Assembly: GCA_024372495.1 (NCBI GenBank)
Contig: CP099977.1
Coordinates: 3,224,001-3,288,000, forward strand
Length of the DNA: 64,000 bases
Direction of reading: 5' to 3'
Origin: Pseudarthrobacter sp. Fe7
Lineage (GTDB): Bacteria > Actinomycetota > Actinomycetes > Actinomycetales > Micrococcaceae
How positions within the stretch are numbered: the stretch's first letter is position 1; every line of letters begins with the position of its first letter. The notes under the pieces were generated by a model, which worked only from the letters and a program-made list of their open reading frames with translations, made no database searches and was not told the origin of the DNA. Below, piece after piece: positions 1-64,000 of this stretch. The position numbers and the translations under genes are program-made.

Positions 1-806
1 GGTGCGCTGAGCCTGGTGCCTGGCGGTTCCGCGGCCATCGTCGCTGCCGCAGAGGATTTGGGTGCCGACTCCCGGCTCGTTGCCTTCGCGCAGTACCTCC
101 GCGTGGCCCTGGTGGCTTTCACGGCGCCCGTGGTAGCCACCGCCATGCACCCGCCACCGATGGGAACGCCGCAGCTGGGGGCGCGCCGCTCTGGGCCGAT
201 CCCCACCGGATCCTTCACCTATCACAAGGGACGCATCAACTCCCGGGCCTGCTGATGCTGGCCGCCGTCTGCCTCCTCGGGGTCACAGCCGGCCAACGCC
301 TCTCGATACCAGCCCCCGCTCTACTCGGGCCGATGGTCATAACTGCACTGTTTGTCTTCACTGGCACCGCCCAAGGCTTCGCGCCGGACGGCGTGCTGCG
401 CAGCCTTCTCTTCACACTGGTCGGCCTTGAAGTAGGCCTGCGGTTCACCTGGGCCTCCGTGCGGAAAATCGGCAGGCTCTTCCCCCACGTCTTACTCTGG
501 ATCATGGCAGTCTGCCTCGGCTGCGGGGCCTTGGCCTGGGCGTTCGCGGCAACCCTCGGCCTTCCCCTGATCGACGCCTACCTCGCGACGACACCGGGCG
601 GCATCAACGCCGTACTGGCCACGGCTGCGTCCATGGATGCAAACCTCCCCGCCATTTCGACCGTTCAAAGCACCCGCCTGCTCATCGTGATGCTCCTAAC
701 CCCGCCGATCATCAATTGCCTGGCCCGCAAAAGAACGTCAACACTGAAGCCCCAGCCGGCCGCCTACAAGCAACTCCCGATCGTGAACGAATCAGCCGTC
801 TCCTGA
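1..806 (+). CDS. AbrB-family integral membrane protein, 5' end outside window, one frame break
   Basis: This is the C-terminal part of an AbrB/GyrA-like family membrane protein (putative transporter or regulator, often annotated as ammonia monooxygenase-like). Seen: a PGGSAAIVAAAEDLGADSRL stretch near position 34 followed by a hydrophobic segment, then after position 255 several more membrane segments and a second TPGGINAVLATAASMDAN motif. The internally repeated PGG motif is typical of the family. The first part reads in frame 1 and the second in frame 3. Adding one G to the G5 run at 177-181 joins them without a stop. The start codon lies left of position 1. The substrate is unknown. Confidence is good for the family and low for the function. 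Confidence 0.75.
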   Translation, partial: CAEPGAWRFRGHRRCRRGFGCRLPARCLRAVPPRGPGGFHGARGSHRHAPATDGNAAAGGAPLWADPHRILHLSQGTHQLPGLLMLAAVCLLGVTAGQRLSIPAPALLGPMVITALFVFTGTAQGFAPDGVLRSLLFTLVGLEVGLRFTWASVRKIGRLFPHVLLWIMAVCLGCGALAWAFAATLGLPLIDAYLATTPGGINAVLATAASMDANLPAISTVQSTRLLIVMLLTPPIINCLARKRTSTLKPQPAAYKQLPIVNESAVS

Positions 807-1062
807 CCCCGAAAGGACGACCGGCAAAACGGACCTGCTGCGAATCACTGACAGACCCCCTTCCCGGAGCCACCACCGAAATCCGGCACCGGGACAGCCC
901 CGCCCGCAACAGCCGTCCACGCCGCCACCAACCACATAATGATCCCCTGGCTACGGCGCAGAACCGGAAGCCGTTCGAAAAAGCTGAGAGCCGCGAAGCC
1001 CGGACAGCCACAGAAGATCGGACAGACCTCCTCCACTCAAGGCGGCGTCATTTATTCAGCAC

Positions 1063-1751
1063 TCAAACGGGTCGGTCCCCCGGCTCTGTGAGTAGGGCCT
1101 TGATTTTTCCTTCCAGGAATTGCTGACCCTCGCTGCTCAGGTGTTCGCCGTCCGGACCCAAGAGCTCAGAATCCGGCCCGGGTATCCAATGTTCCGCCAC
1201 CGGATCAACGTCCGATGCAGCCGAGTCAAAGGCCGGCAGCGGGCCGATAACGACGCGCCTGGCGTGGGGAGCCAGCACCCTGGCCGTCCTGAGCGCGTCC
1301 ACAACGGCCCCGTGCAACTCCGCCGGATCCCGGCCTGCGTCATTGTCTGAGCCAAAGAACACAACCACGTCCGTCGAGGCGTTAATGGAGCACTTTAACT
1401 GCGTCTGGAAGGTGGCTTCTTCGTAACCGACGCCAATGTAGCCCGCCCCGTTCATGGCGGCATTAATAACCTCCACCGGCACCTGCATGGAATGCAGATC
1501 CTCACCCAGAAGCCGCGGCCATGCTTCCTCCGGGCTCGTCCCATATCCCGTGCTGAGAGAATCGCCGATGATCACGACGCGTTCGGGTGCGACCGGCTTG
1601 GGGACCGGTCTCGTCGGCTGAACGGATGCATTGTCCTGCTGACTCTCCGGGCCATGGTCTGGTCAACTACAGGGGCGCAACCGGCAGCGGCGACCGCCAA
1701 TGCACAAAGGGCAGCCGCCGGAATTAGCGGGCGGCGCAAGCCGGAGGTCAT
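1063..1751 (-). CDS. SGNH/GDSL-type hydrolase lipoprotein, one frame break
   Basis: Predicted exported lipid-anchored esterase of the SGNH hydrolase superfamily. The N-terminus starting at 1751 has a positive cluster, a hydrophobic core and a lipobox ending AAAGC. A Pro-rich linker leads to IIGDSLSTGYG, the GDS nucleophile block. A GSDND block and a C-terminal DGEHLSSEGQ supply the remaining catalytic elements (Asp/His). The signal peptide and the hydrolase are in different frames. One extra C at about 1652 joins them through VVDQTMGPESQQD and gives about 229 residues. Without the correction the hydrolase would start at a GTG at 1575 and lack a signal peptide, so the restored form is preferred. 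The substrate cannot be told. Confidence 0.75.
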
Positions 1752-2202
1752 CAACGTTCCCGAGGAACGTCTTAAACCAGGTCGCTGTGCCATGCAATCC
1801 AAAATAAACGGCCTGCAGAAACAGCCAGCGAACTACCACCGGGATTCGGACAGCAAAGCCGACCGCGGCGCGGGCGGCGAGTGCAGCAGAAGCAGGCCGC
1901 GATGGGCGCCGCCAGGCTTACGGGCCCTTCACGCGGTCAACCTTCCACCGGGCCTGAAGGCAGGAAGGTCAGGCGGCCGCCTCGATAATGTGAACCCCAG
2001 ATACCTCCGCGCCTCCAGATGCCAACACGCACGCAATATCGGTTGCTTATCGCGGGGACTGCCGACAAGGTTTCCTGGTCCCTCACGCGCACCAGTGGGC
2101 CCAGGACGCTGCCTCTGCCGTGGGCAAACCCCGAACGGGGAGAGGGACGCCTTCATCGGGGTGCTGTTCGCTAACCGCGTCGACAGGATTGACGTTGTAT
2201 GG
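1752..2202. other. Intergenic stretch without recognised gene
   Basis: No reading frame here looks like a conserved protein, and no strong hairpin or repeat is evident. The segment separates the 5' end of the SGNH lipoprotein from the 3' end of the CHY zinc-finger gene, both on the minus strand. The lipoprotein promoter would be expected in its left part. Confidence 0.4.
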
Positions 2203-2538
2203 TCACGTCGTCTGGAAGTAGAAGTGGGTGTGGGCGGCACACCGTTCGTTGAAGCGAACACCGCAGCTAGGGCACAATGTGGTTGCCAGGTAAGCGAGGA
2301 TGGACATTTCGCATTCGCATACACCGCACAGGACTGCTGGCTCCGCCCACCGGCTTCCGGGCCATGTTTGGAGTTTGTGATCTGACTCCTCCTCGTGACA
2401 GAGATGGCAGGGATAGTACCGAAGGCAACACCTGAACTTTATGGCTATCACGTCTTCTTCGGTGTGGTAATGAACGCAGCGGGTTTGGTCATCCACGGTT
2501 CTGCCGAAGATCCTCATGGCCATGCTTTGCCTGCTCAC
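2203..2538 (-). CDS. CHY zinc-finger protein
   Basis: A small cytoplasmic protein of 111 residues made almost entirely of zinc ligands. Seen: RCVHYHTEEDVIAIKF with a Cys-His-Tyr block, YYPCHLCHEE, a CGVCECEMS pair, and CPSCGVRFNERCAAHTHFYF at the end. This order (CHY, CxxC-H, CxxC, CPxC, C-H-H-Y) is that of CHY-type zinc fingers. Its start overlaps the stop of bioY as GTGA at 2535-2538, which suggests translational coupling. An ATG at 2523 is an alternative start. The association with a biotin transporter is notable because a second CHY remnant sits next to the other biotin transporter at 10.8 kb. The molecular role of bacterial CHY proteins is not known to me. Confidence 0.85.
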   Translation of the reverse strand: MSRQSMAMRIFGRTVDDQTRCVHYHTEEDVIAIKFRCCLRYYPCHLCHEEESDHKLQTWPGSRWAEPAVLCGVCECEMSILAYLATTLCPSCGVRFNERCAAHTHFYFQTT

Positions 2539-3176
2539 TTCACGCGGCGCACAAGGACATCCGGGAAGGCCCGGTGCGCGGCGGCCGCCGCAACCGCTGC
2601 CACGGTGTCCTTCACGATATCGCCCGGATAGAAGACAAGGTCAGCCGCGATGGCAGCCTGCCACGAGAGCTTGAGGTTCAGCATCATCCCGAGCACGCCG
2701 GGCATGTGCGAGGCCACCACGGTCACCACGACCGCAGCGAGGAAGAACCAGAGGCCGCGCCGCTTCGCCGGGAGACGCCGGATGATCTTCTCAGCGGCAA
2801 CACCGACGAGCAAAGCGGCCAGGACGAAACCCACGATGTAACCCGCCGACCCGCCCGCGAGGACAGACAGCCCTGCCCGGCCGCCCGAGAAGATCGGCAG
2901 CCCCGCGAATGCAAGAAGAAGATAAAGTGCCACCGCGGCGGCGGCGCGGGAACCGCCGAGCACGAGGCCGGTCAGCATGACGGCGAGGGTCTGCAGCGTG
3001 ATGGGCACCCCGAAGCTGCCCACGGGGATGCCGGGGACGATCGCCGAGACCGCGATGATGGCAGCGAAGACAGAAATCAAGGCCAGCGACTGCGCGTCCC
3101 ACAACCGGCGGGAGGTCCGGGGGCTGGTCTCGGCCGGGCGGTGGGCTGCCGGCGTGGGGGTACTCGGGTGGGTCAC
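2535..3176 (-). CDS. bioY: Biotin transporter S component BioY
   Basis: Substrate-binding membrane subunit of a biotin uptake system of the energy-coupling-factor type. The 213 residues contain about six hydrophobic segments. They include the family signatures PITLQTLAVMLTGLVLG, the GLPIFSGGRAGLSVLAGGSAGYIVGF loop, and LFYPGD-like VFYPGDIVKD near the C-terminus. No bioM or bioN gene is adjacent, so it may work alone or share the ATPase and T component encoded at 10.9-12.2 kb. It is followed without a gap by the CHY zinc-finger gene. A second, clearly different BioY is at 12246-12878. Confidence 0.92.
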   Translation of the reverse strand: MTHPSTPTPAAHRPAETSPRTSRRLWDAQSLALISVFAAIIAVSAIVPGIPVGSFGVPITLQTLAVMLTGLVLGGSRAAAAVALYLLLAFAGLPIFSGGRAGLSVLAGGSAGYIVGFVLAALLVGVAAEKIIRRLPAKRRGLWFFLAAVVVTVVASHMPGVLGMMLNLKLSWQAAIAADLVFYPGDIVKDTVAAVAAAAAHRAFPDVLVRRVK

Positions 3177-3770
3177 GGTTCCTCCTGGTGTACTGGGGCG
3201 GCGTTCTCCCGAAGAAGGCTACGCATCCCCGCCCCCAACCGTTTTGTAGAAAACCCACCAGCATGCCCCGAGATCCATGGAGTGATTGCTACAAAGCCAT
3301 GGCATTGCTTTTAGCGTCGATTCGGACGCGGGTCCCTTTCACCAACCACGGCGGGCTTTGGAGTCCCGCCCACCGAGCAGCCAACGACGGCAGCACCCAA
3401 GGCGGGTGCCGCCGTCGTCGCTGCTTAGTCCCTGCTGCTTGAGAAGCTCAAGCTGGCGTAGGAGGGTAGCCACGTGTAGCGCTTGGCGCTCCCGTGCGCG
3501 GGCTCTCCCCTACCGCGTCGACCGAGGGCGTTCCGCCTTGGGAGGAACTTCGACAAAGGGGGCCCGGTGCCGATTTCCAGCGGCCAGATCTCTTTGTGAA
3601 GACTCGCTGACAAGAGACCGAGCCCCTTAATTGGCACGTGGCGGGACAGAACTTCGAAATGGTCCTCTTCCGTCAGGACCTGCCTACCCTCACCGCGTTC
3701 ACGACGGTTGGTTCGAGCGGGGCAGGCGTGAGGCCTGGCCCGGTTCAACGTCAGGTGTGGCCTCGTCGCC
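3177..3770. other. Intergenic region with strong hairpins, no confident gene
   Basis: A minus-strand frame of about 107 codons (3425-3748) is open but has no family features I can recognise, so I do not call it. It may be an old transposase or enzyme remnant. The region contains the hairpin at 3384-3418 described separately and a shorter GCGGG/CCCGC inverted repeat at about 3350-3369. The bioY promoter should lie at its left edge. Confidence 0.4.
3384..3418. terminator. Strong stem-loop, possible terminator
   Basis: ACGACGGCAGCACCC at 3384-3398 pairs with GGGTGCCGCCGTCGT at 3404-3418, with one mismatch and a five-base loop. There is no U-tract, which is common in high-GC actinobacterial terminators. 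No annotated gene ends directly at it, so it may be the remnant 3' end of a lost gene. Confidence 0.5.
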
Positions 3771-4295
3771 TTATGCCGCGCCGCGGGCCGGGTAGTTGCG
3801 GTCCTGGGCGTAGCGGACCCCAGCGATCACATCGTCCAGGGAGGGCCGGCCAAAGGGCATCGTCGCGGTGCTGGACCAGAACAGGGTTCGGTCTTCGTCG
3901 AGAATGAAGATGCCCGGTTCATTGAAGAGGTCCGGCTCGCCGTCCCTGATTGCACGTGTGAGGTTCAGGCCCCAGGAGCGGGCGGCTTCCTCGCCCAGGC
4001 CATAGGCCACGGGAAGATTGGCCAAGTGCCACTGATCCACGATCCGGGTGCTCCGCTCTGCCGTTTCCATGCTGACCGCGACGGCCCGGCCGATCCCGGC
4101 AGCTTCCAGGTCCTGCAACCGCTTGTCGATCTCGGCCAACTGTTCACGGCAGATCGGGCAGTGCAGGCCCCGGTAGAAAACGACGAGGCTGAAGCGCCCG
4201 TCCGCCCCGGTGCCGAGCTTCAAATCATGGGTGCTGCCGCCGCCGACCAGGTCCAGCCCCAGGTCAGGTGCTGACTGTGTAGGCAGAAGTGTCAT
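3771..4295 (-). CDS. Peroxiredoxin-like AhpC/TSA family protein
   Basis: A thioredoxin-fold peroxidase candidate of 174 residues. Seen: FSLVVFYRGLHCPICREQLAEID, the redox centre with HCPIC in place of the classical VCPTE, so two cysteines spaced CPxC sit at the active site. This resembles the thiol-disulfide peroxiredoxin-like proteins that couple to NAD(P)H-dependent flavin enzymes. The C-terminal part keeps the NEPGIFILDEDRTLFWSS strand-turn typical of the family. It lies directly downstream of, and on the same strand as, an old yellow enzyme (gap 38 bases), which suggests a shared redox or detoxification operon. The substrate (alkyl hydroperoxide or other) is not resolved. Confidence 0.85.
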   Translation of the reverse strand: MTLLPTQSAPDLGLDLVGGGSTHDLKLGTGADGRFSLVVFYRGLHCPICREQLAEIDKRLQDLEAAGIGRAVAVSMETAERSTRIVDQWHLANLPVAYGLGEEAARSWGLNLTRAIRDGEPDLFNEPGIFILDEDRTLFWSSTATMPFGRPSLDDVIAGVRYAQDRNYPARGAA

Positions 4296-4333
4296 GGTTA
4301 CCCTCCAGTTGTAGGTATGTGACGGGCGCCGAA

Positions 4334-5437
4334 TCAGGCGGTGGGTTCGAGTTCCCAGTCTTTGACGTCGGCGACGGGCGCGAACACGCTGCCGTCGAGT
4401 TCATCCAGGTCCTCGTTGTTGCGGGCCCGCCGGGGCCAGTCGCGGGTCGCGAGAGCGGCTTTGCCCAAAGCGATGCCGTCAGCGTGCCCGTCAGCGATCA
4501 AGCCGGCAGCCGCTTCCGGTTCATCAAGGCTGCCATTAGCGATGACGGGAAGCCCCGTGTGCTGCTTGGCCAGGGAAGCAAGTGAGTCCCCCTCCTGACC
4601 GAACGCGGGCGCATCAGCACGGTGCTCGGTGGTGTGGATGTAATCGATCCCCGTCGTCGCGAGAGCGGCGAAGATTGTTTTGGCCTCTTCCGCCCCGCCG
4701 GCCCATTTGTGGGAGTAGTCGCTGACCTTGCCCTGGGAGATGCGGATACCGACGCTCATCTCGGGGCCTACCGCCTCGCGGACGGCGCGGCTCACCTCGA
4801 CGGCGAACCGCACCCGGTTTTCGCATGTGCCCCCATACTGATCAGTGCGCTGGTTCAGGTAATCGGTCAAGAACTGGTCCAGCAGGTAACCGTTCGCGCC
4901 GTGAATCTCTACGCCGTCGAAGCCCGCGGCCTTCGCGTTCAACGCGGCAGTCGCAAACCCCTCACGCACCTGGTCCAGCTGTGCGGGGGTCATCTCGTCT
5001 GGTTTACGGTAGGGTCCCTCGCCGCGGTAAAAGCCTAGCTGGCTCCCCTTGGGAGCGACCGCGGACGGCGCAATGGTGGACTCAACGAACCGATTGCCCT
5101 GGGACTGGGCGCCGGCATGCATCAACTGGGCGAAGATGCGTGAACCGCGGGCATGAACGGCGTCGACGACCTTGACCCAGGAGTCCCTCTGTTCGGTGGT
5201 GGCCAGGCCTGGTTGGAAGAAGTAGCCCTGACTGTGGGCTGTGTCGGTGTAAATGCCTTCGGTGATCAACAGTCCGAAGCCGCCCCGGGCAAACCGGGAG
5301 TAGTAGGAGGCCATCCGTTCCGTGGCGTGACCATCAGCCGTTGCACTCACGCGGGTCATAGGCGCCAACGCAACACGGTTGGACAACTCGGTGGAACCGA
5401 TACGGAACGAGGTCCAAAGGGGATCAAGCTGAGGCAT
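4334..5437 (-). CDS. Old yellow enzyme family NADH:flavin oxidoreductase
   Basis: An FMN-dependent ene-reductase with a TIM-barrel fold, 367 residues. Seen: the N-terminal RVALAPMTRVSATADG strand, the GFGLLITEGIYTD motif, IFAQLMHAGAQS, the FDGVEIHGANGYLLDQFL active-site block with the His-Ala-Asn pair that binds the activated substrate, RTDQYGG, and the C-terminal GLPVIANGS and phosphate-binding ADGIALGKAALA. The ATG at 5437 is chosen because conservation starts there (MPQLDPLW); upstream codons look like intergenic sequence. A diverged fragment of a second copy is present on the other strand at 6636-6851. The physiological substrate is unknown. Confidence 0.92.
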   Translation of the reverse strand: MPQLDPLWTSFRIGSTELSNRVALAPMTRVSATADGHATERMASYYSRFARGGFGLLITEGIYTDTAHSQGYFFQPGLATTEQRDSWVKVVDAVHARGSRIFAQLMHAGAQSQGNRFVESTIAPSAVAPKGSQLGFYRGEGPYRKPDEMTPAQLDQVREGFATAALNAKAAGFDGVEIHGANGYLLDQFLTDYLNQRTDQYGGTCENRVRFAVEVSRAVREAVGPEMSVGIRISQGKVSDYSHKWAGGAEEAKTIFAALATTGIDYIHTTEHRADAPAFGQEGDSLASLAKQHTGLPVIANGSLDEPEAAAGLIADGHADGIALGKAALATRDWPRRARNNEDLDELDGSVFAPVADVKDWELEPTA

Positions 5438-5642
5438 GAAAATATCCTTGAAAAGTCTTGGGGGATGTTCCGGGCATGGGCTCCTTGGATCGAAGCCCGT
5501 ATTAGCGACAAGACCCGCCGGAGACATAAAATTCCCGCCCCAGCACGCACTCCCGGAGACCTCGAAGGGCCCCTGCACACCCATGGCGCGGTTGGTTCCG
5601 CAGCTCACCTTCTTCTCCGCCGCCTCCTATAAGGTAAGTAAG

Positions 5643-6258
5643 GTGACAACTAACATCAGCACGGCCCAGGCATGGCAGCGCCTGCTGGAAGGCAACGAAC
5701 GTTTCGTATCAGGCGACGCCTGGCACCCGAACCAGGGCGCCGCGAGGCGAAGCGAGCCTGGTGGGCACCCAGAATCCGTTCGCGGTCATCTTCGGCTGCT
5801 CCGACTCCCGGCTGGCCGCGGAGATCATCTTCGACCTTGGTCTCGGCGATGCCTTCGTGGTGCGGTCGGCCGGGCACGTCCTCGATGCCGCTGTCCTCGG
5901 CTCGCTGGAGTACAGCGTCTCGGTCTTGAACGTTCCGCTCATCGTCGTCCTCGGTCACGACAACTGCGGTGCCGTCACCGCCACCAAGGACGCAGTTCAA
6001 ACCGGAATTATGCCGCCCGGCTTCATCCGGGACCTGGTCGAACGCATCACCCCCTCGGTCCTGACCTCCCTCCATCAGGACAAGACCGAGGTCAACGACA
6101 TGGTCGTTGAGCACGCCAGGCAAACCGTGGACCGGCTGCTGGAAAGCTCCCAGGTAATTTCCGCGGCCGTGGGGGCTTCTTCCACCGCCGTGATCGGCGT
6201 CGCCTACCGGCTCGGAGAGGGCCGCGCTCAGCTCGTCACAGAATCCGCACTCCTCTAG
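5643..6258 (+). CDS. Beta-class carbonic anhydrase, one AGCT-type frame break
   Basis: Zinc enzyme interconverting CO2 and bicarbonate. The gene starts at GTG 5643 behind AAGGTAAGTAAG and gives about 204 residues once the break is undone. Seen: AWQRLLEGNERFVSG at the start, FAVIFGCSDSR (first Cys ligand plus the Asp-Arg dyad), AFVVRSAGHV, and VLGHDNCGAV (His and second Cys ligands). All zinc ligands are therefore present. The frame changes at 5754-5760, where GAGCCTG stands in place of the expected GAGCTG (SELVGTQNPF restored). It is divergent from the old yellow enzyme. Bicarbonate supply would suit the biotin-dependent carboxylase at 15-18 kb, but that link is inference. Confidence 0.88.
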
Positions 6259-6261
6259 CCG

Positions 6262-6466
6262 GTTCATTCTTCCTGCAAACCGGGGCACTTGTCTTCGGCT
6301 CCGGCCCGGCCCATCGTGCCGCTGCTGCGCGACGGCGTGGGCAACTGCCACCACTGGGATCGACAAGACCCAATCCTTCGACGCCGTCGCCATGGGTCTG
6401 ATCAACCGCGGCCCCGTCGTCATCACCGCCGGATTCATCGGCCTGGTACTGCACCTGCCGCACTGA
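6262..6466 (+). pseudogene. Chromate transporter (ChrA) remnant
   Basis: Three short pieces in different frames together resemble part of a ChrA-family transporter: FLQTGALVFGSG, then IVPLLRDGV followed by HHW, then WIDKTQSFDAVAMGLI and GPVVITAGFIGLVL. The order matches one half of ChrA (GxxVFGGG, IVPxL, the FxDAVAxxxITPGPVVI motif). No start codon or complete domain remains. In the last motif the expected TPG reads NRG. This looks like genuine decay, unlike the single-base breaks elsewhere in the window. It sits directly downstream of the carbonic anhydrase. Confidence 0.6.
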
Positions 6467-6635
6467 CCAACTGACCCAGTTGGTGATCCACGCAGGTGAA
6501 TCCTCTCGCCTGCCCGTGTGAGCGGGAATCTTGGTCCGAGCGGTTGAGGGCAGTCATTTAGTTGCTCAACCGTGTGGGGCTGGCGCCGATGACCCGGGTC
6601 AGTGCACTGAGGACGGCCACGCCACCTAGCGAATA

Positions 6636-6851
6636 GCCTCCCATTACTCCCGGTTCGCCCCGCGGCGGCTTCGGCCTGTTGATCATCGAAGGTATCTACA
6701 CCGATACCGCTCACAGCCAGGGCTACCGGTTCCAGCCGGGCCTGGCCGCTGTCGGGCAGGCGGACTCGTGGGTCAAGGTTGTTCACGCGGTTCAGGCGCG
6801 CGGTGCACGGATCTTCGCCCAGCTGATGCATGCCGGCGCCCAGGCGTGCTA
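6636..6851 (+). pseudogene. Fragment of a second old yellow enzyme
   Basis: The translation matches residues of about 40-115 of the intact old yellow enzyme at 4334-5437: ASHYSRFA, then GGFGLLIIEGIYTDTAHSQG, QPGLAAVGQADSWVKVV, and IFAQLMHAGAQA, ending in TAG at 6849-6851. There is an extra C near 6659. The two DNA copies differ at many third positions, so this is a diverged paralogue and not a recent duplication. It is on the opposite strand to the intact copy. The fragment has neither a start nor the active-site half. Confidence 0.75.
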
Positions 6852-6868
6852 GAGGTCTGGTACTCCCA

Positions 6869-6890
6869 TCATATTGAGATTAGTATGATT
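6869..6890. promoter_or_regulatory. Inverted repeat in front of tetR-type gene, candidate autoregulatory operator
   Basis: ATCATA and TATGAT form a perfect inverted repeat separated by ten AT-rich bases. The site overlaps the first possible start codon (6885) of the TetR-type regulator, so the true start is more likely 6894 or 6927. It is well placed for autorepression of the regulator - glycosyltransferase - kinase operon. Confidence 0.45.
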
Positions 6891-6893
6891 GAC

Positions 6894-7496
6894 ATGAAAG
6901 TCGGGGCTTCCGGCCGGAGTTATGTGATGACGAAGCGGGCCCAGTCCGCAGCGGCCACCGCGGAGCGCATCCTGGACGCGGCTGCGGGTGAGTTCGAAGC
7001 GGGCGCCTCCATTGCGGGCATCACCCTTGAGGCCGTCGCGGCCCGCGCCGGTGTCAGTGTCCAGACAGTGCTGCGGCGCTTCGGTGATAAGGACAAGCTC
7101 TTCTCCGCGACAGCCGAGCGCCAAGCGGCCAGAGTCGCTGCCGAACGGGATGCAGCCACACCGGGTGACCTCGCCGGCGCCGTCGCCAACCTCGCCGACC
7201 ACTACGAATGCGACGGACACCTCGCCCTGCGCCTGCTCGCGGAAGAGGCATCATCGCCGTTCATTGCGGCTGTCACGGCCGCTGGCCGTGCGTACCACCG
7301 GTCCTGGTGCGGACAGGTGTTCGGGCCATTCCTTGACGGGCTCCACGACGACGAGCGTGACCGCCGCATGGCCCAGTTCGTCGCAGTGTGCGACGTCTAC
7401 GTCTGGAAGCTCCTCCGGGTCGACGCCGGGCTGGGCAGCGAGGCGTACATCCAAGCAATCCTCGAGCTCCTCGAACCCCTCACCTGGAGGACATGA
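6894..7496 (+). CDS. TetR/AcrR-family transcriptional regulator
   Basis: A one-component repressor of about 200 residues. The N-terminal domain shows ATAERILDAAAGEFEAG, then the helix-turn-helix ITLEAVAARAGVSVQTVLRRFGDKDKLF, which is the standard TetR arrangement. The C-terminal ligand domain is not diagnostic. The stop overlaps the start of the glycosyltransferase gene (ATGATG at 7493), so the two are translationally coupled, and the regulator probably controls the glycosyltransferase. ATG 6894 is preferred over 6885 because the latter lies inside an inverted repeat; 6927 (MTKRAQSA) is also possible. Confidence 0.88.
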   Translation: MKVGASGRSYVMTKRAQSAAATAERILDAAAGEFEAGASIAGITLEAVAARAGVSVQTVLRRFGDKDKLFSATAERQAARVAAERDAATPGDLAGAVANLADHYECDGHLALRLLAEEASSPFIAAVTAAGRAYHRSWCGQVFGPFLDGLHDDERDRRMAQFVAVCDVYVWKLLRVDAGLGSEAYIQAILELLEPLTWRT

Positions 7497-8824
7497 TGTC
7501 CCGCATCCTCGCCTACACATCCCCCGCCATCGGCCACCTCTTCCCCATGACCCCTCTACTCCTCGAGCTCGCCCGACGCGGACACCAAGTGGAGGTGCGC
7601 ACCCTGCCCGACCAGATCGAGCCCCTGCATGGTCTCGGACTCGAAGCGGAGGCAATCGATGAACGGATCGCCACGATCGAGCACCGCGACTTCGGTGCCA
7701 AGAACACACTCGAGGCCCTCTCAGCCTCCGTGGACGTGTTCGTCCGACGAGCGGCGATCGACGCCGGGGACATCGCCGCCGCGATCGCCACAACGTCCCC
7801 TGACGCTGTGATCGTCGACTTCAACTCCTGGGGAGCCCGCGCGGCCGCCCAGGCATGGGGCGGCCCCTGGGCCGCGTTCTGCCCCTACACCCCGCCGGTC
7901 ACCTCACGGGGCGCGCCTCCATTCGGCCCCGGACTCCCACCCCTCGCCGGCCCCCTGGGACGGCTCCGCGACGGCCTGCTGCGGCCCCTGGTCATGGGTC
8001 AGCTCGAAAAGCGGTTCCTCCCGGGCATCAACGGGATCCTCACCGCCAACGGAGTGCCAGCGGTCACGAGCGCCGACGGGTTCTTCCGGTCCGCACCCCT
8101 GACCCTGGTAGCGACCTCAGAGCCCTTCGAGTACCCGCACCCTGACTGGGCGCCCGACGTACGCCTTATCGGCGCCCTCCCCTGGGAACCCCCGCCGAGG
8201 TACCCGCATGGCTCGAGGAACCGGGTGACCCGTTCATCCTCGTCACCACGTCCTCCGAGTACCAGGCCGATGAAGCCCTGGCCCGCGCCGCCGTCAAAGG
8301 GCTGGGCAGCGAGCCCTACCGGGTTGTCATAACGATGCCCGCCGGTGTCGCAGACCTCGGGCCACTCCCAGCCAACGTGCGGGTCGAGCGGTTCGTTCCG
8401 CACGGGCCGGTCCTGGCGCGCTCAGCCGTGGCCGTGACCCACGGCGGGATGGGCGCCACCCAGAAGGCGCTCAGCGCCGGGGTCCCCTGCGTCGTCGTAC
8501 CATTCGGACGGGACCAGGCTCGAGGTCGCCGCCCGGGTCAAGCACGCGAACGCGGGCGTTCGCCTGCCCAAGGGCAAGCTGACCCCCGAACAGCTTCGCA
8601 GCGCCGTCCACCGTGCAGCAGGCATGTCCGACGGTGCCCGGCGCATAACCGCAGGCTACCGCGCCGCAGGCGGCGCAGCCGCCGGAGCGACCGCAATCGA
8701 GGAACTCATCAACATGCAGCCGCATAACCCAGACCCGCAAGCAGGCTCGGGGAGGAACGGACCAGACCTGACCCCTGCCGATCGACCGCACGCCCCGCTG
8801 GGACCCGCATCCGTGCAGGTGTGA
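7493..8824 (+). CDS. MGT/UGT-type glycosyltransferase (GT1), two frame breaks
   Basis: A GT-B fold glycosyltransferase of the macrolide/flavonoid type, about 443 residues when restored. The acceptor domain begins MSRILAYTSPAIGHLFPMTPL with the GH motif. The donor domain contains PANVRVERFVPHGPVLARS and the nucleotide-sugar block VTHGGMGATQKALSAGVPCVVVPFGRDQ. Two breaks occur. A C5 run at 8189-8193 should read C6 (EPPAEVPAWLEEPGDPF follows). CAGGCTCG at 8515-8522 should read CAGCTCG (GRDQLEVAARV). Such enzymes often inactivate macrolides or decorate lipophilic acceptors; the acceptor here is unknown. It lies between a TetR regulator and a histidine kinase, with gaps of a few bases. Confidence 0.85.
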
Positions 8825-8828
8825 TTAA

Positions 8829-10505
8829 ATGCCGTTTATGGGGGACACTATGCTTCTGGTTGCAGCCGAACGGTACTTTCGGAGGTTGGGGCCTCGAGGC
8901 CGAACGATGCTCTTTCAGTTGCCGCTTTCCATAACGATGTTGCTGGTCACGATTCTGGTGATCCTTTTGAACCCGGAAGTGGAATGGTCCCGGCCGCCGT
9001 TTATCCTCAGCATGGGAGCGCACCTCCTCCTTCTCGCTGCCTGCGCCATCGTTCCCTGGGAACGACTACCTGGGAGGGCCGCGCTGGTCATCCCGGTCCT
9101 GGATTGCCTCGCGATAGGTTTCACCCGGGAAGCTGCAGACCCGTACCTGGCCGTGCTGGGCTTTCTTCTCGTTTTCCCTGTGATCTGGATGTCCGCCAGC
9201 CAGCACCGCTCCAGCGTCATCGTTGCCGTGCTGGCAACCGTTCTCAGCGCGGTTCTGCCGCCCATCGTGGTGGGCACCGGCTTCGACAGCGCGGATTTTG
9301 TTCGCGTCATGCTGCTGCCCGTCTCCCTGGGTGCCATCGCTCTCACCACCTACGGTGCCTTCAACGTCATCTCCCTGCAGCGTCATGCCCTGGAACAACG
9401 GGAATCCGAGGTGCACGAATTACTCACCCGGAGCCAGGACCGTGAACAGTTACTGGGCACGGTCCTGGATACAGTCAGCGTGGCCGTATCTGCTGTCGAC
9501 CGGCACGGCGAAACCACGATGACGAACCACCAGTACAGCAGCCACATCACCCGGGCCGTTCACCAGGACCCCCTGGCCACGGCGCCGTCGGAAATCACCG
9601 TGTATGGCCGGGACCGGCAGACACCCCTGCCGCCCGAACAACTCCCCCGCAGCCGCGCAGCCCGGGGTGAGCCCTTCACCGAGGAGTTGATCTGGATCGG
9701 CACCGGAACTGCCCAGCGCGCCTACTCTGCCACCTGCCGATTGATCAAAGACCCCGATGGGCACAATTCCGGCGCGGTCATGGCCTTCACCGACGTCACG
9801 GCCCTGGTCGAAGCACTCGAGGTCAAGGACCAGTTTGTCGCCAGCGTTTCCCACGAACTACGGACCCCGCTGACTTCGATCCTTGGATACCTCGCCCTCG
9901 CGATGGATGAAGAGCCCAACCCGGACCTGGAAGAATACCTGACGGTGATCACCCGCAACGCGCAGCGCCTGCTGGGCTTGGTGGATGACCTTCTGGCGAC
10001 CGCCGTTAAGTCCCTGTGCGGCAATCCCCGGGCCTCGGATTTCGCCGAAGTCCTTACTCACAGTGTCCAAGCAGCCAGCCCCGCTGCCAGGGTCGCCGGC
10101 ATTACCCTCAGCCTTGAGCTGGACCCGGGCCGCCCCCTCACAGGGTTCTTCGACCCTGAAAGCATTGGCCAAGCCGTTGACAACGTAATTTCGAACGCCA
10201 TCAAGTACACCCCTGAAGGAGGCTCGGTCCGCATCAGGGCCGGCGCCGACGGTCGGACGCTATGCTGCAAGGTCACAGACACCGGTATCGGCATGAGCGA
10301 AGACGAGGTTTGCCAGGCATTCACCCGGTTCTTCCGCGCCGCCAATCTGCATTCCTCCACGATCCCGGGCGCAGGCCTCGGCCTGCCAATCACCAAATCC
10401 ATCATCGAAGACCACCACGGCACGATCAATCTCTCCAGCATCCCCCGAAAGGGAACCACGGTCACCCTGACCCTGCCAAGGGACATGGCCGACACCCTCC
10501 ACTGA
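8829..10505 (+). CDS. Membrane-bound sensor histidine kinase with PAS-like domain
   Basis: 558 residues. The N-terminal third has about six hydrophobic segments (roughly residues 30-190) and then a coiled linker ending SEVHELLTRSQDREQLL. A PAS-like domain follows at about 215-330. The kinase core starts at FVASVSHELRTPLTSILG (phosphoacceptor His near 341). The ATPase domain has VDNVISNAIKYTPEGG (N box), KVTDTGIGMSEDE (G1), FTRFFRA (F box) and PGAGLGLPITKSI (G2). It begins four bases after the glycosyltransferase stop, so it belongs to the same operon. No response regulator is encoded nearby, so its partner is elsewhere. Confidence 0.9.
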   Translation: MPFMGDTMLLVAAERYFRRLGPRGRTMLFQLPLSITMLLVTILVILLNPEVEWSRPPFILSMGAHLLLLAACAIVPWERLPGRAALVIPVLDCLAIGFTREAADPYLAVLGFLLVFPVIWMSASQHRSSVIVAVLATVLSAVLPPIVVGTGFDSADFVRVMLLPVSLGAIALTTYGAFNVISLQRHALEQRESEVHELLTRSQDREQLLGTVLDTVSVAVSAVDRHGETTMTNHQYSSHITRAVHQDPLATAPSEITVYGRDRQTPLPPEQLPRSRAARGEPFTEELIWIGTGTAQRAYSATCRLIKDPDGHNSGAVMAFTDVTALVEALEVKDQFVASVSHELRTPLTSILGYLALAMDEEPNPDLEEYLTVITRNAQRLLGLVDDLLATAVKSLCGNPRASDFAEVLTHSVQAASPAARVAGITLSLELDPGRPLTGFFDPESIGQAVDNVISNAIKYTPEGGSVRIRAGADGRTLCCKVTDTGIGMSEDEVCQAFTRFFRAANLHSSTIPGAGLGLPITKSIIEDHHGTINLSSIPRKGTTVTLTLPRDMADTLH

Positions 10506-10790
10506 TGACCCAGACCACGCGGCTGCCCCGTATGCCGCCGTTGGGCCGATGTAGCGCACCATTAAAGCCGCCATTACCCCCGGGATTTACCGACCACGAC
10601 TGGCCGCGGACGGACTCAAGACCGCTCAATGTCCTCACAGCAAATGTTGAAAGGCGCTCTGGCCTGGGGTGGGAAACTGCCAGCAAGGCCAATATTCAGG
10701 CAATCGAATCCGGGGGGCAGATCACGGTGACTTCTATTCTGATCAAGAAGAAAATTTGCATTCATTCGGGCGTATCACGGGTGCCCAACC
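10506..10790. other. Intergenic stretch downstream of the kinase
   Basis: No conserved frame, RNA or strong hairpin is evident between the kinase stop and the CHY remnant. Confidence 0.35.
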
Positions 10791-10886
10791 ATGACCATTG
10801 CCGATTATCGTGCAAGCACTCACTGCCGGTCGTGTGAGGCTGAGTTCAACGAAGCGTGCAGTCATCATGCCCCATCTCTATTTTGA
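10791..10886 (+). pseudogene. C-terminal remnant of a CHY zinc-finger protein
   Basis: An open frame from ATG 10791 to TGA 10886 reads MTIADYRASTHCRSCEAEFN followed by EACSHHAPSLF. It aligns with the C-terminus of the CHY protein at 2203-2538 (CPSCGVRFNERCAAHTHFYF): CxxC, FNE, C and the His pair are kept. The N-terminal zinc ligands are missing, so it is either a truncated relict or a mini-protein. It converges on the biotin transporter gene bioN, which repeats the CHY/biotin-transporter association seen at 2.5 kb. Confidence 0.6.
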
Positions 10887-10901
10887 CGTCCCGTCTGAGG
10901 A

Positions 10902-11513
10902 TCAGGTCTCCGAAACATCGAATTCGAGGCCTCGGGCTGAGAGGGCGTCACCGATGGCTTCGGCAGACTGGATCAGCCCGACGATAACGGGCACCACAAT
11001 TTCATAGCCTGCGGCCTTTTGGCCGCGGGCCAGAAATGCTTCCCGCGCCGTGGTGATGGAGGATGACAGAAGCGGAACCGCACGCACCGTCAGCGACAAC
11101 ACCAGGCTGGCCCGCCAGGGGCTGACGCCGATATGACGCAACGGTCCAAGAGCTTTACCGAAAAATTCCAGCATGTCGCTGCTGCGGGTGGTGTATGTCA
11201 ACAGGCTGGCCAGCAGAACGGCGACGAATATCCGGACCCCGAACACTGCCCCGCGCTGCAGACTGCCGAATACCGTCTGGGCTGCGACCGTCAGCACTAT
11301 GAAAGGAAGCACTGGGCGAACCGCCGCCCAAGCGAACGGCAACCGGATGCCGGCGACCGGGTAGAGCAGCAGGGTGGACAGGAGGATCCCGCCCAGGGCA
11401 TACAGATTCTCCACGAGAAAAACACCTGCAAGAATCAGGAACAGCAGCAGGAATTTAGCGGGCGTTGGCGTCCGGTGCAGGACGGAAGCCCCGTCGATGT
11501 AGAGCCCTGTCAT
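10902..11513 (-). CDS. bioN: Biotin ECF transporter T component BioN
   Basis: Transmembrane coupling subunit of the biotin ECF transporter, 203 residues with about five membrane segments. Seen: LHRTPTPAKFLLLFLILAGV at the N-terminus. Two short Ala-Arg-Gly coupling motifs are expected in this family: TTAREAFLARGQKAAG at about residue 160 matches the first, and DALSARGLEF near the C-terminus the second. These contact the ATPase. It starts at 11513 and overlaps the bioM stop by four bases, so it is the last gene of bioY-bioM-bioN. Confidence 0.9.
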   Translation of the reverse strand: MTGLYIDGASVLHRTPTPAKFLLLFLILAGVFLVENLYALGGILLSTLLLYPVAGIRLPFAWAAVRPVLPFIVLTVAAQTVFGSLQRGAVFGVRIFVAVLLASLLTYTTRSSDMLEFFGKALGPLRHIGVSPWRASLVLSLTVRAVPLLSSSITTAREAFLARGQKAAGYEIVVPVIVGLIQSAEAIGDALSARGLEFDVSET

Positions 11514-12211
11514 GGGTGAATGTTCTTCTTTTGACGGGAGCCGATCAGGTGCCGGTAAGCGTCCACAGCCTCCCGTGGCGATCCGTCGAAATGAACCTGC
11601 CCCCGCTCCATGACAATGACCCGGTCGAAATCCTCAATGATTTCCAAGTGGTGGGTCATCAGGATGATCTGCTGGCTCAAAGCGCCGATGGTATCGAGGA
11701 AGATTTGGACGTTGTGCAAATTAAGGAGGGTAGTTGGTTCGTCGCAGATCAGGATCTCCGGATCGGTAACCAGGACGGAGGCCAGGGCGAGCATTTGCTT
11801 TTGGCCGCCCGAAAGAAGGTGCGGTGAGTGGGCGGCAAGTCCCGATAGCCCGAAACGGTCCAGGGCCTCGGCCGCGATCTCGGCCTTCTCCAGCTTGGAC
11901 AGTTTGCGTCCCCGTAGCCCCAGAGCAACGTCCTCGGCAACAGAGGGCATGATGATCTGGTGATTCGCATCTGAAAACATGAAACCGACCCTGCGGCGAA
12001 CCCGGGCAGCGTCCTTGCGCGTATCCACGCCATCGACTGAAACATATCCGCTCCGCGGGACCAATAAGCCATTGAGCGTCCGCGCCAGGGTGGACTTGCC
12101 GCTGCCGTTGGCCCCAATGAAAGCGATCCGATGCTCGTGAAGTTCGAGGCTTACCTCCCGGAGTACCTGGAATCCGTCGACGTCATGGCTGACGTTTTGC
12201 AGTGAAATCAT
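11510..12211 (-). CDS. bioM: Biotin ECF transporter ATPase BioM
   Basis: ABC-type ATPase that powers biotin import, 233 residues, peripheral to the membrane. Seen: Walker A GANGSGKST (about residues 33-41), Q-loop region MFSDANHQI, signature LLSGGQKQMLALA, Walker B ILICDEPTT, and a switch His in ILMTHHLE. The final residues are charged. It lies between bioY (gap 34 bases) and bioN (4-base overlap). Confidence 0.93.
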   Translation of the reverse strand: MISLQNVSHDVDGFQVLREVSLELHEHRIAFIGANGSGKSTLARTLNGLLVPRSGYVSVDGVDTRKDAARVRRRVGFMFSDANHQIIMPSVAEDVALGLRGRKLSKLEKAEIAAEALDRFGLSGLAAHSPHLLSGGQKQMLALASVLVTDPEILICDEPTTLLNLHNVQIFLDTIGALSQQIILMTHHLEIIEDFDRVIVMERGQVHFDGSPREAVDAYRHLIGSRQKKNIHP

Positions 12212-12245
12212 GCGTGCAGATCCTTTCGGCTGGCAAAAGCGGACC

Positions 12246-12878
12246 CTAGGCCGCGCTTTCGCCTCGCCGGATACCTGCAGGCGGAACCGGATAGGCGCGG
12301 TGTACTGCGGCTGCTACCAACGCGGCCAGTACTGCCTTGAAAATATCTCCCGGAAGGAATACCGCCGAACCGATTAGAGTGACGCTCAGATCCAGGCCGG
12401 TGAACAGGGGCGACACCAGCGCTCCGAGCAGGTCAATAACCAGTACTCCACCGAGCAGCACGGCGGTCAAAACCCTCGGAAAATACCGTTTCCCGGCACG
12501 GATCTTCTCCGTCAGAAAGCCGATAACGAAGGCTCCGGCGACCCACCCGAGCAGATAACCCAACGATGGTGTCATGAACACGCCGATACCTCCTCGGCCT
12601 CCGGACAACAGCGGGAGACCTGCTGCAACCAAAGCCAAAAAGGCCACGACGGTCAGCGTTCCCCGCCGCGCACCAAGAATGGCGGCAGCAAGGAATACGC
12701 CCAGGTTCTGCAGGATAATCGGCACCGGAAGGCCTGCGACTGGAACGGCTACAAATCCCAGGGCTGCCGTGAGTGCCGCAAACAGGGCAATAAGCCCAAG
12801 GTCCCGCGGCAACAGCACGGGGCGTCGACCGGAGCCACGCAACTCGGCCCGCTGGCTGGTAATGGGATTGTGTGACAT
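12246..12878 (-). CDS. bioY: Biotin transporter S component BioY, second copy
   Basis: Biotin-binding membrane subunit, 210 residues. Seen: VPVAGLPVPIILQNLGVFLA, the GLPLLSGGRGGIGVFMTPSLGYLLGW loop and LPGDIFKAVLAALVAAAVHR at the end, each a BioY signature. ATG 12878 is used because AAAGGATACC lies just upstream and the encoded MSHNPITSQR start is plausible. It heads the bioY-bioM-bioN operon, immediately downstream of the biotin-dependent carboxylase and symporter cluster on the same strand, which fits a demand for biotin. Confidence 0.92.
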   Translation of the reverse strand: MSHNPITSQRAELRGSGRRPVLLPRDLGLIALFAALTAALGFVAVPVAGLPVPIILQNLGVFLAAAILGARRGTLTVVAFLALVAAGLPLLSGGRGGIGVFMTPSLGYLLGWVAGAFVIGFLTEKIRAGKRYFPRVLTAVLLGGVLVIDLLGALVSPLFTGLDLSVTLIGSAVFLPGDIFKAVLAALVAAAVHRAYPVPPAGIRRGESAA

Positions 12879-13191
12879 GGGTATCCTTTCAGCCACGACT
12901 CCGGCGTCACGGCTAGTACGGGGTTACTTCGAGGAGACTTCAACGCGGGGCTAACTGCCCGTGCTTTGCCCAGATGTTCGAAGGGAAGGCGGCACCGGGC
13001 CCCCAGTGACCTCATCAACTTCGAGGGTCCCTTACGGTAACGGGGGTGGGGGCGACGGCCGTTTCAAGGCGTGAAAGCTTCCCTGTTGTACGCGCTCACT
13101 ATGTCCGAATCGACACCGCCCCGCGGACCGTTGCAAAAGCTTCTGCCCTTTAGCAGGAAGCCAAGGGGCAGACGCCATCGAACTAAAGCTG
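12879..13191. other. Intergenic region upstream of bioYMN
   Basis: No gene is recognised. It should hold the bioYMN promoter. A purine-rich run of G blocks around 13041-13055 is the only visible oddity. I could not recognise a BirA-, BioR- or BioQ-type operator by eye. Confidence 0.35.
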
Positions 13192-14496
13192 CTAGGCGTC
13201 TTTCAAGTCGATACCCTTGGTCTCGCGCATTTTGAAGACCACAAGGCCCGTCATTGCACAAAGGATCATTATGTAGACATTCGACATCCAGCCCAGAGAC
13301 CAGCTGTTGAAAAGTGCGTTGAGATATGGTGCAGTGCCGCCGAAAATTGCAACCGAGAATGAGTAAGCGAAACCAATGCCCTGCGTCCGGATCCTGGTTG
13401 GGAATGCTTCAGAAAGAACGGACGCTAGCAGGGCGCCGGAAGCGCCCACGATGAGGAGAGCCGTCGTGGAAGCTACGAACAGGGTCCAGGGCTGGGAGTT
13501 GATCACGCTCATCAGTGGGATTTGGGCGATGATCATGGCGAGTGCGAAGCCGATGAGGACAGGGCGGCGTCCGATCTTGTCCGACAACCTGCCCCAAAGA
13601 GGCAGCGAGACCAGTGCAATCAATTGCGCGAGAACAGTAACCCAGTAGGCTCCCTGAGGATCCATGCCCTGCCTGGTGATCGCATAGGTGGACGCGTACG
13701 ACGTCCACGTATAGTGAGCTGCTGTGATTCCGGATGTCATGCCGATCATCATCAGAATGGACAGCACGACCTTTTTGCGGTCCACGGGCGGCACCGTGTG
13801 GACGGCCTGCGTTTCCTGCTGTCCGTCGAAGACTTCGCTTTCGCTCATGCCCCGGCGCATGTAGAGTGCGGCAAGAGCGAGTACGGCGCCGAAGAGGAAC
13901 GGAATACGCCATCCCCACTCGGCAACTTCCGTGTTGGAGAGCACATTTGTGACCCCGCCGCCGATTGAGAAGGCAAGGACAGATCCGCCGAAGATTGCCA
14001 CGAATACAATTGAGCCCCATTGACCGCGCTTATTGTGGGGTGCAATCTCTGCAATGTATGTGTTGGCAGTTGCGGATTCACCGCCATGCGCAAATCCTTG
14101 GGCGACGCGGGCGAGAAGCAACAGAACGGAAGCTGCAACGCCAATCTGACCGTAGGTGGGCATTAGACCAATCAGTAACGACCCGCCCGCCATCATGAGC
14201 ATCGTTGTTATCAGAACGAACTTGCGGCCCTTCACATCGGAAATGCGTCCGAAGACGATGCCGCCGAGTGGTCGCATGAGGAAACCAACAGCGAATACCG
14301 CCAAGGTTGACAGCAATGCAGAGACGGGATCGCTTGAGTTAAACATTGCCTTCGCAATGAAGGGCGCGAACACAGCGTAGGCGCTCCACTCGTACCATTC
14401 CAAGACGTTGCCGACCGTGCTGGCCATCATGGATCGTCTGATAGATGCTGAGCTGGCCGCACTTGGTGACTGCTCGACATTGAGGTTAAGTGCCAT
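13192..14496 (-). CDS. MHS-family MFS metabolite:proton symporter
   Basis: A 12-segment major facilitator of 434 residues. Seen: GNVLEWYEWSAYAVFAPFIA at the start, which is characteristic of the metabolite:H+ symporter family (dicarboxylate, shikimate and proline/betaine types), the loop signature RPLGGIVFGRISDVKGRKFVL with the RxGGxxxGRxxDxxGRK core, RVAQGFAHGGES, and the second-half repeat LWGRLSDKIGRRPVL. ATG 14496 follows AAAGGAAT. It lies downstream of the carboxylase genes on the same strand, so it may import the acid that the carboxylase acts on. That substrate assignment is inference. Confidence 0.9.
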   Translation of the reverse strand: MALNLNVEQSPSAASSASIRRSMMASTVGNVLEWYEWSAYAVFAPFIAKAMFNSSDPVSALLSTLAVFAVGFLMRPLGGIVFGRISDVKGRKFVLITTMLMMAGGSLLIGLMPTYGQIGVAASVLLLLARVAQGFAHGGESATANTYIAEIAPHNKRGQWGSIVFVAIFGGSVLAFSIGGGVTNVLSNTEVAEWGWRIPFLFGAVLALAALYMRRGMSESEVFDGQQETQAVHTVPPVDRKKVVLSILMMIGMTSGITAAHYTWTSYASTYAITRQGMDPQGAYWVTVLAQLIALVSLPLWGRLSDKIGRRPVLIGFALAMIIAQIPLMSVINSQPWTLFVASTTALLIVGASGALLASVLSEAFPTRIRTQGIGFAYSFSVAIFGGTAPYLNALFNSWSLGWMSNVYIMILCAMTGLVVFKMRETKGIDLKDA

Positions 14497-14935
14497 GGAA
14501 GAAATTCCTTTGTAGTCGTGCGATGTCAATTGTTGTCGTTGATTCCGGTCCCGGTCCCCCGGCCCGGACCCCTCCTAACCAGACGGCAAACGTTAGTCAG
14601 GACGATAGCTAAGGGATCGCATGTTTCGGTGTGCATCGCATGGGCAACTCGGATACACGCCGTCCAAAGACGGTCTTAGTAGCCGGGTTAGCGTCGCGGT
14701 CCCTTGTCGTGCGGTTAGAAATCGTGGTACCGATCGATCGGTCGATAGCTAGTCGTAATCCAGGTCATACTGAGCGTCAGGCTAACTTTTGATGGGCTGC
14801 TCTCATAGTGCGTGCAACGGAGTTCTGGCTCCCAAAGGCACCCAAGACGCGACAACTGGGCAGCACGACGTGGTTGCCTCGTGCTGCCCGGTGAACAGTC
14901 TGCGGCCCCTGTCACTGTCCGCGGTATCCGCCAGT
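14497..14935. other. Intergenic region between symporter and biotin carboxylase
   Basis: No gene is recognised. The symporter promoter is expected near 14520-14600. A GATCGATCGGTCGAT-like palindromic stretch occurs near 14731-14750. Confidence 0.35.
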
Positions 14936-16313
<1,378 letters not shown>

Positions 16314-16321
<8 letters not shown>

Positions 16322-16847
16322 GGCGCTTGATCACCATCAGGGGCTGACCGAATTCGACCGCCTGCTCGTTCTCGACCAGGATCCTCACGACGGTGCCCTC
16401 AACCTGCGCCTCGATGTTGCTCATCAGTTTCATGACCTCCACAATGCACAGCACCGACTCGGGAGTGACGCTGTCACCGACCGAAACGAAGTCAGGGGCA
16501 CCGGGTTTCGGGGCCGCATAGAAGATTCCGACCATCGGCGCCTTGATCACTACCTCATCGGCAGCCAGTTCAGTTGTGCCCTTCGAAGGTGCACCCGGGG
16601 CCGGCTCGACCGCAGCGGGCGCCGGAACAGCGGGCGCTAGTGGGGCCGCCGGGGCAGATGGTGCAGCCTGAGCAACCAGAGCGGGTGCTGGAGCGGGGGC
16701 CGAAGTGTCGCCGGAGGATTGCTGATCGCGGGAAATGAACAACTCCACGTCGCCGAACTTGAGGGACAGTTCGCGGACGTCCTGGGTGAGGTTCGCCCAG
16801 TCAACGATGGCCTTGAGTTCCCTGATATCTGGTGGGTTAAGCGACAT
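16314..16847 (-). CDS. Biotin carboxyl carrier protein
   Basis: Carrier that shuttles carboxybiotin between the two catalytic subunits, 177 residues. Seen: an AccB-like N-terminus (IRELKAIVDWANLTQDVREL), a long Ala-Pro linker (about residues 50-95), then the lipoyl/biotinyl domain with the biotinylated Lys in IVEVMKLMSNIEA. ATG 16847 is chosen because MSLNPPDIRELK is the conserved start and a GGAG-type site precedes it. It overlaps both neighbours, with the transcarboxylase-like subunit upstream and biotin carboxylase downstream. Confidence 0.92.
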
Positions 16848-18379
16848 TTTCAATTTCTCCTTTTTTGATGCTGATTTGCAAATTTCCTGCATTTAGTGCT
16901 TGTCTGCCGGTCTGGCTCTTTTGGTGGATTGCCTTGATCAAATCCAGAAGTGGCAGGGGGATCTCATCGGCGTTCCCCCCGGCGGCCACGGCCTTCTTCA
17001 TCTCATCGACCTGCGTACCGGCGAACATCGCGCGCAAGAGCAGCAGGTCCATGCTCTCGTTGGGGTGACGCTCCCGGAGATCGGGGAGCATCGGGGCAAT
17101 CGGGGCGGCTTCGAGCGGGATGTTTGAGGCTCCGTTGGCCACGATTTTCGCGTGCAGTTCCGGGTCAATGGGCGCCAGCAGTGCGCCGTAGTAACCGAGG
17201 ACATACTTCTTGATTTCGTTCGGCACGATGGAGTAACGCTCACCGGAGATTACGTTCATCACCGCCTGGGTCCCCACGAACTGGGCGAAGGGGGTGATCA
17301 TGATCGGGAAGGCCAGCTCGGACCGCACCCGGGCGACCTCGTGGAGCAGCTCATCGAAGCGATGGGACAGGCCCGCCGTTGCCAGCTGCGAGTGAAAGTT
17401 CGACAGCATGCCCCCGGGAAGCTGGTGCATGAAGTGCAGGCCGCTGTACGCGACTGGTTCCCCGACCGGCTTGTCCTCTTCGTCAGCGATGGCGGTCAGC
17501 TTCCCGCTGATGGTATCGATGATGTCGTCGTCGACATTGACCGTATATCCGAGCGCCCGCAGATCACGAACAATATCCTGCGTGGCCGGTTGAGCGGCGC
17601 CATTGGCCATCGGCGCGATCGAGGTATGCAGCGCGTCACAGCCCAGTTCCACGGCCTCGAGATAGACCAGCGGCGCCAGCCCCGTCAGGCAGTGGCTGTG
17701 CAGTTCCAGAGTCCGCTCGCCAATAGCTTCCTTGAGGACGGGTACCAGGGTGCGGATGCGGTCGGGCGTCAGGAGGCCAGCAGCATCCTTGAGCATGATC
17801 GCGTCGACATCAGCCTTCTCGATCAGCTCCAGGGCCTTGGCAACGAAGAGCTCGTCGGTGTGCACCGGGCTCTCGGAGAAAGAGACCGCCCCGAAAGTGG
17901 ACGCGCCCAGGCTCCTTGGCCCTGAGCAGGCCCGGAGCGATATTGTCGATGTCATTGAGGCCATCGAAGGACCCGATCACCCGGAAGCCGTTGGCGTACA
18001 GGTTCTCCACCCACGCCTCGATCACATCATCAGCCAGGAAATCAAACGAAGCGATGTTTTTCGAGCGGATCAACGCCCTGAACTTCGTATTCGGCGCATG
18101 CTCATGCGCCAGGCGTACACGCTCCCACGGGTCCTCCTTGAGGTAACGGACCGCGACATCAAACTGGATCGGCGCCATAAGATCGATTTGCTCGAAACCA
18201 GCCTTGTCAAAATCATTCGCCACCGAAACGATGTGATCAGTGCGCATCCGCGTCGCCCACAGGCTCTGATGCGCATCACGCAAAGTCGTATCAATAATCT
18301 TGATCTCGCGGCGACTGCCCGCCGGACGCCCCCCAAGACTCATTACCGGCGCAATCGACGGTGGTGTACTGGGCGACAT
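16837..18379 (-). CDS. HMGL/OadA-like carboxyltransferase subunit (pyruvate carboxylase B or oxaloacetate decarboxylase alpha type), one frame break
   Basis: TIM-barrel carboxyltransferase that moves CO2 between biotin and a 2-oxo acid, 513 residues when restored. Seen: IKIIDTTLRDAHQSLWATRM, the conserved DxTLRDAxQS metal and substrate motif, IGSFDGLNDIDN, LKDAAGLLTPDRIRTL, and ELHSHCLTGLAPLVYLEAVE with the HxH metal ligands. The C-terminal half carries the PYC/OADA conserved domain but no biotin domain, because the carrier is a separate gene. The break is CAGGCTCC at 17908-17915 (should be CAGCTCC; KELGASTFGAV restored). With BCCP and biotin carboxylase it forms a three-subunit carboxylase. 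The actual substrate is not determinable here. Confidence 0.85.
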
Positions 18380-18400
18380 GGCTCTCCTTGTATCAATATA

Positions 18401-18417
18401 GTGAAAGTAAGTTTCAA
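18401..18417. promoter_or_regulatory. Candidate IclR operator
   Basis: TGAAA at 18402-18406 and TTTCA at 18412-18416 form an inverted repeat around a five-base spacer, with flanking G/A. It lies 22 bases upstream of the carboxyltransferase start, in the divergent intergenic region shared with the iclR-type gene. It is therefore well placed to control the carboxylase operon. Confidence 0.5.
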
Positions 18418-18490
18418 GATCTGCCATACTATGGGGTGACCCGGCTAACAAAGTCAAGTATTTTTCGAGACAAACGGAACGGATGAAGCA

Positions 18491-19266
18491 ATGAATGCAG
18501 CGTCAATGAGCGAAGTTGAGCCCCTCAAACAACGCCAGGTGATCCAATCCGTCGCGCGGGCTTCGCGCATCCTGCTCGCGGTCGCTCGATCGGCGCACGG
18601 ACTCACCGCAACCGAGGTGGCAACGGGCCTCGGCCTCGCCATGCCTACGGCCTATCATCTGCTCGCGACACTTGAGGAAGAAAAACTACTGAGCAAGGAG
18701 TCGGGCAAGCGCTACACCCTCGGCCTGAGCGCCATCGATATCGCCAACTCACCCGGCCTGCGCGTACGCGTGGACGCCAAACACAGGCAGGCCCTCGGGC
18801 AACTCGCCGAGACCACCCGGGAAACGGCATATCTCACCGGCTGGTTCCGCGGGGAGATCCGCATACTCGCCACGGTCGAAGGATCCCAAGCCGTGCGAGT
18901 CACCGGCCTCGAAGTGGGATTCACCGGTGATGTGCACGCACGAGCAAGCGCAAGGTCCTCCTCGCCTTCGCCGACGAGGAACAGCGCTCATCGATCCTGG
19001 ACAATCACGAGTACACCCGATTCACCCCGATAACGGTGAGCGACCGAGACGGCCTCGAAGCCCAAATGGCCGAGATACGACGCACCGGCATCCTCTACGA
19101 CCTCGGCGAATACCGGGAGGACGTTCGGTCCTTGAGCGCCCCAATCCGTAGCAACGGACGCGTCGTCGCTGCCTTGGCGCTAACGGTTCCATCCAGCCGT
19201 TACGAGCGAACCGAGGCCGCGCTGGTCGCGGCTCTCCTGTCAGCAGTCTCATTGGCGGAGCAGTAG
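18491..19266 (+). CDS. IclR-family transcriptional regulator, one frame break
   Basis: 258 residues when restored. The N-terminal winged helix reads SVARASRILLAVARSAHGLTATEVATGLGLAMPTAYHLLATLEEE, typical of IclR. The effector domain includes GETAYLTGW-like ETAYLTGWFRGEIRILATVEG, VHARASGKVLLAF (restored) and ALALTVPSSRY near the end. The frame is lost near 18950 where AGCGCAAGG should read AGCGGCAAGG. Divergent from the biotin-dependent carboxylase genes, it is the obvious regulator of that operon. Confidence 0.87.
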
Positions 19267-20016
19267 GTACGCGCCACGGCATCAGCCCGATCGCCACGCA
19301 TCCCTCAGCCGATTCGCCTCCACAGGGCCCGCCCGAGAACCGTCGGTGCGGAACCGGAGGTCGCTGGACGACCTTCGCCGCCGGTTCCATACCACCACAG
19401 TGAGGAACTGGCAGGGAAGGGCAAGTCAGGAGCGCAATGGACCCTTCCGCCTTGCGTTCCTTGGTGTTCAGAGCTCTGAACGTTGGCGGCTGGGTGAGCG
19501 CTCCGTCATTTCTGCCGTTCGTATCTTCGACCTGGACCTGGTCGAATGGGCCGATGACGGCCCTGCACCGTGGGGCCCGCGCGCCGTGCGTTGCCCGGTC
19601 AGCGCCCCCGATGTCTCCCACAAAAAGACCGGTTAGCCCGTAAATCTCGCACGGGCCAACGCACCCGCGAACGGCTACCGGTGCTGCCGTCGCTGGTCTC
19701 ATGGGTGCAGACCGAAGTCAGCTCTCAGTCTTCCGGTGTGGACGCCCAGCTAAAACGCTGAGCGAGGTGTGCCTCACACAATCAGGATGAAGCACACCCC
19801 AACCTGACGTCAGGCAGCGGCGAAAAGCGCGTCAGAATAGGGTTCGAAAGGCTGTTCCTGCACATGCCAACTGTTGAGTCTTAGAGTCCTACCTGACAAC
19901 CAGGCCGAAGCACAGAGTTATGCTCGACGAGGCCGGAGACGTCGAAAACGCCTTCCTTGCTTGCCTCGTGAAGCCGGTGGAGCAGGGCGTGCTGGAGTTG
20001 ATGCCAAGATATTCAT
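19267..20016. other. Non-coding gap between accessory metabolism and conjugative element
   Basis: No supported gene, RNA or repeat is seen in these 750 bases. Several short open frames have no recognisable features. The left end of the conjugative element should lie here or further left, but I found no copy of the tRNA-Leu 3' end in the required orientation. A GGTTCGAA at 19841-19848 is in the wrong orientation and too short. Confidence 0.4.
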
Positions 20017-20529
20017 ATGCAGCCGCGCCTCTTCGACCTCAGCTCTACATGGCAGCTCCCCGCCTCGCCCGAAAAGGTGTGGGCCGTGATCGCAGACACC
20101 GACATGAGTTGGCCCCAGTGGTGGCCAAACTGCACCTTCGCTGCGCCGCTTGAGCGAACTGAAGCCCTCAGTCAGGCCCCAGAGGAGATCCTAAAGGCCA
20201 CCACGGCGCACCTTAACTTCAAAGCCTTCCTGGGTTACACGCTCACCATTACCATCCACCCCACGAAGGTGGCCGCACCGCGTGACATAGAGTTCGACGC
20301 CGGTGGGCACTTGCAGGGCACCGGGCGGGTAACGCTGGTCCCCCAGGAGCAGGGCCAGGCAACGCGTATGGACATAGAGTGGCGCGTGCGGCCCACTCAG
20401 CGCTGGATGAATGTATTGACGCCGATTGCCGCTCCGGTCTTCGTAGCAGCACATGCCCTTATGATGCGGCAGGGAGAAAAGGGCCTGGAGCAAGCGGTGG
20501 CAAACAATCGGGCCAAGAAACCTGCGTAG
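20017..20529 (+). CDS. SRPBCC (START-like) family protein
   Basis: A 170-residue ligand-binding fold of the polyketide cyclase/START superfamily. Seen: STWQLPASPEKVWAVIADTDMSWPQWWP, the usual first strand and helix with the paired Trp residues, then a beta-rich middle and a long C-terminal helix with many Gln, Ala and Lys residues. Such proteins bind lipids or other hydrophobic small molecules and rarely have a recognisable catalytic site. It is the first gene of a plus-strand group with an MpaB-like oxygenase, an ImmA-like peptidase and a MAB_1171c-type membrane protein. Confidence 0.7.
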   Translation: MQPRLFDLSSTWQLPASPEKVWAVIADTDMSWPQWWPNCTFAAPLERTEALSQAPEEILKATTAHLNFKAFLGYTLTITIHPTKVAAPRDIEFDAGGHLQGTGRVTLVPQEQGQATRMDIEWRVRPTQRWMNVLTPIAAPVFVAAHALMMRQGEKGLEQAVANNRAKKPA

Positions 20530-20540
20530 ACCCGTCTACA
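20526..20540. promoter_or_regulatory. Palindromic site shared with 41111-41125
   Basis: GTAGACCCGTCTACA contains GTAGAC and GTCTAC around CC. It overlaps the stop codon of the SRPBCC gene and lies about 118 bases upstream of the MpaB-like gene. The identical 15 bases occur in the promoter region of an EspR-like regulator at 41111-41125, so it is a candidate operator for that regulator. Confidence 0.5.
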
Positions 20541-20657
20541 TCCGCCTAGCCAGGTGAGGACAACAGTTCTACGATGTAAGCAAGTTAGCCGAGCTGGGGA
20601 GCCGTCGCAGCCCACAGTTCGAGCATGCAATAGCAGGCACTAAGGACGGGGGCCACG

Positions 20658-21374
20658 ATGAACCTTCATCCCACCCTTGCTGAGAGCCTCCGCCACCAGG
20701 AGAGCCCTTCGTCGGATGACTGGGAAGCCACCTTCCGCACCATGGTCCTTTTTGACCTGGCAGCAGATATGGAGCTTGGCTTCTTCCTCTCGTACTACCG
20801 GAATTTTGCTATCCCAGGCATCGCGGCCTCTCTCTACGGGAACGGCGAAATCCAGGAGCGTCCCATGAAGCGCTCCTACGACACTGCAATCGTTATCTAC
20901 GAGCTCATCGCAAGCGGCCTGGACAGCGAACGGGGACAGCACATGGTAGCCCTCCTCAATCGCGCTCACCGCAACGTCCCCGGCAGCCCAAAGGACTACC
21001 TCTATGTCCTCCTGACCCTGCTGGTCGTCCCGATCCGCTGGGCCCAGCACCATGCCTGGCGCCAGCCCACAGGAGCAGAGCTGGCCGCCGCATCCCGCTT
21101 CTTCGCTGAGCTGGGGTCCCGGATGAACATACACGGAATGCCCGAGACCTATGCCGAGGCGGAACGATTCTTCGATCAATATGAGGCAACGCATGTCTCT
21201 CCATCGGTTGAAGGCCAAAAGTTGATGGACGCGACCGTTCAGGTCTTCCAGAGCCGTCTGCCGCTTCCTCTACGACCTTTCGCAGCACGCTTGATCAGCG
21301 TGATGCTTGCTGATCGCCGCCTTGTGGCCGCGCTCGGGCTTCCCCCACTGGCCAAATCTCCCGAGCCGCCCTGA
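20658..21374 (+). CDS. MpaB/DUF2236-family oxygenase-like protein
   Basis: 238 residues resembling the DUF2236 (latex-clearing/MpaB) family. Seen: FDLAADMELGFFLSYYRNFAIPGIAASLYGNGE near the N-terminus, RSYDTAIVIYELIASG, and LVVPIRWAQHHAWRQPTGAELAAASRFFAELG. The central region supplies His residues at the positions expected for heme or iron ligands in the family, but I cannot assign the ligand by eye. Members elsewhere act on isoprenoid or hydrophobic substrates. The position between an SRPBCC protein and an ImmA-like peptidase suggests a small-molecule-related pathway. Confidence 0.7.
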   Translation: MNLHPTLAESLRHQESPSSDDWEATFRTMVLFDLAADMELGFFLSYYRNFAIPGIAASLYGNGEIQERPMKRSYDTAIVIYELIASGLDSERGQHMVALLNRAHRNVPGSPKDYLYVLLTLLVVPIRWAQHHAWRQPTGAELAAASRFFAELGSRMNIHGMPETYAEAERFFDQYEATHVSPSVEGQKLMDATVQVFQSRLPLPLRPFAARLISVMLADRRLVAALGLPPLAKSPEPP

Positions 21375-21536
21375 GGAGCGTGTTGGCAGTCCGCAACAGC
21401 CTCCACCGAAGGCGGCCACTGAACCGCAAGCCGCATTTCACGCCAGGAAAGGCCGGCTCCTCCTTGTACCCGGGCGGTTACTCGCTCGACCAAATTGGCC
21501 CCGTCAATACTCCCGCCCCATCAACCTTCCGAAGCA

Positions 21537-21989
21537 ATGAACTATCGTGAAGCTCGAAAACTAGCCCGCAAGGCGGAGCAGGGCTTCGGCTTGCCCAACG
21601 CGCCAACGCTCCAGCTCATCAAGGACAAACTGGAACGGCAAAGAAACCGGCCCATCATTGTCGATGAACTGCGTGGCCTAACCGGATCGGAACTCTGCGG
21701 CGTGTGGCTTATCTGCGCGGACCGGGACATCGTGTTGCATGCCCCCGTGAAGTCGGCCTGGCACCGGCAGCAGATCGTCCTTCACGAGTTCAGCCACATG
21801 ATTCTCTGTCATGACCTCCAGGAAAGCAGTGCAGATCTTGCCGCGACCTTCCTGCCTGACCTGAGCCAGGACGTACTGCGCGTGCTCGGACGCAGCAGCT
21901 ACACAGACGGCGCAGAACTCATGGCTGAAGCCTTGGCCGACCAGGCTCGCTACTCGGATCATCAACAGCGACGTCGATGCCATGCCTGA
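21537..21989 (+). CDS. ImmA/IrrE-type zinc metallopeptidase-like protein
   Basis: 150 residues. Seen: QQIVLHEFSHMILCHD, which carries the HExxH zinc motif, and ELMAEALAD after it for the third ligand region. The N-terminal NYREARKLARKAEQGFGLPNAPTL and VDELRGLTGSELCGVWL parts are typical of actinobacterial ImmA/IrrE-like genes paired with MAB_1171c membrane proteins. Relatives of this family cleave repressors or regulate stress responses. The membrane-protein gene starts 30 bases downstream, so the two are probably co-translated. Confidence 0.75.
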   Translation: MNYREARKLARKAEQGFGLPNAPTLQLIKDKLERQRNRPIIVDELRGLTGSELCGVWLICADRDIVLHAPVKSAWHRQQIVLHEFSHMILCHDLQESSADLAATFLPDLSQDVLRVLGRSSYTDGAELMAEALADQARYSDHQQRRRCHA

Positions 21990-22019
21990 GCCCCTGGCAT
22001 TTCGACAAGTATTCGGCTG

Positions 22020-23024
22020 ATGGAAGCGGTCCCTGCCGCCGCACTCTGGGTCCTGACTGTTCTAAGGCTTCCAACAGCGCTCGATGCTCACCGTGGAAGC
22101 GTCTTCCGCGCCACTATCCTCGCTGCGATCGCCTGCACCCTTTATGTCCCAGCGGTCTACTACACCGTCGATCCATTACTTGGCGGACACAACCGCGTCG
22201 GGCTGGTTACCCTCTTGTCCTTGCTCCTCGGGTTCTGGCAGTTTCGCACGGCGATTCTGCTGGCGGCGGTTACAGATACAGAAGTACGACGGCGACAGCT
22301 CGTCTTGGGAAGGTTCGCTGCTGCCGCCGTGTGCTCCACAGTGACGGGCGGGTTTCTCGCCAGCCGCGTCGATGGCACCGATCCCAACTTGCCGCTGACC
22401 TACGCTGACCAGCCCGGGATGGCAGTCTTCCTCTGGACAGGCTCCGCTTTCATCATGGGGGTCTGCCTCGACATAGCCCGGGTCTGCCGCAGCAACGTCC
22501 CGCACATGCACGCACCGGCCTTCCGGTCGGCTTTTTCCCTCATCGCAGCGGGATGCGTCCTCTTCGCATTTGTCCTGCTGGACCGGCTGCTCTACGGCGC
22601 TGTGATTGCAGCTGAAGGCGCTGACAGTCAAACAGCCGCCGCACTGACAGGCTTCTACTGGATCGGAGAGACGGCTGCTGTGCTCCTGGTAAGTCTTGGA
22701 CTACTTCTCCCCCGCATGGCGGGACGCCTCCGGCAGGGCATCTTCGCGCTGCGGGCAAGGCTACTTCTCATGCAGATCAAGCCAATTTGGAATGACGTGA
22801 CAAGTTGCCAGCGTGAGCTCGTCCTGCAGGACCACCGCCCCGCTTTGCTCGTGTTCTTCTCCCGCCACGCGGAAACCCAGCTTCATCGGCATTTAGTCGA
22901 AATCCTAGACTGTGAATTGGCGAGTCCCCTAGCCCGCGAGCGCCTCAACGAACACCACTTGTCGGTAGTCGAACGCGCCGAACTCTTACTCGAGAGCCGC
23001 TCCACTCCCCACCTTCCTCGTTAG
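22020..23024 (+). CDS. MAB_1171c-type integral membrane protein (DUF6545-like)
   Basis: 334 residues with about seven or eight hydrophobic segments in the first 240 residues, followed by a soluble C-terminal domain. The tail contains IWNDVTSCQRELV and the HRHLVEILDCELASPL region, which resembles the conserved cytoplasmic part of the MAB_1171c family (regularly found next to ImmA/IrrE-like peptidases in actinobacteria). No transporter signature is present. A sensor or membrane anchor role with the upstream peptidase is as plausible as transport. The family name is from memory of the gene context and was not verified by search. Confidence 0.65.
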   Translation: MEAVPAAALWVLTVLRLPTALDAHRGSVFRATILAAIACTLYVPAVYYTVDPLLGGHNRVGLVTLLSLLLGFWQFRTAILLAAVTDTEVRRRQLVLGRFAAAAVCSTVTGGFLASRVDGTDPNLPLTYADQPGMAVFLWTGSAFIMGVCLDIARVCRSNVPHMHAPAFRSAFSLIAAGCVLFAFVLLDRLLYGAVIAAEGADSQTAAALTGFYWIGETAAVLLVSLGLLLPRMAGRLRQGIFALRARLLLMQIKPIWNDVTSCQRELVLQDHRPALLVFFSRHAETQLHRHLVEILDCELASPLARERLNEHHLSVVERAELLLESRSTPHLPR

Positions 23025-23119
23025 AATCCAGCCCTCACACCTCTGGCATCCAAGGCGTCAGCGTTAAGTGCAGTCACGGCCAGTCATGTCGCCCCGCTGA
23101 GATCCACTGATGAATCAAC

Positions 23120-23629
23120 GTGAACCAGAAGAATTGCGAAGAGTGCCTTACCACTTTCGAAGCGACGCGGAGGAGCCACCGGTTCTGCTCCCAACGTTGC
23201 GCGAACAGGCACCGGAGTCGTCGCCACCGAGCCACAATTCGACCTTCTACAGTGCCGGCAACAACTTTGAGCTCGCCGCACCTCAAAGCGCAGTTACAGG
23301 CTACGAAGCGTCGTCTGGAGTCCGAGAGGATCTCCTGCGAGCGCCAACGCCAAGTGGTTCAGTCCAAGCTCCGCTCTCAAGCCGCTGAGATCGACCGGCT
23401 CGAAGCCGAGAGTTCGGACCAGCGGCTGAGCATCAACCTCCTCCAGTCGGAGGTCGCACGCCTTAAACGAGCTCAACGGACTAATGTGCAGGATCTGGCC
23501 CACACCGCGGCCTTGCTTGTCTCAATCTCCCGTGCCAAGGGAGTGGCTCTTGACGTCCGAACCTTGGACATCCTCCGCCGGCGGGGTTGGGATCCAAGCA
23601 AACAGCAGGCAGGGGCACCTCGACTTTGA
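23120..23629 (+). CDS. Zinc-ribbon and coiled-coil protein ahead of relaxase
   Basis: 169 residues starting at GTG 23120. The N-terminus has CEECLTTFEATRRSHRFCSQRC followed by basic residues, a four-cysteine zinc-binding motif of a kind that often contacts DNA. The middle (about residues 55-125) is a long heptad-rich coiled coil (ATKRRLESERISCERQRQ, then QSKLRSQAAEIDRLEAES). Two bases separate its stop from the relaxase start at 23632, so it is likely a relaxase accessory protein, for example one acting at oriT. That function is inferred from position only. Confidence 0.6.
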   Translation: MNQKNCEECLTTFEATRRSHRFCSQRCANRHRSRRHRATIRPSTVPATTLSSPHLKAQLQATKRRLESERISCERQRQVVQSKLRSQAAEIDRLEAESSDQRLSINLLQSEVARLKRAQRTNVQDLAHTAALLVSISRAKGVALDVRTLDILRRRGWDPSKQQAGAPRL

Positions 23630-23631
23630 CC

Positions 23632-26600
23632 ATGTCTATCGCACGTCTGTCAGCCCGGTCGGGTCTGCGCTACCTGTTCAAGACGACGATGATGGATGAC
23701 TTTTCCGGTTCTCCCCGGACCCCACCACGTACTACATGAAGGCGGGCACACCCCAGGGGCGTTGGATTGGCGGCGGACTAAACGGCATCAGTAAGACGCT
23801 GGGTGACGCCGTCACGGAAACCGACGCAAGAGCGGTATATGACATGGCGGTGCATCCGCAGACCGGCGCTCCCCTGGGCACGCCGCACGCCCAATCTGCC
23901 GCTGTCGAGAACAAGGCCGGCCAATCAGCTCAACGGCATGCGGTCGTTGGCTTCGACCTGACGTTCAGCGTGCCAAAGTCGGTGTCCGTACTCTGGGCGC
24001 TGAGCCCGCACAGCAAGCAGCAGCAGATCCTGCAAACCCACCACGAAGCGGTCGAGGCAACCCTTGCATGGCTGGAAGCGAACGTCATCCACACCAGGGC
24101 CGGCCGTAACGGAGTCGCCCATATCGGCACGCAAGGAGCTGTTGCCGCCGCGTTCGACCATTGGGAGTCACGAACCGGCGATCCGCAGGCTCCACACCCA
24201 CCTGGTTATCGCCAACCGCACACAACGTGTCACCGACGGAGCTTGGGTCACCCTCGATTCCCGGGCTCTGTACAAAGCAGCGGTCGCGGCGAGCGAACAC
24301 TACAACGGCCTGCTGTTCGACGCCTTCCAACGGGACCTTGGGTGCGACCCTGAGATCCGCACTCCCCTCACCACAACGCACAACCCCAGCCAACAGCTCA
24401 TCGGGATCGATGAAGAACTCGTCCGCGAATTCTCCAATCGGTCCCGCCTCATCGACTTGGAAACTGATCGTCTTGTGGCAGCGTGGACCAAGGATCACGG
24501 CCAGACTCCCTCGGCTACGACCACCATCAAACTCCGCCAGCAGGCAACCCTTTCTACTCGTGCCCCAAAGCCCGAGAGTCCCACACCACTGCACCAGCTC
24601 TCTGAACAGTGGCAGGCTCGAGCAATTGCCAAAGGTTTTCAGCCATCTGACGTCCTCGCCCACACCATCAACCGCTCCCGCGTCGCCCCTTTTACCTTCC
24701 TGGACTTCACTCCCGACTGGACCTCCGCTGTCGCGACCATCGCCAGGGAACGGGTTGCCGGAAAACGCTCAACCTGGAACCGCTGGAACCTACTTGCAGA
24801 AGCGGAGAGAGTCTGCGCCCAAATCCGCTGCAGCACCTCATCAGACCGGGCCGCTCTGATAGATGCAGTCGCCACCGCTGCCGAAGAACAATCAGTGCCC
24901 CTGAACGAGTACCGCTACTCCCTTCCACCGAACGCTGGCCCGGACATGCAGCTCAACCAGCGGAGCGTTTTCGACTTTCATGGGTCACGCCTCTACACCG
25001 ACGCTTCAACACTCGCTTGCGAGGATGCCATCATGACAGTAAGGAAGGACGACGGCGGACCGGCTGTCCGCCCATCAGTCGTCATGGACTCGCTGGACAG
25101 CGGCCGCCGTGTGCAAGTGCCCAGGCTACATGCCGATCAGCGCGCGGCAGTTGCGGACGTCGTCCTTAGCGGAAACCGGCTGGACGCCATCGTCGGCCCG
25201 GCGGGAACGGGAAAAACCACCACGTTGAGCGCGGTGAAGGCAGTTTGGGAGGCAGAGCACGGGGCGGGCAGTGTCATCGGGCTGGCCCCGGCTGCCGCGA
25301 GCGCGGAGGTGCTGGGCACGGAACTTCGCATGGTCACCGAGAACGTTACCAAGTGGCTGCACGAGTCGCTGGGACACGGGGCGGCCACACGGGCTGACCG
25401 CTTCTTCCTCATTGGGGAACTCCTGAGTTCGTCCAAGTACAGCGACCGCCGGAGCACCGTATTCGCCCAGGAAGCTGCCCGACTAGCCGCAACCCAACAG
25501 CGCTGGTGCTTCCACCCGAATCAGCTCGTCATCATTGACGAAGCGTCCATGGTGTCCACCTTTCAGCTTTCTGCACTTGTGCAACAAGCAATGGAAGCCG
25601 GCGCGAAAATTCTCCTGGTAGGAGACCCAGGCCAGTTGGACGCAATCGAGGCCGGCGGCGTCCTCGGCTGGCTGGACCGCCAGGGACTCACCACCCGCCT
25701 CAGCACTATCTGGCGATTCCACGACGAGTGGGAGCGCACCTCGTCCCTCAAGCTGCGGGCAGGAAACTACTCGGCGATCGAGGACTACGAGCAGCATCGG
25801 CGGATCCGCCACGGCTCCTACCTAAGCATGCTGGACGAGGCGTATCTTGCGTGGCGGGCCGACAGGCGCGCCGGTAAGTCGTCCATCCTGATTGCCGCAG
25901 ACAACGAGACGGTCAGCATGCTCAACGAGCGGGCCCGAGCAGACCTGGTGGCCCAGGGAGTTGTGGATGCAGAGCGGACAGCTCAACTCGCCGACGGCTT
26001 GCAGGCCGGTTCCGGTGACACCATCATCACCCGCGGCAACAATCGCCGAATCATTGACAGCGAAGGAGAATTTGTCCGAAACGGGACGCTGTTCGACGTC
26101 AGAGCGGTCAACAGGCACGACGGCTCAGTTCTCGCAGTGCGGCGGGAGACTGGGGCGAGCGTCGTACTCCCCCGAGCCTATCTTGAGACTGCCGTTGAGC
26201 TCGGCTACGCGACTACCGCTCACCGATCTCAAGGCCTTACGGTCGATACCGGGCACACAGTGGTCACCCAAGGACGGTTGACCCGCGAGCCTGCTCTACG
26301 TGAGCATGACCCGCGGCCGGTGCGGGAACGTCGCATATGTCAGCGAGGGCGACGACTCAGAACACCAGGCCGTCGACCCCTCGCAGCAGCTGTCGTGGCG
26401 CAGCATCCTTGGTGAGGTACTGGCCGCAGAGGGTGCCGAGCGGACTGCCCACGAGGTCCGCGAGACAGAGCGGAGGAAGGCGGACAGCCTTGAGCGGCTG
26501 TCCGCCGAATACGACTATCTGGCGCAGATTGCTGCCGGTGAGGACCTCGGGCGCTTCCTGGGGCAGGTTGCACCGGTCGCAGTGGGACTAAGCGCGTCAC

Positions 26601-27184
26601 CGTCGTGGGGTGCCGCAGTTGCGGCCTGGCGAAAGGCCATAGCGGTCAACCGTCACGGGGCAGAGCGCGTCATGGAGCGAACCGTGCAGGACAGCCATTC
26701 AGTGCACGACCCGGTGGCCCTCCTCAGCGCGCGGCTTCGTCGCTGCACAAAAGGAACGCCGACGACGGCGGTAGACCCTTTGCGCGAATCGTTCCCTGTG
26801 CTGGGACCCGAGTTGGCAGACATGATCGTCCAGGTCCGCAAACGCATTCGGCAAAGGATGGAATCCGTCACCTGGGCTGCCCTGACGCAGGATGCTCCGT
26901 GGAAGGACGAACTGACTGCCGCCGTGGGTGCGACAGAATCCTTGGGCGGACTGATTCGCGACGTTGCCATGTTCAGGGACAGATGGGGAATCTACGATTC
27001 CCACCTGCCATTGGGAGCTCCCCCGGCGGACTACGAGTGGGAACAGTTGCAGCAGCGGGAAGAAATCCAGGAAGCAATTGAAAGCGCCGGAAGCTGTCAG
27101 GCCGACCCTCACACGGAGATGAGCCCATCTGACGTGCACGGATTGCAGCAAGTCGTCCTTACGAGTTTCGGCTGGCAGATCTAA
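23632..27184 (+). CDS. MobF (TrwC/TraI-type) relaxase-helicase, three frame breaks
   Basis: Nicks oriT and unwinds the transferred strand; 1183 residues when restored. The true start is ATG 23632 (MSIARLSARSGLRYLFKTT, with a candidate nucleophile Tyr near residue 14), not the internal ATG at 23736. The relaxase domain has YYMKAGTPQGRW, FDLTFSVPKSVSVLWAL and the metal-binding DPQLHTHLVIANR (restored). The RecD-like helicase domain has Walker A VGPAGTGKTTT (near residue 520), VIIDEASMVST, LVGDPGQLDAIEAGG and TTAHRSQGLTVDTGH. The breaks are T4 instead of T5 at 23701, CAGGCTCC at 24186-24193, which destroys the HxH motif, and GAGCCTG at 26287-26293, which destroys the REALYVSMTRG-type block. With these undone nothing essential is missing. 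Confidence 0.9.
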
Positions 27185-27211
27185 GCTGGTTGAAGAGGCA
27201 AAACATTGGTC

Positions 27212-27775
27212 GTGAACCCAGCGGTGAAACCGAGAGTTGCGACAGCCGGGTTGGTACTGACCAGCGTGGCTGTTCTATCCGCGGTTGCCCTCTCTCTGGT
27301 TCTCCTGCTCTCCGCCGGCGTCCCCCTCTATTCAGAGCTAATTGGCGGGGCCACGCTGTTCGCGGCTGCCCTACTTACCGGATGGCAATGGTGGCGACGT
27401 ATTACACAACGGCGCGCCTGGCTGGAACAGGCGACGGAACAGTGGAGATCCTTCAGCAATGCCAAAGCGCTAGGCGGCACCACAGCGGAGGTAACGCTGG
27501 TCAGCGTGGACGCAGTACAACCCACAGGCTCCTGGGTCACAATCCGGTGGAATCGCTTCAACCACACTCAGCGGGCCTGGCTGGAGTCGTTGCCGGAACC
27601 GATCTGGTCCGGATCAGTCCTGCTCATCTCCCCGGACCCAGCCCAGGTTATGCCTGGCGCGCCATGGCCGGACACGTACTTCATTCGGGCGGTCGACTGT
27701 TTAGCCTGGGCACCTGCCGAAGGCCGCCGGGTGGCGCCCGTAACGCCATCCGTTGTGAGGGCGCGGAACACCTGA
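27212..27775 (+). CDS. Small membrane protein downstream of relaxase
   Basis: About 187 residues. Two hydrophobic segments lie near the N-terminus (VATAGLVLTSVAVLSAVALS and LIGGATLFAAALLTG), followed by a Trp/Arg-rich juxtamembrane stretch and a soluble domain of about 110 residues with several Trp. GTG 27212 is preferred because a GAAGAGG site lies upstream; TTG 27206 is possible. I do not recognise the family. Its location right after the relaxase suggests an element-specific function. Confidence 0.5.
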   Translation: MNPAVKPRVATAGLVLTSVAVLSAVALSLVLLLSAGVPLYSELIGGATLFAAALLTGWQWWRRITQRRAWLEQATEQWRSFSNAKALGGTTAEVTLVSVDAVQPTGSWVTIRWNRFNHTQRAWLESLPEPIWSGSVLLISPDPAQVMPGAPWPDTYFIRAVDCLAWAPAEGRRVAPVTPSVVRARNT

Positions 27776-27809
27776 AGCTCCTGCCGCTGACATGGTCCGG
27801 AACCCTTAT

Positions 27810-27825
27810 TCGAACATATGTTCTA
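27810..27825. promoter_or_regulatory. LexA-type SOS box
   Basis: TCGAACATATGTTCTA matches the actinobacterial SOS box TCGAAC-N4-GTTCGA at 11 of 12 defined positions and is an almost perfect palindrome. It is 11 bases upstream of the GTG at 27837, so it would overlap or immediately follow the promoter of that gene. Confidence 0.65.
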
Positions 27826-27836
27826 TAGTTATTTGC

Positions 27837-28121
27837 GTGATCAAGTCCGGCTCTCCTGAAGACCTCGAGCGCATGATGGCCCGGATGGACGCTGAATCGA
27901 GCCGTCCGATCGATGATCCGGCGCCCATTCGGGACTTCCCGAAGTACGGCCGGCCGTTAGTGTATGTCGGCGGAATCTACGGCAAGGCCGTTGGCTGGAC
28001 CCACAAGTACGGCCTCATCGAGTGGCTAGACTCTGCCGACAAGTACCACATGGGATGGGCTCACTCTTCCAGCATCAAGCGGGTGGCACCGGACGAGTGG
28101 AAGGGCAGTTCCCGGCTGTAG
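27837..28121 (+). CDS. Small protein with a LexA-type box in front
   Basis: 94 residues from GTG 27837. It has an acidic N-terminal part (SPEDLERMMARMDAESSRP) and a Trp/Tyr/Gly-rich core (YVGGIYGKAVGWTHKYGLIE, MGWAHSSSIKRV) that looks like a small folded domain. No signal or membrane segment is present. I do not recognise the family. The SOS box suggests DNA-damage induction, and its place between the relaxase and SSB genes suggests a link to element mobilisation. Confidence 0.55.
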   Translation: MIKSGSPEDLERMMARMDAESSRPIDDPAPIRDFPKYGRPLVYVGGIYGKAVGWTHKYGLIEWLDSADKYHMGWAHSSSIKRVAPDEWKGSSRL

Positions 28122-28154
28122 CAGGCACCGCGGTCCGTCAAGGAGAAAGCAAGA

Positions 28155-28191
28155 CAATGGCCCGGTCCTCCGCGGAATGACCAGGCCATTG
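28155..28191. terminator. Bidirectional terminator between convergent operons
   Basis: CAATGGCC at 28155-28162 pairs with GGCCATTG at 28184-28191. Inside it GGTC pairs with GACC, giving a long interrupted stem around a CTCCGCGGAAT loop. It lies between the plus-strand relaxase group and the minus-strand transfer operon, exactly where a shared terminator is needed. Confidence 0.65.
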
Positions 28192-28244
28192 CCATGTCTC
28201 ACTAGCGGGCATGCCCAGGAGGCTCACCCAACGGCGCAGAGAAG

Positions 28245-28737
28245 TCAGAGACTAACCTCATTCCGCGCCGGCTCGCCGAAAGGGGATACCGACACCGGCC
28301 CCTTGGTTGCGATGTTGTACGTCGGCTCCGGCACCGATTGCAGGCCTGCCTCTGTTGAAGCGCCCGGCCTAGCGGCAGGCGCAGAACGTTGGTATGCAGC
28401 GGTACCAAAGCGAAGGTCCGGGCCAATGGTCTCGGCTACGATCCGACGAGCCTCACGCCGCTCCCCATCCTTTTCGAAGGAACGGAATTCCAGGCTCGCC
28501 CGAAACGGTGACGGGGTCGCCCTTCTTCAGAGAATTGGAGGCATTTTCAGCGAGCGCCCGGAACGCGGAGACGTTGTGAAAAACAGGTTCCCCGTCATGC
28601 CAGGATCCGTCTGGACCCTGGACCCGCTGGTTCACCGCAACGCGGAGCTTGGCGTGGGCTACCCCCGACTCACCGTAGGTCAGATCCGGATCTGCCACGA
28701 GGTTACCGGCGATGTTGATCGGTATTTTGGTGCTCAT
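28245..28737 (-). CDS. ssb: Single-stranded DNA-binding protein of the element, one frame break
   Basis: OB-fold protein that coats transferred single strands, 163 residues when restored. Seen: MSTKIPINIAGNLVADPDL, HAKLRVAVNQRV, then FHNVSAFRALAENASNSLKKGDPVTVSGELEFRSFEKDGER (restored across two segments), all matching the SSB core. CAGGCTCG at 28491-28498 should read CAGCTCG. Without the correction the protein would stop after GWGAA at 28453. The C-terminal tail is Pro/Ala-rich and lacks an obvious acidic DDxPF-type tip. Last gene of the transfer operon. Confidence 0.82.
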
Positions 28738-28795
28738 ATCGTGCGTCCTTCCTTCGCGGACGGGACTTTCCCATCCCACGCTTCAACGGCTGGCC

Positions 28796-29993
28796 TTAAG
28801 GGCCAGAAATCTCCAGACCATGCGACGGTCCCTCTGCCGGTTTCACGCCCGCATATGTTTCCTGGCCTTCAACTCGCAGGGAGGCTTCTGCAGCCGGAAT
28901 CTTCCCGCCCAGTCCTGGCGGATCGGTCATTTCAAGAATTTCCTTGCTTGCGGCCGTCACCCGGCCAAGCACTGATTTGGCAATATCCACGCGTGAGGCC
29001 GGCTGCTTTCGGGACGCAGGCTCCGGCGGCTGACTGCTCCGCTTCGATAACTGCATCAGCCCAGCCGGACAGATAGCTTGCTGATTGAGGCCCTCTATCA
29101 ATTCGGTGCGCCTTAAGCACCGTGTAGGCCACTGACTCCGCCTCGACTTCGGCCAGCCCGCGGTGGTCCACGCTGCTCCCATACAGCTTGCCCACCTTGT
29201 CGTCTGGTCCGTGCAGCAGAACGTGCCCGAGCTCGTGCGCCAGCACCGCTGCCCGTTCCTCCGAGTTCAGCCAGCCGCCCACCTGCACCCGGTGCTGGGC
29301 AAAGTCCGTGAAGCCGCTTGTAAGCCCGAACTGTGAATCCGCGACGTGCACTGAGAAGCCATGTGCGCGGGCAACGGCAGTCAGTGACTCCCACAGCCGC
29401 GGCACCTCGACCGACGTGAGTGCAGCTGATCGAGGAACCAGCAGCGGGGTACCCTCGGTCTGCGAGACGTCGAAGACCGCCTGGCCCCGCCAGCCTGTGA
29501 TGAGCGTCTTCTTCCCCTCGTCAACGGCGCCCGTGGGAGCCTTGTCGCCAACAGGGATGCGGTGACGCGTGCCGTCAGGCAAGAGCACCTGTTGAACGCG
29601 GGCCGTCCTTGGCGCAATCACCCACAAAGCGTGCTCACCACGAAGAACAGTCCGCCCGTGCCGCTCCCATTCCTTGTAGCCGGCCACGAGCGTGGGCTCG
29701 TCGGTACCGCGCTGTGCCATCTGCATCATCAGCAGGGCAACATTCCCGCCGGAATAGCGCCACAGGCTGGCGGAAGCGTCAAGGAGAACCTGCCAATGTG
29801 AGGGCGACTCAACAGCCTTTTCAAGAATCGAGTGGAGTCCGTCCATCAATGCAGCGACGCGGTCCTCGGGCGCCATTCGCCGAGTCTCCAACGTGGAGTT
29901 CAGGCCAGCGGAGGGGCTTGACGGAACTTCGGGTGCAGCGGCCACGACAGCCACCCTTCTGCTTCTTGGATCGCAGCCAAGCTGCGCAGACAC
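28796..29993 (-). CDS. ArdC-like antirestriction/metallopeptidase protein, one frame break
   Basis: About 398 residues when restored, start GTG 29993. The N-terminal half resembles the ArdC ssDNA-binding domain (WRYSGGNVALLMMQMAQRG, VAGYKEWERHGRTVLRGEHA). The second half has a zinc peptidase site AAVLAHELGHVLLHGPD (HExxH) and a downstream Glu region AEVEAESVAYTVL. ArdC proteins on plasmids protect incoming DNA from restriction. CAGGCTCC at 29017-29024 should read CAGCTCC; correcting it continues AAGAASRKQPASRVD to a stop at 28796. The gene lies between DUF4913 and ssb in the transfer operon. Confidence 0.8.
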
Positions 29994-30029
29994 CGGTTCA
30001 TGGTTACCGGATCATCCGAGCGACATGAC

Positions 30030-30543
30030 TCAGAATTCGGGAACCAGTTGGTGGGCCGCCTTGCACCAGTCAAGGAAGGCCGGATCGTCGTTCGCAAGCA
30101 TGCGCGGTGCGGGCTCCTTGTGTGCCTGCAGTCCGACGCATCCGGCCGCCCTGGTGTGCGTCCTCAGGCGTTCGACGGCGTGTGGGAGCCTTTCGTGAAA
30201 GGCGAGCGGCCCAAAGCCCGGATCGTCCGTCATGTAGGAGGCCAGGCTCCGCGCGGTGCAGCGCGTACAACTCGGCCACGATCTCAGGGTGACGCCACCA
30301 GCAGTCCGGGACGACCGACGTCGTCAGTTGGTAGGTGGCCACGAGCCATCGCACCCACGCAAATAGCGATCGCCATGCCTCCTGCGATTGCTCGGTCGTC
30401 ATCTCCCGCCAGCGGCGGGTCACGGACTTGGGCCCAGCCTGTCCGGCAAATGCCGACCTGAAGAGTTGTGCAGTAATCTCGTCGTCCCCAAAGGAGCCTG
30501 AGGAGGGAACATCAAACTCATCGACGTTGTCACGGCTATGCAT
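30030..30543 (-). CDS. DUF4913-family protein, one frame break
   Basis: 170 residues when restored. Seen: a conserved Trp-rich core LFAWVRWLVATYQLTTSVVP followed by CWWRHPEIVAELYALHRAEL, then DDPGFGPLAFHERLPHAVERL. This matches the DUF4913 proteins that accompany actinobacterial TraG/VirD4 genes. CAGGCTCC at 30243-30250 should read CAGCTCC (HRAELASYMTDD restored). Its start overlaps the TraG stop by eight bases. The function is unknown. Position suggests a coupling-protein partner. Confidence 0.75.
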
Positions 30544-32353
30544 CAGGAGCCCCTTCGGTCTTCTGTTGACGCTGCTTGTGCCCGTCGGCCAACAGGCGCT
30601 CCATCTCAGCCTTCAGGCGGCGCAGTTCCCCGGCGTCCTTGCGCTTGTGCCATTCCAGGAGATCCAACAAAATGGGCCGCGTGCGCCGACCCAGCATGAG
30701 TGCGGTGCCAGCAGGGAGGCGTCGAATCTCGTCCAAGGCGATCACCGGACGGTCGCGAAGCTGTTCGCCGTCCTGCCGGCCCTGTGACGACCAGGAACGC
30801 GTGGTGAGCGTCAAGCTACGCTCGCCGAGCAGACCGGCGAGCGATCGGAGGTCGTGTTCGTCAGATCCGCCTCCGAAAATCACCTTGATGATGGCGGAGT
30901 CCCATATTGTTGACGCTTCATCGATGGACCAGCCCGAACGGGCCTGAGAGAGGGATTGGAGGACGACCAAGGTGGAAATGCCGATGCCGCCGCCATCAGC
31001 CAGCGCCACGGGTAGGCCCGGCCAGGGAGCCAAGTTGGCGATCTCATCGAGTATGAGGGACAGCGGCGGCTCAAGCCTGCCGCCTGGCGAAACGAACGCC
31101 ATTTCGCGTGCCGCGCTGTCAATGTCGTCGATCAGGGCGGAAAGATATGGACCGGCAGCAGCCGCGCCTGCCCGCGTGCCGATCAAATAGAGCGTGCCCC
31201 GTTCCCGAATGAACGCCTTCGGATCAAACTCCTCGGACTCATCCTGCGGGTTCAGTGCAGCCAAAACCTTCGGTGAAGACAGCGGGGCAACCGCTGCTGA
31301 GACGCCGATCCAGGAGTTCGAGGTATTCCGCGGGTCGTCTTCCAGGATTCCCATCAGGTCTGACTGCCAACCAAGCGCCGCGCCAGGCCTGCCCAGCACT
31401 TCCAGCGCTTCCCGGGCAAGCACAGGGCTAGAGGACCAGCGTCGGAATGCAGCCACTCCCTCGCCGGACATGGCAGCAGCATGGAGCAGGCATTGGAGGA
31501 CGATCAGCGAGCGCTTCTGCCACGCAGCGTTTTCGCCCTTCATCTCCGTGTCCGCGGTAATGACCAGCGCTCGCCGGGTGGCAACGTCCGGGTCCTCACA
31601 TCCCCGCACCGGTGACCAGCGGAGGGACGACGGCAAGCCTGACATGCCCTGGGGATCGAACACCGTCACCGGGCGCCCGCCAGAAGCCCTTGCCTTCATG
31701 GTCACTACAAGGTTGTCAGCCCGAGTAGACGTCGTTACGACGGCACCGGGCGCGTCGAGGATCGCATTGATGACCACGTAGAGGCCCTTGCCGGATCGGG
31801 GAGCACCTTGGATCACCATCGATTCTTCAGTGGAAACGTGGACCGTGACGCCGCGGGATCGGCCAAGGGTCCAGGACAGATCCTGCACCGAAGGCTTCAC
31901 CAGTCCCGGGCGGGTGAACTTTCCCCGCTTCCGGACCGCCCTCGCCCCAAAGTCGTGGACGATTTCGGCGCGACGGGCAACTCCGTCGCGGTTCAGGATG
32001 TCCTGCCGGAGCCACGCCCCCGATTGCTTCCACCGTCTCCACGCAATCAGCGCAGCCACGGCGAGCGCTCCGACCAGCAGCAGGGCCGGAGCCAGGATCC
32101 ACCAAACGCTGTCCGTGCCGATTGCGCAGTCCCCATGGCGCATGACAATCCAGTCCATCCTGTTTGCCAAAAGTCCGACGACGGCACCCGGGTTGAAAGG
32201 CGACGGCGGCAAGGCGCCGCAGTGCCAAGACGTCGCGAGTTGCGCCGCGGCCTGCACCAGCGCGCAGAGACATACGTAAGCTGCCGCTCCAGCGAGAGCA
32301 GCGGTGACGAGCGGATTGTCGCTGGCAGCCCGGGAACTCACTGGCTGTCTCAC
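30536..32353 (-). CDS. TraG/VirD4-type conjugative coupling protein
   Basis: Membrane-anchored ATPase that hands the relaxase-DNA complex to the secretion channel, 605 residues. It has two N-terminal hydrophobic segments (about residues 15-40 and 75-100), Walker A QGAPRSGKGLYV near 185, Walker B LSLILDEIANLAPWPGL near 434, and a C-terminal IALDEIRRLPAGTALMLGRR. The GTG start at 32353 overlaps the VirB4 stop as GTGA. As printed, the sequence fuses it in frame with VirB4 because of one extra base at 32383-32390. The N-terminal start VRQPVSSRAASDNPL is the family-like one. Confidence 0.87.
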   Translation of the reverse strand: MRQPVSSRAASDNPLVTAALAGAAAYVCLCALVQAAAQLATSWHCGALPPSPFNPGAVVGLLANRMDWIVMRHGDCAIGTDSVWWILAPALLLVGALAVAALIAWRRWKQSGAWLRQDILNRDGVARRAEIVHDFGARAVRKRGKFTRPGLVKPSVQDLSWTLGRSRGVTVHVSTEESMVIQGAPRSGKGLYVVINAILDAPGAVVTTSTRADNLVVTMKARASGGRPVTVFDPQGMSGLPSSLRWSPVRGCEDPDVATRRALVITADTEMKGENAAWQKRSLIVLQCLLHAAAMSGEGVAAFRRWSSSPVLAREALEVLGRPGAALGWQSDLMGILEDDPRNTSNSWIGVSAAVAPLSSPKVLAALNPQDESEEFDPKAFIRERGTLYLIGTRAGAAAAGPYLSALIDDIDSAAREMAFVSPGGRLEPPLSLILDEIANLAPWPGLPVALADGGGIGISTLVVLQSLSQARSGWSIDEASTIWDSAIIKVIFGGGSDEHDLRSLAGLLGERSLTLTTRSWSSQGRQDGEQLRDRPVIALDEIRRLPAGTALMLGRRTRPILLDLLEWHKRKDAGELRRLKAEMERLLADGHKQRQQKTEGAPDA

Positions 32354-33796
32354 AGCATCCTGTCGTCTGTCCCGAAAACGGCCAGGCTCGTCCGTCGTCA
32401 CGCGGTTGGCAACGATGAAGGAGCGGTTGCCGACTTTCCAGAGACCGACGCCCTTCGGCAGGTTCTCAACGTGCTCGCACTCAGCTTCCGTGAGGCCCAA
32501 GGCTTCCTTTGTAAGTCGCATGGCATCATGCTTCTGGCGGTAAATGATCCTGGTATCTGCTTCGGTGAGGAGGCCCAGGGCTTTCTGCCGATGTCCGCTG
32601 GTACTGTCGCCGATCTCGTTGAGGTCAGCGACCTTGTGCATTATCAGCAGGTTGGCAATGCCGTATGTTCTGGCAAGGCGCCATTGCTCGCTCATTTTCG
32701 CCAACATGTAGGGATCGGCGAGCATCCGCCAACCTTCGTCGTACACGACAAGGCGCTTGCCGCCGTCGGGATTGGTGATTGCCGCCTCGAGCCAGGTGGC
32801 GCCGCAAGCGGCGGCTAGCGAAAGGGCCTGCTCTGACGCTCCGATGAGGGCGGAGGTATCCATCACCATCATTGGGGCATCCGCGTCGAAGGCTACGGTA
32901 GACGGAGCATCGAACATGCCCTCCAGATCACCGGACACCGTGCGCCGAAGGGAATGGCTGACGGCCGTTCCTCCCTCCGCGCCGACGAGAGCCACCATCT
33001 CCTTCGACGGTCGCAGTAGATGGTCAAGCACCATCGGCAATGTGGGATTGGAGTTTTCCGCCATGGTTTCCATAAGGGCGATATCCAACGCTGTGTGCTC
33101 GACGGGTCGGAGCGGCATCCCTTGACGCATGAGGGAGACCAGTGCCACCAGGAGATACCGGCGTCGTTGCCGAACGACAGCCTGCCACTGCGCCTCGGTG
33201 AGGGCGCTTGACCGTGGCCCGGCGTCCAGCGGATTTACTCGTGCCGGACGGCCAGGTCCGACGGAGATGACTTTTCCACCGACAGCTTTGGCGACGGCGA
33301 CCCACTCACCCTTGGGATCAGAGGCGACCGCTGCTTTCCTGCCCAACGTAATGGACCGCGCCACGAGCGACTTGCCGCACATCGATTTGCCTGTGCCGAC
33401 GGTTCCGATAACGACGATGGATGGGCCGCTGATGATCCCTTTGTCGTAAAGGATCCAGGGATCGTAGGAGAAGGCTCCCGACCCAAAGACATCGGTTCCG
33501 ATGTAGGTGCCTTCGTGCCCCAGCCCCGATTCGGTAAGAAAAGGGTAAGCGGCCGCGAAGGTCATGGTTGAGGCGCGGTGCGGCGCTGGACGTAACCGGT
33601 GCGGGCCCCGGAGCGAGTTCGGTTCTTTACTCCCCCAATCGCCCGTCACGCGAAATTTCTGAAGTCCCGGCTGTTCATGCTCCGACGGAGCACTCGCCCG
33701 CCCGGGCTCCTGTGGTGCCGGTCGGCGTCGTGCTTTCCGTTCGTCCCGGTTCTTGTCCGACGGAAGGTATTCGAAAGTGGCCTTGGTTGTCTTCAT
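32350..33796 (-). CDS. VirB4-type conjugation ATPase, one frame break at its end
   Basis: Energises assembly of the type IV secretion channel; 481 residues when restored. Seen: Walker A IGTVGTGKSMCGKSL near residue 135, SDPKGEWVAVAKAVGGKVI, Walker B KRLVVYDEGWRMLAD near 349, and an arginine-rich LARTYGIANLLIMHKVADL. CAGGCTCG at 32383-32390 should read CAGCTCG, giving the end VTTDELAVFGTDDRML and TGA at 32350. Uncorrected, it runs into TraG as one 1102-codon frame. It starts at 33796 as ATGA with the SCO6880-like gene. It is shorter than proteobacterial VirB4, with the missing N-terminal part perhaps supplied by that neighbour. Confidence 0.87.
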
Positions 33797-35292
33797 CGCA
33801 GTCCCCTCCCCAGTGGCAGGCCGCTGGCAACAAAGGCCGCCCATTGCTGTCCGTAGAGAAGCCGCAGCTCAACGAAAGCGCCCGCCGCTGCGGACTCAAG
33901 CTCCTGGCGGTGCCGTGCCAAGTCCTCCAATGAAGTGGCTGTGACGGTCATATACGCGGCCGGGCGGACGTCACCGTGGCCGGCGACTATCTCTTCCTCC
34001 CGTTGTGTCACTTCTTCCTCCTCGGCCCTTTGCTCACGGGTGAGCGGTCTGTCGAAGCGTGCATTGATGCGGCGACGGGTCTCGTGGGCTTCCTGGGCTG
34101 AGCGGATGTCACGAAGTGCTTCTGCGGTCGGTACCGCCCGAATAACCTCGGTGAAGGTGTGGCGGAATTCGCCCACATAGATCAGGGGGTGGAGGAAGCC
34201 CGGGAAGACTTTCTGCCGCGGCCATTCAGCAATCCAGAAGGTCTGATGGAAGCCGGAATCTGTCCGCAGGTAGGTCCAGTGCTCCTCTACGCCCATCGGG
34301 CCCTGCCTCATGAGCTCATCCGTAGACTCTGCTGCTGGTGCGTTCGACGCCGGAGCTGTCGCGGCCGTGGCTTTGCCGGCGGGCAGAAGGGCAGGATCGA
34401 AGGCACTGCGGATGATGGCAAGCAGCCCCGGCTCGCCGAGCCATTCATCGACTTTGACGTTGTGGGTACCCAGCGACGTTCGTATCGCCTCGACTTCGAG
34501 CCGCAGGACGTGTTCAAGGCCGGTGACGCCCCCGCCTGACTCCCTGATCCGCCGTCGCGCCTTGCTCGTGTCCAGGACAACCGAGACAAGCAGCTCATGG
34601 CTCATAGCTGAGCCCGCGGCGCCCAGTAAGTCCTCGTACGCGCGGCGTCCCCAAGCAGCATCTTCCTTGCAGTCTCGCGCCGGCAGGGCATTCTCCCTGT
34701 AGAAGTCCCAGAGGGACGATGACGGGTAAGGCACGGTGTAGTCCTGGATGGCGATGCGGGCAACGCTTTGCCGTTGGGCCATGCCGGCCTGAACGCGTGA
34801 CCAGGCCTGGACTGCCCACGCTTTATCGTCAGCATCCAGGAGAGCGAATGAACGCGTACTGCACTTTAGCACCGCGATTGCTTCCTTGCCGTGGCCATCG
34901 ACCAGGAAGCATTCCCCACGGGCGGTTGCTCGAATCTCCAGATTGCCCAACCCTCCCGGGAGGGCAAGTCGGCCGGCGATGCGTGGAGCTTCAGGCTTTG
35001 CGAGGAACCTCGTCTGGCCCGCCGCTGCGCGGTAGAAGAACGTCGCGATGTGTTGTGCCCAGACTGGATATGGGACACGGGAGTACTGCAGTATTCCGAG
35101 CAGTATCAGCGCGAGCCACATAGGCCCAGTGGTGAATAATCCGATTGGACCATGGCTCGCTGATGCAACGATGGCGACGGTAACTCCCGCGGCCACAATG
35201 AGCAACTGGTACCACTTGAGCCCGAGGAAGAAGCCGCGGCGCTCGTACCTTGGGAATTTGACGGCTTCCAACGCGCGCCCGTCTTCAGACAT
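33793..35292 (-). CDS. SCO6880-family conjugation protein
   Basis: 499 residues. Two hydrophobic segments follow the N-terminus (LKWYQLLIVAAGVTVAIVAS and FTTGPMWLALILLGILQY), then a large cytoplasmic domain with a long charged helix (about residues 415-470, rich in Glu and Arg). Similar proteins precede VirB4 ATPases in actinobacterial elements and resemble the N-terminal part of VirB4 or the PrgI/TraC region. ATG 35292 is preceded by AAGGGAGG; the frame is open upstream but not conserved. It overlaps TrbL (8 bases) and VirB4 (ATGA), so it is in the transfer operon. Confidence 0.75.
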   Translation of the reverse strand: MSEDGRALEAVKFPRYERRGFFLGLKWYQLLIVAAGVTVAIVASASHGPIGLFTTGPMWLALILLGILQYSRVPYPVWAQHIATFFYRAAAGQTRFLAKPEAPRIAGRLALPGGLGNLEIRATARGECFLVDGHGKEAIAVLKCSTRSFALLDADDKAWAVQAWSRVQAGMAQRQSVARIAIQDYTVPYPSSSLWDFYRENALPARDCKEDAAWGRRAYEDLLGAAGSAMSHELLVSVVLDTSKARRRIRESGGGVTGLEHVLRLEVEAIRTSLGTHNVKVDEWLGEPGLLAIIRSAFDPALLPAGKATAATAPASNAPAAESTDELMRQGPMGVEEHWTYLRTDSGFHQTFWIAEWPRQKVFPGFLHPLIYVGEFRHTFTEVIRAVPTAEALRDIRSAQEAHETRRRINARFDRPLTREQRAEEEEVTQREEEIVAGHGDVRPAAYMTVTATSLEDLARHRQELESAAAGAFVELRLLYGQQWAAFVASGLPLGRGLR

Positions 35293-36656
35293 GAGGGGTG
35301 CCTCCCTTCGGAGGATCAATTCTTGGTGACTGGGGTTTCGGAGGTTGAGTGCTCGACGGGCCTGGCGTGTGAGCGGCAGGCCGCGCTCGCGGTCCCGGTT
35401 CGGTAGGTGTACTCTGCCGGGCTGGCGCTGGAGCGGCGCCGCCTTGGCTTGGCGCACTTGAACGCACGAACCCTCTGGGTTCCGCGGACTGCGGTGCTTC
35501 CGGTGATCCGGTTGATGATCCTGTCTTCAAAGCTCTCTGTCCTGCATCGGGGCCCGGTGAGGTCAAGCCGGCGGGCACAGGAGGAGCTGACACCTGTGTC
35601 GGGAAGACGTTACGGCTCGAATTGATGGGCCGTGTCATCGCGGAACGACTCACCATGTTCGCGAGAGTCAGTCGGCCGCCTGCCTGCCGACTGATTTGGC
35701 GGGCCGCAACACTGGTGCTTCGCGACAGAACGTGGCCACCGCCCGCCGTTTGCGCAGCTGCAGCCAGTTCCCCTCCAGCGAAGCTCACCAAACGCAGGGC
35801 CATCATGGGTGCCCCACACGCGAGGGCCATGCCGACGGTTCCCGCTGCCAAGCCCGCGAAGGACTTGGAATCGGCAAAGAGCTTCACGGCGACGGCCAAG
35901 ACGGTTGCAGCCAAGGGCTTGGCCACAACCAACGCGATGACAACCTCACACCAACGACGAGCCCAGGATTTTGTCTTGTCCCAGGGCAGCAGCATAAGGG
36001 CCACGGGTGCGACGGCGGCGAGGACGACAAGGGCGAAGGAGCGGAAGATCATCGAGCACATCAGGATGAAGGCGAGTATCCAAACGACCACGACGGCCAT
36101 CATGGTCACCACGGCCGCACCCGCCGGCCCGCCGGTGGTACCGGGAGCCAGCGAGACCAGGTTCCATTCCCGGCCGCTTCCCTGGGGCCCTCGTTCAAAG
36201 CCGAAGAGCCGCATGAAGACGAGGTAGGGATCAGAGCCAATTGACTGCAGCAGAGCGGCAGACGCTAGATCTGTTGCCCTCGTCAACTGCCGGACGAGGT
36301 ACACAGCGGCGCCCACCAACGGGATCGCGACGGCTCCGCCTATCATCGCCCTTCCAATACGTCTGGGTTGCTGACTAATGAGCCCGGAGAGCAGCTGCAG
36401 AATCATCACGACGGCGAGCGGAGTCAGCATTACAACCACCCACCAGGCTCGTGAGTCCCTGGATGGACAACCACTGGGAGTCGTCGACGTTCGACACAGT
36501 GAAGGCACCCGTGATGAAGGCCCACAGCCACGACGCCATGTTCTGCAGAATGTTTGCGAACAGTGACGTGACCGCGCCGAGGGCGTTGTCGTTTGCCTGT
36601 GACACCAAGCCGCATCCGGGCGGCCACCATCCATTGAGATCGCACTCAACGGGCAT
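35285..36656 (-). CDS. TrbL/VirB6-like polytopic membrane protein, one frame break
   Basis: Channel membrane component, 456 residues when restored. The N-terminus (MPVECDLNGWWPPGCGL) is followed by about six hydrophobic segments up to residue 270, including WWVVVMLTPLAVVMILQLLSG and ALVVLAAVAPVALMLLPWDKTKSWARRW. The last 150 residues are a Pro/Ala/Ser-rich, probably disordered tail. CAGGCTCG at 36444-36451 should read CAGCTCG; the repair joins IQGLTS to WWVVV. It starts four bases after the small pilin-like gene. Confidence 0.78.
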
Positions 36657-36659
36657 GAC

Positions 36660-36947
36660 CTAGAACCCGAGAGGGAATGCGGTTTGCGACCAGAGGATGT
36701 AGCCGTTGATGCCGCCAAGGATGGCAGCCACGGGGCCTGTCCAGAGGAGGATCACGCCTCCGCTGGAAGCCAGGCGCGACGATTGGCTCAGCTTGCCGGC
36801 CAGCAGCAGGGCTGCGCCGATGATCGCCACGATGGCGATGATGATGAAAGCGCCGACCAGGATGCCGCCGCCAATTTGTTTGAGCGATTCAAGGAAGGGG
36901 AAACTCGCGTTCGGCGTGATTCCCGGGTCCACCGCTGCCAGTAACAT
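36660..36947 (-). CDS. Small two-segment membrane protein, TrbC/VirB2 pilin-like
   Basis: 95 residues. After a short N-terminal part (DPGITPNASFPFLESL) come two hydrophobic segments (IGGGILVGAFIIIAIVAIIGAALLLAG and VILLWTGPVAAILGGINGYIL) separated by a basic loop. That size and layout fit the VirB2/TrbC pilin position, immediately before TrbL. A typical pilin signal peptidase site is not obvious, so it may instead be a small scaffold protein. Confidence 0.6.
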   Translation of the reverse strand: MLLAAVDPGITPNASFPFLESLKQIGGGILVGAFIIIAIVAIIGAALLLAGKLSQSSRLASSGGVILLWTGPVAAILGGINGYILWSQTAFPLGF

Positions 36948-37173
36948 GGGTGCTCCGTCCGTCGTATTCCATGGAGTGAGCAGATGAGCTCACACGTTCA
37001 TGGGAGGTGAAGCATGGAACGACATGACCTGAACATCGAACACGCCTATCGGACACGACGACGACCAGACTTGCATTGACCCCACTCACCGCGTGGAGGG
37101 GGTCTCCCAACAGGACGTCGCTTATGCGCTGACGCGCCATGGCCGAGATGCCCACAGCGCGCGACACGAGCCC

Positions 37174-38296
37174 TCAGCGCGGAAGCAGATCAAAGTAGAC
37201 GGTGCCGGAATTCCAGCTAATTGGATGCAGTAATGTACCCACGGCGGGGTTCAAGGCGCTCCACATCATGCCGTTGCCCGCGTAGATGCCAACGTGCCCC
37301 CAGTTATCCGGTCCTTGGGGATTCTGAACCACCAGGTCCCCCGGCTGCGGGTCGTCGGTCCGAACCCCAACACGCCACTGCTCCACCCGCGGCAGTTCGA
37401 TTCCAGCCTGCCGATAGATCCATTGCACGTAGCCGGAACAGTCCCAGGCTTTGAATGCAGTGCCGCCCCACACATACCGTCCACCTAGACCTTCCTGCGT
37501 GAACCGCAGAATGTCCTGGCGGAGCTGACTCAGGTTTTTCCAAGAGGCCGCAGGCCCCACTTTGGGCGGCGAAGATGAGCAAGGAGGCTGGCGACGTGTC
37601 CGGTTCCAACGCAGCAACGACTGCTGTCGCTGCACGCTCCCAACGCGCGTAAAGCTCGGGAAAAGCAGATACCTGGACTGCCTGAGCAGCCAAGTCTTTG
37701 TCCATCGCCTGCCACCCCGGTACGTCGAGCAGCCCTCGAGGACTTCCTCGGTTGGGACCCAAAGGGCCGCCGTAGAAGGCGCGGGCGTTGTAGAAAACGT
37801 CCATAAGCTGCTCAACGCTCCCCCACCCTGCCGTGGGACGTTGTTGAGCCGAGCCTATCGAGTCATGGTCGCTCCCAACGCCATCATTTGGAAAACCCAT
37901 GGAAGCCGGAACCCTGGGATTTGCGAGTACGCGCAAACTCGACTCCTGCATTGCCATCATGATGGCAATGATCTGTCCCGAACGGGGTACACCAAGCTGT
38001 TTTCCGACCCCAATGTACGCGCGAGCCACTCTTTCCTGTCGCGAGTTCAGCTCGTATAGCACCTGGCTACCATCGCGGACCTCCAGGCCATCGCCAGTCC
38101 CCGTACCCGTGCTGATAGATGCAGCATCAGCCGGAGCACAAGCGACAGCTGGCTCTCCTCTCAGACCGGCAAGTAGAGCCACACCCGCGACGAACGCCAT
38201 CAGGCCGAGAAGCACAAGGACAGTCACAGCGGCAGCGACACCTTTCAGCAGTGCCCGCCTTCTAGCCAGACCGGCCACGGCCATAGGACCGACCAT
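37174..38296 (-). CDS. NlpC/P60 (C40) cell-wall hydrolase of the transfer apparatus, one frame break
   Basis: Locally opens peptidoglycan for the conjugation channel; 373 residues when restored. It has an N-terminal membrane anchor (GVAAAVTVLVLLGLMAFVAG), a lysozyme-like helical region with QIIAIMMAMQESSLRVLAN and GSAQQRPTAGWGS, and a C-terminal NlpC/P60 domain with AWDCSGYVQWIYRQAG (nucleophile Cys) and NWGHVGIYAGNGMM (His). The frame is lost at the C4 run 37555-37558, where one base appears extra (QSGPAASWKNL restored). It overlaps the TcpC-like gene as ATGA. Two wall-active domains in one protein is usual for actinobacterial elements. Confidence 0.85.
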
Positions 38297-39042
38297 CAGT
38301 AGACGATCCGGTCCGCGGTCGCATAGAAGGCAACCATGGCGCAGCGGTCAGCCGGAGCTGTAGCCGCAGGCGGGCAGTTCAGCATCACCGTTATAGGTGC
38401 GGAATAAGTGTTTCGGTCCCTGCTCGTCTCATCGAGCACTTGCACGGTCACAGTGCACACGTGAAGGCCAGCCCACGGCGGAGGGAATTCTTGAACTTTG
38501 GCTAGCTCGAGATCGCAGCGAACAGATTGGGCTTTGGCGCTCCGGCGCGCCGACTCCCGTCCAGGGCTCGCGAAGGACGTGGCCGTCACACCGGTGGCCT
38601 CGAACTCTTTGACCAACACCGATAAGGGGTTGGATCCATCGGGAAGCAACTCCCACCACGAGCGCACCCGTGCATACACGTCCGAATACGACGACGAGCG
38701 GCTGTCCCAGGTGTAGATTCCCCTTGCTGCCTCTACAGCGAGCGCACGGAAGTCGCGCGTTGGCGAAAGATCAACAGGCGAGGCCAGTACAGCCACATTG
38801 GTTTCACCAGGGAGAGCAGAGGGCGCGCCCGTTGCTGACGGTGTCCCGGAAGGTACTGACGGTGGAGGCGTGCTTGGTATCGGGCCTGGGACCGGCGCCG
38901 CAGCGGGCCTATCGACCGGCCACAACAGGATGACAAGGCCGCCTATCAGCAACACAACGAAGAGTCCGGCAACGAACGAGCGCTGACGGCCCACCGCGAG
39001 GAGTGCACGCAGTCCCCGGCTCCCCGTCCCCCAGCTAACCAT
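38296..39042 (-). CDS. TcpC/VirB8-like conjugation protein
   Basis: 248 residues with one N-terminal membrane segment (SFVAGLFVVLLIGGLVILLW), a Pro/Ser-rich linker (about residues 50-80), and an extracytoplasmic domain containing ARGIYTWDSRSSSYSDVYAR and two Cys (SVRCDLELAK, GLHVCTVTV). The topology fits the NTF2-like TcpC/VirB8 scaffold proteins of Gram-positive systems. It follows the sigma-like gene after three bases and overlaps the wall hydrolase by ATGA. Confidence 0.7.
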   Translation of the reverse strand: MVSWGTGSRGLRALLAVGRQRSFVAGLFVVLLIGGLVILLWPVDRPAAAPVPGPIPSTPPPSVPSGTPSATGAPSALPGETNVAVLASPVDLSPTRDFRALAVEAARGIYTWDSRSSSYSDVYARVRSWWELLPDGSNPLSVLVKEFEATGVTATSFASPGRESARRSAKAQSVRCDLELAKVQEFPPPWAGLHVCTVTVQVLDETSRDRNTYSAPITVMLNCPPAATAPADRCAMVAFYATADRIVY

Positions 39043-39045
39043 GAC

Positions 39046-40035
39046 TTATGCAGTCTGCCTGTTGGCCTCGTGCTGGAGCACCCGCCAAGCCGTTCGGTAT
39101 AACTGCCGCGCGAAACCGATGTTCACGGCGACGTACCGCTCACTGACACCAAGCTCGGTCGCCAGCGCGGCCATCTGCACGGACCTAGGCAGGCCGCGCA
39201 GCCCTGGACGGACTATGGTCTCCGCGACTCTTCTCAGAACAGCCGTGGGAAGGCAATCGGCAGCGCACCGACAAATACCTTCCATGCTTAGCCCCGGCTC
39301 GGGGTGGCAGTTCAGTGCAGCACTGATTGTCATAGCGGTCTGCCGCACGACAGTAACGGCATGCCAGCGTCGTCTGTCCCTTGGCGATGGGGGTCCGTAG
39401 TGCCGTGGCCCAACCAGACTAGAGACAGCGAGTTGCCACGTGTCCTCCTTGACGTTTCTCTGCACCAGGCCGAGCATGGCCTGCGCCCACGCGTGGTCGA
39501 CATACCTCTCAGTGCTGTCCAAACCCAACCCTGCGCCGACGACAGCAAGAACTTCAGGCGACGCTTCCGCCGTCGTGAAATCCATGACCAGCGGCAAAGT
39601 CTGATGACTTAGTTCGCGCCGGACGTGTGCCGCGCAGATTTTGTTGCAGACGCCTTGGACCCAAGCTTCGAACGGAATGCCCGGCAACTCCCGGTAGCGC
39701 CCTCTCGTCACGCCGTCCCAGACCGCGACCCGAATGTCCTGCATAATGTCGTCCACATCGCAGGTACGCCCAATCCGCGCCAGGCGCGATACGACGTAAC
39801 CCTGCACGCTGCTCACCGCGCTCATGATTTGGTCTAACGGTATGTTGCACTCCCCTGCCGCAGGGGGCGCGAGCAACGAGACGTCGACAGTGACGGTCTT
39901 GGATGGTTCCGAGCTGTTTTGATTTGGCTTAGCGTCGATTTCCACGACTTCACCACTTTGTTCAGATCGAGTAGTTAGCAGAGTCGCAGAAGAGGCCACT
40001 CGCGGACGTGGATACGCAGATCCAGCAACGATCAA
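39046..40035 (-). CDS. Sigma-70-like regulator heading the transfer operon
   Basis: Up to 329 residues (TTG 40035 first; GTG 39999 or later is possible). A region-2-like block reads RIGRTCDVDDIMQDIRVAVWDG then PFEAWVQGVCNKICAAHVRR, matching the core-binding and -10 helices of sigma-70 proteins. The C-terminus LATELGVSERYVAVNIGFARQLYRTAW looks like a region-4-type helix-turn-helix. The middle is longer than in ECF sigma factors, so this is an atypical sigma or sigma-like activator. Three bases separate it from the first structural transfer gene, which suggests it may direct transcription of the operon. Confidence 0.6.
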   Translation of the reverse strand: MIVAGSAYPRPRVASSATLLTTRSEQSGEVVEIDAKPNQNSSEPSKTVTVDVSLLAPPAAGECNIPLDQIMSAVSSVQGYVVSRLARIGRTCDVDDIMQDIRVAVWDGVTRGRYRELPGIPFEAWVQGVCNKICAAHVRRELSHQTLPLVMDFTTAEASPEVLAVVGAGLGLDSTERYVDHAWAQAMLGLVQRNVKEDTWQLAVSSLVGPRHYGPPSPRDRRRWHAVTVVRQTAMTISAALNCHPEPGLSMEGICRCAADCLPTAVLRRVAETIVRPGLRGLPRSVQMAALATELGVSERYVAVNIGFARQLYRTAWRVLQHEANRQTA

Positions 40036-40061
40036 CAGAAGCTACAGAAATTATTGTCGAA

Positions 40062-40076
40062 GATACTTATAGTATC
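40062..40076. promoter_or_regulatory. Inverted repeat between divergent regulators
   Basis: GATACT-TAT-AGTATC is a perfect six-base inverted repeat in an AT-rich patch. It sits 52 bases upstream of the winged-helix gene at 40128 and just upstream of the divergent sigma-like gene. It also contains a TATAGT -10-like hexamer, so a bound regulator could block a promoter. Confidence 0.5.
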
Positions 40077-40127
40077 GTCAAGGGTGCCGTTCTTACTTTT
40101 TCAGCAGCCTTCGGGAAGAATGTGGCT

Positions 40128-40451
40128 ATGCCACGGATTACCCAGCCACACGACGCCGCCTGGTCGGCCGACGTTGAGGCTGCCGTCGCTACCTTTGGCA
40201 ACCGGTCGCGAAATGAAATTCTCCGATTCCTAACGGCCAACGGACCAGCGACGCGCGGCGACATTGTCGCCGCCGTCAGCGCCGGCGAACCAAGCGTAGC
40301 CAAGCACCTCGCGGCCTTGGAGGACGCGGGCGTGGTGATTGTCGACGTCGAACCTGGGCGCCGGCACGGACGGTCGCCCCGGTACTCGGCCAACGCCATC
40401 CGTATCAAGGAACTGCTCGACGCGCACCTAAGCTACCTACTCGAGAAGTAG
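40128..40451 (+). CDS. ArsR-like winged-helix regulator
   Basis: 107 residues from ATG 40128 (MPRITQPHDAAW). The winged helix reads FGNRSRNEILRFLTANGPATRGDIV followed by VSAGEPSVAKHLAALEDAGVVIV and a basic wing RRHGRSPRY. An in-frame start upstream at 40008 exists but overlaps the inverted repeat and is not conserved-looking. It is similar in pattern to the protein at 41168 (both have NR-R...LRFL..GPA), so the two are paralogues flanking the EspR-like gene. Confidence 0.8.
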   Translation: MPRITQPHDAAWSADVEAAVATFGNRSRNEILRFLTANGPATRGDIVAAVSAGEPSVAKHLAALEDAGVVIVDVEPGRRHGRSPRYSANAIRIKELLDAHLSYLLEK

Positions 40452-40486
40452 TGACAACGTTGCGGCGGCGGTAGCGGATATTCGAC

Positions 40487-41046
40487 CTACTCCACTGCTT
40501 CACCCGCGTCCGACGACGAACCCGCCGCTGCTTGCTCACCTTCCGGCCGCCGACTGATGTCCCTGTTCAAGTACTCCGTGATGGCACGAAGCGTCTCCGG
40601 GGACACATCACCAAGAGTCCTGGCCGCAAAGGTCTTTACACGCGCTGCGCGCAGGGACTTCACAAATTCAAGCTGTGAATCAATGCGCTCGGGCAGGTCA
40701 GCGGCCTCGCCACCCTGCAGGTAACCAGGGTCGACATTGAAGACTTCACACAGAGCCCAAGCAATGCCGGGTCACTGACGAGCCTCCCCGTGCCGTCCTT
40801 CATGTAGAACCACCGGGCTCTGGAAAGCTTGATTCCCCTGCTCTGCAGCTTCTGCTGAACCTCACGGAACGTGACGGGCTGGCCCCGCTCGGCAACCACA
40901 ACATCGAGCAGAAGGTTCAGGCGTCGCGCCAACTCTGCCTGTGGAGACAAACCAGCACTGAATGCCTCTTGGTCAGAAGACAAGACCGCCTCCCTCCTGG
41001 TGCGATGGTTTACGCCGACTCTTGTGCCAGTATTCCTTTGGCCCAC
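40487..41046 (-). CDS. EspR-like XRE-family regulator, one frame break
   Basis: 186 residues when restored. Seen: ELARRLNLLLDVVVAERGQPVTFREVQQKLQSRGIKLSRARWFYMKDG, then DPALLGALCEVFNVDPGYLQGG (restored), the helix-turn-helix and linker pattern of mycobacterial EspR and related actinobacterial regulators. The tail is Glu/Ala/Ser-rich. The break is a missing C in the run at 40756-40758. The 15-base palindrome at 41111-41125 lies about 65 bases upstream of its start and recurs before the MpaB-like gene, making this the best candidate regulator of that cluster. Confidence 0.75.
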
Positions 41047-41109
41047 GCCGCCTGCAATAAGGCTTGGAGGTTTGCTTCCATCCCCTTACGGATGAGCGTA
41101 TCGTTCTCC

Positions 41110-41125
41110 TGTAGACCCGTCTACA
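41110..41125. promoter_or_regulatory. Perfect palindromic site, candidate operator
   Basis: TGTAGAC-CC-GTCTACA is a perfect seven-base inverted repeat in the divergent region between the EspR-like gene (41046, minus) and a winged-helix gene (41168, plus). GTAGACCCGTCTACA is repeated exactly at 20526-20540. Confidence 0.6.
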
Positions 41126-41167
41126 GCTAGTTCACCCCTACCTCAAAGTCATTCAGCGGTGGTCTCC

Positions 41168-41449
41168 ATGGCAGAAGATATCTTGATGAACCGGACGCGA
41201 AGCCGACTCCTTCGCTTCCTAATCGCGCATGGCCCAGCGTCTTGCGCGGATGCAGCTGCCGCCTTGGAACTGTCGATATCCACGGTGCGTCGACAAATCA
41301 CGTTGCTTTGCGGCGCAGACATTGTCAGGGTGGCTTCGGGCACATACAGCGCCCAGGTGGACCAGATCGAGAAGCAGCTTCAAGAGCTGTCCGCCGAGTT
41401 CGAATCTCCTGTTACCGACAGAAACGGAGTAACTGAGGCCCCCACCTAG
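41168..41449 (+). CDS. Small winged-helix regulator
   Basis: 93 residues from ATG 41168 (MAEDILMNRT); an upstream in-frame GTG at 41159 is possible. The winged helix reads NRTRSRLLRFLIAHGPASCADAAAALELSISTVRRQITLLCGADIVRVASG, followed by a short Gln/Glu-rich helix. It is paralogous in pattern to the 40128 gene. Divergent from the EspR-like regulator, with the palindrome between them. Confidence 0.7.
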   Translation: MAEDILMNRTRSRLLRFLIAHGPASCADAAAALELSISTVRRQITLLCGADIVRVASGTYSAQVDQIEKQLQELSAEFESPVTDRNGVTEAPT

Positions 41450-41863
41450 CGGTGGCGGCGTTCCACTCGAGCAAATGCCCTAATACCTCGAAAGAAACGA
41501 GTTGAACCTGATCGGGACGCGGCGCCGCGAGCAGTGCGTGCAGACCGCAGCCATGCTTTCTGGTGCTTCGGCTAGCCTGACAGTCTTGCGGTCGAACGTT
41601 CGCCTTCCCTGGCATTAAGCCTGGGCGGCGGGAAGCAAAATACCGTCACCAGAACTCAGCGCGGTCCTAGTTTGACCAAGCCGACCCCGCCCGAGCCGGG
41701 CAGGTGGGAGCGCCAGAAGCAAACAGGCGGCTTCGCATACTTCCTAATTGCGTGAGGCCGACCAACTTGCCCTCGCGTGTCAACCGGCTCAGATGGCAGC
41801 GGTTCTAGTGTCGTGAGCTGATACGGAATCAGCCCCTCTAGCGGGACACATTCCCTCCTGTGG
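41450..41863. other. Intergenic stretch without recognised feature
   Basis: No conserved frame, tRNA-like fold or clear repeat is evident between the winged-helix gene and the minus-strand hypothetical gene; the two genes converge here. Confidence 0.35.
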
Positions 41864-42286
41864 CTAGAATTCGATCTCGTCAGCTACGGACTTCACATTC
41901 TTGGCGTGAAGTTCAGCCTGTGCGTTTCGCTCCGTTTCCCGCGCAACCTCGCCCCGATGCCATTCCTCAGAGAGGGCATTGACCTTCTCAACGACCCCCT
42001 GCAGCGTTCTGGCATGGTGGTCGCGGACTTCCTCGATTGTGGTTCTACTGAGGACGAATTCGGTGCTGTAGCAGCGCGCTATTCCGGGCCTATGCATAGA
42101 GCTGTAGGAAGGCGGGTTGTCCCATACCGCCACCATTGCCTCCTGCTCGTCCGCTGACAAGGGGCGGGACAGTGTAAGCGGGACCGCATAAAGGGCTGAG
42201 CCCGGGGAGCCGTCATTTAGTGGTGTTCCCACCAAGGCCTTATTGACGCCGATGATCTTGAAGGGGACGTAGGTTTCGTCTCGCAT
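41864..42286 (-). CDS. Hypothetical soluble protein of the element
   Basis: 140 residues. The N-terminal half (KIIGVNKALVGTPLNDG, LYAVPLTLSRPLSADEQEAM) looks folded; the C-terminal half (residues 85-140) is a Glu/His/Ala-rich helix likely to form a coiled coil. There is no signal peptide or membrane segment. I do not recognise the family. Confidence 0.55.
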   Translation of the reverse strand: MRDETYVPFKIIGVNKALVGTPLNDGSPGSALYAVPLTLSRPLSADEQEAMVAVWDNPPSYSSMHRPGIARCYSTEFVLSRTTIEEVRDHHARTLQGVVEKVNALSEEWHRGEVARETERNAQAELHAKNVKSVADEIEF

Positions 42287-42342
42287 GAGTGACTCCTATG
42301 AATGGGCCGAAAGTGGTTTACAGGGTCCTGATGTTGGCCTGG

Positions 42343-42870
42343 TTACTTCGTGTACGGCCGCCAGGCATCCAATACGGCAATCAGGGGGCGGATTGCCCCG
42401 TTGGCCAGCGTCTCAGCATCGTCACAGGCTTGGCTCTCTGTGTCCTTGCATGCAGTCGTGGCGTCGATAGCTGCAAGATCATCCAAGGCAGAGAGTGTCC
42501 GCGTCCTGAGGCTAGAGATTTCGGCGGGCGGCGTGGGCAGTGCACGGATGTTTTTGGCCGCGGTCTTTGCGGTAAGTGTCACAGTCATGGCGCTGAACTT
42601 GCATGTCAGAGCCTGCATCTGGTCCAGCGGCTTCGTGCTGATGCTCGCGAAGGCGCAAGTTGTGATGTTGTCGTTGTAGTCCCGCCAATTCTTTTCCTGC
42701 TCAGTCAGGATGGAGGCGAACTGAGCAACGGTGGCAGTGGGCGTAGGGCTGGGTGTCGGGCTGACGGTCGCGGTCGGACTGGCATCAGCGGCCGGAGTCG
42801 TTCCCCCGCAGGCCGACAGGGAAAGGGCAGCGACGATGAGGCCCGCGGCGAATGGGTAGTGCTTTTTCAA
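42343..42870 (-). CDS. Secreted lipoprotein of unknown function
   Basis: 175 residues from TTG 42870, preceded by GGGGGAAA. The signal peptide KKHYPFAAGLIVAALSLSACGG has a clear lipobox. It is followed by a Thr/Pro/Ser-rich linker and a helical domain with several Cys (ITTCAFASIS, ALTCKFSAM, TTACKDTESQACDD) that could form disulfides outside the cell. The open frame continues upstream to 43278 but that part is not signal-like. No family is recognised; a surface or exclusion role is possible. Confidence 0.65.
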   Translation of the reverse strand: MKKHYPFAAGLIVAALSLSACGGTTPAADASPTATVSPTPSPTPTATVAQFASILTEQEKNWRDYNDNITTCAFASISTKPLDQMQALTCKFSAMTVTLTAKTAAKNIRALPTPPAEISSLRTRTLSALDDLAAIDATTACKDTESQACDDAETLANGAIRPLIAVLDAWRPYTK

Positions 42871-43084
42871 TTGTTTCCCCCATGGAAAATGACGAGTAGT
42901 GGCCCAAGAATACAGTCGCTTGAACTGGCAGGCCCGTTGCGGCGGAAGTATGTCGAACACTTTCCTTTGGGGCCCCAATTGGGGGTCAACTTTGAGGAAG
43001 AACTCTGAGTACTTCTTGGGAAGGCTCGCCGGGGAAGTTGGGTGCTCCGCGGCTCGGATTGCGGCCCACTGTAGCTTCCGTGTC

Positions 43085-43300
43085 ATGACTAACGAAGACG
43101 TGAAGAATCGTGGTGACGCCAAGGTCAAGGAGGTGGCCGAGTATTTGGGCCTGCACCCCGAGACGGTCCGCTCCATGGCACGCTCCGGGGATTTCCCTGG
43201 CGCGTACAAAACCGGGGCCGGCCGGCACTCCAGCCACATCAGGATCCCCTGGTCCGACGTGGAGGCGTGGCGGGCCAAACAGCCGCGGGCGAACCGCTGA
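43085..43300 (+). CDS. Small excisionase/MerR-like helix-turn-helix protein
   Basis: 71 residues from ATG 43085. The whole protein is one winged helix of the AlpA/excisionase type: VKEVAEYLGLHPETVRSMARSGDFPGAYKTG followed by HIRIPWSDVEAWRAKQ. Such proteins serve as excision directionality factors or small regulators. It is alone on the plus strand among minus-strand genes. A second excisionase-like gene nearer the integrase is at 46531-46842. Confidence 0.75.
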   Translation: MTNEDVKNRGDAKVKEVAEYLGLHPETVRSMARSGDFPGAYKTGAGRHSSHIRIPWSDVEAWRAKQPRANR

Positions 43301-43341
43301 GGCCGGTCACAAGCTCCTGCGGCTGATCCCGAGAAGAAAAG

Positions 43342-43899
43342 CTACTTGCTTAGTTCTAAGGCTGCCTTGTCTGCTGCGCTGCCGGCATCTGCATTGCGCT
43401 TGGGTGAGTCATCTTGGCCGTCCTCTTCCTGGAAAGGCCATTCATCGCGCTTCATGAATCCCAGTACCACTGGAGGCAACCCTAATGCTGCCGTGAACTG
43501 TGTGATTGACTGCCGGACGTAGGGGTAAGCGATGAAGTAGGCGTTCGTCTCGATAAACGCCCCGATGGCTGCTGCGCTGACCTCAAGCTCATGCAATACC
43601 TGAAAAGCCACGATGTGCTGCATGTGTACATTGGTTGCAGACTCCGGCTCATCAGCGGTAAAGCAACTCACCTTATGTTCTAGGCGAACCATCAGAACGT
43701 CGCGTTCTTCCACGTACGCAAATCCGGGTTGTCCACGCTCGAACTTGACCTGCATCTCGGCTGCCGCGGCGGCAACTGGGCCAGCGTGTACCTCGTCCAG
43801 TCGAACCTCAATAGGTTCCGTTGCTCCGATGATCATGGCAACGTCGGAAGGAACGACAGGAACATCCGTCTCGTCTGCGCGGATTCGAAGCAGGGTCAC
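43342..43899 (-). CDS. SecB-like chaperone candidate
   Basis: 185 residues. The region DVLMVRLEHKVSCFTAD, then HIVAFQVLHELEVSAAAIGAF, TNAYFIAYPYVRQSITQFTAALGLPPVVLGFM follows the SecB pattern: beta strands, then a (F/Y)PYxR helix and a GLPPxxL-type end. Actinobacteria usually lack export SecB, and SecB-like genes there typically belong to toxin-antitoxin-chaperone loci such as Rv1957. It begins 17 bases after an HTH protein gene on the same strand, with a HicA-like gene further upstream. The C-terminal tail is acidic. The SecB assignment rests on motif resemblance only. Confidence 0.6.
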   Translation of the reverse strand: MTLLRIRADETDVPVVPSDVAMIIGATEPIEVRLDEVHAGPVAAAAAEMQVKFERGQPGFAYVEERDVLMVRLEHKVSCFTADEPESATNVHMQHIVAFQVLHELEVSAAAIGAFIETNAYFIAYPYVRQSITQFTAALGLPPVVLGFMKRDEWPFQEEDGQDDSPKRNADAGSAADKAALELSK

Positions 43900-43916
43900 A
43901 GTTTCTCCGATTCAAT

Positions 43917-44549
43917 CTATGTTCTACGGGCGGCCGCCCCCACGAGTTCACGGAAGTTCCCCGTGAGCCCTTGGGCGCGGCCGCCCGCGGAAACGCGGGC
44001 AGCCGGCTGAACTGATTGAAATATCGGTTTTTGCGCATTGGTCATCTTGCTAGCCGTCTGGTGCCACAACACGGTCGTGTGGTCCGGGTTCCTCATAATG
44101 CAGTTTTCGATCTGCGTCATGAGTGCCAGGCTCGGAAGCTCCTGCTCCATGTCCAGGGCACGTGCGGCTTCTAGCCACTGAACAACCTCAGTCCAGGCCC
44201 ATACCTTCATGGATCCTGCGCCGATGTAGTCAAAAGGCGCAGGGAAATCGGCTGATTGGCTCCACTTACGGGCACCCTCACGGCTTACACCGGTACGCAA
44301 AGCAATATCCGTAGTGCCGACGAGGTCGCGGTACACGCCGACAACCTTCAAGCCGTCGATAGCCGATTCCACGCGGCGAACGATGGTGTCCGTGTCAGTG
44401 ACAGCATCCTCGCGGTCAACAAAAACGGTAAGCGTGGTCAGGCCGTCTGCCTGATCCCACGATAAATCTGGGAATTCTTTGGCGATAATAGCGTCAACGG
44501 ATTGGTCGAATATGTCCACACCTTGGACGCGAAGTGTCACCTCGATCAT
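43917..44549 (-). CDS. HTH protein, possible chaperone-dependent antitoxin
   Basis: 210 residues from ATG 44549, with a strong AGGAGGGGGATC site upstream. The N-terminal domain (about 1-85) is alpha/beta (IEVTLRVQGVDIFDQSVDAI, LTTLTVFVDREDAV). An HTH follows at LVGTTDIALRTGVSREGARKWSQSADFP with VWAWTEVVQWLEAARAL after it. The last 40 residues are basic and low-complexity and could be a chaperone-addiction-like tail. A perfect inverted repeat lies at its promoter (44592-44607), as expected for self-repression. The antitoxin role is inference from layout. Confidence 0.6.
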   Translation of the reverse strand: MIEVTLRVQGVDIFDQSVDAIIAKEFPDLSWDQADGLTTLTVFVDREDAVTDTDTIVRRVESAIDGLKVVGVYRDLVGTTDIALRTGVSREGARKWSQSADFPAPFDYIGAGSMKVWAWTEVVQWLEAARALDMEQELPSLALMTQIENCIMRNPDHTTVLWHQTASKMTNAQKPIFQSVQPAARVSAGGRAQGLTGNFRELVGAAARRT

Positions 44550-44591
44550 GCAAGATCCCCCTCCTAGGTCATGTATGACTTTACACATCAG

Positions 44592-44607
44592 GTTGGCAAG
44601 TGCCAAC
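44592..44607. promoter_or_regulatory. Perfect inverted repeat, candidate operator of HTH/SecB-like pair
   Basis: GTTGGCA-AG-TGCCAAC is a perfect seven-base inverted repeat 43 bases upstream of the HTH gene start. On the minus strand it overlaps a TTGCCA -35-like hexamer. A second, shorter repeat AGGTA/TACCT lies at 44615-44631. Confidence 0.55.
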
Positions 44608-44649
44608 TCTATTTAGGTATGCGAAGTACCTGTTTTTGCAGTGCCGTAA

Positions 44650-45270
44650 CTACCTAGGCAGGCGTGCTTGCAGCGCGAGGACGCGCTCACGCAAGCTTTC
44701 AGTCCGTTCACGCAGGGCCTTTACACGTTCATTCCCCGGCGGAAGATCCCGGAGCGCAAGCCTAGCTGTCCGGACGTGGCTTGAAGCCTCTCCTGCGAGC
44801 TTTGACGCCCCCTCTGTAACCTCGTCGGGAGGAATGGCACTCAATGCATCTTCGGCTTGCTCCAACTTTTCGACGGCGGCGTCGAATACCTCGTCAGCCT
44901 GAGCGAGGTTTTCCTCAGCCAACCCCAGCATCTGAACGGCATGCTCCATTGAGTTTTCGGCCTCTACCCGGTCAGTGAGCAGCTCCGCGGAGCGAATAAG
45001 CTTTTGGGCCTTGCCGAGGTGGATTTCCACCTGGTCGAGGGGTTCGGCAATGTTCTGGTGCTCGCAGTTCCGAATAGTGCGCCGCTTGCTGCGAGCGACG
45101 TTCTCAGTAGACCGACCCGTCATGTATACCGGAAACTCATGAACCTTGCCTGGGCACATGAGGTGCATTCCACCGTGGTCGGAGTTCTTCTTGCTACTCC
45201 AGCCGTACTTTCTGGCCAAGTCCAAGGTTTCCTGCCATGCCGGATTGTCGTGTGACCACTCGTCACTCAA
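44650..45270 (-). CDS. HicA-like N-terminal domain fused to coiled coil
   Basis: About 206 residues from TTG 45270 (after a run of G); the frame is open to 45411. The N-terminal 70 residues (WQETLDLARKYGWSSKKNSDHGGMHLMCPG, then FPVYMTGRSTENVARSKRRTIRNCEH) follow the GW...H-G...L.CP...ST.....A...RR pattern of small HicA-like, dsRNA-binding-fold proteins. The catalytic-type His of HicA corresponds to the SDHGG block. The rest (about 80-206) is a long heptad-rich coiled coil. It lies upstream of the HTH and SecB-like genes on the same strand. Whether it is a toxin is not shown. Confidence 0.55.
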   Translation of the reverse strand: MSDEWSHDNPAWQETLDLARKYGWSSKKNSDHGGMHLMCPGKVHEFPVYMTGRSTENVARSKRRTIRNCEHQNIAEPLDQVEIHLGKAQKLIRSAELLTDRVEAENSMEHAVQMLGLAEENLAQADEVFDAAVEKLEQAEDALSAIPPDEVTEGASKLAGEASSHVRTARLALRDLPPGNERVKALRERTESLRERVLALQARLPR

Positions 45271-45675
45271 GTGAACCCCCCGTATCCCACAGCCAACCTG
45301 GCCGATATCCTCCGTCAATTTTGGCACACCGAGCCGACATTGACGGGGCGGCGATGCAGTGTCTCCCGACCGCCGATGTTTCGCGGTGCAATCTATGCCC
45401 ACGCAGGACATGCACGTCCTGCGGGAGCGTGATCACCGGGTGAGCACACACTTCACGATACGAGCGGAGTCAGGCGGTTACCGTCCACCGCTCCGGAGCC
45501 GCGAGATCCCCGGAATCTAGACCATCCGGGGATCAACGGGTTTTCACGGTCACAGTAGGCAAATCACTGTAAACCAGTTGTTCTTGCAGCCCGGACGTGC
45601 GGCCGTAACCACCCTTCCCGGTTCTGAGCCGGAGAGGACTTCGGATCAGCTGCCCTTCCGCTAACTTCACCGTGT
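45271..45675. other. Intergenic stretch
   Basis: No supported gene. It separates the presumed start of the HicA-like gene from the end of the HNH-domain lipoprotein gene and should contain the promoter of the former. An unused frame (45271-45411) continues the HicA-like gene upstream. Confidence 0.35.
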
Positions 45676-46450
45676 CTATACGCAGGCGTCAAGCACACTC
45701 TCAATGGCGTCGTGTTCGGCTTGAGTGACCCAAAGACTGTACTTGGCTTTGACTGCTGTTTGCCGCTCGACATATTCACACCGGAAAGCCTTGTTCGGCG
45801 GAAGCCATGTGGCGGCATCCTTGTCGCCTTTCGCGCTGTTTGTGCGGCCGTCGGCTGCAATGAGGTTCAGCGGGTCGTTCGCGAGGCTCTTTGCGCCGAT
45901 CTGCGCTCAGCTGCTGGGCACCCTTCTGCCATGCGTCGCTGAGCGGGACGATGTGGTCAATTTGGATGTCGGAGCTGGTGTCCTGCCCGCGAACGAATCT
46001 GATCGTGGTGCCCGTGGACTTGTCGGCCAGTGTGCCTGTCGAGACGACGCAGTTGTTGGTGCCAGGCTTGAACGTCTCCCCGGTCAGGTCGCGAGCGAGG
46101 ATGTCATTGCGCGTGTCACAGCCGTTGTGGTCTATGTCGGCCCAGGCGGGACCGAACTCATCGCGGGTGTAACCAGTCTTCGGGGCTCGGCCCTTGACCG
46201 GGATGTCCTCAAGCTGGACGAGAGCCTGGGCTGCTTCGCTGGCAGAGCCACCGCCCGTCGCCAGGCCCGCAGAGTTACTTGGAGCAGATCCGATGCCCTC
46301 GATGGCATGGGCGGCAGCGTCACAACCAACAAGCGGCCCAACCAGGAGGATGGCGGCGACAGCGGTCAAGGCTGGTGCGATGGAGCGATTAATTTGAACG
46401 GCCCTTCTAGGTTGCGGGAAGTTGTTCCACGGTAGCGTCGGCTGCCTCAT
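45676..46450 (-). CDS. Exported HNH (DUF1524/GmrSD-C-like) nuclease lipoprotein, one frame break
   Basis: 257 residues when restored, start ATG 46450. The N-terminus has a signal sequence ending GPLVGC (lipobox). The C-terminal half carries QIDHIVPLSDAWQKGAQQLS, DPLNLIAADGRTNSAKGDKD (restored) and TWLPPNKAFRCEYVERQ, the DHIVPL-N-K pattern of secreted HNH endonucleases of the DUF1524 type. GAGGCTC at 45883-45889 should read GAGCTC (RKELANDPLN restored; stop at 45676). A membrane-anchored nuclease on a conjugative element could act on incoming or extracellular DNA; that role is inference. Confidence 0.8.
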
Positions 46451-46530
46451 GGAAGCGGTAAGGGGACCTGTCGTACCCGCCACACCGGATCGTGCGAAAA
46501 ACCAAACCGAAAGACAGCCGGTAGTTCGAA

Positions 46531-46842
46531 TCAATTCACCGTTGAAAGGCGGACCTTGGAACGCGTCCCAATGAGCCGCTGCTTGGTTAGTGGTTGCTCC
46601 TGTGCGTGTTCGGGCCCGGTGCCGCCAGGAAGGATTTCGCTCAATCTCGCAATCTCCCGGATGTGCTCTGACGTAAAGATAATCTTTCCTTTGCCCCAGC
46701 AGGCGTGAGGGAATCGTCCACTGGTCGCGCCATCGCGCAACCAGGACTCGGTGCAGCGCATGAGTGCTGCTGCTTCGGCGGGCTCAAAAATTCGATGTCC
46801 ACGGCGTCTCCAAAAGGAAAGGTGCAGGTTTCTCTGGTTCAT
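46531..46842 (-). CDS. Helix-turn-helix protein beside the integrase, excisionase candidate
   Basis: 103 residues from ATG 46842. A single HTH domain reads IFEPAEAAALMRCTESWLRDGATSGRFPHACWGKGKIIFT, the pattern of excisionase-like DNA-binding proteins, followed by a basic tail. It lies 82 bases downstream of the integrase gene on the same strand, the usual position of a recombination directionality factor. Confidence 0.65.
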   Translation of the reverse strand: MNQRNLHLSFWRRRGHRIFEPAEAAALMRCTESWLRDGATSGRFPHACWGKGKIIFTSEHIREIARLSEILPGGTGPEHAQEQPLTKQRLIGTRSKVRLSTVN

Positions 46843-46924
46843 GCGGGCCGCAACAGCCGCCAACATGACCAAAGCTCTCTGCCGTCAGGAAGGAGCGCTC
46901 TGCAGAAAAACAACCAATTGCTCC

Positions 46925-48059
46925 CTAAAGCCGCTGGAAAGCCGTCACAGACCGTTCAGTGGCATCGGCTCCCACCTGTAATGCCTCGGGCATCAGATGC
47001 CCGTAAACCTGCTCAGTAGTCTTCGTGGAGGCGTGCCCCAGCCGGCGCGAGATCGTGAACAGGGGAACACCGTCCTGGATCAGCCACGACGCGTGCGTGT
47101 GCCGAAGGTCGTGAATCCGCGGGTTCTTGGTCAAGCCGATTGCCTGGGCTGTCCGAACGGCAGGCACCCAGTAGTCGGCCCAGTAGAGCTTGTGGACGAT
47201 CCGGCCGCCCGTGGGCGTCGTAAACACCAAGTCCTTCCCTGGCCTGCTTGCCACCAGCGGGATCAGCAGGCTCCACCAGCGCCGGATTCAGCCCGATGGT
47301 CCTCTTGCCAGCTCCAGTCTTGGTCGGACCAACGTAGAACTGGTTCTGCCCATCCCGCTTCCACGCCTTGTTGATCCGAGCAGTAGGCGGTCTGGACAGC
47401 AGGTCCACGTCCGCAACGGTCAACGCAGTGGCTTCTCCAAAGCGGGTGCCTGTCATGACCAGGAAGTCCGTGAAAGCCTTGTACCGCTCCCCCATTCCCT
47501 CCATGATGAGCCTGTACTCCGCATGGGTCAGGAACATTGCCTCATCCTCGGCTTTCTCAATGTTCGGCAGCTGCACGCCGCGGCAGGGATTGCGGGTAAT
47601 GTAGCCGAGCATTTCCGCAGTGTTCATGGCGGCGGAAATCAGGCCGTGGATATTGTGGATCGTTTTGGGCGCCTTGCCCTTGCCCATCATCGCCTTCACC
47701 CAGTGGGCAATGACGCGATAGTCGAGCTTGTCCACGGGAACGTGGCCGATGACCGGCCGTATATGGAGTTCCAGCATGGTCTGGTATGTCTTAACGGTTC
47801 CGCTCGATGGCCGGACCAGCAGGTCGATGTGTTCCTGGATAACTTCCGCCACAGACGGAGGGCGTTTCTCATTCGTCAGGATGGCGTGCTGAGCAATCTC
47901 GAAAGACTGACCGTTGGCGTCCAGCAACCTCTTTAGGGTCTCAGCCTCGGTGAGACTAGCGACTGTGAGGCCTTGCTGCTCGCGGCTCTTAGGGTCCCGC
48001 CACAGCACCATGTAGGACGATGAACCGTTCTTTTTGGTGCGTTTTCGAATGCTGGCCAC
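46925..48059 (-). CDS. Tyrosine site-specific recombinase (integrase), one frame break
   Basis: Integrates and excises the element; 377 residues when restored. It has an N-terminal SAM-like core-binding domain (VAEVIQEHIDLLVRPSSGTVKTYQ), then the catalytic domain with VMTGTRFGEATAL (first Arg), HDLRHTHASWLIQDG (His-x-x-Arg region), ISRRLGHAS and the nucleophile Tyr in TTEQVYGHL. CAGGCTCC at 47267-47274 should read CAGCTCC (ALVELLIPLVAS restored); otherwise the frame loses the catalytic Tyr half. It starts 86 bases from the 3' end of tRNA-Leu, which marks that tRNA as the attachment site. Confidence 0.92.
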
Positions 48060-48145
48060 ACAAAAAACGGTACGCCGCTGTCAACACATTAGGCGGATTT
48101 GTCAACACGTCAAGGGAAATTCGCCTCTGACGAGGCAAAACACTG

Positions 48146-48227
48146 TGCCCGAGGTGGGACTCGAACCCACACATCTTTCGATACCGCATTTTGAGTGCGG
48201 CGCGTCTGCCAATTCCGCCACTCGGGC
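48146..48227 (-). tRNA. tRNA-Leu (anticodon CAA), attachment site of the element
   Basis: The minus strand folds as a class II tRNA: acceptor GCCCGAG/CTCGGGC, D-arm GGCGGAATTGGCAGACGC, anticodon stem CCGCA/TGCGG with loop CTCAAAA (anticodon CAA, reading UUG), a variable arm, and TPsiC arm GTGGGTTCGAGTCCCAC. CCA is not encoded. The 3' end faces the integrase gene, the usual target for tyrosine integrases, so the 3' half is the likely attR core. Confidence 0.95.
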
Positions 48228-48431
48228 GCGGATTTACATGGAGCAAAACAGTACGCCCACAGCTGACTGTGAGCAACGCGATCGCTTCACGTACGCGGAA
48301 TTACTCTACATGCAGATAGGCTGAATTCCAGAATCGCGCCGCCGTCGCCGCAAACGAACCCTGCAAGCCAAGTACAGCCGCGGTGGCACCTAAGATAGTG
48401 ATGTCCCGCCGTACCTTTTCAAGGAGATCCC

Positions 48432-49037
48432 GTGACTGAACAGACGGAGTCCAAGCCCACGTCCCAGCCGGCACGCCGCGTCATTGTGGCAGAGGATGAA
48501 ACCCTCATCCGCCTCGACATCATCGAGATCCTGCGCGGCGAAGGCTATGACGTAGTGGGCGAGGCGGACAACGGCGAGAAGGCTGTCCAGCTTGCCGAGG
48601 AACTGAAGCCGGACCTGGTCCTGATGGACGTGAAGATGCCCGTCATGGACGGCATTTCCGCAGCCGAGAAGATCGTCAAGGCCCGCATCGCTCCCGTGGT
48701 CCTGCTGACCGCCTTCAGCCAGAAGGAACTGGTGGAGCGTGCCCGCGACGCCGGCGCCATGGCTTACGTGGTCAAGCCGTTCACGCCCGCTGACCTCATC
48801 CCGGCCCTGGAGATCGCACTCTCCCGCCACGAGGAAATCAAGGCCCTCGAAAGCGAAGTTTCAGACCTTCAAGAGCAGTTCGCCACCCGCAAGCTCGTCG
48901 AACGCGCCAAGAGCCTGCTCACCACCAAGATGGGCCTGACGGAGCCGGAAGCCTTCCGCTGGATCCAGAAGACCTCCATGGACCGCCGCCTCAGCATGCG
49001 CGAGGTCGCCGAAACCATCATCAACCAGGTCAACTAG
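48432..49037 (+). CDS. pdtaR: ANTAR-domain response regulator PdtaR
   Basis: RNA-binding response regulator, 201 residues, GTG start behind AAGGAGA. The receiver domain has VAEDETLIRLDI (acidic pair), LVLMDVKMPVMDG (phosphorylated Asp near 66) and AYVVKPFTPADL (Lys). The C-terminal ANTAR domain reads LVERAKSLLTTKMGLTEPEAFRWIQKTSMDRRLSMREVAETI. This is the conserved actinobacterial antiterminator regulator normally paired with the kinase PdtaS. First gene of the chromosomal core right of the tRNA. Confidence 0.95.
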   Translation: MTEQTESKPTSQPARRVIVAEDETLIRLDIIEILRGEGYDVVGEADNGEKAVQLAEELKPDLVLMDVKMPVMDGISAAEKIVKARIAPVVLLTAFSQKELVERARDAGAMAYVVKPFTPADLIPALEIALSRHEEIKALESEVSDLQEQFATRKLVERAKSLLTTKMGLTEPEAFRWIQKTSMDRRLSMREVAETIINQVN

Positions 49038-49117
49038 CGCTTCGGCCGGCCAGGATAAATCACGACGACGGCCCGGCCAGCAAAAGCGAACGGTCACCAA
49101 AGAGGCCAGCACAGCGA

Positions 49118-49149
49118 AAAGGACCCCTGCCAGCCGGCAGGGGTCCTTT
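49118..49149. terminator. Bidirectional terminator between pdtaR and pyk
   Basis: AAAGGACCCCTGCC at 49118-49131 pairs perfectly with GGCAGGGGTCCTTT at 49136-49149 around an AGCC loop. The A and T flanks act as U-tracts on both strands. pdtaR and pyk converge here. Confidence 0.9.
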
Positions 49150-49163
49150 GCTGTGTCTGAAGC

Positions 49164-50672
49164 CTAGGCCTGGTTAGCCTGGTTCTTCTTCTTCTTTTCC
49201 GGCCACGGGCCGAGCTTTTCGCGGTTGCTGCCGGGCTCGCCGCCCTGGCTGCCGGCGTCGGCGAGGTCGCCCACCTTGTGGACCTTCAGCATGTTCGTGG
49301 ATCCGGCCTTTCCGGGAGGGGAACCGGCGGCAATGACCACCAGGTCGCCGTCGTCCACCAGGTCCATTTCCAGCAGGCTGCGGTCAACCTGGGACGTCAT
49401 CTCGTCGGTGTGCCCCACCATGGGGACCAGCACCGGCTGGATGCCCCATGTCAGTGCAAGCTGGTTCCACACGTGCTCCACCGGGGTGAAGGCAAACACG
49501 GCCTTGATGGGCCGCAGGCGGGAGAGGCGCCGGGCGGAATCGCCGGACTGGGTGAAGGTACAGATGTACTTCGCATCCAGCTGGTCAGCGATTTCGACGG
49601 CGGCACGGGTGATAGCACCGCCGCGGGTCCGGGGCTTCGTTCCCAGCGGGGGAACGCGTTCCAGGCCGTGCACTTCGGTGGACTCGATGATCCGGGCCAT
49701 GACCTTCACGGTTTCGATCGGGTACTTGCCCACGCTCGTTTCGCCCGACAGCATGACGGCGTCCGCCCCGTCCAGCACGGCGTTGGCGCAGTCGGAAGCC
49801 TCTGCACGGGTCGGGCGCGGGTTGTCGATCATGGACTCGAGCACCTGGGTGGCCACGATGACCGGCTTGGCCCAGCGGCGCGCCAGTTCCACGGCGCGCT
49901 TCTGGACGATCGGCACTTCCTCCAGCGGCAGTTCCACGCCGAGGTCGCCACGGGCCACCATGATGGCATCGAACGCGTCGATGATCTCGGGCAGCTGCTC
50001 CACGGCCTGGGGCTTTTCGATCTTGGCGATGACCGGCACGCGGCGGCCTTCCTCGTCCATGATCTCGTGCACGCGGGTGATGTCCGAAGCATCCCGGACG
50101 AACGACAGGGCCACCAGGTCCACTCCGCGGCGCATGGCCCAGCGGAGGTCATCCTCGTCTTTTTCGCTCAAGGCGGGGACGTTGACGGCCACGCCGGGAA
50201 GGTTGATGCCCTTGTTGTTGGACACCATGCCGCCGACGGTCACCTCGGCGACCACTTTGACGTCGTCGACCTCGATGGCACGCAGGGCCACCTTGCCGTC
50301 GTCGATCAGCAGGGCGTCGCCCACCTTGACGTCCTCGGTGAGGCTCTTCAGCGTGGTGGAGCAGATGTCCTTGGTGCCGGGAACATCCTCGGTGGTGATG
50401 GTGAAGATGTCGCCGACAGCGAGGGCGTGCGGGCCGTCAACGAAACGGCCCAGGCGGATCTTGGGACCCTGCAGGTCGGCCATGATGGCCACTGCCTTGC
50501 TCAGGTCGGACGCGGCCTTGCGGACGTTCTCATATGTGTTGTCATGCACGGTGTAGTCACCGTGGCTCATGTTCATGCGGGCGACGTCAACGCCGGCCTC
50601 CAGCACCGCGAGGGTGTTTTCGTAGCTGGCAATTGCCGGGCCGAACGTAGCCACAATTTTTGCGCGTCTCAT
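49164..50672 (-). CDS. pyk: Pyruvate kinase
   Basis: Transfers phosphate from phosphoenolpyruvate to ADP at the end of glycolysis; 502 residues. Seen: AKIVATFGPA, RMNMSHGDYTVHD, DLQGPKIRLG, and the active-site block VIAKIEKPQAVEQLPEIIDAFDAIMVARGDLGVELPLE, followed by KPVIVATQVLESM (EATQ-type) and VMLSGETSVGKYP. The C-terminal domain is complete. No frame break occurs despite AGCT sites within it. Confidence 0.96.
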   Translation of the reverse strand: MRRAKIVATFGPAIASYENTLAVLEAGVDVARMNMSHGDYTVHDNTYENVRKAASDLSKAVAIMADLQGPKIRLGRFVDGPHALAVGDIFTITTEDVPGTKDICSTTLKSLTEDVKVGDALLIDDGKVALRAIEVDDVKVVAEVTVGGMVSNNKGINLPGVAVNVPALSEKDEDDLRWAMRRGVDLVALSFVRDASDITRVHEIMDEEGRRVPVIAKIEKPQAVEQLPEIIDAFDAIMVARGDLGVELPLEEVPIVQKRAVELARRWAKPVIVATQVLESMIDNPRPTRAEASDCANAVLDGADAVMLSGETSVGKYPIETVKVMARIIESTEVHGLERVPPLGTKPRTRGGAITRAAVEIADQLDAKYICTFTQSGDSARRLSRLRPIKAVFAFTPVEHVWNQLALTWGIQPVLVPMVGHTDEMTSQVDRSLLEMDLVDDGDLVVIAAGSPPGKAGSTNMLKVHKVGDLADAGSQGGEPGSNREKLGPWPEKKKKNQANQA

Positions 50673-50748
50673 ATACCTACCCTATTGGTCTCTTGCATTG
50701 GTTAAGTTGTCTGCGAGGTGAACCCTCGATGCATCCCCGGGACAGCGG

Positions 50749-52198
50749 TCAGAGGACGGCGATGGCGCGGTCCGTCGGTGCGACGGGCGCAGGAAGAATG
50801 GTGCTTCCCATCAGGTACTTGTCCACCGCGGCCGCGGCGGCGCGGCCTTCAGCGATGGCCCACACGATCAGGGACTGCCCGCGGCCGGCGTCACCGGCAA
50901 CAAACACACCTTCAGTGTTGGTCATGTAGTAGCCGTCGCGGGCCACGTTGCCGCGCCCGTCGAATTTGGCGTGCACCTGGTCGGTGATGCCGGCAGGTTC
51001 AGCGCCGGTGAAGCCGAGGGACAGGAATACCAGGTCCGCGGGAATGATCCGCTCGGTGCCGGCCTTGGGGAGTCGCTTGCCGTCGACGAACTCGGTCTCG
51101 GCCACCTTCACGCCGGTGAGCTTGCCGTTCTCGCCAACGAACTCGACAGTGGAGGCGAGGTAGGTGCGTTCACCGCCCTCCTCGTGTGCGCTGGCCATTT
51201 CGAACAGCGTCGGGAATGTCGGCCACGGCTGGTGGCTGGCTCGCTCCGCCGGCGGCTGCTTGCCGATGGCCAGGGTAGTGACGGACGCGGCGCCGTGCCG
51301 GTGCGCAGTGCCAAGGCAGTCGGCACCGGTATCGCCACCGCCCAGGATCACCACGTGCTTGCCGTGGGCGTTGATCTGGTTCTCGATCGCTTCCCCGGCC
51401 ACCGCACGGTTGGCGGGCACCAGGTAATCCATGGCGAAGTGGACACCGTCCAGGTCCCGGCCCGGGATGGGCAGGTCCCGCGGAACGGTGGCACCTGTGC
51501 AGACCACGACGGCGTCGTAGCGGCGCCGCAGCTGCTCCCAGGTGACGTCGGTGCCCACAGAAACGCCGGTGCGGAAGCGCGTGCCTTCGGCCTTCATCTG
51601 CTCGACGCGGCGGTCCACCTGCTCCTTTTCCATCTTGAAGTCGGGGATGCCGTACCGCAGCAGGCCACCGATCTTGTCGTCCCGCTCGTAGACGGCGACG
51701 GTGTGTCCAACCCGCGTCAGCTGCTGGGCGACGGCCAAGCCCGCGGGGCCGGAGCCGACCACCGCAACGGTCTTGCCGGTAAGGCGCGCCGGCGGCAGCG
51801 GGCTCACCCAACCGTTGTCCCAGGCCTCGTCGATGATCGAAACTTCCACCTGCTTGATGGTGACGGCGGGCTGGTTGATACCCAGCACGCAGGACGCCTC
51901 GCACGGCGCCGGGCACAGCCGGCCCGTGAACTCGGGGAAGTTGTTCGTGGCATGCAGGCGCTCTATTGCCTCATCGCCCTTGTCCCGCCACATGAGGTCG
52001 TTCCACTCGGGAATGAGGTTGCCCAGCGGGCAGCCCTGGTGGCAAAATGGGATACCGCAGTCCATGCAGCGTCCGGCCTGTGCCTTCAGCGTGCCCTTTT
52101 CCTGCGCCTCGTAGACCTCTTTCCAGTCCATGATGCGGACGGGAACGGGACGGCGCGGCTGGGTTTCACGCTGGCGTACTTTCAGAAATCCGCGTGGA

Positions 52199-52206
<8 letters not shown>
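50749..52206 (-). CDS. gltD: Glutamate synthase small subunit
   Basis: NADPH-oxidising subunit that passes electrons to GltB; 485 residues from GTG 52206. The N-terminus has the two iron-sulfur cysteine motifs ([20 protein letters not shown]). It is followed by FAD-binding [21 protein letters not shown]-binding [15 protein letters not shown] and the C-terminal [22 protein letters not shown]. The start overlaps the end of gltB by eight bases. As printed, an open frame runs from within gltB into gltD because of two inserted bases at 52436 and 52452; the fusion is not real. Confidence 0.95.
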
Positions 52207-56820
<4,614 letters not shown>

Positions 56821-57081
56821 GGGAGACGTCCTTCCTCCTGATCGTGCGTATGGAAGGGACACCGTTGGCCCCACTCGTCGGCGCCGTTGCAAGGGCACAA
56901 CAAAGTGTTGATTACTGGAAATTGTAGGTCAGCGCGGCCTGCTGAACTAACGGTTACGCAGGCCCCTGCCCGAAGCAACACCGGCCGGCATCTCTGTGCC
57001 GTACGGACTTGCCCCATGCCACGACATTGTGGTTTTCGGGCTCTTCGAGCGGTGGCTCTACTGCCCTGCCTGGCCGGCGTC

Positions 57082-58245
57082 CTACTTGCCGGCGCCGGCC
57101 TCCGATGCGGGTCCTGTGGCTGTGCTGCCGGAGTGCCCGGCAGCCGTCGCATCCGTTCCGGGCTTTGGGCCGGCCGGTGCCGCCGCGGCCTCTTCCGTGG
57201 GGTCGGAAGCATGCCTGGAACCGCTGTGGTTATCAGGGAGATTACCACGCGAATCACTATCTGAGACAACAGTGTCCGGATCACGGACCTCTGTGACTGC
57301 CCCGGCATGCGGGCCCGTGACGGCCACGTCCGGTTCGCGGCCGGCGAGGTAGACGGTGTCCGGTTCCGGGCGGCCCTTGCGGCCCAGGAGGAGGAAGGCA
57401 ACCAGGGCTGTCAGGAACACGAAGATGCTGGTCCAGACGTTGAGCCTGGTGGTGATGCCCAGGATGTTGATCTGTTCTGCATCGTCGATGCGCATTGCCT
57501 CGATCCAGACGCGGCCCAGCGTGTAGTACAGGGCGTAGAGCCAGAAGAGCCTGCTCCGGCGGAAGTTGAACCGGCGGTCCAGGGCCAGCAGGATCAGGAC
57601 ACCCGCCAGGTTCCAGAGGGACTCATAGAGGAAGGTGGGGTGGAAGAGGGTGTCCGCGGGCATGCCGGCGGGAAAGTTGGGGTTGTTGGCGTCGATCTGC
57701 AGGCCCCACGGAAGGGTGGTGGGGCCGCCGAAGAGTTCCTGGTTGAAGTAGTTGCCCCACCGGCCGATGGCCTGGGCCAGGAGCAGTCCGGGTGCTGCGG
57801 CGTCGACGAATGCGCTCAGCTTGACGCCGCTGCGCCGGCAGCCGATCCACGCACCGATGGCACCGAGGACCACGGCGCCCCAGATTCCCAGACCGCCGCG
57901 CTGGATCTGCGGGATGAGTGAGAGGTCGCCGGTACCGTCGAACCCGGGACCGAAGTAGGCGTCCGGGGATGACACCACGTGGTAGAGCCGCCCTCCGATG
58001 ATGCCGAAGGGAATGGCCCAGATAACGATGTCCCAAACGCTGCCTTCAGGGGCACCGCGCTTGGCCCAGCGCACAGAGGTCAGCCACAGGCCCACCACGA
58101 TGCCTGCCAGGATGCACAGCGCATAGGCGTGGATACGCAGGCTGCCCCACGGGAGGGGGATGTCGAAGCCGGACCAGTTCGGGCTGGGGATGCTGGCGGA
58201 CACCAGCATGGGCGCCTGGGCGGCTGCCTGAAGAAGCGTCTGCAT
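57082..58245 (-). CDS. lgt: Prolipoprotein diacylglyceryl transferase
   Basis: Membrane enzyme that lipidates the Cys of lipoproteins; 387 residues with seven membrane segments. Seen: RIHAYALCILAGIVVGLWL, FGIIGGRLYHVVSSPDAYFG, the signature GRWGNYFNQELFGGPTTLPWGL with the essential Arg/Asn, HPTFLYESLWNLAG, and GRVWIEAMRID. The last 90 residues form a Pro/Ala/Thr-rich cytoplasmic tail usual in actinobacteria. Downstream of trpA by three bases. Confidence 0.95.
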   Translation of the reverse strand: MQTLLQAAAQAPMLVSASIPSPNWSGFDIPLPWGSLRIHAYALCILAGIVVGLWLTSVRWAKRGAPEGSVWDIVIWAIPFGIIGGRLYHVVSSPDAYFGPGFDGTGDLSLIPQIQRGGLGIWGAVVLGAIGAWIGCRRSGVKLSAFVDAAAPGLLLAQAIGRWGNYFNQELFGGPTTLPWGLQIDANNPNFPAGMPADTLFHPTFLYESLWNLAGVLILLALDRRFNFRRSRLFWLYALYYTLGRVWIEAMRIDDAEQINILGITTRLNVWTSIFVFLTALVAFLLLGRKGRPEPDTVYLAGREPDVAVTGPHAGAVTEVRDPDTVVSDSDSRGNLPDNHSGSRHASDPTEEAAAAPAGPKPGTDATAAGHSGSTATGPASEAGAGK

Positions 58246-58248
58246 GGC

Positions 58249-59079
58249 CTAGGCCCCGGCTTCCTGGGCCAGGCCGGATTCCCGGGTCAGCCCTGTGCTG
58301 AGGTCCTTGGTCAGGGCGCCGACGGCGTCCACTCCCCCGTCGCGGAGGGCTGCGACCAGCGCCGTGCCCACGATGACGCCTTCGGCGTAGGCGGCGATCT
58401 CCCGGACCTGGTCCGCGGTGGAGACCCCAAGCCCAACGCAGACGCGTTCCGCGCCTGCGTTGTGCGCGGCTGCCACAACATCCTTCGCTGCCGTGCTGAC
58501 CGACGTCCGGGCACCGGTGACGCCCATGATGGACACGGCGTACACGAAACCGCGGCTCGCGTCCACGGTCCGCTGCATCCGCTCGGCCGTAGAGGACGGT
58601 GCCACCAGGAACACCCGGTCCAGGCCGTATTTGTCCGAGGCCTCCATCCACTGGGCGGCCTCGTCCGGAATCAGGTCCGGGGTGATGAGCCCGGCTCCCC
58701 CGGCCTCGGCCAGCCTGCGCGAGAACTCATCAACGCCCATGCGGACCACGGGGTTCCAGTAGGTCATGACCAGGACAGCGGCGTCGGTCTTGCTGGTGAT
58801 GCCTGCGACGACGTCGAATACCTGGCGGACATGGAAGCCCTTGGCCAGCGCTTCCGTGGTGGCGGCCTGGATGACCTGGCCGTCCATGACGGGATCGGAA
58901 TAGGGGATGCCGATCTCGATCAGGTCGGCACCGTTCTCCGCCAGGGCAATGCCCGCGGCGATGGTCTCCTCCACGCTGGGGTAGCCGGCGGGGAGGTAGC
59001 CGATGAGTGCCGAGCGTCCCTGGGAACGCGCACGGTCAATGGCGGCTGCGGACTTGCTGGTGGTCTCTGCGCTGTTCAC
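58249..59079 (-). CDS. trpA: Tryptophan synthase alpha chain
   Basis: Cleaves indole-3-glycerol phosphate to indole; 276 residues. Seen: [40 protein letters not shown] (catalytic Glu and Asp), [22 protein letters not shown], and [17 protein letters not shown]. It overlaps trpB by four bases (ATGA), matching the physical TrpA-TrpB complex. Confidence 0.97.
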
Positions 59080-60395
59080 AGCTGTTCCCCCTCTTTGCCG
59101 ATTTCGGATTCGGCGGAATTCTTGTCCAACAGGTCAAACCATTCGGCAGCGGTGGCCACGTCCTTGTCGCCGCGTCCTGAAAGGTTGACGATGACGATCT
59201 TGTCGGCGGCGGACGCCGGGTCCTCGGCGGCGAGCCGCTGGCCCACCTTGATGGCGCCGGCCAGGGCGTGCGAAGACTCAATGGCGGGAATGATGCCCTC
59301 GGTGCGGCACAGCAGCCTGAAGGCCTCCATCGCCTCGCCATCGGTGATGGGCTCGTAGCTGACCCGTCCGATATCGGCCAGGTAGGAGTGCTCCGGGCCG
59401 ACGCCCGGGTAGTCCAGGCCGGCGGAGATGGAGTGCGACTCGATGGTCTGCCCGTCGTCGTCCTGCATCAGGTAGGAGCGTGCGCCGTGGAGGACGCCGG
59501 GCTTGCCCAGGGTGATGGTGGCGGCATGCCTGCCGGTCTCCACGCCTTCGCCGCCGGCCTCGAAGCCGTAGATCTTCACGCTGGGGTCATCCAGGAATCC
59601 GTGGAAGATGCCGATGGCGTTGGAGCCACCGCCAATGCAGGCGCAGACAGCGTCCGGGAGACGGCCTTCCTGCTCCAAGATCTGGGCGCGGGCCTCCTCG
59701 CCGATGACCTCATGGAAGTACCGGACCATGGCGGGGAACGGGTGTGCCCCGGCAGCGGTGCCCAGCAGGTAGTGGGTGGTGGAAACGTTGGCCACCCAGT
59801 CGCGGAGGGCGTCGTTGATGGCGTCCTTGAGGGTCTGCGATCCGCTGGTCACTGGAATGACCTTGGCGCCCAGGAGCTCCATGCGGGCAACGTTCAGTGC
59901 CTGGCGGCGGCAGTCCTCCGCCCCCATGTACACCACGCATTCCAGGCCCATGAGGGCGGCGGCGGTGGCGCTTGCCACGCCGTGCTGGCCGGCCCCGGTT
60001 TCGGCAATGATGCGGGTTTTGCCCATCCGCTTGGCGAGCAGGGCCTGGCCCAGGACGTTGTTGATCTTGTGCGACCCGGTGTGGTTGAGGTCCTCGCGCT
60101 TGAGGAACACCCGTACTCCGCCCGCGTGCTGGGAGAACCGCTTGGCTTCGGTCAGCAGGGAGGGCCGGCCGGAGTAGTTCTTGTTCAGATCGGCAATCTG
60201 CGCCCGGAATTCGGGATCGTCCTTGGCCTTGTTGAAGGTCTCCTCAAGTTCGTCCAGGGCGGCGATGAGCGACTCAGGCATCCACCGGCCGCCGTAGTTG
60301 CCGAAATACGGCCCGGGGGCGTGGCGGAGGGATCCGCCCTGCAGGAATGCTTCCGCGGTGTTGTTGTCAGCGTTTCCTGAGGGTGCGTCAGCCAT
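59076..60395 (-). CDS. trpB: Tryptophan synthase beta chain
   Basis: PLP enzyme joining indole and serine; 439 residues. Seen: [37 protein letters not shown] with the PLP Lys, [35 protein letters not shown] and [18 protein letters not shown]. No frame break. trpC lies upstream with a 118-base gap containing a strong hairpin. Confidence 0.97.
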
Positions 60396-60437
60396 CAGTC
60401 CTGTCCTCTTCGATCGGTGTGGTCAAAAGTGTGCGGC

Positions 60438-60498
60438 TCCGGCGAAACGCCGGAAATATGTGCCTGTCCTGCGGGGCCCAACTGTCGGCCCCGCAGGA
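60438..60498. promoter_or_regulatory. Two hairpins between trpC and trpB
   Basis: TCCTGCGGGGCC at 60467-60478 pairs perfectly with GGCCCCGCAGGA at 60487-60498 around an eight-base loop. A second perfect seven-base stem, TCCGGCG/CGCCGGA, lies at 60438-60454. There is no U-tract after either, so they more likely shape mRNA stability or partial termination between trpC and trpB than end the transcript. Confidence 0.55.
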
Positions 60499-60513
60499 TG
60501 AATGCTGTGTGCC

Positions 60514-61335
60514 TTAGGCGCGCGCGGCGATGGCGGCGGCACCCGCAGCGGTGAACTCTGCGATGCGTTCCCGGGGCGTGGCGTGACTTACCAGGGCCTC
60601 GCCCACCAGTATCGCGTTGGCGCCGCTGGCGGCGTAATGCGTGACGTCGTCGGCATCCCTGACGCCCGATTCGGCAACCACGACGGCCTCAGCCGGAATC
60701 ATTCCTGCCAATGAGGCAAAAACGGAACGGTCGACGTCGAGCGTCTTCAGGTTGCGCACGTTGACGCCGATGATCCGCGCGTTGGCCGCGACGGCCCGAT
60801 CGATTTCCTCCTCCGTGTGGGTCTCCACCAGCACGTTCATGCCGAGTTCCCGGCTGAGGGCGCTGAACTCTGTGAGCTGGGCGTTGGAGAGGGCCGCCAC
60901 GATGAGCAGGATGAGGTCGGCGCCGTGGGCACGGGCTTCCCAGATCTGGTACTCGTCGAGCGTGAAGTCCTTGCGAAGCAGCGGGGTGTCGACGGCGGCG
61001 CGCACGGCATCGAGGTCTGCCAGGGACCCATTGAAGCGGCGCTGTTCGGTGAGGACACTGATGACGGAGGCACCGCCGTCGGCGTACTGCCTGGCGAGCG
61101 ACGCGGGATCCCCGATGCTGGCGAGATCACCCTTGGAGGGGCTGCGGCGCTTGATTTCAGCGATGACTTTCAGCTGTTCCCGGGTTGGGGAGGTTCCGCC
61201 GAGCGCCGCCCAGGCGTCGCGGGCAGGTGGCGCGGCCCGCGCCAGGTCTTTCAGCTCAGCCAGGGAAACGAGGCGCTTCCTGGCCTCCATATCCTCCCTG
61301 ACACCGGCATTGATGTCATCGAGAACAGTCGCCAT
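60514..61335 (-). CDS. trpC: Indole-3-glycerol phosphate synthase
   Basis: Closes the indole ring in tryptophan synthesis; 273 residues. Seen: VLDDINAGVREDMEARK, VIAEIKRRSPSKGDLA (catalytic Lys and Ser-Pro-Ser), VLTEQRRFNGSL, RKDFTLDEYQIWEARAHGAD (second Lys), VLVETHTEEEIDRA and GVNVRNLKTLDVD. It overlaps the small HGxxPAAW gene by ATGA. Confidence 0.97.
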   Translation of the reverse strand: MATVLDDINAGVREDMEARKRLVSLAELKDLARAAPPARDAWAALGGTSPTREQLKVIAEIKRRSPSKGDLASIGDPASLARQYADGGASVISVLTEQRRFNGSLADLDAVRAAVDTPLLRKDFTLDEYQIWEARAHGADLILLIVAALSNAQLTEFSALSRELGMNVLVETHTEEEIDRAVAANARIIGVNVRNLKTLDVDRSVFASLAGMIPAEAVVVAESGVRDADDVTHYAASGANAILVGEALVSHATPRERIAEFTAAGAAAIAARA

Positions 61336-61622
61336 CAGTGGCCGGAGTTCTTCAGCTTGCTGCCTTCGACTCCGTAGCCTGCCTTGCGCATGACGTAACC
61401 GAGGATCAGGCCGATAACCATGACAACCGCGCCGCCAATGAAAATGGGGGTGCTGGCGATGACGAAGGCGATGGCTGCGATGAGTGCGCCTACGAGCATG
61501 ACGATGACGCAGGTCCAGGCGGCCGGGCTGTTGCCGTGGCCCAGTTCCTGGCTGTGGTCAATGGCGCCGGGGGCCACCGTGCGGGTGCCTGACTTGGAAA
61601 CGGACGCAGGTGCTTTGCTCAT
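61335..61622 (-). CDS. Small two-segment membrane protein, HGxxPAAW type
   Basis: 95 residues from ATG 61622. It contains ELGHGNSPAAWTCV, the motif of a small actinobacterial family regularly found between the Trp-associated membrane protein and trpC. Two membrane segments follow (IVMLVGALIAAIAFVIA and IFIGGAVVMVIGLILGYVM) and a basic end. The function is unknown; the location predicts a link to tryptophan synthesis or transport. Confidence 0.8.
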   Translation of the reverse strand: MSKAPASVSKSGTRTVAPGAIDHSQELGHGNSPAAWTCVIVMLVGALIAAIAFVIASTPIFIGGAVVMVIGLILGYVMRKAGYGVEGSKLKNSGH

Positions 61623-61740
61623 GGAAATCTCCTCAGGATGGATACTGCTTACATTCTGCCATTTTTTGGCTGCCACCCGCGTACCGCGGGGCTTCGCCGC
61701 CCCTTGCCGGTGCTGGAACCGGTGCTGGTGGCCACTGGCC

Positions 61741-62412
61741 CTAGGTTGGGTCCTCGCCGCGGGACAGCCGGTCCCAGCTGTCGATCTCGTCCACGGGCCC
61801 AGCCGTCGCAGCGGTCCCTGCGGCGCCCGCCGCGTCATATTTGGTGCGCGCCTTCCAGTAACGGGCGGCGGGCAGGATCAGCAGGCCGGCCAGGGCCAGC
61901 AGGCAGCCGGCGACGACGGCGAGTACCGGGAAGGGGGTCAGCTCAACGTGCGCCTGGCTGCCGGAGATCCCCGTGGCACCTGCGATGGTTCCCTGCGCGG
62001 CCGCGAGCGGGTCAGCGATGACGGTTGCCGCGGCGGTGGCCACGCCGGCTGAAGCGAGGACGATGATGGCAGTGATGACCCACCGCGCGATCCTGCCCGC
62101 GATGGCCGCTGCGAGGCCACCGGCGAGGGCCACCAGGGCCAGTGCGGTCACGGTGGTGGCGGCCTTGCTGCCCTGCACCTGGATGGCACCCTGGGTGGCC
62201 GCGGCCTGGCCCACCTGGTTGGGGTCCACGGTGGCAGTGATCCACGTCTGGGTGGTGGTGCCGAAAGCGGCCAGCGCCAGGAGCGTAATGAGCAGCACCA
62301 GCGTTGACTTGCGTGCCCAGACGGGCGTGGCGCGGCGTGTTTTCGACTTGCCCGCGTTGCCTGTTGTTCCTGCCGTGCCTGCCGGGTCCACCGTTGCTCC
62401 GGAATCCGGCAT
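61741..62412 (-). CDS. Trp biosynthesis-associated membrane protein
   Basis: 223 residues with four hydrophobic segments (STLVLLITLLALAAFGTT, ALALVALAGGLAAAIAG, WVITAIIVLASAGVATAAA, VLAVVAGCLLALAGLLIL). The size, topology and position between trpE and the HGxxPAAW gene match the actinobacterial Trp-associated membrane protein family. It overlaps trpE by one base (ATGA-type junction at 62412). The function is not known. Confidence 0.85.
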   Translation of the reverse strand: MPDSGATVDPAGTAGTTGNAGKSKTRRATPVWARKSTLVLLITLLALAAFGTTTQTWITATVDPNQVGQAAATQGAIQVQGSKAATTVTALALVALAGGLAAAIAGRIARWVITAIIVLASAGVATAAATVIADPLAAAQGTIAGATGISGSQAHVELTPFPVLAVVAGCLLALAGLLILPAARYWKARTKYDAAGAAGTAATAGPVDEIDSWDRLSRGEDPT

Positions 62413-63974
62413 CAGGAATCCGTCCCGCCGGGGAGGGACTCCGCCGAAATGTTGTGCAGGGATCCGGCGGTGTGGACGGCGCGCAGCGGGGCGGCGGCCT
62501 TGTTGACGGTTTCCATGGCTTCGGTGGGGTTCACCGAGTCCGCCACGATGCCGCCGCCGGCCTGGACGTAGGCCCGCCCGTCACGGATCAGCGCGGACCT
62601 GATGGCGATGGCCATGTCCATGTCCCCGGCGAAGTCGAGGTAGCCCACCACGCCGCCGTAGATGCCGCGGCGGTGCGGTTCCAGCTCATCGAGGAGGCGC
62701 AGCGCCCTGGGCTTGGGCGCACCGGAAAGCGTGCCGGCCGGGAATGTGGCCTTCAGGACGTCGTAGGCCTTGGCCTGCGTGGCCAGCTTGCCTACCACGG
62801 TGGACACAAGGTGCATGATGTGGCTGAACCGCTCCACCTCCATGAACTGGGTGACGTCAACGGTGCCGGCCACGCACACCTTGGAGAGGTCGTTGCGGGA
62901 CAGGTCCACCAGCATCAGGTGCTCGGCGCGTTCCTTCTGGTCCGCCAGGAGCTCTTCGGCGAGGGCTTTGTCCGCCTCGACCGTCTTGCCGCGGGGACGG
63001 GATCCGGCGATGGGGTGGGTGATGACTTCCTCGCCCGTAACCGTCACCAGGGCTTCCGGCGAGGACCCGACGATGGAGTACTCCCGGCCTTCGGCGTCGG
63101 CCAGGCTGAAGATGTACATGTAGGGGCTGGGGTTGGTGTTGCGCAGGACACGGTACACGTCCAGGGCGGACGCCTTGCACTCCATCTCGAAGCGGCGCGA
63201 GATCACCACCTGGAAGACCTCGCCATCAACGATGGCTTCCTTGCCGCGGTCCAGGGCGGCCAGGTACTCGGCTTCGTCCCAGCGTTCCTGGACGCTTGAG
63301 GCGAAGTCCAGGGCTGCCGGCGCCAGCACCGACACGGGCTGCGGGACGGGGGCGCTGATCTTTGCAAGGAGTTCCTTGACCCGGGCCACGGCGTCGTGCC
63401 AGGCCTCGTCCACGCGCTCGGAGCTGTTGTCGAAATTGATGGCGTTGGCGATGAGCAGGACGGTGCCGTCCACGTTGTCATGCACAGCCATGTCCGTGAC
63501 CAGGTTCAACGCCATTTCCGGCAGTTGGAGATCGTCCTCCGGCGGGCTGACCAGCCGTTCCCAGTGCCGGACGGTTTCCCAGCCGAGGAAACCCACCAGG
63601 CCGGAGGTGAAGGGCGGCAGTCCGTCGAACCGGTCGGTGCGCAGCGCGTCGATGGTGTCCCGGATGGCGTCCACGGGACTGCCGCTGACCGGCACGCCCG
63701 CGGGCGGTTCGCCCAGCCAGTGCGCCTGGCCGTCCTTGGTGGTCAGGGTGGCGCGGGACCTGGCGCCGATGAACGAGTAGCGGGACCAGGCGCCGCCCAC
63801 CGCGGCCGATTCCATGAGGAAGGTGCCGGGCTGCCCCTGGGCCAGCTTCCGGTACAGGCCGATGGGGGTTTCGGCGTCGGCGAGGACCTTGAGCCTGACG
63901 GGAATGACGCGGCTGTGGCCGGCGAGTTCCCGGAATTCCTCAAGGCTTGGACTGATGGTTCCGAGGTCCTGCAT
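62412..63974 (-). CDS. trpE: Anthranilate synthase component I
   Basis: Converts chorismate to anthranilate with a glutaminase partner; 520 residues. Seen: RYSFIGARSRATL, LLADQKERAEHLMLVDLSRND, GEEVITHPIAGSRPRGKT, MHLVSTVVGKL, FPAGTLSGAPKPRAL and YGGVVGYLDFAGDMDMAIAIRS. These are the chorismate-binding signatures. trpG and trpD are not in this window. The gene begins 26 bases before the window edge, and nothing upstream can be judged. Confidence 0.96.
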   Translation of the reverse strand: MQDLGTISPSLEEFRELAGHSRVIPVRLKVLADAETPIGLYRKLAQGQPGTFLMESAAVGGAWSRYSFIGARSRATLTTKDGQAHWLGEPPAGVPVSGSPVDAIRDTIDALRTDRFDGLPPFTSGLVGFLGWETVRHWERLVSPPEDDLQLPEMALNLVTDMAVHDNVDGTVLLIANAINFDNSSERVDEAWHDAVARVKELLAKISAPVPQPVSVLAPAALDFASSVQERWDEAEYLAALDRGKEAIVDGEVFQVVISRRFEMECKASALDVYRVLRNTNPSPYMYIFSLADAEGREYSIVGSSPEALVTVTGEEVITHPIAGSRPRGKTVEADKALAEELLADQKERAEHLMLVDLSRNDLSKVCVAGTVDVTQFMEVERFSHIMHLVSTVVGKLATQAKAYDVLKATFPAGTLSGAPKPRALRLLDELEPHRRGIYGGVVGYLDFAGDMDMAIAIRSALIRDGRAYVQAGGGIVADSVNPTEAMETVNKAAAPLRAVHTAGSLHNISAESLPGGTDS

Positions 63975-64000
63975 GGCTGTGCTTGTCCGCCTGTTCTTCG

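What the first reader, a model, noticed from the sequence alone, without database searches (positions are those of the whole stretch)
20017..23024. Cargo cluster SRPBCC - MpaB/DUF2236 - ImmA/IrrE - MAB_1171c membrane protein
A hydrophobic-ligand fold, a putative oxygenase, a zinc peptidase of the repressor-cleaving type and a polytopic membrane protein with a cytoplasmic tail are adjacent on one strand inside a conjugative element. The ImmA and membrane genes are separated by only 30 bases. To my knowledge this combination recurs in actinobacteria but has no described function. A signalling model fits: the membrane protein senses, the peptidase relieves repression, and the oxygenase and SRPBCC protein make or bind a small lipophilic molecule.
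Basis: partly seen in the sequence, partly recalled or inferred. Interest (0 to 1): 0.65.

Follow-up and report, generated by a model that had tools for sequence, protein, structure and literature searches.

The report
Membrane receptor–protease switch in conjugative element
A mobile DNA element of a soil bacterium carries a gene set that looks like a cell-surface receptor coupled to a protease and a DNA-binding regulator, which together probably decide when these genes are switched on in response to an unknown, perhaps fatty, signal.

Summary
The four genes are real and on one strand.

The core is the peptidase–membrane pair: 113 of 118 non-redundant ImmA relatives have the MAB_1171c-type gene immediately downstream, 99 overlapping by 1 or 4 bases. 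An EspR-like regulator is the third partner: 43 of 44 genomes with ImmA carry it, against 7 of 75 without. In the window it lies about 19 kb away, beside the transfer genes. A palindrome, GTAGACCCGTCTAC, occurs exactly twice in the held 4.47-Mb genome: before mpaB–immA–MAB and before the EspR-like gene. Most relatives of this clade repeat the pattern.

Predicted folds: IrrE/CapP-like peptidase; seven-helix, N-out/C-in membrane protein. MpaB shares its slot with hydrolase, PAP2 and P450 genes.

Best model: the membrane protein senses a ligand and licenses ImmA to cleave the EspR-like regulator. Ligand, cleavage and receptor action are inferred. The quartet was seen only in Arthrobacter-type genomes (13 of 118 loci). 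The 30-base gap is a frame effect: intact relatives overlap.

Verdict: new variant of the ImmR/ImmA switch, 0.66.

The parts
20017..20529 (+). SRPBCC (polyketide cyclase/dehydrase-like) protein, 170 aa
   Evidence: PF10604 35 bits, E 2.1e-8; with MpaB-ImmA-MAB in 13 of 118 non-redundant loci
20526..20539 (.). palindrome GTAGACCCGTCTAC, candidate EspR-like operator, at the SRPBCC stop codon and about 126 bases before the mpaB start
   Evidence: with 41111 the only sites at <=1 mismatch in the window (expected 0.07; 1 of 100 shuffles reached 2); kept (<=1 mismatch) in 14 of 15 SRPBCC-mpaB spacers
20658..21374 (+). MpaB/Lcp-type oxygenase (DUF2236), 238 aa; C-terminus out of frame relative to relatives of about 297 aa
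   Evidence: PF09995 57.9 bits, E 2e-15; R..T..H candidate haem-site residues kept in all 17 aligned rows (residue roles recalled)
21537..21989 (+). ImmA/IrrE-type zinc peptidase, 150 aa from ATG (ORF opens at TTG 21495); last codons out of frame relative to relatives
   Evidence: H83 E84 H87 R119 E127 E131 invariant in 35 of 35 (R119, E127, E131 at 90% or more in the 44); model of a sister protein matches IrrE 3dte Z 10.5, CapP 7t5t Z 8.7
22020..23024 (+). MAB_1171c/DUF6545-like membrane protein, seven predicted TM helices plus cytosolic C-terminal helical tail
   Evidence: NF042915 E 2.4e-25; pLDDT 89; nearest solved folds are 7TM receptors; positive-inside loops give N-out/C-in
23120..23629 (+). 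zinc-ribbon plus coiled-coil-like protein next to the relaxase (cluster c25)
   Evidence: E 5.3e-49; only sub-threshold Pfam matches; next to MobF in sister loci
23700..27184 (+). MobF/TrwC relaxase, split over at least three ORFs here, one ORF of about 1184 aa in sisters
   Evidence: PF08751 in two pieces; (cluster c21 profile in ORFs 23700-24350, 24004-26412, 26282-27181)
30536..33844 (-). TraG/TraD-type coupling protein
   Evidence: PF12696 E 4.1e-24, PF02534 E 1.3e-20
35285..36718 (-). TrbL/VirB6-type transfer protein
   Evidence: PF04610 E 1.3e-7
37177..38347 (-). CHAP-type cell-wall hydrolase family of the transfer operon (cluster c3), split over two frames; the longer window ORF itself has no Pfam match
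   Evidence: cluster c3 profile, E 5.5e-66 and 2.5e-21; CHAP name from annotated plasmids
40008..40451 (+). small MarR/ArsR-like HTH protein (cluster c4)
   Evidence: E 3e-45; family
40532..40950 (-). EspR-like HTH regulator (cluster c2), broken over two frames here, intact in sister elements
   Evidence: family profile matches EspR 3r1f E 5.4e-28
41111..41124 (.). second copy of GTAGACCCGTCTAC, between the EspR-like gene and a divergent HTH gene
41159..41449 (+). second small MarR/ArsR-like HTH protein (c4)
41412..41615 (-). remnant of the alpha/beta-hydrolase gene (c5) that accompanies ImmA-MAB in sister elements
   Evidence: E 8.1e-7
47013..48059 (-). tyrosine integrase of the element
   Evidence: PF22022 over cut-off (28.6 bits), PF00589 under it (22.6 against 27.1)
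48145..48227 (-). tRNA-Leu (caa), probable integration site shared with sister elements

Best explanation
The cluster is the sensor half of a repressor-cleavage switch of a conjugative element. SHOWN by sequence: mpaB-immA-MAB is a tight operon in intact relatives; an EspR-like HTH regulator sits at the other end of the same element beside the transfer genes; an identical palindrome lies before the operon and before the regulator gene and, exactly, nowhere else in the held genome. INFERRED: the EspR-like dimer binds both palindromes and holds mpaB-immA-MAB and itself in a set state. The seven-helix MAB protein (N-out, C-in) binds a hydrophobic ligand from outside or from the membrane. Its conserved cytosolic tail then licenses the co-translated ImmA zinc peptidase to cut the EspR-like regulator, changing expression of the operon and, directly or indirectly, of transfer. 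MpaB (in relatives an alpha/beta hydrolase, a PAP2-type protein or a P450 instead) makes, modifies or removes that ligand, and SRPBCC may carry it.
For: ImmA followed at once by MAB in 113 of 118 non-redundant loci, 67 overlapping by 4 bases and 32 by 1. EspR-like gene (E <= 1e-15) in 43 of 44 ImmA-bearing genomes (E <= 1e-3) and 7 of 75 others, Fisher p 8e-24, relatedness not corrected. It is in the operon in 86 of 118 loci; in the SRPBCC clade it lies on the same contig about 19-30 kb away in the window, G026, G009, G056 and G035. Palindrome: 2 sites in the window, expected 0.07; genome-wide, with the CC/GG centre, 2 in G000, G026, G009, G056 and G065, 4 in G022 (two modules, two regulators), 1 in G035, and 0 in G012, which has no such regulator; reversed-pattern control 0 in all 8. 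Of 47 exact sites in 2.93 Mb of fetched, partly redundant loci, 14 are in the SRPBCC-mpaB spacer and 33 before the EspR-like gene. A palindrome around GACNNGTC precedes a module gene in 50 of 118 loci, against 16 of 1651 other genes. In L034, L035, L083 and L212 such a palindrome lies before the sensor operon and in the region before the transfer operon. Folds: IrrE/CapP for ImmA, 7TM receptors for MAB. Known precedent: ImmA cleaves ImmR and frees ICEBs1 (PMC6540685, passages).
Against: No cleavage, binding or expression data. In the window clade no palindrome was found before the transfer operon (9 of 57 CHAP genes have one, none of L250, L251, L253, L254; the split window gene was not in that count), so control of transfer there would be indirect. 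68 of 118 loci have no such palindrome by the strict test. In G022 the regulators are 45 and 139 kb from the modules, and in G065 on another contig, so module and regulator need not travel together. The palindrome lies upstream of the likely mpaB promoter (by eye), so activation is as possible as repression. SRPBCC is upstream of it and may not be co-regulated. GPCR-like Z scores (15.8) are near the range of unrelated helical bundles, and Foldseek gave no match at E <= 0.001 for either model; homology to HisKA_7TM was not supported. Starting from the MAB family, only 11 of 20 fetched loci had ImmA directly upstream by my profiles, 13 if the NF042915 positions in L138 and L140 are used. MpaB, ImmA and the regulator are frame-broken in this assembly.
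Confidence: 0.58

Rival explanations
1. BlaR1-like detoxification switch: the membrane protein senses a foreign hydrophobic compound, ImmA removes the regulator, and the enzyme in the variable slot (MpaB, hydrolase, P450, PAP2) destroys or modifies that compound. Its place on conjugative elements is that of useful cargo.
For: The enzyme slot varies while the sensor-peptidase core is fixed; annotated P450 after MAB in a Streptomyces and a Mycobacterium plasmid, the latter with a methyltransferase next; amidase, amidohydrolase and FAD-type neighbours among 7 scanned in unnamed loci, 2 of the 7 without a match; BlaR1 (8exq) is among weak fold neighbours, Z 4.3. MAB_1171c knock-out in M. abscessus lowered some drug MICs and biofilm (PMC8707978, passages).
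Against: In four loci the palindrome also lies in the region before the transfer operon, which cargo would not need. In the table passage of that paper the clarithromycin MIC fell to the same value in 9 of the 12 'MIC' mutants, so the effect is not specific.
Confidence: 0.22
2. MAB is a transporter of a lipid or signal and ImmA acts independently of it; the pair is co-translated only for dosage.
For: NCBI calls the family 'putative transporter'; the neighbouring enzymes could make an exported product.
Against: Seven helices with N-out/C-in topology and an invariant R290/E294/D297 in the cytosolic tail suit a receptor better; no Pfam energy-coupling domain was matched; top structural neighbours are receptors and rhodopsins.
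Confidence: 0.15
3. The XRE-ImmA core is a toxin-antitoxin or defence-control module (CapH/CapP-like), kept for stability or immunity, not for sensing or transfer.
For: Some relatives are annotated 'toxin' or 'regulator component'; Makarova et al. 2009 proposed XRE-COG2856 as such (PMC2701414, passages); the regulator resembles the PADLOC capH profile (L077 E 1e-6, L038 E 0.007).
Against: No PADLOC match for the four window proteins; I saw no toxin or CBASS gene in the core maps, though only my cluster profiles were used there; an ICE ImmA was not toxic in E. coli (PMC10233336, passages).
Confidence: 0.1
4. Unrelated passengers: the genes hitch-hike together without functional link.
For: The quartet is confined to one genus group (13 of 118 loci), and in L043-L045 no MobF relaxase was called near it.
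Against: Overlapping genes, swaps of one enzyme in a fixed frame, and a shared palindrome kept even where module and regulator are 45-139 kb apart (G022).
Confidence: 0.03

Closest known systems
ImmR/ImmA switch of ICEBs1 and ImmR/ImmA of TnSmu1
   Same: HTH regulator plus ImmA-type zinc peptidase on a conjugative element; TnSmu1 and ICEBs1 also integrate at tRNA-Leu (PMC10233336, passages)
   Different: EspR-type regulator; a dedicated co-translated seven-helix membrane protein and a swappable enzyme; in the window regulator and peptidase lie about 19 kb apart in the element. A RapI-PhrI peptide system was not looked for here
CapH/CapP regulator pair of CBASS
   Same: XRE regulator (PADLOC capH; 7t5u E 0.003, labelled only as an HTH protein, CapH by my recall) and IrrE-fold peptidase (CapP 7t5t)
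   Different: no CBASS genes seen; CapP is described as ssDNA-stimulated (PMC10233336, passage); the present peptidase is about 160 aa, the CapP chain 278
DdrO/IrrE (PprI) of Deinococcus
   Same: IrrE catalytic fold, Z 10.5 to 3dte over 106 residues
   Different: the 160-aa protein lacks room for IrrE's further domains (247-residue chain); mobile-element context
EspR of Mycobacterium tuberculosis
   Same: full-length similarity of the regulator family, E 5.4e-28 to 3r1f
   Different: here tied to conjugative elements and to an ImmA-membrane pair
BlaR1-BlaI / MecR1-MecI
   Same: logic: membrane sensor, zinc peptidase, cleaved regulator, enzyme in the regulon (recalled)
   Different: sensor and peptidase are separate genes and other families here; regulator is XRE-type

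Membership tests
ImmA/IrrE (M78-type) peptidase | HExxH motif plus third-ligand Glu | tested here: met
   H83 E84 H87, R119, E127, E131 invariant in 35 of 35, window included; in the 44 R119, E127 and E131 are at 90% or more (ligand role of the Glu by analogy)
ImmA/IrrE (M78-type) peptidase | IrrE catalytic fold | tested here: met
   model of the sister protein from L146 (pLDDT 80) to 3dte Z 10.5, rmsd 3.1, 106 aligned; CapP Z 8.7; Foldseek alone ranks the same families first but at E 0.01-0.1. The PF06114 profile does not match the window protein, so the filing rests on motif, fold and annotated relatives
ImmA/IrrE (M78-type) peptidase | cleaves an HTH repressor | not testable with these tools
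   partner regulator present and palindrome shared, cleavage untested
MAB_1171c family (NF042915) | score over the curated cut-off of 100 bits | tested here: not met
   89.3 bits, E 2.4e-25; hence 'relative of', though a 46% identical protein is annotated as a member
MAB_1171c family (NF042915) | seven-helix integral membrane protein next to ImmA | tested here: met
   (model and loop charges, no experiment; my own description of the family, not a curated rule)
MpaB/Lcp oxygenase (PF09995) | profile match over cut-off | tested here: met
   57.9 bits against 23
MpaB/Lcp oxygenase (PF09995) | haem-site Arg, Thr and His | tested here: inconclusive
   R, T and H kept in 17 of 17 rows, but their match to the Lcp residues is recalled and no solved relative matched
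SRPBCC (PF10604) | profile match over cut-off | tested here: met
   35 bits against 27.4
EspR-like regulator | full-length similarity to EspR | tested here: met
   family profile positions 12-144, E 5.4e-28; the window copy is split in two frames
ImmR/ImmA-type ICE switch | HTH regulator and ImmA on one conjugative element, with candidate operator sites | tested here: met
ImmR/ImmA-type ICE switch | regulator controls excision and transfer genes | tested here: inconclusive
   palindrome in the region before the transfer operon in L034, L035, L083, L212 and before CHAP in some ICEs, not in the window clade
CapH/CapP of CBASS | linked CBASS effector and synthase genes | tested here: not met
   no PADLOC match for the four window proteins nor CBASS match for the six others scanned; not every neighbour was scanned

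The most novel reading that the evidence does not exclude
A new class of bacterial signal transduction: a seven-helix, receptor-like membrane protein coupled through a co-translated zinc peptidase to cleavage of an EspR-like regulator, with an exchangeable lipid-active enzyme that makes or destroys the ligand. In Micrococcaceae it would be a lipophilic mating signal system for conjugative plasmids and ICEs; elsewhere in Actinobacteria the same core would be reused with P450s and other tailoring enzymes.
Probability: 0.25. Interest if true: 0.88.

Novelty: new variant of a known kind. Interest (0 to 1): 0.66.

Why it matters
To my knowledge how actinobacterial conjugative plasmids and ICEs decide when to transfer is poorly known; a review says Gram-positive bacteria usually use oligopeptide signals (PMC6540685, passages). 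This work gives a testable circuit with named parts: a two-site palindrome, a candidate regulator, a protease and a candidate receptor. The core pair is found also on the nicotine plasmid pAO1 and other Arthrobacter-group plasmids. It would also give a role to families now labelled 'putative transporter' and, in part, 'toxin'.

Tried and rejected
Literature: one paper names MAB_1171c (passages read), none names DUF6545. Searches with ImmA, IrrE, MpaB, XRE, EspR, CapH/CapP, DUF2236, pAO1 and 'seven transmembrane' showed no description of this system in the listings, which were cut for (12 of 174; 12 of 25; 10 of 549; 8 of 10). I read passages of four papers; the rest I saw only as listings. The library holds only open-licence papers, so this is not proof of absence.

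HisKA_7TM kinship of the membrane protein: of the weak NF042915 matches, L110 is a HisKA_7TM/GAF protein and L106 a histidine kinase, while the frame that I scanned of L109 is an FtsX permease; profile comparison with L110 and L106 gave no support; one search gave five further HisKA_7TM loci that I did not align. Attachment-site repeat at the left end: none found, so the left boundary near 20 kb rests on where homology to G026 and others starts. Recurrent palindrome before SRPBCC: none. TGGACATGTCCA type in the window: only a chance-level near match at 62609. Third exact-arm site in G000 (C1:355478, other centre) is a longer hairpin shared with G026 and judged unrelated. Viral contigs: three partial hits (residues 19-102), in which my profiles called only the HTH gene. 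Solved-structure sequence searches with MpaB and ImmA gave no credible match.

Limits of counts: the 118 loci were chosen by ImmA similarity and collapsed at 97% identity from 146 genes; one search kept the best 80 of 204. The five without a called MAB are L142 and L144 (annotated DUF6545 there), L225 (contig end), L157 and L194. Gene calls and cluster profiles are my own. In one search at most 32 candidates per genome were scored. The 47 sites and the 57 CHAP genes include redundant loci.


Full report
WHAT IS THERE. The four ORFs lie at the stated places on the + strand. Profiles name SRPBCC (PF10604), MpaB (PF09995) and a relative of the MAB_1171c family (NF042915, 89.3 bits, just under its cut-off of 100). 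The peptidase matches no Pfam profile and no NCBIfam profile over cut-off, but has HEFSH and the invariant residues of its relatives (H83 E84 H87 R119 E127 E131 in 35 of 35; in another set of 44 the last three are at 90% or more). A model of the intact sister protein from Arthrobacter liuii (pLDDT 80) has the IrrE fold (3dte Z 10.5, rmsd 3.1 over 106; PprI 8sln Z 10.2; CapP 7t5t Z 8.7), although Foldseek itself gave no match at E <= 0.001. Window MpaB and ImmA leave the frame of their relatives near the 3' end; the relaxase, CHAP and regulator genes are also split. The genome is 78.9% complete against 99-100% for most of the relatives listed, so assembly error is likely. Intact copies exist in sister genomes, where ImmA and MAB overlap.

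THE ELEMENT. From about 20 kb to the tRNA-Leu at 48145-48227 the window holds a conjugative element: zinc-ribbon-like protein, MobF relaxase, ArdC, TraG/TraD-type coupling protein, TrbL, CHAP-family hydrolase, small HTH genes, an EspR-like regulator and an integrase. The part at 20-32 kb is 89-93% identical in DNA to G009, G026 and G056; much of 36-49 kb matches other elements at the same tRNA-Leu, but the ImmA–MAB set which for instance L061 carries is missing from 41.5-45.7 kb, where genes with weak defence-type matches sit. The left end could not be fixed by an att repeat.

THE CORE PAIR. Relatives of the peptidase were found in 44 of 119 genomes, own included, on 46 plasmid records, among them Micrococcaceae, Streptomyces, Rhodococcus and Mycobacterium, and in genome contigs, of which the best 80 of 204 were kept. 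After collapsing 146 genes to 118 non-redundant ones, MAB follows at once on the same strand in 113; 67 pairs overlap by 4 bases and 32 by 1. In five plasmid loci outside Micrococcaceae, NCBI annotates MAB_1171c or DUF6545 directly after the ImmA relative in five of five. In the reverse direction the tie is looser: of 20 loci fetched from MAB-family hits in a phylum-wide draw, 11 have ImmA directly upstream by my profiles, 13 if the NF042915 positions in L138 and L140 are used.

VARIABLE PARTS. Of the 118 loci, 86 have an EspR-like HTH gene in the same-strand run, 43 an alpha/beta hydrolase, 31 MpaB, 18 SRPBCC and 14 a PAP2-type membrane protein (families; counts). A Streptomyces and a Mycobacterium plasmid have P450 there. 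The full SRPBCC–MpaB–ImmA–MAB quartet is in 13 of 118, all Arthrobacter-type.

THE REGULATOR. The HTH family matches M. tuberculosis EspR over its length (3r1f, E 5.4e-28), and more weakly the PADLOC capH profile. At E <= 1e-15 it is present in 43 of 44 genomes with ImmA and in 7 of 75 without (Fisher p 8e-24; relatedness of genomes not corrected, at most 32 candidates scored per genome). The quartet clade has no such gene next to it, but in the window, G026, G009, G056 and G035 one lies about 19-30 kb away on the same contig, opposite strand, beside the CHAP gene. In G022 the two regulators are 45 and 139 kb from the two modules, and in G065 the regulator is on another contig. The exception G012 has no regulator, and its locus (L046) has no MpaB gene call and no palindrome.

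THE PALINDROME. A dyad count on 80 distinct upstream regions gave TGGAC-N2-GTCCA in 26; the best dyad in 20 rounds of shuffling reached 3. A related palindrome GTAGACCCGTCTAC occurs twice in the window at up to one mismatch, expected 0.07: at 20526, in the SRPBCC–mpaB spacer, and at 41111, before the EspR-like gene. In eight whole genomes the same sequence (CC/GG centre) occurs 2, 2, 2, 2, 1, 4, 2 and 0 times (G000, G026, G009, G056, G035, G022, G065, G012); other centres add one site each in five genomes; the reversed-pattern control is 0 throughout. G035 has its module copy with one mismatch. The spacer alignment keeps the palindrome at up to one mismatch in 14 of 15 rows while flanks diverge. 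Over all 118 loci, a GACNNGTC palindrome of six or more pairs lies within 300 bases before a module gene in 50, against 16 of 1651 other genes in the same loci. In four loci a palindrome lies before the sensor operon and in the region before the transfer operon (L034, L035, L083, L212); 9 of 57 CHAP genes have a TRGACNNGTCYA within 400 bases against 24 of 1977 controls. In the window clade (L250, L251, L253, L254) no such site precedes CHAP.

THE MEMBRANE PROTEIN. The model (pLDDT 89) shows seven membrane-length helices, the last running into a cytosolic helix and a small helical tail. Loop charges (mean K+R 3.1, 1.7, 3.5 and 6.5 on one side; 0.9, 0.9 and 0.3 on the other) give N-out, C-in. 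The nearest solved structures are GPCRs and rhodopsins (Foldseek prob up to 1.00 but E 0.02 or more; 7xp6 Z 15.8, rmsd 3.4, 212 aligned); helical bundles can reach Z 14 by chance, so I read this as 'receptor-like arrangement', not homology. G227, R290, E294 and D297 are invariant in 59 sequences, the last three in the tail.

MECHANISM. Precedent: in ICEBs1 the ImmA peptidase cuts the ImmR repressor and frees transfer genes (PMC6540685, passages); TnSmu1, CapH/CapP and DdrO/IrrE are parallel pairs (PMC10233336, passages). The present system has the same two roles plus a dedicated membrane protein in near-fixed translational coupling with the peptidase. The simplest reading is that the membrane protein is the switch of ImmA. 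Confidence by step (my estimate): regulator binds both palindromes 0.85; ImmA cleaves it 0.6; MAB gates ImmA 0.55; the ligand is lipophilic and handled by MpaB 0.35; transfer is an output in the window element 0.45. Whether the palindrome acts in repression or activation is open, since it lies upstream of the likely mpaB promoter; SRPBCC is upstream of it and may be regulated apart.

VERDICT. It works like an ImmR/ImmA switch; it is a new variant by its membrane component, EspR-type regulator and exchangeable enzyme.

Noticed in passing
window 41531-45698: Where sister elements at the same tRNA-Leu (e.g. L061) carry ImmA-MAB-hydrolase, this one has other genes, two with PADLOC matches (PD-T4-9-like at 43342-43899, PDC-M06B-like at 43917-44606); a hydrolase remnant is left.
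   Followed up: partly
   Followed up: no
G000 contig C2 (86 kb), L085 and L086: Second module in the same cell with a PAP2-type gene and CHAP/transfer genes; it appears twice about 67.3 kb apart with identical scores, which suggests a circular plasmid assembled with overlap.
   Followed up: partly
G000:C1:4243243-4243809 (L262 7228-7965): MAB-like gene of 245 aa without an ImmA match nearby by my profile, probably an orphan or remnant.
   Followed up: partly
G000:C1:355478 and G026:C1:413772: A longer palindrome TGGTAGGTAGACCAGTCTACCTACCA in G000, and its reverse complement in G026, between called genes; probably another regulator's site.
   Followed up: partly
L059-L065 and similar ICE loci: These carry two EspR-like paralogues with different palindromes: TGGACATGTCCA before the ImmA operon and TGTAGACGGGTCTACA before the second regulator, as if the two form a cascade.
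   Followed up: partly
window 18491-19266: IclR-type regulator gene that may continue in another frame, one more possible frame break in this assembly.
   Followed up: no
L158, L164, L165, L173: SRPBCC directly before ImmA-MAB-DUF4192 without MpaB and without the GTAGACNNGTCTAC palindrome near it, so SRPBCC can pair with the core alone.
   Followed up: no
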